Positions 1 to 64,000 of a DNA stretch of 64,000 nt are shown piece after piece (the stretch's first letter is position 1; every line of letters starts with the position of its first letter). Below the pieces are notes generated by a model. It did no database searches and had not been told where the DNA came from. It worked only from the letters and a program-made list of their open reading frames with translations. The translations under genes were made by a program, and so were the position numbers. The stretch lies in NCBI GenBank assembly GCA_036346225.1, contig JARFIW010001104.1:6722001-6786000 (forward strand), written 5' to 3'. The DNA comes from Platerodrilus igneus. Lineage: Eukaryota > Arthropoda > Insecta > Coleoptera > Lycidae.

Positions 1-368
1 AGCTTAGCTTTAACACCATGCCTAGCGGAAACAAATCGGTCGAACTTTCTTCGTAGATAGCTGTTAAATGCACCACAAATTTCTTTTTTTAGAATAAACA
101 TCTTTTTGTTTGCAGATGTTTGTTCGGCGACAGAAAGGTCGCAAATTTTAACCAACATTATATTGTCACAAAATGGTTCTGTAATTGGTGTGTGTAGTTC
201 GGCAGTCAGCATCTGTTCGCCTTCGACATAACAAATATTACCAATATCTGTTACCAGATTATTGTTGCACATATTTTCTGTCAACAGCCATAATCCAAAT
301 CGCTCATTTGTCGGTTTCACTTTATTCCCAAGAAGTTGAGAAACGTTAATCGCCTTGGAGACGCTCAT
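1..368 (-). CDS. Hypothetical protein, partial (runs off left edge)
   Basis: A minus-strand frame opens at an ATG (complement of 366-368) and stays open for 122 codons to the window edge. The C-terminal part seen is basic, with an RRKF cluster. I do not recognise a domain, signal peptide or membrane segment. It points away from the zinc-finger gene at 1,622, with about 1.25 kb of shared upstream DNA, so the two may form a divergent pair in one virus-like element. The long open frame in very AT-rich DNA argues for coding. Function unknown; coding status moderately sure. Confidence 0.5.
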   Translation of the reverse strand, partial: MSVSKAINVSQLLGNKVKPTNERFGLWLLTENMCNNNLVTDIGNICYVEGEQMLTAELHTPITEPFCDNIMLVKICDLSVAEQTSANKKMFILKKEICGAFNSYLRRKFDRFVSARHGVKAK

Positions 369-1221
369 GTGTACCGTTCAAAAAGAACGGTGCGGCGAAA
401 TGTATGGTGGCCCCCGTTAAAATAATCAAAAGTGGTTAATCGATTGTATTAGATGTATAAATATGCGAAAGTGCAAAAGCCTACATAAGCAAAATTTAAT
501 TATCAGATAAAAAAGTGCGCGATGTGCTGTACTTTTAAAGAAAGTATAGAATGGTGCTTTGCAGTGGTCCTAGCAGTAAAAAGAGCGACTGAGTTTTTCA
601 AGCAACTACAAGAATAGCAGTAGCGCAGAGAAGAGGTATGCATGTATTATACAGCGCACTGTTACTATAAAATATGTTAGTTTACCGGTAATTCGAACGT
701 GTAATTGATCACGACTTATAGATCCCTCGAAGGTTTAAAATTCTGAGACCCTTGTCGTTTGAAAAATGTTTGGAAATTATCAGAACGGAAGCGGGTCGAA
801 GTATAAGTTAGATGGATGATTGACCGAGTTTTTCAACCTTTTACGAGGGAATCGAAAGTTGACAGACTTCGAGCATCAAATTCTTTATTTGGGCGATATC
901 GATTACTTACCGGTTTTAGAGATCATTACGTGCTACCGACCGCTATGTGGAAGATTTGGTTCTAGGAAATGAGCAGCCTACGAAAGCACAGAATACTCGG
1001 TATTAATGCTAATTGGTTTAGTGACCGCGTTTGTGCACTCTTCGAGTGTCTTCGGCAATCTTCGGTTGTTTCCAAAAAAAAATATTCAAACCTACCATTT
1101 CCTAAAATATGACGTAGAAGTTATTTAAAATTAAATTGCTTTATTAGTATGTATTCAGTAGACAACAAGTTTGGTATTCCCTTAGTAAAGGTTTAAAGTG
1201 TTTTATTAAATTTTTGTTTAT
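369..1221. other. Intergenic part of virus-like element copy A
   Basis: No gene seen. On the minus strand a TATA-like stretch lies upstream of the 1-368 frame. Bases 1,018-1,102 match the reverse complement of 57,979-58,060 nearly base for base, which marks this as a repeated element. CTTCGG-rich motifs occur at about 1,039-1,072 and again near 1,480-1,510. Confidence 0.5.
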
Positions 1222-1456
1222 AGTAACACTGCATCTTCTACAGCACGCCTTGCAGCCAATTTGTGTGCGCGTGCTACAGCCCTTTCGGATTTTTAATATA
1301 CACGCGATGCGATTGTTGATCCGTATAACATGGAAGACGTGTCCGATGTTTCTACTAACTGCATTCGCAACATGGACGATGCGAACCGGGTGCATGCATT
1401 GGTGTTAAATGTACTGGGCGAGCAACAAGGATTGGCAAAAGATGACGTCATTTAGT
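1222..1456 (+). pseudogene. Possible coding remnant upstream of zinc-finger gene
   Basis: One frame reads as a polar, alanine-rich protein-like sequence over about 78 codons with a single in-frame stop near 1,296, ending at a TAG at 1,454-1,456. A pyrimidine-rich tract ending in TAG precedes it and could be a splice acceptor. The segment is absent from copy B, which joins sequence equivalent to 1,102 directly to sequence equivalent to about 1,703. No family recognised. This could be chance. Confidence 0.25.
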
Positions 1457-1621
1457 ACCCCGCTGAATCCTCAACTTCGTTCGGCCCTCTTCGGAAACCT
1501 TCGGTTTGCATTCTATAGTGTAGATAAAGCAGGTACGCCAGAGTAAACTTTTTAGTTATAAGTTAGTTTGCTTACAAGTTTAACCAAAGTCCTATAGTGC
1601 GAATTTTTGTTTTGTACTAAA

Positions 1622-2403
1622 ATGGTACCTGCAAACGTTTTTAAATGCAACTCTTGCGGTGCTTCTTATACCTGGAAAAATGCTCTCAAACGGCACCAGA
1701 ACAAATGTCGTGGTGTAACATCGTCCAGGGTTAGGCTTATACATCCGTCAGCAGCAAAGTACTTAAACTGTATGTCTTGCGGAATCGGTTTTACAAGAAT
1801 GGACAACTTACTGCAACACAAGAAAAAACAGCACGATATGTCATTAAACCATAAACGTTCAGCTCCGCCAGCTGTTAAAGAGTTTTATACGAAACAACCA
1901 AGAATTATGTGTAAAGTATGCGATTTCGAAATGGAAAAGACTACCTATGTCGCACACTTGAGAAACAACAGACATAAAAATGAATCAGTTACCGCTACTA
2001 GCGACGATGGTGTACAAATGGTTAGCACAGCGTTTAACAACCGTATGGCTAGCTATCGCATAAAGAACGCTAGTGTCGAAGATGGAGTCTCCGAGTTTCT
2101 TTGGAAGCAGAAAGAGCGGTTTATTCGTTTACTTAATGAAAAATGAACACGACATACAGCAATAAAAGTCTATGCGAACTCTATGGCGTCTACACAAAAA
2201 TGGTAGAAGAGACTACCGATGTGAAATCCTTTAACACAAAAAATATGGTTATAACGTCTTCTAGTAATCTGGAAAATATGTACGAGGTCTTAAGCGAAAC
2301 CATGCGAACAAAATCAGAGGAATTTGAAACACGTGGGGACGGTTGGTCTTTGGTTAAGATGTTCCATTTAGAAATAAATATTAATAAGTATAAACCGATT
2401 TGA
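1622..2403 (+). pseudogene. C2H2 zinc-finger N-terminal module of a virus-type DNA polymerase protein
   Basis: Two overlapping frames, 1,622-2,146 (174 codons from the first ATG) and 2,143-2,403, meet at an ATGA overlap. The first has three zinc fingers: C9/C12/H25/C29, C50/C53/H66/H71 and C97/C100/H112/H118. The region after the fingers and all of the second frame resemble the segment that joins zinc fingers to a family B DNA polymerase in proteins of arthropod Polinton/adintovirus-like elements. This is recognition from memory, not a search. Here the protein stops just where the polymerase part would begin. Either this is a frameshifted, truncated pseudogene, or the element keeps the zinc-finger module as separate small genes. 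Copy B carries a remnant at 57,750-57,978. Confidence 0.7.
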
Positions 2404-2900
2404 GGAGTTGTAGGTTAAGAATAAAAAACTGCGAATATGTATTTAGAAATGTGGTTTACAAAATTAAAACTGTATTAGTAAAAATTATTATACACCGCTT
2501 TCACATGTAATTCGGGGCGATGATGACGTTAAACTCGACCTTCCTATTTACATATTAAAAACACATTACATTGGAATGTTTTACATTATTCTCATATTGT
2601 TAGATTAACGACGATATGTTTTATTGACCGAAACACGTTTCCTCTCTTTTTTAAACAGCACATTAATCTCTTTTTTGTTATAGGTATTTTTAAACACATT
2701 AATGTCTTTTTTTGTTACAGGTTACTATAACCTGCTTGGATTCGGCTACACTAAGAAGATAATGTTATACTTTGTAAATATTGTATTCAATTTGTTTATT
2801 AAACTGTAAATCGGATAAAATAAAGTATTAAACTTTTGCGTGCTTAATTTCTTTGTGTTAATACCGCTAAGTGTTTGGTTAAAGGATTTTAGATATTAAA
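2404..2900 (+). other. 3' non-coding region of copy A
   Basis: No gene. It holds AATAAA-type signals after the zinc-finger frames. Parts near 2,485-2,515, 2,540-2,590 and 2,800-2,860 match the reverse complement of 57,105-57,560, so this non-coding DNA is an inherited part of the element. Confidence 0.5.
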
Positions 2901-3930
2901 AAGGATAGATGATTAAAATCGACATTGATAAAAAAAATCTTAAAATTGGGGTAGCTCCCTGGAGGATAATGCTATCTAAAAAATTCCTAGAGATTCGAGT
3001 AGCCGAAAAAAATCTAATATTAATTGATACCAAACAAGGTACATTTATCTCGTGGGCGGAAATGTGGAGAAAGAGTTATCTCGCAGAGGGTATATGTGTA
3101 ACTTTGTAAGGGGTGGTCCGATTTTAAATCTGTTTGCAGATTCGGATTCTGCGTAAAATTCTAGACTGATTTGATGTGAGGGGGTGATCCGATTTTAAAT
3201 CTGTTTGCAGATACGGATTCTGCATAAAATTCTAGACTAATTTGATGTATTGCATGACTAAAAAATTTATGCGGACGACCATAAAATCGCTACTAGCAAA
3301 AAATCTTAAAATGAGGGTAGCTTCCTGGAGGATGATGCTATCTAAAAAATTCTTATAGATTCGGGTAGCTGAGAAAAATCTAATATTAATTGATACGAAA
3401 CAAGATAGGTTTATCTCAAAAGATGCAATGGTTAGTCGAAGAAAACTACTTGGTTCAGAATGTTGGCGGTGAAAAAATTCTTAAAATTGGGGTAGCTGTC
3501 TGGGGGGTGATGCTATCTGAAAATTTTAAAGAGATTTGGGTAGCTGAGAAAATTCTAATATTAATCGATACTTGACAATATAGGTTTATCTCGAAAGATG
3601 AAAAATGGATAGTCGAAGAAAACTATTTGATCCAGATGTGGGAGCAAATGAGGATGCTAAGATGAAAATGCAAGATATATTTATCTCGAAAGATGTTATC
3701 TCGAAAGATGAAAAATGGTTGGTCGAAGAAAACTATTTGGTCCAGATGTGTGAAGAAATGAAGATGAAAATAAAAGATATATTTATCTCGAAAGATGAAA
3801 ATGGCTAGTCGAAGAAAACTGTTTGGTCCAGATGTGTGAGGAAATGAAGATGGTAAGATGAAAATGCAACATATATTTATCTCGAAAGTTGAAAATGGCT
3901 AGTCCAGAATGAGTGTGGGAATGAGGGATT
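2900..3930 (+). repeat. Tandem-repeat array of copy A
   Basis: Diverged units share blocks such as AAAATCTTAAAATTGG (starts near 2,930, 3,299 and 3,474), GGTAGCTGAGAAAATTC and TTTATCTCGAAAGATG. An AAATCTGTTTGCAGAT block occurs at about 3,125 and 3,198. Copy B has the same array inverted (56,330-57,105) with similar alternating spacing. Short open frames occur in several units but are not convincing genes. Confidence 0.75.
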
Positions 3931-3986
3931 CTGATGAAAATGAGGGCCCAGAACCGGTGACCTCCTCCTACTGTAGGGGAATAAGG

Positions 3987-4227
3987 ATGTTTGTGGAAAA
4001 AAAAATAGGAGAAATAGAAGGGCAGAATACGTTCTAAGGCATTTTTTGGGAATAGTACGGAATATATTACAAGCAGAGATAGGAAAAAAGAGGTAGATGT
4101 AGACAAAGATCAGATAGTGATAGATGGACACTGCTCAAATTTCAGAGAATTGTGTAGGTTAGTTCAGAATAGGAAACAATGATGGTACGCGTCTAACCAG
4201 TTCCAGGACTGAAGACCTAATGATGAT
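3987..4227 (+). mobile_element. LINE 3' end fragment (RTE-like family)
   Basis: This matches the end of the LINE frame at about 10,400-10,600 and the fragments at 11,700-11,965 and 23,640-23,905. It ends in ACCTAATGATGATG, the simple-repeat tail typical of this family. No open frame remains. Confidence 0.75.
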
Positions 4228-5751
4228 GAAAGTTTTTTGCGTTTGAAGTTATAAATACCATAAAAAATATGACAAAATGCGTATTCTAGTAGCGCAAAGT
4301 TAATGACTTATTTCTTTACGCCAACACCAGATTTCTAGATGATTATCATATGATATACTTTGTATCACACTTTAAAAGAGTTTTTTGTTTTAATGACCTA
4401 ATGAATCAACTCCAAATTTTAGTCGAGATTATTTCAACTTCTATATAATGGTTACCAGTAGTCAAAAAATAATTAAATTGTTCATGATACATTTTTTTAT
4501 AAAAATGTAAGTTAAAATTGTAGTTGCAAAGTAACTCCATTTTGCGGTCCGTTTTTTAAGTTGCCAAAGTAAAAGAAATGCCACCAAAGACTCCCTTCCG
4601 ACAGGTCTACTTTGAGAGCGTAAACTTGCCCACACGTGGTCGTACAATTACGAAAGAACTATTTAAATTTAGGAATACAATTAGAATGTGTGGAAAAAGG
4701 CAGAATTCCGATAATTAAATTCAAAATATTTACTTACTTGGGAAAATAAAAACGCAAGTTATATTGTTGTTTCTAGGGAATAAGAAAAAATTTAATATTA
4801 TTGGTGTATTATTCATATACGTTGATGCAACCACAATTAGCATATTAAAAACTGTACATTACCATCACAATCCTCTATATCTTCAACGTTTTGTATATTT
4901 TCCATTTGTTAAAGATGAACATCACGCACCAAACCTACACAAACATAACTTTTTAATTTGTTATATCTAACTCGATTCGTTTGCCTCGAACGCGTAAGCT
5001 ATACTATTTCTTCTCACAAGTGTGACAAAGTAGAGGTCAACGCCGGTTAATAGTGTTATCTTTATACATTCAAGAATCGTAATCCATGCCATTCAGACTA
5101 TCAAGGTTATACGAGACTAAACTCACTATCAATTTTGTCTTTAAACAAGAAGAGTTTTATTAAATTAATAAACGTGGTGTTTGTTTATGCATAACAATAC
5201 ATACAATACGAATGGTAACTATGGCAAATGAATAATGATAGATATTAAAATCACAGATAACCATAAACCACAGGATACACTTAAATAAGCAAAGAATTTA
5301 ATCAATATACAACGAGTTCGTGTTCCTTATCATTAACATTTATTAACGTCATTTCTCCACGTGAATGTTTTCGTCATGTGTATTGTATATATGCTAAAGC
5401 AGAATAAGAATATTGTGTCACAAATATCTAATAAGTAAACGTATCGACTAATTAATAACCCCGTTATCGGTTGCGGTATGCATATCACTCAGTAACCTAT
5501 ATAATTAAATTTTTATTTATCAACTTAAAATAACATATAATAAATTTAGAATGTGTTTTGAGTGGCCGCTGTCAGTTTTTAGTGTATTGTTTATTGTTCT
5601 ATTCCTTTAGTATCGTGTTCCTCAGCGGGTGTATATGAGAATAGATTGCCTGAATCTTTGAACATCCCCTTGGCAGCTAAAATATTGTCCTCTTATTACT
5701 TTTTAAGAATGTGCTACGTGCAGCGACGTAGGCAACAAAAAAAAGACAACA
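4228..5751. other. No recognisable feature
   Basis: AT-rich DNA of 1.5 kb without a convincing frame, RNA gene or repeat that I can link to others in the window. Confidence 0.5.
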
Positions 5752-5871
5752 AGGAAAAAAGAAAGAAAGAGAAATTGACCGGGCTCAGTCAGTGAGTGGG
5801 CGGGGTATAATACCTACAAAAATTAAATAAGGCCTGAAATAAAAATAAATTATTTACCCCTCATCATCACA
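5752..5871 (+). repeat. Short repeat at the 5' break of a LINE
   Basis: The segment with GACCGGGCTCA, GTGGGCGGGGTATAAT and AAGGCCTGAAA recurs inverted at 53,595-53,700. In both places it sits directly upstream of the truncated 5' end of a LINE, in the same relative orientation, although the two LINEs are different families. It looks like the A-rich 3' end of an unidentified element. Confidence 0.6.
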
Positions 5872-6226
5872 AACACATTATTTCAACATCATACTAGAAG
5901 ACGATATACGTGGAAGATGCCATGAGATATAGGAAGATATCAAATAGATTACATTCTTGTTAGACGACGGTTTAGGAATCAAGTAAAAGACTGTAGATGC
6001 TACCCAGAAGCAGATATAGATACTGACCACAACATCGTAATTATGAAGGCCGCACTTAAATTTAAGAATGTGAAAAAAAGAAACGGAAAAAGGCACTTGG
6101 ACTTAGAAAAACTAAAAGGTAAAGATACTCAAGAAAGATTCGAAAAAAAGTCAAATGAATTGCTGAATGATATCGGGAAAATATCTGATACTAAGGAAGT
6201 AGAAACAGAATGGAATAACATTAAAT
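5872..6226 (+). pseudogene. LINE endonuclease domain, C-terminal part
   Basis: The frame starting near 5,872 carries the end of an exonuclease/endonuclease/phosphatase domain: a QIDYILV motif about 28 codons in, then TDHNIVIMK with the conserved D-H pair, which in the family cleaves target DNA to prime reverse transcription. One in-frame stop lies near 5,920. The frame continues as a lysine-rich linker until the hAT insertion at 6,227. Upstream catalytic motifs are missing. Confidence 0.75.
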
Positions 6227-8642
6227 CAGGGGTTCTCAAACTTTTTGCCACTGCGACCCCCTTTTTAGACCTAGTATTTCGGCGACCCCCCTATTATATA
6301 TTATATATATTATATATAAACAAAAATGAAAAAAAAACACTATTGGCTAAGTTTTATCCATAAAAATACTATTAACTAGTAAAAATAAATACAAATTGTT
6401 GTCACTTGAATTGTTTATAATAAGAGAAAGTGGGATAACTCACTTCGTGGCACGAACGAGGACAAAGCAATGATGACTCATGGGGCCTGTTTGCGCGCGC
6501 ACTCTCTGCTAGCCGGTGCCCGGCAGACGACACGACAGTCTGGCTTCTTGAGTCGATCACTGAACACTGTGTGTGTACTTTGTGAGTAGTATTGCGAGCA
6601 AATACAGTTAGAAAAAGTAGCAATGGATAAGTTTTTGAAAAGACCGTCGTCAAGTAGTGATGCTAGTGCTAGTGAGTGCGGAAAGACAAAATTCCGCAAA
6701 TATGACCAGTCCTACATACAATTCGGTTTCACTGAACTGGCAAACAAACCTCAATGTGTGGTGTGTAGTGAAGTGTTGTCAGCTGAAAGCATGAAGCCTT
6801 CGAAAATGAAACACCATCTTGAAACTAAACATTTTGCTTTGAAAGACAAACCAGTGGAATTTTTCCAAAGAAAACTGTTATCTCTTCGAAGTCAACAGGT
6901 AAACATTACGGATTTTGCTAATGTTAATAAGAATGCTCTTAAAGCTTCATACGAGGTAGCACTGAAGATTGCTAAAAAAGGGAAACCCCATACAATTGCT
7001 GAAGAATTAATTCTTCCTGCTGCAATTGATATGGTTTCAAATATAATCAGTCCTCAAGATGCTGAAAAATTGAAAAAAATCCCGTTATCAAATGATACTA
7101 TTTCAAGAAGAATATGTGACATGGCTGAAGATGTTCAGAACCAGCTAAAGAAGTAAATAAAAGACAGTACTTTTTTTGCAATTCAGTTGGATGAGTCAAC
7201 AGACGTTGCCAACTGTGCTCAGTTTTTATGCTTCATCCGGTACGATTACGGTGTTGCTATTCATGAAAATATTTTGTTTTGTAAGCTCCTGCCGAATAAT
7301 ACAACAGGTGAAAGTCTTTATAAGGTGTTTGTTCAAGCAACTGAACCTTTTGAATTTGATTGGAAGATATGTGTTTCAATTTGTAGTGATGGAGCAATGG
7401 CCCTTACGGGAAAGAAGAGTGGCTTGATTGCCAGGTTGAAATCATTTATACCGAATGCAAGCTGGGTCCACTGCTTTTTACATAGGCAAGCTTTGGCAGC
7501 TAAGAAAATGCCAGATGAATTACGGCAAGTTTTAAATGAAGCTGTCAAGATAGTGAACTACATCAAAAGTCGCCCGCTGCAAAGTAGGATGTTTAATATT
7601 TTGTGTGAAGAGGTAGGAGCCTTGCATAAACATCTTTTATTTCACACTGAAGTACGGTGGCTATCCCGTGGTAATGTATTAAGCAGACTGTTTGGATTAA
7701 AGTCAGAAATGTTGTTATTTTTGGTTGATAGTAAACCCGAACTTTCCACTTTTTCAGTGATGAAAAGTGGTTGGTTGCTTGCTTATTTGGCTGATATCTT
7801 CTCTCACCTTAATATTTTGAACTTATCCCTACAAGGACCAGACAAAAATATGCTATATGCTCAAGACAGAGTAAATGCATTTGTAAAAAACTCCGTGTTT
7901 GGAACGCAAGAGTTAAGAAAGAAGATTTTGAAAATTTTAAACTAACTCAAGAGTTTATAGAGTTTCTGTCTACATCCTACTGTACATCCCTGACACTTCA
8001 TCTCTCTCCTTACTAGTATCTTCTCATCTCGAAGGTTTGATTGAACAGTTGACAGATTACATTCCAAATAAGGATACGAGTGGGGTTTTGTGGGTAGTCA
8101 ATCCGTTCAGTGATCAAGTCGTAACAAAAGCTGAGCTAACTGCTCGTCAACATGATCAACTGATCGAAATTTCAAGTGATCAGTCAGCAAAACTCACTTT
8201 TAACAGTGCTTGTATCGACAAATTTTGGATAGGTATTAAAAAATGAATACCCAGAACTGTCCACAAAAGCATTACAGACTTTGATGCCATTTTCTACGTC
8301 TTATAACTGTGAACAAGGTTTCTCCATAATGGTGAATATCAAAACAAAATCAAGAAATCGTTTGACCCTGGAAAATGACATTCTTTTGTGTATTACAAAA
8401 CTCATTCCGGACATAAAAAAATTGGTTAATTCCAAACAAGCTCATGTTTCCCATTAAATAGTATTAGGCCTTTTTCAACTTGTATGTGTATTACAAATTT
8501 GTGTAGCCTATAAATTTTGTTATTAATAAAAACTACAGCTATGACTGATTTGTTTTTCTGATTTTCCTCCTTATCGCGCGACCCCCCTGGACACACCACG
8601 CGACCCCCCTGGGGGTCGCGACCCACAGTTTGAGAACCACTG
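6227..8642 (+). mobile_element. hAT transposon inserted in the LINE
   Basis: The 2,416-bp element is bounded by an 8-bp target duplication, CATTAAAT, at 6,219-6,226 and 8,643-8,650. The ends are CAGGGGTTCTCAAACT and, inverted, CAGTGGTTCTCAAACT: one mismatch in 16. Runs of GCGACCCCC lie just inside both ends. Eight-bp duplications and CAG...CTG ends are diagnostic of hAT. Length and protein style fit the ZBED5/SCAND3-like group. Confidence 0.93.
6623..8457 (+). pseudogene. hAT transposase with BED finger, broken
   Basis: Translation from ATG 6,623 gives a BED-type zinc finger (C45, C48, H65, H70 within a CVVC...H pattern), then one in-frame TAA (7,154-7,156), after which the same frame runs on to 7,945 through the first catalytic aspartate (QLDESTDV, near 7,190), the CSDGA block and WVHCFLHR. 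A frame loss follows. The 8,037-8,246 frame and a third frame ending TAA at 8,455-8,457 hold the C-terminal dimerisation region (PFSTSYNCEQGFS). The enzyme would cut and paste the element's ends. One nonsense codon and two frameshifts: inactive as written. Confidence 0.88.
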
Positions 8643-8650
8643 CATTAAAT

Positions 8651-10593
8651 CCATCCTAGACATGGCGGCCAGAGATATTCTGGGGTATACACAAAAAGAA
8701 AATAAGAAACCATGGATAACAAAGGATATCCTGAATTTAATAGAAGAAAAACGAAAATACCTAAATAAATCAGACGAAACAAAAAAACAGAGATACAAAA
8801 CCATAAAATGGGAAATTATTCGAAAATGCAGGAAAGCTAAAGAACAATGGATTGATGAAAAGTGCAAAGAGGTACAAACAAAGATGGCAATAGGAAAGAC
8901 AGACAAAGCATACAAATTAATTAGAATGAATTTTAGGGATATAAAACCGTATAGCAAAAATAAAAGGGACGCACAAGGAAACATCATTATAGAAATCGTA
9001 GAGAAAGTGGGTAGATGGCAAGAATATATAGGGAATTTATATGCAGGAGAGGAACTAACTGCATTAGAACAGGAATCAGACATTGAAAATGATGACATGG
9101 GATATCCTATACTTAGAGACGAGTTTGAATTAGCATTAAAGAGTCTGAAAAATGGTAAGGCGCCGGGTACAGATAAGGTACAAGCAGAAACCCTAAAAGC
9201 CGCTGGACAAGCAGTAACAGAACGTCTCTTCCAACTTGTAAGCTATATGTATCAGACAGGCGAGATACCAAAAGATTTCAAACATAGCATCTTAGTAACT
9301 ATACCAAAAAAGAAAGGCGCGGATAGATGTGAAAATTTTCGAACAATAAGTTTGACAGCAAACGTGTCAAAATATTAACTAGAATTGTGCAAAGACGAAT
9401 GGAAAAACGGGCGGAAGAAATACTAGGAGAAGACCAATTTGGGTTTAGACGAAACAGGGGAACACGGGAGGCTATTTTAGCTCTGAGAGTGATAATGGAG
9501 AAAACAATAGAAAAAGGGGAGAGCATGTAAATCTGGAAAAAGCATTCGACAATGTTAATTGGAAAAAAATGTTTAAAATACTCAAAAGATTGGAATGAGT
9601 TATAGGGATATACGAATAGTACATAGCTTATACAAAGAGCAAACAGCAGTAATAGAATTAAAGCAGGAACGTAGAGAAGTAAACATTAGGAAAGGGGTGA
9701 GACAGGGATGTGCCCTATCCCCATTGATTTTTAACTTGTACATAGAAGAGGCAATGAATACTGTCAAATGCAGGAATACATTTGGAATTACTATGCAGGG
9801 ACAAAAAATTGATATGTTTAGATTTGCAGATGATATAGCGGTGTTAGCGTCTAGCAAGGAAGAGTTAGAAGCTGCTCTTAATGAAATGGAAACGGTTCTA
9901 ACAGAGAGATACGGTATGAAAATTAACAAAACTAAAACTAAAGTTCTAGTATGCAAAGGTGGGGAAAATAAATCAAAAACAAGAATACAAGTATTTAACA
10001 CGAACTTACAAAAGGTTAAGGATTTCTGCTACCTAGGAAGCCAAATAACGCAAGATGGGAAAAGCGCAAAAGATATAAGAAAAAGATTAGCACAAGGTCG
10101 TGCTACATTTATCAAGGAAAATCAACTACTGTGTTCAAAGACAACAAACGTTCAAACAAGGAAAAGATTGCTTAAAACATATGTGTGGAGTACAGCACTG
10201 TACGGCTGTGAAGCCTAGAGAGTAAGAGAAGCGGACAAGAAAAAGGTAGAAACCTTTGGAATGTGGTGCTACAGACGTATGATGAAGATATCATGGACAG
10301 ACAAAGTTAAGAACGAAGAGGTACTAAAAATGGTAGGGGAAGAAAGAAATATGTGGAAAATGGTAAAAAATAGGAGAGATAGGATGATAGGCCACATACT
10401 GCGGCATGAGGAAATAGTGCGGAATATATTAGAAGCAGAGATAGGAAAATGGAGAAGAAGAGGCAGACCTAGGTTAGACTACTGCACACAGATAGTAAAA
10501 GATGTAGGCTGTAGGGGTTTCAGGGAGATGTGTAGGCTAGCCCAGAATAGAAATCAATGGAGGGACGCATCCAACCAATCCCAAGATGGATAA
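8651..10593 (+). pseudogene. LINE reverse transcriptase and C-terminal domain
   Basis: The reading resumes after the hAT element. The segment to 9,378 holds the linker and first RT motifs (GKAPGTDK). A frame change near 9,375 and another near 9,530 interrupt the fingers/palm; residues such as GEDQFGFRRNRGTREAI are still readable between. From 9,595 the frame carries GVRQGCALSPLIF and the catalytic FADD (codons at 9,823-9,834). A TAG at 10,216-10,218 splits off the C-terminal part (10,261-10,593), which has an IGHILRH motif and a GRPRLDY block. The product would copy LINE RNA at the target site. At least three disabling changes, so dead in cis unless some are consensus errors. Confidence 0.8.
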
Positions 10594-10640
10594 ACTAATG
10601 GCGAGAAGATAACTGTGCTTAAACATGATGATAATTATAA

Positions 10641-11103
10641 GTAACTACAATAATTGGTTGGGCAATATTCTCGAATAATGTCAAGTGTGTGAAAGGATTT
10701 ACTGGAAAACCATTATTTCAGCAAATGTCTAAGTGTTGGGGGATCTTGGTAGCCACAGGTTGCTTAACCTCCTTCAATGAATCTCGGTAAAATAGGGCTT
10801 AAAATTAGAAAACAATAGAAGGGGAACGAGCTGAATACACATGCTGTGTGAGAATTTCAGGGAACTATGTAGGCTAGCTCAAAATATAAATAAGTGCAGG
10901 TACGTGTCCAACCAGTTTTGAGACGGAAAACCTAATGACGAAAAAATAAGCGCAGATAAATCTGATGATTAGTATAAAAAACTAGTTGTTGGTTGCGAAA
11001 TATTTGCAACTAATGTTGACTGTGCGAAAAGATAAATTGGAAAATATATTAAATCGCTAAATGGTTAAGTGTTGGGGGAACTTGGCAGCCACAGGTTGCT
11101 TAC
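10641..11103 (+). repeat. LINE tail modules, first and second copies
   Basis: Two related blocks hold GTGTGAAAGGATTTACTGG and AAGTGTTGGGGGA...CTTGG (near 10,690-10,775 and 11,020-11,103). Between them, at about 10,850-10,950, is a short LINE 3' fragment ending in ACCTAATGACG. A third copy of the block lies at 23,166-23,395. No coding capacity. Confidence 0.7.
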
Positions 11104-11117
11104 CTCCCTTCACAACC

Positions 11118-11419
11118 GTTCATTTACATTTCCAATGCTCCACCCGAAGGTACTACATTGGCCAGGAGGCGAGTTTTTTGTTGCCTGGAAATTTAGAATT
11201 TTGCCAAACCCTTGCTGTTCCAGGCAAGGTAGGGATCTTTAACGTGCGTGACAACACTCACACACGGGACCTCCATTTAACCTCTCATCCGAACGAGGGC
11301 GTAATATTTGTGAAAAATGCTCACCTGCCATTTTTCAAGCAATCGGCCGTGTCGGGATTTGAACCCGGGACCTTGGGATCCGTAGTCTTACGCTTACTAC
11401 ATTGATCCACGGCGACGCC
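11118..11419 (-). mobile_element. tRNA-derived SINE, copy 1
   Basis: A 302-bp element on the minus strand, flanked by a 14-bp duplication, CTCCCTTCACAACC (11,104-11,117 and 11,420-11,433). Its head reads as a tRNA-like unit with a B box (GGTTCAAATCC on the minus strand). The body carries GTTCGGATGAGAGG and a segment ending CACGTTAAAGATCCC, similar to the conserved central domain I know from MetaSINE-type elements. It would be transcribed by RNA polymerase III and moved by a LINE. It is close to the copy at 18,158-18,457. Confidence 0.88.
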
Positions 11420-11433
11420 CTCCCTTCACAACC

Positions 11434-11965
11434 ACTGAAGGTCGGAGAAATAGGGCATATAACTGTAAAACAATAGAAGGTGATCGAACTGCATCTAACA
11501 AGAAAGAACAGCGCCTATGAGGAAAGACAACAAACATAGAACAAGAAGAAAATTGTTGAAAGCATATGTCTGGAGCACAGCACAGCATGCCTATGAAATA
11601 CGGGCAGTCCGAAACGCAGACAGAAAAACGGTAGCAGCCTTTTGAAATGCTGTGCTTCAGATGTATGAGGATGATAGCATGGACAAACAAAGATAATAAC
11701 AAATAAGTTATAGAAATAGTAGGGGAACAAGGATATCTGGTGAAAAAGGGAAATAGAAGGGCGGAATACGTTCTAAGGCATTGGGGAGTAGTATGGGATA
11801 TATTACAAGCAGAGATAGGAGAAAAGAGGTAGATGTAGACCTAGATCAGATAGTTATAGATGCAAACTGTGCATATTTCAGGAAAATCTGTAGATTAGTT
11901 CAAAATAGGAAACAATGATGTTACGCATCTAACCAGTTCTAGGATTGAAGACCTAATGATGATGA
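11434..11965 (+). mobile_element. LINE 3' fragment (RTE-like)
   Basis: This continues the tail module interrupted by the SINE, then matches the LINE from about codon region TYVWSTALYG to the ATGATGATGA tail. It is heavily mutated, with no open frame. Confidence 0.75.
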
Positions 11966-12330
11966 TATTTACCCCTCCGTACAACCTGTAGGAGAAATCC
12001 CCGCCTGCAGTTATACCTAAATAAACAAACAAAGGAAGGAAATAACACATTAATAAAAGAACTCTAATTAGCATAAAAAGAAAAGGAAATATTACAATGG
12101 GCATTAACCCGGTTTAAGTAAGTGAGAATAAACCATATATATTAATATTTGCTAGCTAGTGTACTTGTATGCCAGATTTCACAATTTCGTTTAGTAATCA
12201 TAGTATTATGATATCTCACATAGGTTCTGATAATTCTAACATATAACCTACAAATACAACTACAATGGCAATAACGTCTTCCAATGTGCCAGCAAATTTT
12301 TCTCTCATTTCCGCATTAATAGATAGTAGT
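11966..12330. other. No recognisable feature
   Basis: AT-rich DNA; nothing that I can assign. Confidence 0.5.
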
Positions 12331-13180
12331 TAAAGTTAAGCGTAATGTGGTAATCCCATGGCAATAGCTCCCCGTATCATAAGTCATTTTTGTACATACA
12401 ATTAATTCGAGACTTGTATGAGCCCCAAACAGTAATATATAAGTGAACAGGCTCTCGACGCAAGCACGAAAGAAACACTCAACCACGTCTCTACGGTGTT
12501 GGATCTCTCGTTCGCTCCTCAAACCGGAGCGGTTCAGATGGACCTGGGATCCCGTAACGGGCGCAGCCTTCAATACCCCAAGGAGCGGCAATGCAAAGGA
12601 CTATCGTGTCCCCCGTAGGAAGCTAGAATGATTACGAAAAATATTAATTTATTTACGCCGACAAGTACGGGTTTATAAAACCATCAATACCCACCACGCT
12701 GTAAGGCGTGTGCGAATTTTCATAAAGAAAAACGGAACGAAAATCTAGCAATTACAACAAGTGCTTCTTAACATTTTGAAAAGAAAGTGCACATAAATTC
12801 GTTTTATTAAACAACCAGAGCTCCAAGTCATATTGTGGTTATCAAAAAGCGTGATTAGGAAACTTGGAAACACGCTTTTATCGGATAGTACGCGACCTTA
12901 GTTCGACGAATCTTTAGATTCAAAACATAGAGAAAGCAATTACACGTTATCGGAATGTTTAACAAATTAAAGAATACCTAAAACAAGGTATTGACTTATT
13001 TAAATTTTATCATATACTTGTCGTATCCAAGCAAATAGAATTAAGGTAGAGTGGGCTTATGCTGACAGGTAAAATATACAGGATGCTGATGAAGGATTTA
13101 AGAATAGCAACAGAATTGATTTAACTGAAAAACAAATTAAAGGGAAAAGGGGTAATTAATTTATCCCGAAAATAAATGTA
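12331..13180 (+). repeat. LTR-like repeat, family X copy 1
   Basis: Homologous to 50,010-50,718 over a stretch with a TATA box (TATATAAGTGAAC near 12,438), a GC-richer leader (CCTGGGATCCCGTAACGGG), a GCTAGAAT block and CACCACGCTGTAAGGCGTG. The distal part (12,930-13,110) also matches 49,130-49,290. It ends near AAATAAATGTAACA; other copies end AAATAAACGTAACA. A TATA box inside and a CA end suggest a long terminal repeat, but no paired LTR or coding region was found. Confidence 0.5.
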
Positions 13181-13246
13181 ACAGATTCTTTCTTCAGTGG
13201 GGAACAGTATTGTGGCTACCAACGGAGCATTTTTAAGCCTGTTTAT

Positions 13247-13425
13247 TTTTATCCACATGCACCCAGCAATACGATACAGAAAGAAGTAGAATAAAAAATA
13301 ATCGCGCCCGCAAAAGAGAAAACATTCTTTATAAGAGTGATTGCTTCCGTGCGGGCGCTACCCTTTTACTATTCTTTGATTTGATGCTTTTTGTAATGTG
13401 CTGCTGGGTGTCTGTGTAGATGTAA
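13247..13425. repeat. Short imperfect foldback (MITE-like)
   Basis: The two halves, ATCCACATGCACCCAGCA...GCGCCCGCA and GTGCGGGCGC...GCTGGGTGTCTGTGTAGAT, are imperfect inverted repeats meeting near 13,330. A MITE or a strong RNA hairpin are both possible. No target duplication identified. Confidence 0.45.
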
Positions 13426-14061
13426 ATTGACCGGCTAAATTTTTGAAAATGCTTTATTTTGGTGTCTGTTGTAACGCACCCTAAGATAGTTCTATATAAA
13501 TATAATGTTATTTTAGTTAAGTTTATATTATAACAAATACATATTCTGTGGTACTAGCTCAAGTAGCCACTTCCATTTGTTACAGCTCTGTGAAATCTGA
13601 CCCTTCTTATTCCGCATAATATATCAGAAGAAACGGTATCCTTATTGAGGCGTACGTTATCACCATTTAATTAGCTTCAGATTTATCACAATAAAACATT
13701 TAATCGTAATAATTTCTCTAAATTTGCCCCATGAACAAGTCGTTTTACATTTGCGCTAATAGTGTTGCCTAATCAGTAGGCGGTCTACATCCACCTTCAA
13801 GAATTACTAAACTAACATAGCACTTGCGCGGCTCGTCACGAGGGGAAGCTTGAAGTAGATGACCGGTTCCTGACGTGGAGGTATCAAAAAGCGGGCTCAG
13901 CCATCTTGCACGACGACAGCGGTCGTAGAGCAGTGAGTTGAAGGTGCTGGCGCTTTTACGCACCAGCTGGTCCTTCAGAATTGCGATTTAACTAAAGAGA
14001 AAGGTCGTGGTCGTTTTGGAAGGGGTACCAAGATGTAGTTTCCCCGGGTTCCGGCCAGGCG
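13426..14061. other. Unassigned DNA with a GC-richer patch
   Basis: The stretch 13,840-14,060 is clearly richer in GC than its surroundings and abuts the truncated copia element. No convincing frame or RNA gene; possibly the remains of another LTR element. Confidence 0.4.
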
Positions 14062-14070
14062 ATCCGAACA

Positions 14071-16569
14071 TTATATGTGGCAACAAAGTGACCACCGATC
14101 CTTGACGTCCGTTAACAGTAAGAGTATCATTGGTAGGTGATCAATTGGAGTGATTACAGATTTGCAATCGACCATATTAAATTTTCTTAAGGTATCCATA
14201 ATGTACGTTGACTTATCCAAATACATTACATCCTTTTTTCTTCGCACACGCATACCAAGTATGTATTTTACTGTACTTAAATCCTTCATTTTAAATGAAT
14301 TCATCAATTTCTGTTTTATTGAATGTATTTCTTCTTGATTATTACAAAACAGCAAAAAGTTGTCAATGTAGATTACAATTATCGATAAATTTCCATTTTC
14401 GTTTCTGCAATATACACACGGTTCAGAATTTAACCTTTTAAAGTTCATTAAAACGAAACCATGCTAAGTTTTTCGTTCCATATTTGAGATGACTGTTTTA
14501 ACCCATAAATTAAGCGTTTTAGCAAACAAACTTTATCTTCTTTTCCTGAAACAACAAAATTTTCTGGTTGCTTCATATAAATTGTTTCTTTTAGATCACC
14601 ATTGTAAAAAACAGTTGACACATTCAGGTGATCGATATATAGATCTAGCTCTACAGCAATAGCCAATAATATCACCATAGTCGAATGTCTGACAACTGGT
14701 AAAAACGTCTCGGTGTAGTCAGTACCATACCTCTGAGTGAATCCTTTTGCTACCAGTCGAGCTTTATGTTGATATATTTCTCCACTGCCGTTCCTTTATA
14801 ATTTAAGTATCCACTTGTTTCTTATTGCCTTTGCGCCTTTAGCCAGATCAACAAGTGTCCAAGCATCATTTGCTTTGAACGAGAGATATTCTTGTTTCAT
14901 AGCGTTTTCCCATAACAATTTGTCTTTACTACTTAATGCTTCAGAAACTGTTTTTGGCTCATTGCTATCACAAACCACACTGTAGAATTCGAAGTCTGAG
15001 AAGTCTTTTGGCTTCCTGTTTCTGTTTGCGTAACGTCTAACATTTTCCGTATCATCATTGTTATTATCGTGTATGTTGCTGATCACTATCCACTAAAACA
15101 TCAAAGTTTTCTTCTGTAATTAAATTTTCATTTGTGTTTAAATTTTCATTTGTGACGTTCTCATCAAGAATATGCCGTGATTTATAAACCGATTCACTTG
15201 GCTGTTCATCCCTCCCTTCCACTGCTTTCTCTTCTATACAATCAACATCTCGTGAAATAATTATATTTGAAGGAAATTTTGGATCTACTAGCCTATAAGC
15301 TTTTGAGTCTGTAGAGTAGCCTACAAAAATAAACTCCTTACTTTTAGGATGTAGTTTCTTTCTGTTGACTTTTGGAATGTGAGCAAATGCCCTACAGCCA
15401 AATACTCTTAAATGACTTAAATTTATCTTCTTGTTAGACCATTTTTCTTCTGGGGTCATTTTACGAACTGCAACTGTAGGAGATCTATTTTTCAAATATA
15501 CTACTGTATTTGCCGCCTCAGTCCAGTATGACTTATCTAGACCTGAATCATCTAAAAAAGCTCTTGTTTTTTCTATAACTGTTCGATTAACTCTTCCGGC
15601 AATCTCGTTCTGTCCCGGAGAATATGGACCAATAGTTTGGTGCTTCACACCACAATTACTGAAATGTTCAAGAAGTTCTTTATTCAGATATGCACCACCT
15701 CTGTCTTATTTCAGTATTTTTATATGTATACCATTCTCATTTTCGACTAGTAATTTCCATTCTTTAATTTTTGAATTAACTTCATGTTTGCTACTTATAA
15801 AATAAACCAACGTTTTACTCAAGTAATCATCAGTTAAATTCAGAATATATCGTGCACCTGCATGTTTACTAACGCTCATTGGGCCGCATAAATCAGAATG
15901 CACCAATTCTAAAAGTTCGGTAGCACGAGTTCCTTTCTTTCTTTTTGGGAATGGTTTGCTAGTTGGCTTCCTTTTAATACAAGAAATACAGCGAGAAATT
16001 TCTCCACTGTAATTTATACCAACTGACATTTTACTCTTAAGAAGATTCATGTTCTTCATGTATAAATGAGCTAAACGACGATGCCACAGGTCTTGACTGG
16101 TCATATCCTTAGTAAAATTTGCCCTTAACTATTTATCATCTTGTTGAACTATCTGCGCTGATATACTTTTGTCATTTAAAGTATTAACATTCAGTTGATA
16201 AAGTTCACAATGACAAGATGCATGAGCAATTTTTTTGCCTTTAATTGAACAATTATTTTATAAATAAATACTTGATCCACTCTTGGACAAAGTTATAACT
16301 AACCCTTTTTGAACCATTTGATTTACAGAAAGTAGATTAAGACCAAGTCCTGGAACATAAATGACATCCGATATAGACCTTTTTATGTTATTTATCGTCA
16401 CTGTAGCGTCTCCTTGATCAGCTCTGATTAATTTTTGATTACTAGCTACTGTTACATCAAGATTATTAGTTGTGCTTTTAAAATTATTCAATCGTTCCCT
16501 TTGTCCAGTCACGTGATTCGTACATGCAGAATCTAAGTACCACTGTTCACTATTTATTTGTGTAGTCAT
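14071..16569 (-). pseudogene. Copia pol: protease, integrase, reverse transcriptase
   Basis: From the 5' side of the minus strand: a protease with the family's WYLDSACTNHVT block (active D within DSA) near 16,540; a GAG-pre-integrase HHCC finger (LWHRRLAH...CISCIK, near 16,010-16,090); an integrase core (VHSDLCGP near 15,905 and NRTVIEKTRAF near 15,590); and RT segments (WENAMKQEYLSF near 14,900, then 14,678-14,071). The catalytic motif reads IYIDN where the family has YVDD, so the second aspartate is lost. Several frameshifts and stops, and RNase H is absent. A dead copy. Confidence 0.85.
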
Positions 16570-17340
16570 AGCTGTAAGTAAAAACCAATCACTGAATTTT
16601 TACTCTGACCATTAATTTTTGTGTACATTGAGTTCTGTATTTTCTTGTTACTAGAACCATTTTTTGGACATTCATTTGCTTTGTGACGTTTTTGGTGACA
16701 TTTAAAGCATTTTGGAGCGAATGGATTATTACCATTGGATGAATTGCTTTTTCCAGTCATAAATACTAAACTTGAAAGAATTTCGTTTACTTTTATATCT
16801 TCTTGTAAAAGTTTTGATTTGACCAACTCCGTAGTAAGAATTTTCCAAAGCCATTACCATTAGATCATAATTTGTTGGTAAACCATTTAGCATTAATACA
16901 GCCAAAAATTCATCTTCGATGGGTTTGCTGAAATTAGCTATTTGCTGTGCAATTGATTTTAGTTTTGTTACATATCCTTCCATATTATTGAACTTAGTTA
17001 ACTTTAAATTAAAAAGAGATCGCAATAGACTTAATCGTCTTAATAATTCTTTGTCTTCAAACGCTTTTTCTAAGTTATTCCAAGTCTGTTTGACAGAATT
17101 TGCATTTCTGACATATAGATAACAGTTTAGTTTGACATATAGACAAATATTAGCTAAAGCTTTTAGTTATAGCTTTTCTTCAACTTTTATAGGATTGCCT
17201 TGTTTGTCCATTTCTGGGTCAATGCATTTCCATAGGTCTTTATGAATCAAACACATGCGTATGGTAAATTTCCAGTTATTATAATTTGAAATTCCCTCTT
17301 GCAATTCAATACCTTGAAAACGTATATCTCTCTGTGTCAT
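16566..17340 (-). pseudogene. Copia gag
   Basis: The gag-like frame starts at the ATG complementary to 17,338-17,340. It carries the usual UBN2/Retrotran_gag-type helices (visible up to about 16,850), with a stop near codon 60, and then a CCHC zinc knuckle (CFKCHQKRHKANEC) encoded near 16,690-16,730. The product would package element RNA into virus-like particles. Two or more frame breaks are present. Confidence 0.8.
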
Positions 17341-17449
17341 TTTTGTAGTTATTCAATAAACTTTTATTTAAAAATAAATAATTTCAGACAAGTTCAAACT
17401 CTATATACAGTTCACAATGATTTACTTTTGTAACGCAAACAACTAACTA

Positions 17450-17463
17450 CTGGGCCCATAACC
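17450..17463 (-). other. Copia primer-binding site (internal tRNA-iMet)
   Basis: The minus strand reads GGTTATGGGCCCAG about 110 bases upstream of gag. This is the site known from copia, which primes with a cleaved 5' half of initiator tRNA-Met instead of an intact tRNA 3' end. It fixes the 5' LTR boundary just beyond 17,467. Confidence 0.75.
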
Positions 17464-17651
17464 TGATATACTTTTAATATTTGGTGTACAAAAAAGTTCT
17501 GAGCTTTAGATTTCATACAACCGAAACCACAATTTAAAATTCATTAGTTTTCCGCTCTTTTACGGTTTTACAACGTTGACATTTGGTCTTTGAAAATACC
17601 ATGTGGTTTGACGTTTAACGCACATAACCTGCAAAATCAGTAATATTCACG

Positions 17652-18889
17652 ATGGCAATAACAAAAGAGCATATTCGATTTTCCATGCACTTCGCGTTTC
17701 ATCTGAAGCAAAATGCTGCTGAAGCCACTGAAATGATTTGTGCTGCATATGGAGAGAAGGCTGTAAGTTATGCTACGTGTAAAAGGTGGTATCAAAAATT
17801 TCGCCAAGGAGATTTCAGTCTTGGCATTACGCAGCAAGCCCTTTCCACACGTTTACATGCAATGAAAAAAGTTCAGAAGAAAGGCAGATGGGTTCCGCAT
17901 GCACTGTCCGAAGACAACAAAAATCGACGGCGTGACACCGCACTCACTTTGCTTTCAAGGTTCCGGAAAAAGGATTTTCTGCACCAAATCATTACAGGCG
18001 ATGAAAAGTGGATACTTTATATTAACCCGAAGCGTAAAAAATCATGGGTTGACCCTGGTCAACCTGCGACATCGACTCGAAAGCCGCCCAATATCCACGG
18101 CAAGAAAGTTTTGCTCTGCATATGGTGAGATTGGAAAGGTGTATTGTATTACAAGTTAGGCGGCTCCGTGGCGTAGTGGTATGTGTGTGACTACTACGCC
18201 CTAGGTCCCGGGTTCGAATCCCGACACGGTCCGCTTGAAAAATGTTAGGCGAGCATTTTTCGCAAAAATACACCCTCGTTCGGATGAGAGGTAAAATGGA
18301 GGTCCCGTGTGTGAGTGTTGTCACGCACGTTAAAGATCCCTACCTTGCTTGGAACAGCAAGGATTCGGCAAAATTCAAAATTTTCCAGGTAAAAAAAAAA
18401 CTCGCTTCCTGGCCAATGTAGTACCTTCGGGTGGAGCATTGGAAAATCACATGTAATGTATTACAAGTTGTTACAGCCGGGTGAAACAATTACGGTAGAC
18501 CGCTATCAGCAACAATTAACCAATTGAGCGATGTGTTTAAAGAAAAAAGGCCATTTACTGGCAAAGGACATTGTAAAGTAATACGGCTTCATGACATTGC
18601 CTGGCCACATATTGCGAAAGTAACTCAGGACCATATCTTTGCGTTAGACTGGGAACTTTTCCCGCATGCGGTGTATAGCCCAGACATGGCGCCTTTCGAT
18701 TATTAGCTATTCCGGTCGCTGCAGCATCGCTTGGGTAATACCCACTTTGTGACACTTGAAGAGGTACGAAAATGCATTGATGACTTTATCGCCTCGACGC
18801 CAGTGAGCTTCTATCATCAGGGAATTTGCAAGCTGCCCGAAAGATGGCAAAAGGTTATCGATACAAACGGGGAATATTTCGTTGATTAA
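17652..18889 (+). pseudogene. Mariner transposase, interrupted by SINE
   Basis: The ATG at 17,652 starts an N-terminal helix-turn-helix region (the ICAAYGE...TCKRWYQKF block). About 30 codons between the two HTH parts are deleted, with direct joining at QGDFSLG/ITQQAL. The first catalytic D is in TGDEKWIL. The frame stops near 18,126 and the SINE follows. After it come LHDIAWPH (second D) and a PFDY end (third D of the D,D34D triad), then a stop at 18,703 and further family sequence to a TAA at 18,887-18,889. It binds the inverted ends and excises the element; this copy cannot. Confidence 0.88.
18158..18457 (+). mobile_element. tRNA-derived SINE, copy 2
   Basis: A 300-bp element flanked by a 12-bp duplication, GTATTACAAGTT (18,146-18,157 and 18,458-18,469). 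The head has an A box (GTGGCGTAGTGG) and a B box (GGTTCGAATCC). The body matches copy 1 at 11,118-11,419 throughout. Its removal restores the mariner reading. Confidence 0.92.
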
Positions 18890-18963
18890 TATCTTTTTGT
18901 TTGTTTTTAAATAAATATTGAATTTTGCACGAAAAAGATCAGAACTTTTTTGTACACCTAATA

Positions 18964-19270
18964 TATTCGAATTAATTCTTGAGTTAAAAAGAAAATACTT
19001 TAGTTATTAGTAACTGTTATAAAAATGAACTTAATTTTATTATGACATTTTAAGACTAAACAAAAACATTAACAAGCCTGCTTAACAGCATCACCATTAC
19101 CTCACGAAGACTTTACTCCTTAACTCTTTACTCCTATTATTGAATCATCTACCAGTGTTAATATGAGATTAACACCAGGGCACTTTCTTTCGTCTGGTTT
19201 GTCTACATCTCGTAGAAAATACATATTTTCAAAAGATATTCCACTTTTTACACCCAGGGAGAAAACACTG
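18964..19270. other. Probable copia LTR remnant and unassigned DNA
   Basis: By position this should hold what is left of the copia 5' LTR. No paired LTR survives for comparison, so this is inference. Confidence 0.35.
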
Positions 19271-19275
19271 GCATT

Positions 19276-19812
19276 GTTCGCAGAACTTAAGATCACTTGA
19301 GGAAAATTAAGAAACTGTGTAAACAAAGGGGCCACAATTTGAAAAGTTTATGCAACAATTTTGACAGTTCTTCTTCTGTGAAGAATTTATTTAAAGATTT
19401 TCCTACACAAACTGTGGATTTTATAATCGCGCAATTGCGGTGCGCCAAGAGAAATCCTAAAGGTAGACGATGGACTTTGGATGAAAGGATCATGTCTTTG
19501 GCTCTCATGAAACGCAGTTCAAAATGCTACAATTTATTGCGACGATTTGTTTCTCTACCTTCACGTAGAACTGTTGTATCCATATTAGAAAAGACTACAC
19601 TTGAAGCTGGTATAAATAAACACATTTTTTATTACATAAATGAAGCACTAAAAACATGTGGTCCTGAAGCCAGAAAATGTACCTTAGCATTTGATGAAAT
19701 GGATATTCGGAAACATTTGCAGTTTGATCCATCTGTGGATTGTATACGAGGTTTAGAAGATTTAGGAACAAAGCGAGATATATCCCCCAAATCAATATAT
19801 ATGTATATTTAA
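19276..19812 (+). pseudogene. P-element/THAP9-like transposase fragment
   Basis: The frame from about 19,276 gives 175 codons resembling the middle of P-element transposases (THAP9 family): a basic helix region, WTLDERIMSLALMKRSS, PSRRTV and then TLAFDEMDIR, whose aspartate would be the first of the RNase H-like catalytic residues. Neither the N-terminal THAP finger nor the C-terminal half and terminal repeats are seen. The frame ends in a stop at 19,810-19,812. A fragment only. Confidence 0.75.
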
Positions 19813-19904
19813 ATGAAATTATTAAGCCTTAAGAATTATTGTACATTGAACAATTGAAAGACATGATAAAAAGGTTAATGAAAATTCACAAACCAGACAT
19901 GAGA

Positions 19905-20358
19905 TCAGAAATAGTTACTTTGTATTCCAAACGTAATATGACACTGCAGGTGCAGGTCACAGTAGACAATAAGACAGCAATTATTAGAATTAGGATTATT
20001 AAAATGTAATACTTTGTATTGTATCAAGAAATAGCAGACATGAGATCTGCATTTCCCACAAAGTAATGTAAGAGCAGGGATAGCATAAATACCCTCAGGA
20101 GTCCAAGATGACCAGTCAGTCTCGAGCTTCATAACTTTAACATTGTTTGTTGTTCAAGCTACTCATTTTAGTTTTAATTGATTAATTTAGCGAAAAGTAA
20201 CTTAGATTATTTTTTAACCAAGTCGTTAATGATTATAACGTACAATTGTCAAAATTATGGTAACTATTATAAAATACACTTGATAAGACTGTTAATTTGG
20301 AAATAAAGTTTTTTAAAAAGAAGCTCCCAAAGGCCCAAAACCTATCTGGCGCAGCCGG
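19905..20358 (+). repeat. Probable LTR end with primer-binding site
   Basis: TGGCGCAGCCGG (20,347-20,358) is one base from TGGCGCAGTCGG, the primer-binding site of gypsy/errantivirus-type elements. Upstream are AATAAA (near 20,303) and a TATA-like CATAAATACC (near 20,084) followed by CAGTC initiator-like bases. This order fits an LTR, but the left boundary is unclear and no coding part follows. Confidence 0.4.
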
Positions 20359-22770
20359 AAGTATTCCAGAAAGGCACTAGGAAATCCCAAAATCAAGGAA
20401 CTGGTGTTCTTGAATTTTAATTCTTTATCTTGAACAGAAAACCAATAGGACGAAGTACATAAATCGACCAAGTCCAATAACAAAGAGGAAAGACTATAAT
20501 GGAACTGGCAAACAAATTCTTGTGAGTACCATAAGTTCATTTTCCTAACCATTATCAACTGAATATTGATATTAGCTAGTGAGAAACAAAAGAAATGTTT
20601 ATGTACAATTTTAGTATCGCAATTTATTATTATTATTTCTTAAAGAATTTACTCAGCAAACTTATTTTAACAAAGGAATTATATAGACGCATTTATGCAC
20701 AATTTATTACGATTAATGAAACGATTTATTGTATATTTATAAAACAATTCTTTGTACCATTTATTACAGCGATTATTACTGTAACAATTTATTCAGAACT
20801 CCATTCTCATCACATTCATAAAGATTTATAATTAAACACTTTCAGTGCAAATTAATTAATGAAGATGTATAATTATAAAAGCGTTTTATGTACTTTATCA
20901 TTGCAACAATTTAACGAAATAATTATTCAGCGGAAGTCTGAAACCGATGTAATTATAACCAAGGTTATAATTACCCACAATATACGTAAAAATAAGTGAT
21001 TCTTTAAATAACTTAATACAAACTAGACTGAAAAGTACCTCTTAATTTATATAACAACAATGAACTCTGACAACATTATGAAGCTGTATCTAGACGCAAT
21101 CCCCTTATATCACGAAAATCAAGCACTACTAGTCATCTTCATTACTGCTTGCAAGATATTTTCAAAAAAACGCAACCGAGTGCAATTAAACATGGCTCAG
21201 CACTAAATGTATCACTTAAAGATTATCAGGTTTGTTTGCTTCTGTTTTGCATAATACTAGTGCTAGTGCGTTATAAACTATGTAGTGGAGTGTGTATTAG
21301 TTAACCTTAACCTTAACCAAGTCTTTAATATAATATTTTATTTGTGTTCCTCTACAAATAAGGAATAGAACAAGCGTTCAACAAATCTGCGCCGAAAACC
21401 TGAGATGTATTGATTAAGCAGCGAATTAATTATTTACATATAATTTGGAAAGTGAATTATTTTATTTCGTTTGTATTTTCTGTGAAATCTAATACGCCAC
21501 CTATGCAAGCACGCGATTAACTATTGTACCTGTGTTTGTACTGTAATACAATAGCATATCGTATAAGATAAATCTAACGTCGTCTGCTACTTAAAATTCA
21601 TTTGAAGGTTTTGAAGTGAACATATCTGATTTCCAATTGTCAGTGTTACTGTTAATAAACCGCACCTTACCAATAAAGAAGAACTGAACAAACTTATATA
21701 TATATATACATGTATATATATTGCTATGATAATAAGATACTTTAAGGGTATATTAAGTCATAGGGGTCGTAAAATAAATGCAAATATTATTAACGTTAAG
21801 AAAACCAAACAATTCCACCATTAAATAGGAGTAAATCGACTATTTTACATAAAATCAATAGCGAGCACACTGTATATAAATCATAACCAATTTAATTCAT
21901 AAGAAAAAAGCTCATTATTCAATAATCAGGTACTATTTAGCTAAAATAATAATGTGTACGTCTTATAATACGGTCTAAGCTAAATATATAAGTCCAGAAT
22001 TGGAAAGAAACGAGCAACAATAAGGTTTTCAAACGCATCAAGTTACATCAAAATAAACACGTAATCGGTGAAGATAAACAAACTGGCATACTAGCTATTT
22101 AATAAGATCATTAAAATATCAACGCATAAATAAGTAAACTTGTTCAAATACGTCATTATTAAAAATATGAATACGTGACAAAAAACATTGTATTGAATAA
22201 AATCCAACATATTTGGAGTAACAAACAATAAATAACAAACGGTTCGCGATTTGATAAAGTTTGGACTATAGTCGACACAAACATAAAGACGTGACCAAAA
22301 TGCAATAAAATTTGGACTTTCTACGAAATATGCTACACAAAGTTGAACGACTACATGTGAAATGAAGCGTCTGAACAAGAATTGGAACAAGGAATTCTTA
22401 GAAATACCGAGTTTTGCAGAGATAAACGCAAGGTACGACGCCTTCATCAACAAACACACTATGAACACCAATAAGAAAATAGATAGGAGTCTATGAATAC
22501 TATGGAGACCTCATAAACATTTAGTATCCGTTCGACCAAGGCACTAACACGTCAATTTAGAGTGAAAATTACGTAAAAGTGAAATTAATGAAGATTAATA
22601 ATTTATTTAAATAGTAAAAATTAAAAGTGCCAATTTATACAACGAGAAGTAGCCGTTTTGATCTTAAAACGTAAGGTAAACAATTAATTGAATTTTATTC
22701 TAATATGTAAGAATTTAGGGCTCTGAATGTACCTCCAAATATACTTCTAATTAAACGTCTAAATGTACTT
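20359..22770. other. No recognisable feature
   Basis: 2.4 kb of AT-rich DNA. Bases 20,359-20,560 may be leader of the preceding LTR element. A short TTAACC repeat near 21,300 is too small to matter. No gene or RNA seen. Confidence 0.5.
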
Positions 22771-22774
22771 CTGA

Positions 22775-23165
22775 AGGTACCATTTCTGCTACCTAAGAAG
22801 CCAAATAAACTAAGATAGAAAAAGTGTAAAATATATAAAACAAAGATTAGCCTAAGCATGTGCTGCGTTTAACAAGAAAAAGCAACTACTATGTTCAAAG
22901 ACAACAAACATAGAAACAAAGAAAACATTGCTGAAAGCATATGTATGGAGCACAGAACTGTACGGCTGTAAGACGTGGACAATAGCAGAAGCGGACAGGA
23001 AAAAGTTAGAAGCCTTGGAAATAAGGTGCCACAGACGTATGATGAAGATATCATGGACAGACAAAGTTTAAGGACCACGAGGTGCTAGAAATGGTAGGAG
23101 AAAACAGAAATATGTGGAAAACAGTAAAAAATAGGAGGGAAAGGATGGGAAGTCACATACTAAGG
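22775..23165 (+). mobile_element. LINE 3' fragment (RTE-like)
   Basis: Closely matches 10,015-10,410 of the LINE, including YVWSTELYGC and RRMMKISWTDKV codons, with stops and frame changes. It breaks off at AAGGCATG and passes directly into a tail module. Confidence 0.8.
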
Positions 23166-23395
23166 CATGCATACTTAAACCCGATAATTATTATAAATAA
23201 CTGTAGATGTTAGTTTTGTAATACCCTCAACTAATGTTGAGTGTGTGAAAGGATTTATTGGAAAACTATTTATTCGGCAAATGTCTAAGTGTTGTGGGAT
23301 TTTGGTAGCCGCAGCTTGCTTAACCCCTTTCACGCACCACTGATTATCGGTAAAATAGGATATATATTCAGAAAGCAATCGAAGGGCAGTCGAGC
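23166..23395 (+). repeat. LINE tail module, third copy
   Basis: Homologous to 10,625-10,800 and 10,970-11,103 (shared GTGTGTGAAAGGATTTA and GGTAGCCGCAGCTTGCTTAA). Confidence 0.7.
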
Positions 23396-23905
23396 TGTAT
23401 GTTACAAGAAAGTGCAGCTGCTATGTTCGAAGACAACAAACATAGAAACAAGAACAAATTGTTTAAAACATATGTTTAGAGCATATCACTGTACGGCTAT
23501 GAAACAGGGACATCAGGAGAAGCAGACAGGAAAAAGCAGACACCTTTTGGAATGTGGCGCTTCAGATATATAATGATGATAGTATAGAAAGACAAAGTTA
23601 ATAACAAATTCTAGAAATAGTAGGCGAAAAGGGATATCCGTGGAAAACAAACAAAAATTAGGAGAAATGGAAGGACACGTTCTAAGTTATTTGGGGTTTA
23701 GTACGGGATATATTACAAGCAGGAATAGGAAAAAGGAGAAGCAGATGTACACTTAGATAGACTATTGCACGCAGATAGTGAAAGATATAGTTTGCGGAAA
23801 TTACAGGGAAATATGTAGGTTAGCTTAGAATAGGAAACAATGTAGGTACGTACGCGTCTAACCAGTTCCAGAACTGATGACCTAATGATGATGATGGTGA
23901 TGTTA
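23396..23905 (+). mobile_element. LINE 3' fragment (RTE-like)
   Basis: Aligned with 11,480-11,965: the same start inside the reverse transcriptase C-terminal region and the same ACCTAATGATGATGATGG tail. No open frame. Confidence 0.75.
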
Positions 23906-25454
23906 GCTTGATGAGCAACACCTTTAATGACAGTTGAAAAACAAATATAATAAATCTAATATGCACATATCGTATAGTATTCATACGCTCTATTGTGACC
24001 TTTGACATTTGAGATTGTAGCTTACGCTTCTTTTTTATCAAACACTGAATTTATGCAAAAACCAACAAAATTATAAGTGCGTATACAAAACGCGTTTTTA
24101 GTCCACTTTCCATTATTATTCTTTTTATTTGACAGGTCTGTATATTCTGTCCGAATCTCGTTATTTCCTACCCTTTTGAAAACATGTGAAAAACAGACGT
24201 TTATTACAAATTTTGGCGTGGTCGAATTTTATAACATTCACCGTTTTAAACTAAAAATTTCTGAAAATGCTACTTAATATATAAACCATACTATAATAAC
24301 CTGAAAATTGCACTAGGCTGGTTTCTTGATGATGAAATCTTGTAGATTGATATAAGATAGCCGCTCTTAAGTTTGTAAAGAACATGTTAAATTAATGCAA
24401 AAACAAGTGTTATGTAACGGGTTGTCGAATACATAATTGATGTCTACCATTGGAAGAATTTAATTAATTTATCATCTCTTTTGAATACACGAGTATAAAC
24501 CATCAGTTGTAATTATAATATAATAAAGGTTTTCTTTAGAAGAAGCGATTAATCCATCTGTAGTCATTACGGATATTTGGGTCAGAATACTCCAATGAAC
24601 TTTCTCTAAATTTTTGGAATTATTTATATAATAGTTGTAATTAACGATAATATATTGGTATAAATAACCATTCTCAAGCAAATTTGATTAAGTTCATTAT
24701 ATTACCGTCACACTCGTCTTCAATGGTTGCACCATCGACACTCGCTTCCATTTAGGTAACTCAAATAAACCAAGCAAACAAATTAACTCCGCAATACATC
24801 GTAACCGAGATCGTAATTTACGCTAACAAAAAGACGTACAACTGCACCACTATTTGTTGTCTGCCAGTATCGTTTACCATAATTAGCAATTCATGAATGA
24901 ACACGCTCGAGCGCGCGAAGCAAACTGCTTTAGAAAGTAAAGCAAATTATTTAAAAGTAGACGCCACCTGAGATTGTTATTAATTCAGGTAGCATAATAT
25001 ATATAATTAAAAATCAAGGTTTGTTTGCAGATTATATGTCTTTTAAATTTACGTCTTTGGGCAATTTCACTGGCAATTATTGGAATGGCTGTTGTGGGTA
25101 CGTAAATTCAACAATTAAACTCGAATAAATATTACATAAAAAGAAAGAGAATGTCTTTATGGAATCTGCATGAAGAACGAATTAAAGAATGTTATAACTC
25201 TTGTGGGAAGAGGTACCTATGGAAATTTGTAGAAATTTTCAAACATATATCGGCCAAAAATGTTGTTCGAATTGGAAATTAGTGATCAAGAAAAGTTGTA
25301 GGAAGCAGCGGCGAACTTGTACATTTTGCGGCTCTAAAGCACACATTACTGTTTTTAAAAACCGGTAAATTTTGTTCGACATTCGAACACAGTTTTAATT
25401 TCGTTGTATTCGTTTTATTATTTAAGGAACCAAGTTGTATAATATTTGTATAAA
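23906..25454. other. No recognisable feature
   Basis: AT-rich DNA without assignable genes or repeats. Confidence 0.5.
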
Positions 25455-26560
25455 ATTTGCAAAAAAGTGCAAATTTTACATGTATTTTCTACTTATGTGA
25501 ACCTGGCACCCGACTTTTGAAAAATTAACTTTTCGAAACAGAAAATGTTAGTATTTCGTTTGTAGTTATTTGTAATAACAATAGTATTGTTTGTAGTTTC
25601 ATCCATTAATAATTATAAATATTTAAAAAAATTATTCGCGCCCGACTTTGAAATATCTCACATCCGTCTTCGCAGGCCTCTTTAGAATCGTTTGTAGTCA
25701 AACCTATCAAAAATTATAACATTTTAAACAAACGGCCAATAGCTAACTTTACCAATTTTTTAGATATCTCAAATCCGCCTTCGCAGGCCTCTTTAGAATA
25801 GTTTGTAGTTGTTTGTAGTTCCTTTCGTTTCGTTTGTAGCTGAACCGTTCAAAAAATATAACATTTTATACAAACCGCCAATAGCCAACTTTGACAATTT
25901 TTTAGATATCTCAAATTCGTCTTCGCAGGCCTCTTTAGAATCGTTTGTAGTTCTTTTCGTTTCGTTTGTAGTCGAACCAATAAAAAATTATAACATTTTA
26001 AACAAACGGCCAATAGCTAACTTTACCAATTTTTTAGATATCTCAAATCCGCCTTCGCAGGTCTCTTTAGAATCGTTTGTAGTTCTTTTCGTTTTGTTTG
26101 TAGTTGAACCGTTCAAAAATTATAACATTTTAAACAAACGACTAATAGCCAACTTTGCCAATTTTTTAGATATCTTAAATCCGTCTTCGCAGAGGCCTTG
26201 CGAAGACGGATTTGAGCTATCTAAAAAATTGGTTACGTTAGTTATTGGCCGTTTGTTTAAATTGTTATAATTTTTGATCGGTTCAACTACAAACGACATA
26301 AAAAGACTACAAACGATTCTAAAAAGGCCTGCGAAGACGGATTTGAGATATTCCAAAGTCGGGTGCGGATCATTTTTTTAAATATTTATAATTATTAGTG
26401 GATGGAACTACAAACAATATTATTGTTACTACAAATAACTACAAACGAAATACTAACATTTTCTGCTATGAAAAGTTAATTTTTCAAAAGTCGGATGCAA
26501 GGTTCACATAAGTGTATTTTCTTATGGAAAAATTTAAGGTTCATTTGGCACTTTTTTGTA
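25455..26560. mobile_element. Foldback element with internal tandem repeats
   Basis: Outer arms of about 200 bp (25,455-25,655 and 26,350-26,560) are inverted copies; both carry AAAGTCGG/CCGACTTT and the run with ACAAACGAAATACTAACATTTT (one arm). Between them four direct units of about 117-139 bp start at CTTCGCAGGCC (near 25,666, 25,780, 25,921 and 26,052), followed by one inverted unit starting at about 26,195. The whole can fold on itself. A 153-codon frame across the units (25,809-26,270) is a by-product of the repeat. No transposase inside. Confidence 0.8.
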
Positions 26561-26707
26561 CCAAACACTTTTTAACCAACACCCACGATGGAGGAGTTTA
26601 TTACATTCAGTTTTTAAGAATAGGATAACACTAATATAAACTATATAAAATTTTATTGAGGATACTATATTTACAATCCATATTCTACATTTGTAATAAG
26701 TGTTATA

Positions 26708-28388
26708 TTTCGTCTTGCTCCATAATTGAATAATGTCCAACAGGTATTGTTGCATACGAACCAGGAAGTAAGTGGCGTTTATCATCATGCGGGCTTAGGG
26801 CAATCTTCTCCTGAGCGATGGTGTGAACTTCATGCTTGGATGATTGAATTAGATTCTACGTTACAAATACTTCGTTGAAATCTTCTATACATTCGACGTA
26901 ATTCTCAAACGTAATTCTATTCTTTATCACCTATCTTTTAATTTCTTTAATTTTTTTTAACACCAAAGTCTCGGATGCCAGCTGATTCTTCCTATTCTCG
27001 TAAGAGTTCAATTTCTTCTTCTTCGGCTGTTTTAAAAATCCTCGTCGCATCCATCTTTGATCGTAACCCAATAAAATCTGTCATAAGTCGCCCATTATTT
27101 TCGTCTTTCATCATCCCCAATACTTTTTTGTTAATTAGCGGAATTCCATAATTGTTGTTGGAAGAATTGTTGGAAGTATCGAAACGTTCCTGACACTCCC
27201 GCTTCATATCTCCAAAAGCTGTGTTCATATATCCATAGTGAAAATCGTAGATTGTCAAGTTGACCATATCGAGAATACACATACCAACCTATATAGATTT
27301 ATTAAACTATATTTCAGATTTAAGAAGTTCCACTACTACAAGGTTTTCATCGAAGATTGTGATATTTTTCAATAACAGGCTGGATATCCTAGTTTCGGCT
27401 CCAATTCTACTATCCCAGTTTTACACAAGCTTTACGTTGCAATGTCTTCGCTTGTTCTCCGTCGTTTTTCCAAGACTGCATTGTTCATTAGCTTGAACAA
27501 GTTCTTCTCAAATTCATTCTTGGCTCGTTTCCAAAGTTCAGTATTGCGGTCAATGTAAGATTTTATCCAGCAGCTGTGTTTAAATTTTAGCACTCGATGA
27601 ATTGCAGATAATTTAAGTCAATTTTCTAAAGCTTGTTTCAGATTTCCATAATGGATCACATATCTTCTTTTAGCATATAATGTAGCCATTAATTTGGTAC
27701 TTTGAGTTTTTGATACAGGCGGTTTTCCAGTCTTCGGATCGATGTGCTCCAGGCAGAATTTGATATCCTTATGTTAATCATGAATAGATTCCGTATACCC
27801 TTTTCAATAAATAACAGCTGATCAATGTCAGTTAATAACTCAAGTTCCTGCCATGTATGTTTCAACATTCCGTGCCAAGTGTATCCTGGAAGGGTGTTAT
27901 AGTGGGCGGGGTTTAGTCCATATGTTAAATGACAACTTGCAAGAAACTGTTCAAATACTTCAGCCAATAGCAACATATCGGTCTAGAGATATAAGTCAGA
28001 GTACTGTCCCAGGTTTTGAATATTAAATGCTTCCCATACTTTTTGTGCATGCGCATACTGCTTTTTAGTAATTCTTCTAACTTCCAGCATGTTGTAGAAT
28101 TCCTGTTGACTAGGTAGTGAAGTGTAATCCAGCTTTTCAAAAGAATCTATGAAATCGTATAGGTATACACCTTTTTTAGTTAGTAATTCAAACTTTTCAT
28201 TCTTCAAACCAGGAAATTCTGTTTTTAATAACGAATATTCATTTAGATATGACGCCAATGTTTCTAAGGATGAGCTCATAAAGCGGAAGCTATCAATAAA
28301 TCAGGAATATATTTTGTGAAGGAGATATATTTTTTCTTTGTTACTGGCAACACTTCTACACGACCATCCAAATCAACGGCAATATTTT
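26708..28388 (-). pseudogene. Virus-type family B DNA polymerase (DNA_pol_B_2-like), decayed
   Basis: Minus-strand fragments in order resemble the protein-primed polymerase of Polinton/adintovirus-like elements: KKKYISFTKYI near 28,330; the exonuclease-side helix (SSLETLASYL, 28,279-27,983); a DVLLLAEVF-like block with PAHYNTLPG (27,976-27,689); the palm motif FKLMNNAV near 27,500; then NKKVLGMMKDE and FIGLRSKM (27,282-26,992); and a C-terminal [15 protein letters not shown] near 26,760. The stretch where the catalytic DTDS motif belongs is missing. Frameshifts and stops occur throughout. It would replicate the element's linear DNA. It probably belongs with the zinc-finger modules of copies A and B, but is not joined to either. 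Family recognition is strong; exact lineage is not. Confidence 0.85.
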
Positions 28389-28439
28389 AAATTATGAAAT
28401 GACTATCGTAACCAGAGATTCTTAGTACACTTTTAATTT

Positions 28440-28735
28440 ATGCTTAAAAACTACGACTTTTCCTGAACAATGGAAGTTTGTTAATGTACCCCAATACATA
28501 AATCGGGCGCGATAAATCTAATTGGTGACTATAGACTTATTTCTGTTTTATCATCTGGCGCAAAAATTTTGAACAATTCTTTACAAATGGATAGTCATGC
28601 AACTTCTTCAATTGACCCTTATCAGCACGGCTTTATGCCAGAAGGGTTAATCACAGCTATTAAAGGAGAACATGCTGAGTATATATTTAGAGATGCATCC
28701 AAAATAAACCCAAACAAGGCTCAGTATATTCTCTA
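28440..28735 (+). pseudogene. Short LINE reverse-transcriptase fragment
   Basis: The reading FPEQWKFVNVPQ, then GDYRLISVLSSGAKIL and PYQHGF, resembles the region around the conserved N/DYRPIS and QHGF motifs of LINE reverse transcriptases. Two frames are needed. Too short to give a clade. Confidence 0.5.
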
Positions 28736-28789
28736 AAGGGTGTACGATATTACGTTAATAGCTTCTGCAGATTAACAGAACAGCGAACT

Positions 28790-29260
28790 CTACCAGGCAG
28801 AAAAACATCTTAAGGCCAATACAAAACAACAGGTAACACGCACAGTTACGATTCAAACACAACCACTCATTCTCATTCAACCCATATATGCACATGTTTC
28901 AACAACCTCAGCCGCTCAACATGCTCCATCTACAAAACCTCCTCCTAAAACTATTACCCTTAAATCAACGTCTACTGAAACAACCGCATCCCAATTATTG
29001 ATCATCGTAAAACAAAACATACATTTTTCCATTCGTGAACTATTCATACGAAGCATTCGTCTATCCAAAACCGTTATAACCATGCGCACCGACAAACCCT
29101 CAGGCTTTGGAATAATTTTTAAGCTCAACCAACAAATTTGCTACATCCAAGTGCCTAAACACCGTCAACCACAATTAGTAATATTCGATATAGACAAAAG
29201 GATTCCTACCTTTGATTTACTTTCGTAAGTATACCGCCAGAACTCCCTTCACACCTTATT
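28790..29260 (+). pseudogene. R1-like LINE ORF1 (gag-like) fragment
   Basis: One frame stays open from about 28,795 to a stop at 29,226-29,228 (Thr/Pro-rich N-terminal half, then TDKPSGFGIIF and KHRQPQLVIFDIDK). The reading past the stop continues the family pattern (VYRQNSLHTLF). ORF1 proteins of this type bind the LINE RNA. The CCHC knuckles expected downstream are not seen. Confidence 0.55.
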
Positions 29261-29756
29261 CCGGAAAAATATTACCAAATCGAGATTTCCGTAACTGTTC
29301 GTCGCCACAACATACTGACAACCCGATCCTAAATGTATCTCCCCGTCTCCGCACGATTTGAACATCAAGATCTCATGTTTATATTGAGTACAAATCATGC
29401 TGAATTCGAGATTAAGTATCAGTAACCCGACCTACAACTGCCAAGATTTGGGCACTCCGCAAAATCCTGCAGATCAACCACCATCTGCGGCCATTCTAAC
29501 AAAGAGAACTCTACAATATCGTGTCCCTACTTGCACTGCCACCACCCTGCTGCTCTGTTTCCGTCTGAACCGTCACCACAATCATGTAACCATCAACCCA
29601 GATAAACAATCCCTGGATCAACCTCCGACATTCCCGCTCCACAATTTTAAAATTTTCTTACGTCGTTCAAGTACACAAAATATCCATAGCTTTTTTTCAA
29701 GAACTATACCTTGTTAACTACAAAACCCCAACCCTCCCCCTTTCACGCTAAATCCT

Positions 29757-30318
29757 TTGTACATCTTAACCTGGCTGATCGAAATTTATCCGCTGCAATA
29801 TGATCCGCTACATGACCCCTCCATAGATTCCTCTGTAATCCTATCCCTCTCTACGCCACAAATCCTAACCGCACAAATACACTGGAAAACGGGGACAATG
29901 TACGTCATTTCAGTGTACTTTCAGTACAACTCGGGCATTCAAACATACTTACAACACCTAGACAATACATTACAAAGCATTTGAACACACCCCTATAATA
30001 ATCTGCGCTGATGTAAACGCTGAATCTACATTATGGCACAATGACACCGCAGGCGAACGAGGCATGGTCTTAGAAGACCATATTCAGCAAAGCCACTTAA
30101 AAATCATAAACACCCCTTTGACCATTCCAACCCGAGAGTCCTCTCAACATAAATCCAACATTGATATTACTCAAGCTAATCCATCCGCCAAAAACTTCAT
30201 AGATTCGTGGACAATTATCCGCTTAATTCAAACCAGTGATCACAACCTAATCACTTTTAAAATCCTTGCAAATCTATCTCCCCCGTCAAATCCACAAAAC
30301 CCCATCCTACAACACTGA
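29757..30318 (+). pseudogene. R1-like LINE endonuclease
   Basis: Pieces of an AP-endonuclease-like domain: VISVYFQYNSG (near 29,908), then in another frame IICADVNAESTLWHNDTAG (near 29,997-30,055, with the catalytic D and N of DxN), and SDHNLITF near 30,236 (the D-H pair near the end). One frame change near 29,980. In active relatives this cuts the target, in some families at a specific sequence. Confidence 0.7.
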
Positions 30319-30899
30319 CCTAGCAAATTGGTGTTTATTTTTTAAAACCTTGAACAAACAAATTACCACATTCCAAAAATCCCTAGTCTCCAATAAAAAT
30401 CCAGACAATATCACTACCGGCTTAATACATTCAATCTACGATGCCGCTTCGGCGACAATACCTAAAGGACATTACGTAACACGCACTTCACCCTGGTGGA
30501 GCCATCTGTTACAATAATCGAGGTATAACCTGCACAATTTACGACATAAACTTCCAATCTTATGAAGACGCCATGACGCAGATATCTAACAGATAAGAAC
30601 TATGACAACTGAGTTTAGACATGCCTGTAAACAATTAAAAACTAAGATATACGAAGCAAATAAACGCCACTAACAACAGATAATAGACGAACCGAACACC
30701 GAATCATGGAAACAACTGCAGGTTAGTCAAATTCCCCACTGTAAATATACAATTAACCTATACCTCTTTCCAAAACTCCTTTATGCCAAACACCTAATCC
30801 CTTCTCCTCAATACCGTAATACCGAACATCTAATGTGCCCATCTTTTTACAACAGCAAATAATCGGCAATTATATAACCCTTGCAGATACTCTAGATAA

Positions 30900-31816
30900 T
30901 GTCTTACTTAAGACACAATCGTATCAATCCTAATACCCGAAAATTACCTGGCCCAAACCAAATATCCAATATGATCATCCAAAAATCATAGCCTGTAATC
31001 AGACCCACTATCCATACCCTGTTTAGCAAATATTTTAAAACCGGAACCTTTCCTACCGTCCTAAAACATGCAAACATCATACTCATCCAGAAACCTATCA
31101 AACCTGTCGCAGATACTTCCTCTTACAGACCAATAGCCCTTCTTCCTACCATTGGAAGCTGCTAGAAAGAATTATCCTTCAGAAAATACAAAAACCCATT
31201 GAAACCAATTCCCTGATTTCCAGAAACCAACACGGATTCCACCAGGGTCACAACGCAGAGCAAGTAATTCACACCTTTATCATAAAAGCCAAATCCTCTA
31301 ACCATAAATATATATCGTAACTATTTTCCTCGATTTCCGTTTCGCATTTGATCTCCGTTGGTGGCCAAACATCCTAAAGCAGCTAAAATCCCAACAATTC
31401 CCATTGTACATTTATAATATAGTAAAATTCTACTTATCATCCTGCGCAATACCGCTTAACATCAATTACTTTTCGGTTATAAATTCATACTTCAAAGTTG
31501 TCTACAAGGTTCCATCCTATTGCCCACTCTGTGGAACATCTCCATCAATCCGCTTCTAGACAGCAACATACCAAATACTGATACCCTTTTCTACGCTGGT
31601 GACCTCACCCTCCTAGTCCACGGCAATTCCAGACGTGAATTAAAAAACACTTTTAATATCCTAGTACAGCATATCGAATCCTGGTCTATCCTTAATAAAC
31701 AACCAATTTCCCCAACGACATCCAAATTATTACTCCTCATCGACACTTTACACCCTCGTCGCAGTTCAAAAACTCATCCTAGAAACACCTTTTTCGGAAT
31801 CAGTGTTCTACTTTGA
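30900..31816 (+). pseudogene. R1-like LINE reverse transcriptase
   Basis: Readable motifs include LLERIILQKIQKPIE and ISRNQHGFHQGHNAEQVI (31,150-31,270), followed after frame changes by TLWNISINPLL and the catalytic box, which reads YAGD (near 31,586) instead of YADD: one catalytic aspartate is lost. The region after it (WSILNKQPISPTTSKLL) fits the family. Many stops; inactive. Confidence 0.7.
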
Positions 31817-32555
31817 AATACATATTGAAACCCGCTTAAAAATGCACAGCCACTTACAAAGAACCCATACCAAAACCAAGCATATCCTGTACAACACTCA
31901 ACACTCCCTTCCGAAATCGATTTACCACAAGAAAATTAATTTTAAATAACATAATCATCCCCATTGTTCGCTATGGTATAGATTCTTGGTTCCCATAACA
32001 ACACCCATCTCCCACAGAATCCTTGATCCAATAATACGTTCGTATCTCCTCTACGTATCGTGAGCTTTCCGAACCAGCTCCACCGCGGCCCTGTACTCGC
32101 TCGTAAACATTCCACCACTCGAAATCCAACTATAATCAGCTTTGCAAATCCGCAATCTGATTTCCAACAAAACAATTTTAAAAACAGCATACACCTAGTC
32201 TCTCCCCACTTCCAGACCTAAACTTTCTCGTATCACACCATACCCTACCGCAAAATCATTTCCTTTAAGAGATCCTCGACAACAAACCACTCATCCCTCA
32301 ATCCAACCCCTAACCTGCGGTCATCAACAAACAATAATTAAGAACAGGAAAATATCCAGGACAACGAAGAAGCCACTGTATCGGAGTTGTGATAATTCCA
32401 TCTCCCATGAACTTAATCAACAGAGAGGGACGTCACTCTGGTCAAACAAGTCTGCAATTTTATTTATACAAACGCAAGTTAACTTTCATTTATTTATTAT
32501 TGTTGTTATACAACGGCTAGTATGGGCCAGTGGCCTTGATTTGGCCCGAAATAAA

Positions 32556-33010
<455 letters not shown>

Positions 33011-33102
33011 ACTGTAACAATTTTATTTTCGAATTCATAATTCGCTTCATTTAAGGTACGACAATAGTTAAACACCTTTATTAAGTAAAGTCATAATACA
33101 TT

Positions 33103-34650
33103 TGTTACGGTAAAACCTACGGGTCAGGAAGGAAATGAAGCAAAGGCAGAAAAGGAACTTTCTACCCGGGTCCCTTACCGAAACAAAACAGGATGCTACG
33201 GCTAGCCGTCGTAGATTAGGGGTGGGGAGTAGGGTCAACGTAGCCAGGTAAAAGAATACCGCTGGAATATACGTTGGATTAGTACCTCGACAGGAAGAAA
33301 AAAAAAATAGATAAACAAATGATGACAGACCATTAGTCGGTCTAATATTAGCATCAGTGAAATACCAGGACAGTAACAGTTCTAAGGACTTCTTAGGGAG
33401 GTCGTTGTTCCGGAAATGCACTCCCGTAGATACAGGCATATAAATACTTACAGGAATTGTTAGTATCCTAGGGGGCGGATACTGAACCCTCAGTAACTCT
33501 CGTCTGGAATGCACCACAGGCCAAGCTAAGTAAGGAGGGAGAAAACTAAAATAATTTCCACTGTAACAGGACTAGAGTTTTTATTTAAGCCACTTCGTTG
33601 GCGGCTAATCAATATCAGATAAGTATAAATCGGAGCTAGCAATGATATATGGTAAGTTCACATAAACGGATATAACTTAATCTACCTATGGTGGCGGTGT
33701 TTATATTACATATCTCACTATACGATAACAACCTAGCGAGCTCGTGTTCCGCAAAGCTAATGGCATTCAAGCAAATAACCAAATATTTTATCACTACGGC
33801 ACCATCCGTGCCATGCGTTTTATGCTTAATACTAGTAAGTACCAAGGTTTATGTAGACCATTGCATATAAAAGTTAAGTTTTTAAATCAACAACCAAAAC
33901 AGTAAACACTATGCATTTCGCAACACTTAGTATATATATCCTGCTAGATCACGCAGTCAATGGCATGAAAAGTATCTCCAGAGGATATAGGAGGTAAACC
34001 ATATAAAGGGTAAAAGGATACTTCGTGGAACTTACTTACGTATCATATTTAATTTGGGGAACTTAGCTCTGTAGTAAATCCAACACGAAATGTTCCTAAC
34101 TTGATGGGAGACCAATTACTTTTGTCGGCTACTCCAGAAAGTTTCCTCAACGTTCCATGTGCATCCTTAGGTGTACCTATATTTCGGAGTATGACGTTGG
34201 GAGTCGAATACCATGAGCACCATTCGCTAACAGCATTTAGGAACTATTTGAACCCAGCCCAAGGAAGCGAGCCAGCGTTCAACCAGGATGAGACCAGGAC
34301 GTAGGAAGAGGACGGAAAGGAAACAGCTACAAAATTATATCGGCATTAGCCAAAGTATAACACTAACGAATCGAGTGCAAAAATTATTCGTAACTTACCA
34401 CGAGTATAACTGCAATTGTCCGAATTTAGACTTATACTTCGTGCTGTATCCTCGAAGAAGTAGAGAATTACTTAGAGTTTGTCGGATCGCATCCCTTTAA
34501 ACAACGGGACACGCTAGAATTGAAAAACCATCACCGTAAATTAATTCCGTTCCAATGAACAGCGAAACGTCAAAATTTATTTATTTTGTCAACTTTCAAA
34601 AATTTTCAGAACCGCTATCTAGATATACAGAAGACAAGAGTAGTATAGGT
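33103..34650 (-). mobile_element. Solo gypsy LTR, left part
   Basis: A 1,654-bp LTR of the same family as the complete element, running from TGTTACGG at 33,103 to CGTAACA ending at 43,915 and flanked by CATT (33,099-33,102 and 43,916-43,919). The complete element at 34,651-43,805 sits inside it. It shows more differences from the two intact LTRs than they show from each other, so it is older. Confidence 0.9.
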
Positions 34651-36301
34651 TGTCACGGTAAAACCTACGGGTCAGGAAGGAAATGAAGCAAAGGCAGAAA
34701 AGGAACTTTCTACCCGGGTCCTTTACCGAAACAAAACAGGATGCTACGGCTAGCTGTCGTAGATTAGGGGTGGGGAGTAGGGTCAACGTAGCCAGGTAAA
34801 AGAATACCGCTGGAATAAAAGTTGGATTATTACATCGACAGGAAAAAAAAATAGATAAACAAATGATGGCAGGCCATTAGTCTGTCTAATATTAGCATCA
34901 GTGAAATACCAGGACAGTGACAGTTCTAAGGACTCCTTAGGGAGGTCGTTGTTCCGGAAATGCACTCCCGTAGATACAGGCCTATAAATACTTACAGGAA
35001 TTGTTAGTATCCTAGGGGGCGGATACTGAACACTCAGTAACTCTCGTCTTGAATGCACCACAGGCCAAGCTAAGTAAGGAGGGAGAAAACTAAAATAATT
35101 TCCACTTTAACAGGACTAGAGTTTTTATTTAAGCCACTTCGTTGACGGCTAATCAATATCAGATAAGTATAAATCGGAGCTAGCAATGATATATGGTAAG
35201 TTCACATAAACGGATATAACTTAATCTACCTATGGTGGCGGTGTTTATATTACATAACGCACTATACTATAACAACCTAGCGAGCTCGTGTTCCGCAAAG
35301 CTAATGGCATTCAAGCAAACAACCAAATATTTTATCACTACGGCACCATCCGTGCCAGGCGTTTTATGCTTAATACTAGTAAGTACCAAGGTTTATGTAG
35401 ACTATTGCATATAAAAGTTAAGGTTTTAAATCAACAACCAAAACAGTAAACACTATTCATTTCGCAACACTCAGTATATATATCCTGCTAGATCACGCAG
35501 TCAATGGCATGAAAAGTATCTCCAGAGGATATAGGAGGTAAACAATATAAAGGGTAAAAGGATACTTCGTGGAACTTACTTACGTATCATATTTAATTTG
35601 GGGAACTTAGCTCTGTAGTAAATCCAACACGAAATGTTCCGAACTTGATGGGAGACAAATTACTTTTTGTCGGCTCCTCCAGAAAGTTTCCTCAACGTTC
35701 CATGTGCATTCTTAGGTGTACCTATATTTCGGAGTATGACGTTGTGAGTCGAGTACCATGGGCACCATTCGCTAACAGCATTTAGGAACTATTTGAACCC
35801 AGCCCCAGGAAGCGAGCTAGCGTTCAACCAGGATGAGACCAGAACGTAGGAATAGGACGGAAAGGAAACAGCTACAAAATTATATCGGCATTAGCCAAAG
35901 TATAACACTAACGAATCGAGTGCAAAATTATTCGTAACTTACCACGAGTATAACTGCAATTGTCCGAATTTAGACTTATACTTCGTGCTGTATCCTCGAA
36001 GAAGTAGAGAATTACTTAGAGTTTGTCGGATCGCATCCCTTTAAACAACGGGACACGCTAGAATTGAAAAACCATCACCGTAAATTAATTCCGTTCCAAT
36101 GAACAGCAAAACGTCAAAATTTATTTATTTTGTCAACTTTCAAAAATTTTCAGAACCGCTATCTAGATATACAGAAGACAAGAGTAGTATAGGTTGCTTA
36201 GTTTAAAGGCATTATGAATTTGGAATCGGCGAAATAGAAACAACGTTATATTTAATTATATTTGCGTGGATTTAGTAACATGCCTTAAATTGAACGTAAC
36301 A
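34651..36301 (-). repeat. Gypsy 3' LTR
   Basis: Begins TGTTACG and ends CGTGACA in element orientation. Short open frames inside (for example near 34,783-35,061) are not conserved as genes. Confidence 0.95.
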
Positions 36302-36305
36302 AATT

Positions 36306-36313
36306 CCCCCCCA
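36306..36313 (-). other. Gypsy polypurine tract
   Basis: Eight G residues (minus strand) followed by AATT and the 3' LTR: the primer site for plus-strand DNA. Confidence 0.75.
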
Positions 36314-37168
36314 GCAAAATTAAAAGGTCGGGGTAGGAAAACACAAGCGGTTAGACAACCGAACTAATAACAAAACGAACGGGAAGGAAATCTCTTTCAA
36401 CAAAACAAACTATAAACGAAACGAACACCAAACATAGAGAAAAAAAAACAAAAAAAAAGAAATTCATCCGGTTCGACGGACCATAAACTAGTAACCTACA
36501 ATCAGGACTACCAGAAGAAATCGAACGGAGCATTCACTGCAGTGATAACAATGGGAGAAGAACTAAAGAAAGAAGAAAAGAATGAGAGAGATGTAGAGTG
36601 GTAATCAACGAGGAGAAGGATGGGCCGGCATCAACACTGCAAAGGTCGTCTGTAGACGAGAGTCTCTAGTAAAGAAACAGTAAAGTTTTCAAACCTCAAG
36701 AAAAGAATTGGTTTCATGCGCCCATAAACCAAAAGGAAGAACCGAAGAGAGGAAGAAAATCAACAGTAATAGCCAAAACATGCCTCAAGGATGCCAAAGA
36801 TCGACGAAAGAGCTGGGATACGAACCGATGTGCTATCAACTGTAGTAACAAAGAAGTCGTTACTAACGAACAATCAAGAAAAGAATTGCTAATAGACCCG
36901 AAAATTCGACAGTGTCGCAGTTTCCGAAGAAAAGTAGAGAGGTCTACAAAGCATACCACAGGAAGCGGATGGTATATCAAAACAAGTCAGTGCAAAGACC
37001 GACAGCAAGGAACACCAACTAATCGGATATAGAAGTGAGAAGGTGCAGTTCAGAAAGAAAAGAGAAGGTACAGAAGGGAAGAAACCGAACAAAATATAAT
37101 CACAAAATCCAAGAGCGTAATACCAGTGTAGAGCAGAGTCATCATTAGCAGTTGGGACGAGAGGGCAG
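36314..37168 (-). other. Gypsy 3' untranslated region
   Basis: Between the integrase stop and the polypurine tract. Frames here are short and unlike any envelope protein I know, with no clear signal peptide and transmembrane pair in a long frame. Confidence 0.5.
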
Positions 37169-40100
37169 CTATCTAGCTTTACGACGCCTGCGTCGCCAAA
37201 AGGAAAGTAATGCGATATCCGGAACATTAGGATCGTCCGGATGAGAAGGTTTGAGATCTTTAACGTGCCAAATGCTTTTGGCACCGGTAGGATCGGTCAG
37301 TTCGTATGTCCACGGAGAAACAACTTTACTAATAGGAAACGGACCCAGAAATTTAGGGGCAAGTTTAGCGTTGAAGTGACGTGAAGCGTCGGAAAGGGCG
37401 TAATTACGGCGCCAAACAGCATCTCCTAATTGGAATTTGACAGGGCGACGTCGAAAATTATAGCGATTATGAGTATCACGGTACGCAGCGGATAGTTTCT
37501 TTAGGACACGTGAGCGAATATCTTTAAAGTGTTCGGGATCAGGCGAAGGATGTTCTGGATCAGGAATGTACATATCATTGAATTCGGACAGTTGTCCGAA
37601 GTAATCACCGGAGAGGATGTGTTCTCTACCAAACAACGCAAAGAAAGGTGTACAGCCAATAATTTCATGTTTGGACGTGCGGACGGCACAAGCAAGTTGT
37701 GAAAGATTGACATCCCAATGACGATGGTTGTCACGAACATAGGATGCTATCATTGTTTTGATAGTACGGTTGACGCGTTCAGCAGGATTTGCTTGAGGAT
37801 GGTAACGAGCAGTGAATAGAATTTTGGAGTTATACCGGGCACATAAGGAAGTGAATTGCCGACTGCGAAACTGCGAGCCGTTATCAGTAATAAGATATTG
37901 AGGAACCCCAAAAGTAGAAAGACCTGTTCTTCAAGAAGTTTAGTAACGGCCGGTGCAGTGGCGGTGCGTAAAGTAAAGAAAAGAGGAAATTTTGTAAAGT
38001 AGTCAGCCACTACAAAAAGATAAGAACAACCTTTGGTAGAACGAGGAAGAGGACCTACCAGATCACAAGACATGACTTGCCAAGGGTAGGAGGGTTTAGC
38101 TCTAGGAGCAAAGAAACCAGGAGGAGGTAACTGTTCAACCTTATGAGCAGCACAGATCGGACAACGTCGGATGTAGCGAGCGACGTCAGCTCGGAGACAA
38201 GGCCAATGATATTTTGGAGGAGACGAGCGGAAGTTTTGGTCACTCCACAGTGACCGGAAGTAGGCGGATCGTGGTGAAGAAAAATCAGATGTCTACGCTG
38301 TTCAGAAGGTACGACGATTTTCCAATCGTCCTGAGAATCGGCAGCGATAGAAGTCTTATGACGACGAAACAGGATATCGTTCACAACGGACCAGGATGGG
38401 TAGCGTCTAGGAGATTTTGAAACTTTTTGAAGCATACCATTATACCAAGGATCGGGAGTAGGAAGAGTAACTTCAAGGGAGGAAATGGCTGAAACAGAAA
38501 CGGGAGTAAGAACGGGAACGGAACGGGAGAGGGTATCAGGAACAACATGATCTTTCCTTTTCGGTGGAAAATGGAGAAATCATATTGCTGGAGGCGAAGG
38601 GACCAGCGAGCTAGGCGACCTGAAGGACTTGTGAGTTTGTTGAGCCAGAGAAGGGAATGGTGGTCGGTAATTACTGAAAATGAATACCCTCGACGTAAGG
38701 TCGGAACTTCTCGATCGCCCACACCACTGCCAGGCACTCCTTCTCAGTAACTGAGTAGTTGCGCTCGGGCTTGGAAAGTGACCGGCTGATGTAGCTGACA
38801 ACCTTTTCGCCTTTGGGGGAAGTTTGGCTTAGGATCGCACCCAAACCGAAGTGGGAGGCATCAGTTTGGATGGTGAAGGGTAAGGTAAAGTCGGGGCAGG
38901 ATAGGATGGGAGCGGAAACTAGATGCTGTTTAAGAGAGAGGAAGGCAGATTGACAATCGGAGTCCAGATGAAAGGGACATTCTTTCGGGTTAAATTAGAA
39001 AGCGGAGAAGTAAGAGTGGCGAAATTTGGAATAAAGCGCCGGTACCAACTGGCCATGCCAATCAGTCGACGTACTTCGGAAACAGAAGAAGGAGGAGGGA
39101 TGTTAAGAATAGCAGAAACTTTTCTGGATCGACAAGGAGTCCATCTCGGTTAACAACGTAACCCAGATAACGGAGTTCAGGGAGGAAGAAATGGCATTTA
39201 TCTTGACGAAGGGAAAGGCCGGCAGAGAAGAGACGTGAAAGTACTAGGTCAAGTATGCGGATGTGTTCCTCGAAAGAGGGGTGGCTATGATGATATCGTC
39301 AAGATATGCGAAGCAGAAAGGTTCCAGGTCAGAACCGATGACCTGATCGATGAGGCGTTGGAAGGTTGCAGGAGAGTTATGGAGACCGAAAGGCATCCGA
39401 CAGAATTGGAATAAGCCACGATGAGGGACGGTAAAAGCGGTGATTGGTTTGGATTCTGGAGATAGAGGATTTGCCAGTAAGCGGAGCGGATGTCTAGTGA
39501 GGAAAGAAAACGGGCATCGCGGAGACGATCCAAGATGGTAGAAATATAAGGAAGTGGATATGCATCTTTTTGAGTGACTTGGTTGACCTTACGGAAGTCG
39601 ATACAGAACCTATAAGAATCGTCTTTCTTCTTTATGAGGACAATAGGACTAGACCAAGGACTAGTAGAAGTCTCGACGACTCCCAGACGGAGCATCTCGT
39701 CAAGCTCGGAATGAGCTATCTTAAGAAGTGGAGGAGAAAGAGGGTAATAACGTTGTTTTATAGGTTCTGCCGAAGTACGGATATGATGTTGAACTAGGGT
39801 AGTACAACCAAGACTAGTAGGCTGATTAGAAAAAGTACTAGAAATCAAAGTATCCAAACGAAGACGTTGTTCAGGTGTAAGCTCAGAGACAATATGAGCA
39901 GGGTCGGTGGTGACAGTTGCCAAGGAAGAAGGAGAAACAAAAGTCCATAGGCCGTCGCAAAATTTTGGAACACACTGCAGCGATTTCAGAAATCGATACC
40001 AAGAATGAGTGGTGTGAAACTTCAGGAATGACAAGAATATCCAGAGTAGTAATAGAATTTTGGAGGGTTATAGGAAGAGAAACGGAACCCAAGATTGTAC

Positions 40101-40417
40101 ATTTAGAATTATCAGCAAGGCTGCAGAAAGAAGAAGTGAAAGGGTTAAGAGCTATATTAAGAGAACGCAACCGGTGCCAACCGGGACCGCCAAGAATAGT
40201 GCGCGTAGCTCCTGAATCCAGAAGACCAGTAAAGGGACACCAAAATATTGACTTGTAGGTAGGGACGTTGGTCACCCCGAACATTAGCACATATGTAATT
40301 TAGTTCGAATCTGGATTGGTCATCCAGACCCCGAAAAGGAGAACCCGAGGACAGAGAAAGAACAGGGTCCTCGCCTCGGACCAAGAACCCTACCGACGGT
40401 TTAACGAATTTTCGCAT
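37169..40417 (-). pseudogene. Gypsy pol: protease, RT, RNase H, integrase
   Basis: Protease with LLDSGATRTIL (D-S-G site) near 40,210. RT with YRFCIDFRKVNQVT and LSSLDIRSAYWQI (39,590-39,470), then after a frame change the catalytic YLDD at 39,295-39,306. RNase H with [11 protein letters not shown] near 38,860 and, after a shift near 38,690, [12 protein letters not shown]. Integrase with an HHCC finger (HHDPPTSGH near 38,270), CDLVGPLP near 38,060, a damaged second-D region near 37,890, and 37,753-37,169 with the end of the core and a C-terminal GPFPISKVV...VKDLKPS part. Catalytic residues are largely present; at least five frame changes separate them. Confidence 0.88.
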
Positions 40418-40419
40418 TT

Positions 40420-41769
40420 GTTGGGACAGTTGCGACGAGTAACTCCTTACGACCGCAACCGTAACAGTGTGGTACTTGAGGACGGTTACAATTAGAGAGA
40501 TATGTCCAGCCTGATCGCAGTTGAAGCAAGTTATCAGTCTAGCAGAAGCAGGAGTAGTAGTAGGCGTAGTGACAGATAAAGGTTGGTTCTACGTGCGGAT
40601 GTTGGATGATCAGTGACAGGAGTAGACACGCGGGGTGAAGGATCTGGTTTATAAGCAAGGGCAGGTTCCAATAACTTCGACGTTTTGCTAGAAGGTGGTG
40701 GTCGATAACGTTCGGCCGAAATCTTTGTCGCTTCCAATTGCTGACCCAAGGATAAAAGTTGATCAACAGAGGTAACAGGAGTAAGGCCCAAAGAAGTCTG
40801 ATAGAAAGGAGTTAAATTGCCACGAATCAGGCTTAAACGCTTTTCTTCGGAAAGTGGTTCCGAAAGGCGAAGGAATAAATTCAACATACTAACAACATAA
40901 CCAGTAAGCGATTCTGTAGGTCCCATCGTACGTTGATAAATTTCCCTCATAAGACGATCATCATAGTCCGGTGGTAAAAATGAAGACTTTAGCATGTCGA
41001 CGATGTCTAACCATGATTTCATTTTGGTGCGGTGGACCCGATATAATAGCAAAGCCTGACCTGATAGAATTTCGGACGCCGAAATAAACAATTGCTGTGA
41101 GGACACCCCCCTAGAAGAACACAATTCGTCAGTTCGAATAAGAAAATCCATCAAGGATTCTTCACCAGAAAACTTTAACCCAAGTTTCGAAACTGCATTA
41201 CTTTTAGTCAAACCCTAGGTGACATAACCGGGACCGGTTCAGGTTCATCTTCCGACTCAGACTCGGAAGTGAGTAGAGACGGTTCATCCGGATCCGCTAT
41301 TTGAGTACAAATAAGACTGGAAGTAGCCAACGGTGTACCGGGTAAAACGACAGAGGGACGAAATTTCCTAATTTTGTCTTCGTACGCACTACGAAGATTA
41401 GTTAGGACAAGTAACAATTGGCGATGTGCTTTTGTTCATCCCTGTTGGGGACATATTCGTACAGCGACGCTCGAGGAGTAGCCAAACAGAGCTAATACGT
41501 TTAAAGACGCCTGAAGATTTATCACCGTCAAAAGTAATGAGAGAATTTTTGAGTTCTTGGATAGCCATTTCAACAATTTGATATTCAGCGGCAAAGTTCG
41601 CCTCCACCGAAATGGAAGGAAGCTTTTTTTCTTGGTCGATGTGCAATGCACTTCGAACGGATCGACGTAATTCTTCTACCTTATCTTCAGGATCAAAACC
41701 TCTAGAGGATAATTCATACTGGAGTTCCGTTTACCGTAGACGATTAACCTTTAGGCACCAATGTGCCAT
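40420..41769 (-). pseudogene. Gypsy gag
   Basis: The gag region begins at the ATG complementary to 41,767-41,769, with a stop after 12 codons and further frame changes near 41,420 and 41,210. The 41,211-40,534 frame has the Retrotrans_gag-type capsid core (WLDIVDMLKSSF, REIYQRTMGPTESLTGYV). After it comes a first zinc knuckle CFNCDQAGH and then CYGCGRK of a second, thrown out of frame near 40,500-40,430. It forms the particle shell and binds RNA. Most breaks are single-base events. Confidence 0.82.
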
Positions 41770-42135
41770 TGTAAACAAAACTACTCAAACTAACAGTATA
41801 TACAAACCCACAACAACAAAATCCAAAAACAAACAAATTACCAAGCACCAACAGAACAACCAAAATAAACCCGAATTGTATCTAAAATAAAACGATTCAA
41901 TTCAGGACAGAAACTGCAGGTAAAAAAAATCACTACGAATAACAAAACCAACGAATATAGAACTACAGACAAATAGAACAGGGCGCCAGTATTTTCAATT
42001 CTCTCTACTGAGAGCACCAAAACTATCAGGGAAAATACAAGTCTGATAATTTCACCAGGATACTATCGGAGTGGAGTATTAAGTAACAAGAATTGAGGAA
42101 CGGAGGTTAAGTAACGAGAATCGAGGGCCCCAAAT

Positions 42136-42147
42136 CGTTGGGCGCCA
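42136..42147 (-). other. Gypsy primer-binding site (tRNA-Lys)
   Basis: The minus strand reads TGGCGCCCAACG five bases after the 5' LTR. This is complementary to the last nine bases of tRNA-Lys(CTT) plus CCA. The same tRNA forms the core of the palindrome at 61,577-61,642. Confidence 0.85.
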
Positions 42148-42152
42148 AAAGA

Positions 42153-43805
42153 TGTCACGGTAAAACCTACGGGTCAGGAAGGAAATGAAGCAAAGGCAGA
42201 AAAGGAACTTTCTACCCGGGTCCTTTACCGAAACAAAACAGGATGCTACGGCTAGCTGTCGTAGATTAGGGGTGGGGAGTAGGGTCAACGTAGCCAGGTA
42301 AAAGAATACCGCTGGAATAAAAGTTGGATTATTACATCGACAGGAAAAAAAAAATAGATAAACAAATGATGGCAGGCCATTAGTCTGTCTAATATTAGCA
42401 TCAGTGAAATACCAGGACAGTGACAGTTCTAAGGACTCCTTAGGGAGGTCGTTGCTCCGGAAATGCACTCCCGTAGATACAAGCCTATAAATACTTACAG
42501 GAATTGTTAGTATCCTAGGGGGCGGATACTGAACACTCAGTAACTCTCGTCTTGAATGCACCACAGGCCAAGCTAAGTAAGGAGGGAGAAAACTAAAATA
42601 ATTTCCACTTTAACAGGACTAGAGTTTTTATTTAAGCCACTTCGTTGACGGCTAATCAATATCAGATAAGTATAAATCGGAGCTAGCAATGATATATGGT
42701 AAGTTCACATAAACGGATATAACTTAATCTACCTATGGTGGCGGTGTTTATATTACATAACGCACTATACTATAACAACCTAGCGAGCTCGTGTTCCGCA
42801 AAGCTAATGGCATTCAAGCAAACAACCAAATATTTTATCACTACGGCACCATCCGTGCCAGGCGTTTTATGCTTAATACTAGTAAGTACCAAGGTTTATG
42901 TAGACTATTGCATATAAAAGTTAAGGTTTTAAATCAACAACCAAAACAGTAAACACTATTCATTTCGCAACACTCAGTATATATATCCTGCTAGATCACG
43001 CAGTCAATGGCATGAAAAGTATCTCCAGAGGATATAGGAGGTAAACAATATAAAGGGTAAAAGGATACTTCGTGGAACTTACTTACGTATCATATTTAAT
43101 TTGGGGAACTTAGCTCTGTAGTAAATCCAACACGAAATGTTCCGAACTTGATGGGAGACAAATTACTTTTTGTCGGCTCCTCCAGAAAGTTTCCTCAACG
43201 TTCCATGTGCATTCTTAGGTGTACCTATATTTCGGAGTATGACGTTGTGAGTCGAGTACCATGGGCACCATTCGCTAACAGCATTTAGGAACTATTTGAA
43301 CCCAGCCCCAGGAAGCGAGCTAGCGTTCAACCAGGATGAGACCAGAACGTAGGAATAGGACGGAAAGGAAACAGCTACAAAATTATATCGGCATTAGCCA
43401 AAGTATAACACTAACGAATCGAGTGCAAAAATTATTCGTAACTTACCACGAGTATAACTGCAATTGTCCGAATTTAGACTTATACTTCGTGCTGTATCCT
43501 CGAAGAAGTAGAGAATTACTTAGAGTTTGTCGGATCGCATCCCTTTAAACAACGGGACACGCTAGAATTGAAAAACCATCACCCTAAATTAATTCCGTTC
43601 CAATGAACAGCAAAACGTCAAAATTTATTTATTTTGTCAACTTTCAAAAATTTTCAGAACCGCTATCTAGATATACAGAAGACAAGAGTAGTATAGGTTG
43701 CTTAGTTTAAAGGCATTATGAATTTGGAATCGGCGAAATAGAAACAACGTTATATTTAATTATATTTGCGTGGAGTTAGTAACATGCCTTAAATTGAACG
43801 TAACA
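42153..43805 (-). repeat. Gypsy 5' LTR
   Basis: Nearly identical to the 3' LTR: I count four substitutions and two homopolymer length changes. It should hold the promoter. Confidence 0.95.
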
Positions 43806-43809
43806 AGGT

Positions 43810-43915
43810 TGCCTAGTTTAAAGGCATTATGAATTTGGAATCGGCGAAATAGAAACAACGTTATATTTAATTATATTTGCGTGGATTTAGTAACATGCTT
43901 AAATTGAACGTAACA
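43810..43915 (-). mobile_element. Solo gypsy LTR, right part
   Basis: The last 106 bp of the split solo LTR, following the AGGT duplication (43,806-43,809) of the inserted element and ending in CGTAACA before CATT. Confidence 0.9.
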
Positions 43916-43919
43916 CATT

Positions 43920-45412
43920 TTACAATTAGAATATTACATTGTGACAGCATCTTGACTCGTTAGTCTAGTTGTTTTGGATGGCGGTGTATTTCACACCCAG
44001 TCGCAAGCGCGTAGAGAGGAATGACAACCCCCCCCCCTTTGGGATCCTCCCATTGTACGAGAGCACGAGATAGGCACTCGGCCATAAGTAATAGAGGCAG
44101 CAGCATGTTTAAGAGAACAATGGCCAGTGACCTGCGGGTCGGTTTGATTAAGTGAAACATTTTCTGAATAACGGTTGGTAATGTATACTCGTTATTATAG
44201 TATGTAATTTGAAAATTTGTTTAGCGCAAACCAAGATTAGACGACGAAACACTACAACACTTAGGCGATGAAAAGTTAAACAATAATAACTTAGAACTGT
44301 GAATCAACGTTAAGAAACCACTTCAATTTAACACATGCTTTTAGAGTATGGAAAGCAGATCTAATTAACAGGAGATCGTTTGTTGGTCCGAGCCAAGATA
44401 CTACTTTGTTAGGATGTAAGCAGTTAATTCCGCATGACGAAGCACATCCTATTTCAGCCTATGAAAGCAGTTTTGTTTGGTTCGTAGTAATTTTAAGAAA
44501 TTCAATTGTGTTCCACTCAGGAAACACGCTATTTTGTATTTATGAAAGCAGATGCTTAGTATTCTATTACTACCAACTTTGAAAACGAGAATATCTTTAT
44601 GAACATTTTCATTTTAAACTGAAATTAGCACATGTAACTTAACGAGAATATTTTGTATTTTAATTTTGACAATGTAATAGACCTAATCAGATCTGAATGG
44701 GTTAAAAACCATTAATGTAACAAGTTATACTTTGTTGTAAAATTCTTGATCTAGAAACAGATTGATAAACCTTATCTTAAATTTCCAAACTACTACAAGT
44801 AATTATTTAATTTTGTTGCATTCAATTTCATTTAAAGTTAAAGGAATTCTTTCTAGTAAATTATTAACCTAAGTTTGAAGTCTTTTATTTTGATCAAGTG
44901 TGATCAAACCTAGCAACCCAAAAAGGCAATAAGAGTTGAATTTTGATGCCACCCTTATGTAGAAAATATTCTTTTTATTTCTTTTAGGCATATTTGAGGG
45001 ACACAAACAGTGTTCCCATTTTCTATGTTGACTTAATTATTATTCTTTCTTACAGGAACAGCGTCTTATTCTGTTAAGACAGGTTTTTGTCACCGAAGGC
45101 GATCTTTTTTTCTTTGGGTCTCCACGTCCGCCCTTAGAAATATGCTATGCTTTTAACAGGAATCAATCTGGACTTGGTGGCGCCTATTTGTTTTAGTTTG
45201 AGTGTGACCCCCCAACAGATTTCGACTTACCCCCCCCCATTGCTCATAGCTCTACCCAAGGAATAGACCCCTAGTTACGTCGGAAGACTTCGTTTTACTG
45301 ACACCAAATGTGGGGCTGGTGTTTTAGTAGTACTAGTAAGTTTGTTTCACTAGCACACTCATGCGTGAGGCTAGCGGAGCCAATTAGAGAGAAAAAAAAC
45401 GTTACAACACAT
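43920..45412. other. No recognisable gene
   Basis: AT-rich DNA. Bases near 43,955-44,010 faintly resemble a tRNA D-arm and anticodon arm, but no T-arm follows. A run of C at about 44,029 and another at 45,230 are simple repeats. Confidence 0.5.
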
Positions 45413-46555
<1,143 letters not shown>

Positions 46556-47143
46556 AGCCAATTCCTTTAGTATGTATCACCGTTTACCAAAGTGCGATAA
46601 TAAAAATCTTCTGTTTTCTATTTTTTGGTGTGTAACCTTTTCCACAGATCCCTAGATGAGGAACCCACAAATTTGGAGTTACCATGTTTACCATTTGAAA
46701 TATCTAATACATACATAGGCAGATATTTCAGAAACCTTTATATCAGAAAAACAACACAACAGACGCACCCAATCAGCTATGGGCAATCACTCATAAAAAC
46801 TACAAATTTGACAAAAACAATGATGCAAAAATTCGACATCACATCTCTCTAAAAAACTTCACGAAATAGACCTAACAGAAGAAATGGAGAACAATCATCA
46901 CAAACTAATCGACACAAAATTATGCAACACTCAAAACCTCAAATCAAAACTACTAACTACTATTCAAAAGACTATAACCACCCACACTCACGCTCTCAAC
47001 TCAAAACATATATATCCGAATAAACGTCATTCAGACTCCGTGTATTTATTGGAGTATATAGTACATACATAGAAGATAGACAACCTGGTAGGGGTATTGA
47101 CGGCGTGAACTAAGGCAGACCTCGGCATATTATTGAAAGCACG
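46556..47143. other. Unassigned, possible LINE remnant
   Basis: Short plus-strand frames (46,625-46,852 and 46,884-47,072) have a Thr/Asn/Lys-rich look like the decayed R1-like LINE, but I could not place them. No other feature. Confidence 0.3.
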
Positions 47144-47978
47144 GTGTTGAAAAAAACCAATGCCGATCAGACCACATCAGTACGAGCTATTTCCCACCGA
47201 ACTGGAAATTCAAAAACTACAGTCCGTCGAGTGTTAGCCAACTATCAACTTCACCCGTATCACATCCAACGGGTGGAAACACTCCAGCCGAGAGACTATC
47301 GTGCCAGGCTAGTATTTTGTCGTCAGATGTTGCAAAGAATTAAGACAAATCCAAAATTTTTAAATCAAATCTTGTGGAGCGATGTATCTGTTGTCAGAAA
47401 AATGGAATTTTAAATCTCCATAATCTATATAGCTGGGAATTTGAAAATCCCCATGCAATACGACAAGATAGATTGCAGTATCAATTTAAAATCAATTACC
47501 GGACTGGAATTTTAAACGGAGAGATTCTAGGACCTTTTGAGTTGCCTGAAACATTAAACGAAGAACGATGTTTGCAGTTCTGCAAAATGATCTTCCTATT
47601 ATATTGGAAAAGGTTCATCTACCATTGAGGTTGACTATGTGACTGCAGAATGACGGATGTCCTGATCACTATGGAGTGTAAGTGCGTAATTGTTTGAAAA
47701 ATACTTTTTCGGAGAGATGGATCTGACCCTTGGGGTCAATTCTGTGGCCCCCACGGTCCCCTGATTTAAATCCACTGGTTTTTTATTACTGGGGTTGCCT
47801 GAAAGAAAAAGTGTACCATAGCCCAGTCAACCCAAGTAGGGAATTGCGCGAGTGTGTTGGAACAACAGCTCAAGGAATACGTGAGGCAAGACCCATACGA
47901 TACGTACAACGCTCCTTTAAACGTAGATGTAGGACTTGTATAAGAGCAGGAAGAAAGCACGTTGAACGTCTAATTTAA
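47144..47978 (+). pseudogene. Tc1/mariner-superfamily transposase, broken
   Basis: Three successive plus-strand frames. The first (47,144-47,413) has an N-terminal helix-turn-helix and a HPYHIQRVETLQPRDY block. The second (47,374-47,628) has FENPHAIRQDRLQ and GILNGEILGPFELP. The third (47,730-47,978) has WPPRSPDLNPL, whose aspartate is the third catalytic residue, and a C-terminal WGCLKEKVY region. The first catalytic position reads SDVSVVRK where an acidic D-E is expected. About 100 bases between the second and third frames are poor. Terminal repeats not identified. Confidence 0.78.
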
Positions 47979-49020
47979 GGCGTTGACTGCATTTTTACAT
48001 AAACATTGAAGCTTTATTGTGTGTTTGTTTCAAGAACACCTGTACGTGTCGTCTAAATGAAGTCAATTTTAATCACAATCGATAGCATAATAATTGAACT
48101 TAATCATATTGTAATGTGCTACGTACTTAGACGTAGCCGAAAGAAAAGTAAATACCAGGCTAACTACCAGACGCGGAGAATGGGGGGATTCACCTACATA
48201 AAAAACAACCAAAAAAAAGCATGTCGTCCACGATTATCTATTAACAAATAAAAAAATAAATAAAGAATTTTGTACAAACAAGCAAAAAGAAAATAAATTA
48301 AGCGTTGCTATATAAAAAAAAACAATTATGTGATACGAACAATTTATTACTTTAGATACGAAGTGCGCATCTCGTATTTTACACCAAATAAAATTAATCA
48401 ATAGTAAATAAACGTGTGAGCTTATACCAATATTCTTTTAACTTGTACATAACACCGTTTGTAAATAAACCAATCAGTAGAAAAGAATAAGTGTGTGTCT
48501 GTCAAACATTGTTAACAATGGTACATCACACCTGTAGAGTGATAATATCGATTCGCAGCAACTAACAATAGTTTGACAGTGTCACGTTTCTTATCACGTA
48601 ACTACAACAAACGCTGATACGGAATATGCCCTTGATATACACAAAAAAAACTAGTTGTATACCTGTATGTGGCTGGATACTTAGCTTGCAAGCCGTCGGG
48701 GTGTCAGTACAGCAACGCCATGGTAGTCATGATCCTTTCACCCTGCCACCGTAACTGCAGCAGCAGTCTACGGACAAAAGCAGTTGGTTTACAGACAAAA
48801 GCGGTTGGTCTACGTCAACGGAAAGTTGGGACTACATAAAGAAAGAACCAATTTGGTCTCCAGCTAAAAGCTAAAAAGAGAATTTGATTAGAATGGGTAA
48901 GCGCGGGAAAACTCATCAATACACGCAAGATACCTCATACTTGTCAAACAAAAACGTACATTCCTTTTGTCGTACTGTGACGAATAATGTAGAAAATATT
49001 TTAACGTACAAGCTGCAGAA
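47979..49020. other. No gene; a short tandem repeat
   Basis: A roughly 24-bp repeat (CAGTTGGTTTACAGACAAAAG and variants) occurs about three times at 48,755-48,825. Nothing else recognised. Confidence 0.45.
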
Positions 49021-49024
49021 TCAA

Positions 49025-49420
49025 ATTCAGAATGGGTTCAAATAACACGAGTTCGAACTGCAATCCTCGCGTTATCGAAAGCGCAATTAGCAAACTGGAA
49101 AAGAAGCTGATAGTAGGATCTATCATTTCGACAAGTCTTTAAATGGGAAACACAAGAGAAAGCAATTATACGTTATCGGAATGTTTTAACAAATTACCGG
49201 GTACCTAAAACAAGGTATTGACTATTTAATTTATCGAATAAATTTTCGTTTTAAAAGCAAAGTGGATTTGAGTTAAAATTATGTTAGGCGGGTTTTTACT
49301 GAACAGGTACGTACACTATATAGGGTATTGTTGGAGAATTTAAGAGTAGAAAGGAAATTTATGTAAATGAAACAGGCAAATACCGTATACGGTTTTACTG
49401 CCGGAAATAAACGTAACAAA
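49025..49420 (+). repeat. LTR-like repeat, family X copy 2 (partial)
   Basis: Matches 12,900-13,180, including AGAGAAAGCAATTA and TACCTAAAACAAGGTATTGA, and ends AAATAAACGTAACA at 49,420. Confidence 0.6.
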
Positions 49421-50009
49421 TGTGTTAATAATGTGTTTTCGCAATTAAAGCAGCAATCACATTATCTCAAATAAGACAAATGTTTCTGAAAATTAACAGT
49501 CCTAAAGTAATTTTTAAAGAAACGGTACACGCTAGATTGGTTAAATTTTTCACACAACAAAGGCTCAATGTCCGTTGCTGAAATAAACGCAAAAAGCCAA
49601 TTCGTAAAGTGCTAGATTATTCTGACATATATCACGATAAACCAAAAAAAACCTACTCATTAAAATGGCGAGCTGTAGTTTTTAGGTCCCTCCCCATATG
49701 GCTTACCCAGAGAAAGAAAAAAAATTACCAAAGTACAACTCTAAAAAACACAGTTCTAAATCAATATTGAAAATACCTAATTTATTACAAAAACTTGCCG
49801 CAATAACTACAATATTATTAACAAAAAAAACTCCTCTTGCATAAAAGTAAGCATTTAAACGTAGTTATACAATAATAATTGGTTTTGTAGTTGTTTAAAG
49901 ACAGATAGTACTACATTCACAACATGGCATGGAGTTTCCAAAATAATTTCAAAATTTTCGTCTAAGCGAAGTAATTTTGTGCATGCGTGAGCTTAAACAA
50001 CGAAGTCCA
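49421..50009. other. No recognisable feature
   Basis: AT-rich DNA between two family X copies. Confidence 0.5.
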
Positions 50010-50718
50010 AATATATATAAGGGCTCAACGTATGTAAGGACGAAACACTCACCGTTCAAGGTGTGGGAGCTCTAGTTCGCACCTAGGAACGGAGCGGGCC
50101 AGATGGTCCTGGGATCACGTAATGTTGGTGTCCGTTTATACTCCAAAGGGAGCGACAATCCAACGAGTAGTTAAGTCCCCCCGACGAAAGAAGCTAGAAT
50201 AATTTCAGGCAAAATTACTCTATTGTCGCCGCAAAGTACGTTTTTGTTAAAACCAGAAATACTTACCATGCGGTAAGGCATGCGCAAAATTTTTATAACA
50301 AAAATGAAACTAAGAAAACCATAACGGATGTTTTCGGCGTGTAAGTTGAACAATAAGTGAATATTAATGTCGTTTAGCTAAAGACCAGAGCTCAAACTAA
50401 TATTGTTGTTAAGGCGTAAAACTGAAAAAACACGGTTTATTGGGATAATACGCGGCTTTAATTCGGCGAAGCTTTCAATGGAAAACACATATGAACCAAT
50501 TATCCGATACTTAGAACCCGTTATAGTCTATTATATATTTTAGCATAAACTTTCCGTTAAGGAATTCTTAAAAAAAGTATTTATTATTAATTACAATACA
50601 ATTTTAAAAACACGTGAAAAGGTTATTTTAATTTATGGCATTAATTTTCGTTTTTAACGCTAAAGGGATTTGTGTTGAAAATTACTAGGATTAATTTATG
50701 ATGAAAATAAACGTAACA
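50010..50718 (+). repeat. LTR-like repeat, family X copy 3
   Basis: Similar to copy 1 over its TATA box (ATATATAAGGGCTC), the GGTCCTGGGATCACGTAA block and the AGAAGCTAGAATAAT block, ending AATAAACGTAACA at 50,718. Confidence 0.6.
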
Positions 50719-50799
50719 AAGGTAACATTGTATGCCTCATTAAACCCAGTAATATTCAAAAGTATTTATCATTCTTCGGTTCACATATCTGTTCAAAAG

Positions 50800-51100
50800 T
50801 ACATTTTCGTTAAAGAAAAACACAATATCCTACCTTATTTTGCATAACTATCACCTCACCCGCATTTCCTTCCTCTGATCCTGTATAAATTACCCCAAAG
50901 CCTTCGCTCCAAAAATACTCCGCCACCGTTAACCCCTGTTCTATCTAATGCTAACCTTCCATTTATATTTTCAAATTCTCTAGCTTACATACTTGCTTCA
51001 TGTTTCTAACATCCCACGCTCCGACTCGCAAAATGTTCACGGTTCTTCTCTTAAACCTGCCGATCACATCCTCCGAATTAGTTCCCTAGAGATCCGAATG
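50800..51100 (-). pseudogene. LINE endonuclease N-terminal fragment
   Basis: The minus strand reads ILRVGAWDVRNMKQV and then, after damage, FGVIYTGSEEGNAG, the start of an AP-type endonuclease of the RTE-like LINE family; the frame at 5,872 holds the opposite end of this domain. It lies exactly between family X copies 3 and 4. Confidence 0.7.
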
Positions 51101-51107
51101 AGAGACT

Positions 51108-51480
51108 CGTTACGTTTATTTTCAGTCTAAATTAATTCTAATAAATTTCAACTCAAATCCCGTTGGCGTTAAAAACGAAAATTTAGTCCGTAAATTAAAA
51201 TAACCCTTTCCTTTGTTGATTCATTCTCAGTTCGCATAAATTCAATTTCGATTTTTAATTCCTAGAGCCTAATTACTAATAAATATCATTTCTAAAAATT
51301 CCTCAACGTAAAGTTGATGCTACGATTAATTAGGCGAGAACGTGTTCTAAGTATCAGTTAATGGATTCATATGTGTTCCATAGAAAGGTTCGTTGAACCG
51401 AAACCGCGTATTATCTCAATAAACCGTGTATTTCCAGTTTTAATCCGGCATAACGATATAACTTGGAACTCTGATTATTT
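51108..51480 (-). repeat. LTR-like repeat, family X copy 4 (inverted)
   Basis: Reverse complement of about 50,390-50,715: the same GTTACGTTTATTTTC end and a shared TTCGGTTCAACGAA-like block. Confidence 0.65.
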
Positions 51481-52203
51481 AAGAAAACAAAATTGATGTT
51501 CATTTTCCGTTTCGATATGCAACGCTACGATCTAACATAATGGTCATTTTCGTTCGTTTTCTGTTCTAAAAACTTTTCGTGCACACACCAATGTGTGGTA
51601 GGTACTTTTATTATTTAAAAACAGGTACTTTTCTTTGGTAAAGGGTCCAATTTTTACATGTACTTTTATAGCTCCTCCCGGTGGATAGAACCGTTGGTTG
51701 CCTGCCCCTAATAGATGAGGCGCTTGCACCTTGCTTTTATGGACGGCATACACGGTATACGTGAGCACAATTCAATCCGCTCCGCTCTGTCCTTAAGGAG
51801 GGTGTGATCCGACCTATGCTGCGACATCGAGGGTGAGTGTTTGCCAAATATTTTATTATATGGGTACCAGGTCGTTGTTGCAACCACAGGTACGCACGGT
51901 TCTCGAGATGAATGACCTTGTTGGTTGTAGAATGACTGATGGATTTACTATGATAGTTTTATACGTTTGATTCTCTACTAACCATGCTGATCCAGAGCTG
52001 TTGGTTTTAGAGGGGTAATTTTGTTTTTTTTTTTGTTAAAAATTAATATAGGGTAGTAACCTAAAACCGTCAGCTCAGCATTTTAAAAATGATTTGTTTT
52101 TTTAAAATATTTTTCGCTAGGTTTAGTTTGTAATTATTGATTTGTTTCCTTTTTTGTACTACTATACTTTGTACATATTTTGTTTAATTATAGGTTTCTT
52201 TTC
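51481..52203. other. No recognisable feature
   Basis: Nothing assigned. A GC-richer stretch at 51,660-51,840 does not fold into a known RNA as far as I can see. Confidence 0.45.
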
Positions 52204-53594
52204 TGTATATGTTTGTTTGTTTGTTTGTTATCGACTATATTATTTCAAAATCAATTATTTGAATGCAAGCGATAAGCGAAATTAGGGCCACACGGCCCTA
52301 TCTTACATCTAACTTATAACCTGCAGGTACATATTTATATTCAATATTGTATTAAATGGAAAAAAACACAAGGCAGAGATGTACAATACACAAAGTATAA
52401 TACATGCATAAACAAACTATACTACACAAACACACACACACACACACACACGTTCACATTCACGCATGCATTCGCATCAGGCAGAAACAAAGTAGACTGT
52501 AGAATTTATGCAAATTCATAAACGGCTGTTAGTGTCTTTGATGAGATAATCATACAATAATTCACGGAATTTTGTTTTTGACTGGGCGTTCCTAATATTT
52601 TGTGGAATAGAGTTCCAGAGAAGCGAACCTGTGACCAGGAACGAAGAGTGGTACATTTGAGAATGGTGGATAGGAATAGATAGTACATCCACTTGCCTGG
52701 TATTGTAAGTCCTGCTTGAAAGTAAGGAAAACCGAGATGATAAATATGACGGCGACTGTTGTATCAGTAGTTTATAAATAAAAATAGCTAGGTGAAGTTT
52801 ACGTCTTTCATCAAGCTTAAGCCAATTTAATTGAGAGTAGAAAATTCTAACTCTGGCGTAATACTTTAAATCAAAAATATAACGAATGCATGTATTTTGT
52901 ACGTGCTGTAAACGCATACGAAGGTCTGAACATAAATTTGTATAGATTAAGTCACAATAATCGAAATGAGGTAGTATAATAGCTTGAACTAGCATCTGTT
53001 TGAGTTTAAGTGGTAAAAAACGCTTTAGTCGCTTAAGTGTGTGAAGAGTTAAAAAAACTTTTTTGCAGACGTCAGATATTTGAGCGCGCCAGGTTAAATT
53101 AGAATCTAAAAGGATTTCAAGATTTTTAACGGTAGAAGAAATGGTGATAATTGATTTGTCTAGCAGTAGAGGAGGAACATCATCAAGGTTAAGTTTGTGT
53201 AACTTTTTTTGCGACCCCAGGAAGATTGCTTGACATTTTACTGGATTTATGGCGAAGTTCATACATGCACCCCACTCAAGAAGTCTAGCTAGATCATTGT
53301 TAACTTCGGTAAATGCCTGAATGACATTGTTCGGATTAAAGTGATGATACAATTGGACATCATCAGCATAACAGTGGTAGCAACAGAATTTTAAACAGGT
53401 AGAAATATCTTGAATGTATAAACTAAATAGAAGGGGGCTTAAGACACTCCCTTGTGGAACTCCTGACACTAGGTTCCTTGAAGCTGAAAAAGTTGATGTG
53501 TTGTGGTCAACTACTTGCTGTGTACGTTCATTGCGTTATGACCTAAGCCATTTCAATATGTTGTTATGAGTGTGAATGAGTGAGTGCATATTTT
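52204..53594 (-). mobile_element. 5'-truncated LINE (CR1/Jockey-like)
   Basis: Minus-strand LINE fragment with the end of reverse transcriptase, a C-terminal domain and a 3' region carrying GGGCCGTGTGGCCC. It ends near 52,204-52,226 in (AAAC)n. A (CA)n run lies at 52,421-52,452. The 5' break at about 53,594 abuts the short repeat shared with 5,752-5,871. Confidence 0.78.
52516..53580 (-). pseudogene. Reverse transcriptase C-terminal half (CR1/Jockey-like)
   Basis: An uninterrupted stretch of over 300 codons to the stop at 52,516. It starts SGVPQGSVLSPLLF and has the catalytic HCYADDVQLYHH, a LGILLDSNLTW-type block (reads LEILLDSNLTW) and a thumb region; the C-terminus has LVTGSLLWNSIPQNIR. 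There is no ATG in position; upstream sequence stays homologous to about 53,580 but has a stop. It would copy the LINE RNA into DNA. The clean 300-codon frame makes this the best preserved LINE domain here, so it may be a young copy. Confidence 0.85.
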
Positions 53595-53700
53595 TTTCAG
53601 GCCTTCCTTTATTTTTGGATGTATAATACCCCGCCCACTCGACGATTGAGCCCGGTCAATTTCTTTTCTGTCCTCGCTTTCTGTTATTTTCTAGAACTAC
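53595..53700 (-). repeat. Short repeat at the 5' break of a LINE (second copy)
   Basis: Reverse complement of 5,752-5,860 (shared GACCGGGCTCA, GTGGGCGGGGTAT and AGGCCTGAAA). Confidence 0.65.
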
Positions 53701-54261
53701 GTCATTGTATTTAAGAGACTATTTTAACTCCGGAATTTTTTACCACAGAGGATGCCATCATCTTAAGTAACAATTTAAGTACGCTGTGTACATGGGAAAT
53801 AATGTGGTGGTTTCTCGTTGCCTTCCACATTGCAGTAGTATCGTGCAATGCCATACCGACCCCTAGGTCTCTGTCATTCTAAGTACCAAAAAAGCCGCTG
53901 CCCTCCTTTGGGGACCTGGCTTAGTCTAATTCTTCACTAAAGACTCCGTTAATTTGGTTGGACGTATAGTTCAGCTTTTTAGGTCACTGAAACGCGCAAA
54001 CCAATCTATCCGTTCTAGTATTTTAGAACTTTTTCTGATCCGTTTAGAACGATCGTATTTCATAATTATAACATATTTATTTTTTGTGTGTTTTTACCAT
54101 AACAACAAAAACAATTGTTTTTTCCAAAGAGTAGATTTATTTGTACCATACTTTTTTGAATATATTCCGGCCTACGTCAATATACGAATATTTAATAATG
54201 GCCCCTTGGCGAAGTACGTTGCCCACCCCTGGTATACATCTATTTATTTGTAACAAGTGTT
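53701..54261. other. Unassigned
   Basis: No gene. The sequence GTTGCCCACCCCTG at about 54,219-54,232 looks like an inverted hAT end, but no partner was found. Confidence 0.4.
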
Positions 54262-54550
54262 CTCTGGAATACAAAAAGGAAATATGAAACGTCCCATTTT
54301 GCATCAGGACAATGCCAACACTGCACAAAAAAGCGAATTGTTTAATCTAACAAATTGTGGAATTAATGGCTCATCTTCCAGAAAGTGCAGACTTAAGTCC
54401 AAACATTCCTTTACATTTTTAAAAATCAAAGACCAGCTTCGTGGGTCTACGATTTCCAACACCAGAAGATGTTGTACAATCGGTTAATAAATACGAAGTT
54501 TGTAGTGTACCGTCTTTAAAATGAAAAAAATTTTTCAACGGTTGGTTTGT
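54262..54550 (+). pseudogene. Mariner transposase fragment (SETMAR-like group)
   Basis: Reads PILHQDNANTAQ (second catalytic D of mariner), then, after a frame change, SADLSPNIPL and LRFPTPEDVVQSV. About 90 codons of the C-terminal half remain. It is a different subfamily from the element at 17,480. Confidence 0.65.
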
Positions 54551-56329
54551 AACATTATTTTGAAATGTTAACGTATAAACAGATTAATTAATTAAATTTC
54601 ATTAACTTGTGTAACTTATAGGCAGAATTCCATGATAAATTACCGTTATATTTCAGTAAGCATTCTTTATAATAAAAACCTCAGGTTTAGAAATAGTTTT
54701 ACTCTTAAATATTATAAATTCCAGCGGCTACCATAATAATTTAATGGCAAATCCAATACAATACCCTTTTAAAACTTATGTCGGTTATACATTGACGAAT
54801 CTGATAAATTTAAATAGAATATTACCTTTTAACGTAAACAAAAAAAGCAATTTTCAGTTGTAAAACTTAATTTTCTTAATATTTCGGTGATTGACAAGGG
54901 TTACAGAAAACGAAACATTACAAATAGCCGAACTATTTTCCAATTTGATTTGTTCAAAGATTGCAAGTAATTTTAAGTAGTCTGGAGACAACCATTGTAT
55001 TAAAATCCATTTCGGTTACCCGGTCTTTTGTCAATGGTAGACAACTGTCGCCAATAGATACGGTCAACAATTTCAGTACACAAAATTCCAAGAATGTACT
55101 TCATATTTAAACCATTAAAAAAATAATTGCTATCCGTGGCACTCACCTTGAAAGTGGTTGGATTTGGTTTCTGAAATCTTGTTTTTGGGAGGTTCTGTTA
55201 ATAGTCATTGGATAACAGAAATATGACGTAAAATAATGGTTTAGAGTCGAATTAATATATAACTTAAGACTTTAGTTAAAAGAGAGAGATTACAATGGGG
55301 TTTTCAGTTTTAAAAACGTAGAAAGAAACGTAGCCAGAGAAGTTCGCTGGTAGCGTTCTCCGGCATAGCAGATATGATACCGAACTTAGTATCACGATAG
55401 TAAAAGTGGAAATGAGTAATTAACCCATCCAGTTCGTGAGGGTTTATGCCCGTGTGTTCGCGGATTTATAAGTGATATTAAAGTATATAATAAAAAGCTT
55501 ATGTGCGGGTGGCGCATCAGTTAAGCTCAACAAGATCCTGCCGGGTTCGTGTGTCATTGAATTATTTGAATAGTTGCGAAGAACAAGAACAACAAACGAG
55601 ATTCTCTTCCCCAATTTAAGAGCTGTTCTGGATTGAAAAGCAAGCAATCAAACAATTGATGATTTTTAGTAACTAAGTTTTTATAGTTAAGCTAGCATGA
55701 CGAATTTTTAGTTAATTTATTTGTTAGGACGTTTTGGCCATAAACCGTAGGTTTAACTTAGTGTAAAATTTATAAGATACGCTTTCTTCCATATAGAATA
55801 TTTGGGAATTACTTATGTACATAAAATTATCAGAATTCCATATCAACCATTCAATCAAATGTCTAAATTAAAATCAATGAATTTCCTAACGTAAGAGGTT
55901 CACGTTTATTGCTCTGTTGATTAAATAGTTTTTGGTTGCCGTTGATTAAGACAATAGTTTTCTATTTTTTTTTATTATGAAGGTTGCATAAGTAGTCAAA
56001 AAGGTAAGAATTGATTAAAAGAAACAATTGTCCTCCTTAGGATGAAAAGTCTCTTAAGGTTTTGCATGAACATTTGGACATTCTCGACTTGTCTGGCGCC
56101 TTTGGTAATTGTCATTAAACCACAATATTTACGAAAGGTAAGTGCAAAATTTTTTTGGTTGTATAATATATATTAATTTAGCCCTTTCTGCAAAATTCTA
56201 ATTCTCTACACGATCCACGACCTTCCGCTAGCTAGTGCCGGTGAACCCCTTTAATTTTTGTTTTACAGGCCGCCCCCTTTGTTTAATTTAAAAAATATAT
56301 ATATACTTAGTAGTACATTATGGGCGTAA
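54551..56329. other. No recognisable feature
   Basis: 1.8 kb of AT-rich DNA without a convincing gene, RNA or linked repeat. Confidence 0.5.
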
Positions 56330-57105
56330 TCACCCCCACATTTCCACCAGCATCCACATTTCCACCCACATCTGGACCAAATTTACATGTAAATTCCCAT
56401 AAGGAGAAAATGAGGAGATTCATCTCCACATTTCCACAAGCATCCACATTTCCACACACGAGATAAACCTATTTTTAAGATTTTTTTACCGCTAACATTC
56501 TGGACCAAATAGTTTTCTTCGACTAACCATTTTTCATCTTTTGAGATAAACCTATCTTGTTTGGTATCAATTAATATTAGAATTTTCTCAGCTACCCGAA
56601 TTTCTAACAATTTTTTAGATATCATCACCCCCAAGGGGGCTACCCTAATTTTAAGATTTCTTACCTGTAGCGACTTTTGAGCGTTCTTATAAATTTTTTT
56701 TAGTCATGCAATACATTAAATTAGCTTAGAATTTTATGCACATCCCGAATCTGCAAACAGATTTAAAATAGGACCACGCCCTGCAAAGTTACACATATAC
56801 CCTCTGCGAGATAAATTTTTCTCCACACTTCCACCCACGAGATAAACCTATCTTGTTTGGTATCAGTTAATATTAGAATTTTCTCAGCTACCCGAATCTT
56901 TAGGAATTTTTCAGATTGTACCATCCCCAAGAGAGCTACGCCAATTTTAAGATTTTTTACCTGTAGCGGCTTTTGAGCGTTCTTATAAATTTTTTTTAGT
57001 CATGCGATACATCTTGTTAGTCTAGAATTTTACGCAGAATTCGAATCTGTAAACAGATTTAATATCCGACCACGCCCTGCAAAGTTATACTTTAAGCTCT
57101 CAAAC
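56330..57105 (-). repeat. Tandem-repeat array of copy B
   Basis: Reverse complement of the 2,900-3,930 array. The AAATCTTAAAAT block recurs near 56,957, 56,665 and 56,485 (spacing about 292 and 180, against 369 and 175 in copy A). AAATCTGTTTGCAGAT and a diverged copy occur inverted near 56,750 and 57,050. Confidence 0.75.
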
Positions 57106-57749
57106 CTCTAAAATTTTTGCTCATTTATGACATATGCTTTAACCAATACAAAGAAATAAGCACGCAAAAGTTTAATAATTTATTTTATCCAATTTACAGT
57201 TTAATAATCTAATCATTCCAATGTAATGGGTTTTAAATATGTGAATGGGAAGGTCGACTTTTGGTGTAATGATCGCGTGGTTAATAATTAAGAAAGCGCA
57301 TTTTGCTGGTATGAAATCTATGGAATTTCTCCTGTAATGAAAAGAAGAATGCATTCGTAATTGAAAATGCGTGTCACTTACCTTCAGCCAAATTAAGTAT
57401 TAATATAGCAAAATATTTAAATTCAATATTTTCGAAACTTCCAATGTAGTATTAATTTTATAGCATTAATTTGTAATTATTTGTAATCCAGCAAGTATTC
57501 TAGATTCTTAACGAACATGTGAATCACATGTGAAAGCTGTATATAATTTCTTCTCCAAACAAATGCGGTTATTACAATAGGAAAGTACCCTAAATGCAAG
57601 TAAATTAATAGCAATTTAATAGTGTTTACTGACCTACCTTAATTGTTTGTACAAGAAAACACAATAAAATATATACAAATATAGTAACTACCTTATATAT
57701 TTATGCCCCATGTGTAGGTTGCTGTACTATTAGAACCAGGGTATGCAGA
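57106..57749 (-). other. Non-coding part of copy B
   Basis: Segments match 2,485-2,870 of copy A inverted, including the GTCGACCTTCCCATTCACATAT block. Other parts are not alignable by eye. Confidence 0.5.
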
Positions 57750-57978
57750 CTTTAACACCTCCATGTCGCACGCTTTACACAGATGTTGGTTGTTTCGTAC
57801 AAGACCCTTTAACAGCTGGCGGAGCTGAACGTTTACTGCTTAATGACATACCGTGCTGTTTTTCCTTGTGTCGCTGTGAGCTATTCTTGTAAAAGCGATA
57901 CTGCAAGACCCAGAGTTTAAGTACTTTGCTGCCGACGGATGTATAAGCTTAACCGTGGACGATGTTACACCACGACAT
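57750..57978 (-). pseudogene. Zinc-finger gene remnant of copy B
   Basis: Aligns inverted with about 1,703-1,930 of copy A, covering the end of finger 1 and all of finger 2 plus the linker, and is full of small changes. The 5' part of the gene and its upstream region (1,103-1,702 in A) are deleted; the join lies near 57,978. Confidence 0.75.
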
Positions 57979-58305
57979 TAAATGGCAGGCTTGAATATTT
58001 TTTTTGGAAACAATCGAAGATTGCCGAAGACACTCGAAGAGTGCACAAACGCGGTCACTAAACCACAATTAATAATCGCCTTTATAGGTTTAACATTTCT
58101 ACCATTACCCAGTGACTTTAATTTCTTATTGGAGAGAATCCTTATTATCCCACGCACTGCTGCGTGGTTGCATACCTACCCCTTTTGGAGATATATGCTC
58201 GTTATAGGTTGTAAGACCCTTGGTTTTACTTAACTACACTTCGTGAGATCCCTTTAATCTTTTTTAATCGTGTCCTTCTCGGTTGCAATACAGTAGGACT
58301 TAGCC
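57979..58305 (-). repeat. Outer repeat of virus-like element, copy B
   Basis: 57,979-58,060 matches 1,018-1,102 inverted; 58,056-58,305 matches 63,751-64,000 inverted. It is thus shared by three copies in this window. Confidence 0.8.
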
Positions 58306-58747
58306 AGGTCTTTGTTGGAACTAATTTTAAAAGACGTGATAATTAATCTCAATTCCCCGGGAAAATTCTATACTAATTTTATAGGTTACACCAGGGGTTT
58401 ATCTCAAAAGACAGAGCGATACGGTTTAGAAATAGATTAAAGGTGAATTATATACGGTGCTTACAAAAGGTTAATCTGCAAATCAGTAAGGGGTCATTCG
58501 ACTTGAAAAAAATTCCGAGGGATTTGAAACCTGAGGAAAAACATAATAATAATTGAAATCTTACACAATGGTATATTAAAAATACTGCTAAGAGTAATTT
58601 TGTTTAATAATTCTAAAAATGGCGTTGGTGGTTAAATACATACAAATAAAACCCACTATAAAACAATTATACGCGTCACTTTTCCAGTCAAGACTTGCAT
58701 ATAACGCCAACTAATATAATAAGGAGCTGCGCACGCTCGACCATCGG
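58306..58747. other. Upstream region of the 58,825 gene
   Basis: No gene seen; AT-rich. Confidence 0.45.
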
Positions 58748-58790
58748 CATAAAAGGCGAGAGCCATGTTCCAGTGCATTAGTCGTCAAAG
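58748..58790 (+). promoter_or_regulatory. TATA-type promoter
   Basis: CATAAAAGGC at 58,748-58,757 is followed about 30 bases later by TTAGTCG, an initiator-like site. Transcription would start about 40 bases before the ATG at 58,825. Confidence 0.55.
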
Positions 58791-58824
58791 TATCGTCGAG
58801 TTTGATTAAAATTATAAATTAAAG

Positions 58825-59638
58825 ATGGATTTTTCTTGTGTTGACGTTACAAGTGATGTGCGAGTACCACAATTAAATATCAACCAACTAGTTGGTAAGT
58901 CAACCTATAGGTTAGGCAAATTTCCTCCAAATTATCACCACCATATATTAGAAGTTGGTTTTGATTTATATGGTGGTCTTCAACCTGCCATCCAAGTTAT
59001 TTGCTGTAGTGGTATGTGTGCTGATTCTACGATAACATTCTCTTACTTTGATTGGAAGAAATTGTGTACTTTTCAAGTGGAATTTCAAATTCGCCAATTT
59101 GCTCAAGACTCAAAACAAGTCAGATTAAATGGTTTGACTACTGGAAACGATGTTGTTGACATACAATTGGATCAAGATTTCAAATTGCAGCTGAGCACGG
59201 CCTTTAATAGAAGTATATGGCTTTTAACAATTTTGAAAAAGAGAATTTATATAATAAGGAGATTACGAAAGATGGGAATGTTATTGTGCTAAACGCGTAC
59301 GAGTGCATCAAGCTATTAAATTTGCGAGAATTGATCTGTTTTAAAATGGCTGAGTTAAGGTGTAGAAACTTTCCAGAATTTTACGAAAAATTTGTTGGTG
59401 ATATAAAAAAAGAAGAAAGGAAGAAAGGGTTCAAACGTTATTAGAGGGGGAGAGCAGCGCCAGTATTTCTCTGTCTAATGATTGCAGCAATTTAAATTAC
59501 TTGACAGTGTTGGAACTTATTAAATGTTTCCCCATTCAGTACTTAAAAGATGCAACTGTAAGGCAATCGCTTGCGCAAATGTTTAGAGATTTGGCTATCC
59601 CAGATTCGCCAGACTCTGGTTACCAATGCGGTTTATAG
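58825..59638 (+). pseudogene. Unidentified virus-like element gene, two frameshifts
   Basis: An ATG at 58,825, placed just after a TATA-type promoter, opens a 156-codon frame to 59,292. Coding character then moves to another frame (about 59,217-59,440) and to a third (about 59,425 to a TAG at 59,636-59,638), which ends in an acidic, Ser-rich tail (IPDSPDSGYQCG). The whole would be about 270 residues. The N-terminal half has a TFSYFDWKKL block and Cys-rich CCSGMC; I know of similar small proteins near virus-type polymerase genes in arthropods but cannot name a function. The stop lies 23 bases before the palindromic insertion. Both shifts could be consensus errors. A gene of some kind is likely. 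Confidence 0.6.
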
Positions 59639-59661
59639 ATGTTATCAATACATGTATGTAT

Positions 59662-61576
59662 TGTAACGTATTTTTTTTCTTGTTGCACCAAGCCTAATAA
59701 ATTAATAATAAAACAGATAAATTTTAAAGCATTTAATTCGTAAATATTCAGCCAATAAAAAGTAAAGTATAATATTCCCAATAACACATAGAATCTAGGA
59801 GATTTATATTCTGTGGCTTGTTGCCAAGCGTAGTCCAGTTAATTATCAGCACTTTTGTTTCAAACGTCGAAGAGTGAAGTCGCTTTTTGTAGACTAGAGA
59901 TAAAAGTCAAGATGTCCCGACTAAAACACGAGGCGTCTAATAGAGTCAAGAAGAAGAACTTGAGTTGAGAACATGGAACAATAATATACATCATTTAAGA
60001 CAGTTGGTATAGATTAATATTATAAATTAAACTAATATATTTCACTTTAGTGCAATATCTAATGGACATATCTACAACAACAATTTTCAATGTTAAATTA
60101 TAATAAATTTTCGTCGCAGTAATTTAAAGCAGGCAGTTATGGTTTCGTTCTATCTATTTAATACGCCGCATAGAAATGGTTTATTATACAAAGAATCTTG
60201 GTACTTCAAACTTACAGATGATTAATACGCTGGAAAAATACAACAGCTGACGTCATGATTTTGCACCTGCAATTTATTTGGATACACGTGAGTGTTTGAA
60301 ACTTTCCGTAACTTTGAAAGTATTATAAATTATTATGAGATTTCCTACGTTGATTATTAGAATAACACAAATTTAAAGTAGTTTTTTAAAGTTAATAACA
60401 CACCGAATAAATATTTAGTTTGTCAGTTATTTGTACACGCATTCAATGTGTGTCAAGATATTTAGAATGACAACTTGTGTCAGATAAAAAAATAGTATAG
60501 ATTCTGTTTCCTAATCTAAACGCCAGACGCAGTCTTGATTTAATTTTCACATTTTGCTTAAAAATAATTAAGGTCATGTAAAAGCTTTTTATTGGTGCTG
60601 ATATTCGTGTATATTTTTTTGTGTAGACAACAGTTAAATTTGAATAGTTGCATTTTATGATCGTTATTTTTCTGATGATCAATCTTTGTTGTAAATGGTC
60701 AAGGAAGCGCTTCAATGATTATAGTAAAAATAAAATCTTGTGATATGAACAAATAAATTATGATATGTTTGCTTAAACTAAAATTTTTTAGAAATGATTA
60801 ATTTATAAATATTTATTTAGAAGGTTAAACTTCACTAAAATTCTTTTTATAAAAAATTTATGACAAGATAGTAAGCATATATATTGCAGTCACATGTATA
60901 TAATCAGATTTCTATATATAAATAGAATTCATTTTGTTTCCTTTGAAAAAGTTTTATTATACAACATTTAAATTAGGAAAGAAAACTAGAGCAAATCCTC
61001 CTTAAGTAAAAAGACAGAGTAATGAAAATGAATCCCTTTAGTATTTCACAGATGTTTAAATTCATTTATTCTATTTTGGCATATGCTTTTGAAGACACAA
61101 ATAGTGTCCATGTGGTGTTTTGTTTGTTCACAGGTAAAGCTGAGACAACTGTTTGACATCTGGTGGTTGAGGTTTTGGTAAGTGTGTGATAAAGAGTGAA
61201 ATTCAAATTTTATGGCTATGATAGTGGTGTTAAGATAAGGTTTCCGCATTCCCTTATACAAACACAGTTAAATTTTGTTGGCACTTGTTTAAAAATACGG
61301 TGGCGCCTATTAAAAATATTTTTGGTCGATTATCCACCCATGACCCATGCTCATGATCTACCCAGAGCTAACACTCTACTAGCCGTTTAACCCCTAAGAG
61401 TTTTCTTTGTCTAAAGCCGTTTTCCATCTGACATTACCCTGGGCTTGGAGTATAAAGAAAATCTCGACCTAGTGATATCAGATTAAAAATAGAGTTTTAG
61501 TATATAGCTGATAGTCACGAGGATAAAGGGTAATAAACTTACAAAAAGTTTTTAATTACCCCCGTTTTTTATTACA
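59662..61576 (+). repeat. Palindrome left arm
   Basis: 1,915 bp, TGTAACGTATTTT to TTTTATTACA. Reads as an LTR in this orientation: AATAAA-like signals near the start and a CA end. No long frame. Confidence 0.85.
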
Positions 61577-61642
61577 CTCAGTCGGTAGAGCATGAGACTC
61601 TTAATCTCAGGGTCGTGGGTTCGAGCCCCACGTTGGGCGCCA
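61577..61642 (+). tRNA. tRNA-Lys(CTT) fragment, nucleotides 11-73 plus CCA
   Basis: Bases 61,577-61,639 match tRNA-Lys(CTT) from nucleotide 11 to the discriminator base 73: anticodon stem TGAGA/TCTCA with loop CTCTTAA, T-arm with GGTTCGAGCC and the 3' acceptor strand GTTGGGC-G. CCA follows at 61,640-61,642, which eukaryotic tRNA genes do not encode. The first ten nucleotides, including the 5' acceptor strand and part of the A box, are absent, so it cannot make a tRNA. Read on the minus strand it starts TGGCGCCCAACG, exactly like the primer-binding site of the gypsy element at 42,136. Confidence 0.9.
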
Positions 61643-61649
61643 GTGTAAG

Positions 61650-63516
61650 TGTAATAAAAACGGGGGTGATTAAAACTTTGTAAGTATTACCCTTTATCCT
61701 CGTGACTATCAGCTATACTAAAACTCTTTTAATCTGATATCACTAGGTCGAGATTTTCTTTATACCAAGCCCAGGGTAATGTCAGATGGAAAACGGCTTA
61801 GACAAAGAAAACCTTAGGGTTAAACGGCTAGTAGAGTGTTAGTCTGGGTGATCATGAGCATGGGTCATGGTGGATAATCGACCAAAATATTTTTAATGGC
61901 GCCACCGATTTTTTAATACAAGTGCAACAAAATTTAACTGTGTTTGTTAAGGAATGGGAAACCTTATCTTAACCCACTATCATAGCCAAAATTTGAATTT
62001 CATTCTTTATCACCACTTACCAAAACCTCAACCACCAGATGTCAAACAGTTGTCTCAGCTTACCTGTAAACAAACAAAACACCACATGGACACTATTTGT
62101 GTCTTCAAAAGCATATGCCAAAATAGAATAAATGAATTTAAACATCTGTGAATACTAAAGGGATTCATTTTCATTACTCTGTCTTTTCTTAAGGAGGATT
62201 TGCTCTAGTTTTCTTTCCTAATTTAAATGTTGTATAATAAAACTTTTCAAAGGAAACAAAATGAATTCTTTTATATATAGAAATCTGATTATATACATGT
62301 GACTGCAATATATATGCTTACATCTTGTCATAAATTTTTATAAAAGAATTTTAGTGAAGTTTAACCTTCTAAATAAATATTTATAAATTAATCATTTCTA
62401 AAAATTTTAGTTTAACAAAATATCTAATTTATTTGTTCATATCACAGATTTTATTTTTACTATAACATTGAAGCGTCTTGACCATTTACAACAAAGATTG
62501 ATCATCAGAAAAATAACGATCATAAAATGCAACTGTATTCAAATTTAACTGTTGTCTACACAAAAAATATACACGAATATCAGCACCAATAAAAAGCTTT
62601 TACATGACCTTAATTATTTTTAAGCAAAATGTGAAAATTAAATCAAGACTGCGTCTGGCGTTTAGATTAGGAAACAGAATCTATACTATTTTTTTATCTG
62701 ACACAAGTTGTCATTCTAAATATCTTGACACATTGAATGCGTGTACAAATAACTGACAAACTAAATATTTATTCGGTGTGTTATTAACTTTAAAAAACTA
62801 CTTTAAATTTGTGTTATTCTAATAATCAACGTAGGAAATCTCATAATAATTTATAATACTTTCAAAGTTACGGAAAGTTTCAAACACTCACGTGTATCCA
62901 AATAAATTGCAGGTGCAAAATCATGACGTCAGCTGTTGTATTTTCCAGCGTATTAATCATCTGTAAGTTTGAAGTACCAAAATTCTTTGTATAATAAACC
63001 ATTTCTATGCGGCGTATTAAATAGATAGAACGAAACCATAACTGCCTGCTTTAAATTACTGCGACGAAAATTTATTATAATTTAACATTGAAAATTGTTG
63101 TTGTAGATATGTCCATTAGATATTGCACTAAAGTGAAATATATTAGTTTAATTTATAATATTAATCTATACCAACTGTCTTAAATGATGTATATTATTGT
63201 TCCATGTTCTCAACTCAAGTTCTTCTTCTTGACTCTATTAGACGCCTCGTGTTTTAGTCGGGACATCTTGACTTTTATCTCTAGTCTACAAAAAGCGACT
63301 TCACTCTTCGACGTTTGAAACAAAAGTGCTGATAATTAACTGGACTACGCTTGGCAACAAGCCACAGAATATAAATCTCCTAGATTCTATGTGTTATTGG
63401 GAATATTATACTTTACTTTTTATTGGCTGAATATTTACGAATTAAATGCTTTAAAATTTATCTGTTTTATTATTAATTTATTAGGCTTGGTGCAACAAGA
63501 AAAAAAATACGTTACA
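61650..63516 (-). repeat. Palindrome right arm
   Basis: 1,867 bp, inverted copy of the left arm. It is shorter mainly because of many one-base gaps within 61,650-62,560; beyond that the arms are nearly identical. Confidence 0.85.
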
Positions 63517-63520
63517 GTAT

Positions 63521-63750
63521 TCTATTAAAAACATTATATTTTCTTGATAAAGTTTGTTTTTACATATTTGTATCGCCAACATTACCATAAATTATTAATA
63601 GACGTATTAAACTATCCTGTTTTTATTTTTAGGTTTAAAGTGGTGTACCGCGCAAATAATAAACACAATATACCGCATGTTAACAAAAAATTGTAGAGAA
63701 ATTCAAAGACAACTTTAATGTGGGTCTAGTATTATAATTTGTTGGTAGTA
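63521..63750. other. Unassigned flank of the palindrome
   Basis: 230 bp of AT-rich DNA; by the duplication it is the continuation of the DNA just after the 58,825 gene. Confidence 0.5.
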
Positions 63751-64000
63751 AGGCTAAGTCCTACTGTATTGCAACCGAGAAGGACACGATTAAAAAAGAT
63801 TAAAGGGATCTCACGAAGTGTAGTTAAGTAAAACCGAGGGTCTTACAACCTATAACGAGCATATATCTCCAAAAGGGGTAAGTATGCAACCACGCAGCAG
63901 TGCGTGGGAGAATAAGGATTTTCTCCAATAAGAAATTAAAGTCATTGGGTAATGGTAGAAATGTTAAACCTATAAAGGCGATTATTAATTGTGGTTTAGT
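63751..64000 (+). repeat. Outer repeat of virus-like element, copy C
   Basis: Reverse complement of 58,056-58,305 with few changes, running off the right edge in the direction in which copy A leads to the zinc-finger gene. Confidence 0.85.

Follow-up and report, generated by a model that had tools for sequence, protein, structure and literature searches.

We identified a palindromic insertion at positions 59662–63516 of the window (the whole 64-kb stretch of DNA that was analysed, C1032:6722001–6786000), in which two inverted long terminal repeats (LTRs) enclose nucleotides (nt) 11–76 of tRNA-Lys(CUU), with GTAT on either side. The palindrome probably arose as a by-product when a tRNA-Lys-primed Ty3/gypsy-type element was reverse-transcribed with read-through of the primer, and was then integrated.

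Architecture of the palindrome and its surroundings

The palindrome and the element that houses it comprise the following features:

56308–58305, + strand: left arm of the inverted-repeat element that hosts the palindrome, with Polinton-like ends (sequence comparison)
59658–59661, no strand: left target-site duplication (TSD), GTAT (sequence; the length matches 4/4 informative LTR pairs and 4/4 solo-LTR candidates)
59662–61578, + strand (sense): left arm, LTR (U3-R-U5), ending in ATTACACT, with the last TACA absent
61577–61642, + strand: tRNA-Lys(CUU) nt 11–73 plus CCA; the minus-strand DNA corresponds to the primer-site strand of the LTR, lengthened to 66 nt
61577–61578: CT overlap, common to the left arm and the tRNA core
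61643, − strand: one base separating the LTR end from the primer site, the same as in ordinary copies with an intact site (TTACA-C-TGG)
61644–63516, − strand: right arm, inverted LTR, complete (TGTAACG...TTACA), with probable base-call errors in its inner half
63517–63520, no strand: right TSD, GTAT (sequence)
63752–64000 in the window, continuing to 65749, − strand: right arm of the host element

Between the arms there was nothing other than the tRNA core and one base. Read on the minus strand, the right arm ended in ...TTACACTTACA, followed by a C and then by TGGCGCCCAACG..., and on the other side the tRNA copy joined the left arm's ATTACACT through the common CT. The core (61577–61642) was identical at 66 out of 66 nt to nt 11–76 of tRNA-Lys(CUU), CCA included. 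Rfam independently called a tRNA at 61576–61631 (37.9 bits), the first agreeing base being position 11, and the tRNA gene tool called no gene in the 64-kb window; the core is truncated. A chance origin is untenable, as all 66 tRNA bases sit between two LTR ends. Direct-orientation LTRs around an internal region, the arrangement of a complete LTR retrotransposon, were absent at the palindrome.

A sequence-only reading of this DNA had described 1.9-kb inverted arms with TGTAACG/CGTTACA outer ends and GTAT on both sides, a core of tRNA-Lys nt 11–73 plus CCA, the CT overlap and the one-base gap, and all of these were borne out. Its primer site of 66 nt also stood, but the 12–18 nt that it gave as normal did not, since the intact site of the family matches 19 nt of the tRNA.

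The two inverted arms were both present, as that reading had it, but they were unequally clean, the right arm being rich in probable errors in its inner half. The left arm differed from the majority of 29 other copies of the LTR (see below) by 36 substitutions, 5 of which were singletons. At 29 of these 36 non-majority positions the right arm carried the same base, and at the other 7 it was gapped or different; judging by these common bases, both arms derive from one parental LTR sequence, which need not mean one molecule. When the arms were aligned with each other, 86 columns differed, and all but 7 of these (79) lay past position 1000, counted from the U3 end. At these 86 columns the majority of the 29 copies agreed with the left arm at 75 and with the right arm at 7, and the right arm was without a base at 50. 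Nanopore reads of inverted duplicates are described as losing accuracy and bases past the junction (PMC7229812). By comparison with such reads, we take the right-arm differences to be probable sequencing errors that a real palindrome brought about.

The palindrome sits inside another inverted-repeat element, at 56308–65749, whose terminal inverted repeats (TIRs) measured 1998 bp and were 98.5% identical; its ends read AGTAGTAC, and ATACTT flanks it on either side. Polinton/Maverick elements are recognised by a 6-bp TSD, AG...CT ends, long TIRs and marker genes. The host element appears Polinton-like by its ends and duplication only, and the one interior ORF that was scanned gave no family match. 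The host TIRs and the palindrome have centres about 560 bases apart, and a single inversion therefore does not account for both.

The LTR family that supplied the arms

We searched the 2.71-Gb assembly with the left arm as query; 40 of 2570 candidates were scored and 41 matches were listed. Among the 41 listed matches there were six same-orientation pairs, 4.5–8.3 kb apart (start to start), and a single inverted pair, which was the window's own. For the LTR comparison 29 copies or loci were fetched, with the window excluded, and the arm was an LTR in all of them. A primer site or a variant of it followed at 14 of the 29 loci: three had TTACA-C-TGGCGCCCAACGTGGGGCT, which is 19 nt of tRNA-Lys complement, and in the remaining 11 the first half was changed (CTTGCGCTCGC). 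The polypurine-tract-like (PPT-like) stretch GGGAAGAGGCTG preceded 11 of the other 15 loci (with one change in L015), and the four loci having neither primer site nor PPT-like stretch look like solo LTRs.

Target duplications of 4 bp were found in all four informative LTR pairs (AGAT, GTAT, AACT and GCAC), a fifth pair lying in an AT repeat and thus not being informative, and in all four solo-LTR candidates (ACCT, ATAT, ACAT and CTCT). The duplication at the palindrome has the same length as those of ordinary family copies, and both outer ends of the palindrome are U3 ends, as the sequence-only reading proposed. Scanned apart, the internal ORFs of the C828 copy encoded protease, RVT_1, RT_RNaseH, H2C2 and rve domains in Ty3/gypsy order; in total, 4 of the 7 ORFs scanned from two copies gave no match. 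The RNase H–integrase piece had insect gypsy-like relatives, the best named one being from Tribolium (54%). Because the LTRs within five pairs differed by just 0.05 to 0.6%, this family is young.

The arm search, which had been suggested as a check, thus returned direct pairs with primer site, PPT-like tract and pol, and supports the view that the arms are LTRs and that their source, present in this genome, is a Ty3/gypsy-type element whose primer site matches tRNA-Lys. A DNA transposon with long TIRs, the outcome named beforehand as contradicting an LTR origin, was rejected: the arms occur elsewhere as LTRs and no transposase lies between them.

A second palindrome and other long tRNA copies

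A query made of the 661 bases at the centre of the palindrome (40 of 2587 candidates scored) matched C872:3213294–3213958 over its full length on both strands, and there was no other full-length match on both strands among the best 40 of the 2587 candidates. At this second palindrome (L052) an LTR ending in ...ATGTTACA is followed by a C, by the tRNA complement from nt 76 to nt 22 (55 nt) and by the inverted LTR end AGTGTAACAT. Its arms differed from the window's left arm by 6.5 and 7.1% (substitutions) and from each other by 1.9% over the aligning part. At 201 alignment columns both arms departed alike from the family majority. Lone departures numbered 47 in arm A and 168 in arm B, with 103 of the latter in the outermost 200 bases, which we take as bad base calls. 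Given its other tRNA end (nt 22), other join, other LTR subfamily and closer arms, we take the C872 palindrome as an event independent of that in the window. The suggested search for further palindromes with a tRNA core thus yielded one case, but its 4-bp duplication could not be confirmed, the flanks (AGGG on the left, AATC on the right, beside the probable bad calls) having no readable duplication. A separate scan for pairs of U5 ends pointing towards one another across 55–85 nt, which used one U5-end type only and missed C872, found 19 places, all of them on both strands, whereas the reversed control had 25; on visual inspection, the place in the window was the only one that looked LTR-related.

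We then used the C872 centre as query. Among the best 40 of 2997 candidates, at least nine further LTR ends carried a long tRNA complement, of 48–66 nt. In six of them (C1658, C565, C1010, C519, C1206 and C1298) the copy ran from tRNA nt 76 to nt 11 and was followed by GTTTGCTTTG; each of the six had at least one change from the tRNA, these changes being private, and C1206 also had indels. In C780 and C941 the copy stopped at nt 29 and was followed by sequence that differed between the two, so that these ends may reflect one old event and not two; past nt 29, C780 had the family's leader repeats, with a match to nt 20–11 farther on. In C1111 the copy stopped at nt 21, followed by a sense LTR piece. 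None of the nine ended at nt 22, C1111 being the nearest.

A pattern of tRNA nt 44–76 plus CCA was found at 326 places with at most 3 mismatches (73 exact), and ordinary tRNA genes may be among these, since 3 mismatches can cover the whole CCA. Joined to the LTR end (GTGTAA), the same pattern occurred at 61 places with at most 3 mismatches, 35 with at most 1 and 16 exact; the loosest of the 61 may belong to other families. The window's own core was masked in the assembly copy, and the reversed controls of both patterns gave 0 places.

The ordinary leader of the family also matched the tRNA beyond the primer site. All 14 sampled 5' leaders matched tRNA nt 11–20, through ACCGACTGAG, the complement of nt 20–11, which was exact in 13 and had one change in L007. 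The chance expectation of a given 10-mer is about 0.0002 per such leader. This box lay 97–176 nt downstream of the primer site, its positions forming two series of 19-nt steps, and GTTTGCTTTG came directly after it. As GTTTGCTTTG follows tRNA nt 11 in the continuous 66-nt copies too, these copies look like an ordinary leader with the missing part of the tRNA in place of the repeats. Such copies could have arisen when read-through strong-stop DNA landed on the leader box, or they could be an older state that repeats entered later. Two of the six were placed in the LTR tree, one with L021 (support 0.94) and the other with L029 (0.97), and their LTRs differed at 56 of 1894 positions; these separate places favour repeated gain of the 66-nt match, but the LTRs are mosaic and the comparison covers two of the six copies.

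Origin of the palindrome and known systems

Over-extended strong-stop DNA should carry, at its U5 end, a tRNA copy reaching beyond the normal site, and such a copy, CCA included, is attached at the U5 end here. The core is exactly tRNA nt 11–76 and stands where a primer site belongs. We propose that synthesis of plus-strand strong-stop DNA (U3-R-U5) did not halt at A58 of the tRNA, where it usually does, but continued along the primer as far as nt 11, leaving an over-extended 3' end that would pair incompletely with the ordinary 19-nt site. This end (...CCGACTGAG) would then have switched onto an LTR strand, helped by a match of about 2 nt (AG pairing with CT close to the end of U5), and the LTR would have been copied backwards up to the U3 terminus. 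The template would be a strong-stop LTR strand, supplied either by the same molecule folded back on itself or by another one made from identical RNA; both switches would yield the same strand. We infer plus-sense strong-stop DNA as the template because the copy ends exactly at the U3 terminus, and a copy of genomic RNA would pass the PPT. Two such strands, or a reciprocal switch, would give a linear duplex in which each end is a U3 terminus, and integrase would insert this duplex with the 4-bp duplication of the family. Folding the strong-stop end as DNA predicted no strong structure (z −1.27). Positions 20 and 10 of the tRNA are presumably modified (D20 and m2G10), and the ends at nt 21–22 and nt 11 adjoin them; the nt-29 ends fit poorly with stops at modified positions, and the homologies at the joins were just 1–2 nt.

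The core matches the tRNA exactly, and genomic 66-nt matches exist in other copies as well. The core may thus come from a parent with a continuous 66-nt match, since in six copies the match ends at the identical nt 11, with tRNA nt 76–11 followed by GTTTGC as at the boundary of the palindrome; the strand would have switched template onto an LTR at the match boundary and the palindrome would then have integrated. We consider this origin unlikely, as the palindrome LTR is 3.1 and 2.6% away from those of the two such copies compared (two of six) against 2.0% for the nearest of the 29 sampled LTRs, among which there was no parent. Moreover, the palindrome core has 0 changes from the tRNA and each of the six 66-nt copies has at least one, and C872 ends at nt 22, unlike all nine other long copies.

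Inverted duplications occur in genomes generally, and a solo LTR or an element could have been duplicated in inverted orientation after its integration, by replication template switching or double-strand-break repair. Nothing in the analysis speaks for this. Such a rearrangement would not be expected to end the second U3 precisely at the terminus of the LTR, next to a 4-bp duplication, nor to place a CCA-bearing tRNA copy at the position of the primer site, and it is very improbable here. We give slightly less credence still to an artefact of sequencing or assembly in which a folded read was built into the contig, which the error-rich arm and the failure of nanopore reads past the junction of inverted duplicates (PMC7229812) might suggest. 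A folded read would give mirrored flanks and would not add 66 nt of tRNA, whereas the two flanks differ and carry the TSD, and we rejected it on these grounds; the pattern of errors is the one expected from a real palindrome.

The palindrome implies that in vivo the integrase of an LTR element can use two U3 ends for insertion, and that a strong-stop fragment with no internal region is enough to form a stable insertion. Events of this kind would also add a new source of long palindromes in genomes, a class of sequence that is difficult to read. More tentatively, as a possibility that we hold to be somewhat less than even, the family may have a second, tRNA-templated route through plus-strand transfer, with the leader box as landing site for read-through strong-stop DNA. 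Landing would give copies with a continuous 66-nt tRNA match; failed landing would leave the 3' end to copy an LTR backwards and result in U3/U3 palindromes inserted by integrase. If so, the genome would record the stops of reverse transcriptase on natural tRNA-Lys (nt 58, 29, 21–22 and 11).

The sequence-only reading knew of no described family with this design, and we likewise found no described counterpart of an integrated LTR-tRNA-LTR palindrome among the titles listed in searches of mainly open-access papers. The nearest relatives are Ty3/gypsy elements, which the palindrome's family resembles in its LTRs, primer site, PPT-like tract, 4-bp TSD and PR-RT-RH-INT order; the palindrome itself differs from them in being two inverted LTRs with no internal region and with 66 nt of tRNA instead of 19. 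Elements of the DIRS type are not known to make a TSD, and both the 4-bp TSD at the palindrome and the rve integrase of its family exclude it from that group. The likeness is in the inverted terminal repeats (PMC5633606). In DIRS elements these have genes between them and go with a tyrosine recombinase, unlike the parent family here, with its rve integrase and TSDs. The Helenus and Ajax TRIMs are LTR elements with a tRNA-like stretch, and animal Helenus has 4-bp TSDs; their tRNA or 5S sequence is reported to lie inside direct LTRs and is taken for a promoter (PMC10886601), whereas at the palindrome the tRNA copy is not part of an LTR but occupies the primer-site position, as a primer copy between inverted LTRs. 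We thus rejected membership in Helenus, as no tRNA-like sequence lies inside direct LTRs here. Ty1 and Ty3 have primer sites in two parts, the second match of Ty3 being to the D arm (PMC5371799), and these genomic matches away from the first resemble the leader ACCGACTGAG, a putative site that concerns another tRNA and lies in another place.

The likeness in mechanism, primer read-through past A58, is with the over-extended strong-stop DNA of HIV-1 made on tRNA-Lys3 without m1A58. Plus-strand strong-stop DNA of HIV-1 is reported to stop normally at m1A58, unmodified tRNA to be copied all the way to the 5' end, plus strands to extend past A58 when the m1A58 methyltransferase is mutated, and a genomic primer over-extension sequence to be able to rescue short read-through (PMC13191261). 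In that account read-through is a laboratory observation with HIV-1, as an intermediate in vitro and in TRMT6-mutant cells (PMC13191261). Here it is apparently recorded in genomic DNA, as an integrated product with inverted LTRs, and this record appears to show exactly where the read-through product ended and what became of it.

Primer sites and leaders of the LTR family

The Ty3/gypsy-type family that supplied the palindrome arms carries a putative variant primer site in most copies examined: in 11 of the 14 sampled copies, the match to the tRNA-Lys 3' end after the 5' LTR is replaced by CTTGCGCTCGCAACGTGGGG (fetched loci L002, L005, L006, L011, L013, L014, L022, L023, L024, L025 and L030). 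Those 11 include a very young copy on contig C89, whose LTRs (L024 and L027) differ by 0.05%. The leaders, i.e. the stretches following the 5' LTR and primer site, of 14 sampled 5' LTR loci contain a 10-nt match to tRNA-Lys nucleotides 11-20 (e.g. L003, positions 3563-3572), downstream of 19-bp repeats that vary in number. This match is a candidate split primer site or landing site.

tRNA-extended LTR ends elsewhere in the genome

The pattern search of the same assembly, for LTR ends joined to tRNA nucleotides 44-76, found two exact matches on contig C1120 (918751 and 923512), oppositely oriented and separated by 4.7 kb; by pattern positions alone, the U3 ends of the LTRs would face each other and the tRNA copies would be outermost. 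Three further matches, likewise known by position alone, share one orientation within 2.2 kb (C1397: 3646928, 3648127 and 3649106). At L058 (C1111:572850-573400), an LTR end is followed by 56 nt of tRNA complement and then by an internal LTR piece in sense, an order that points to an aberrant head-to-tail product.

Surroundings of the palindrome and other repeats

The palindrome is enclosed by a Polinton-like inverted-repeat element with 2-kb TIRs and a 6-bp duplication, ATACTT:
56308-58305, left TIR
63752-64000, right TIR, continuing to 65749 past the window end

Sequence related to this element also occurs at 1014-3636. A repeat of ~1.5 kb has three copies, at 33102, 34650 and 42152, and these surround a minus-strand region with RT (ORF 39285-40034); this arrangement suggests that 33102-43903 is an LTR-like pair plus a third copy in tandem. 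Simple repeats form a long array at 45263-46580, with open frames in several phases.
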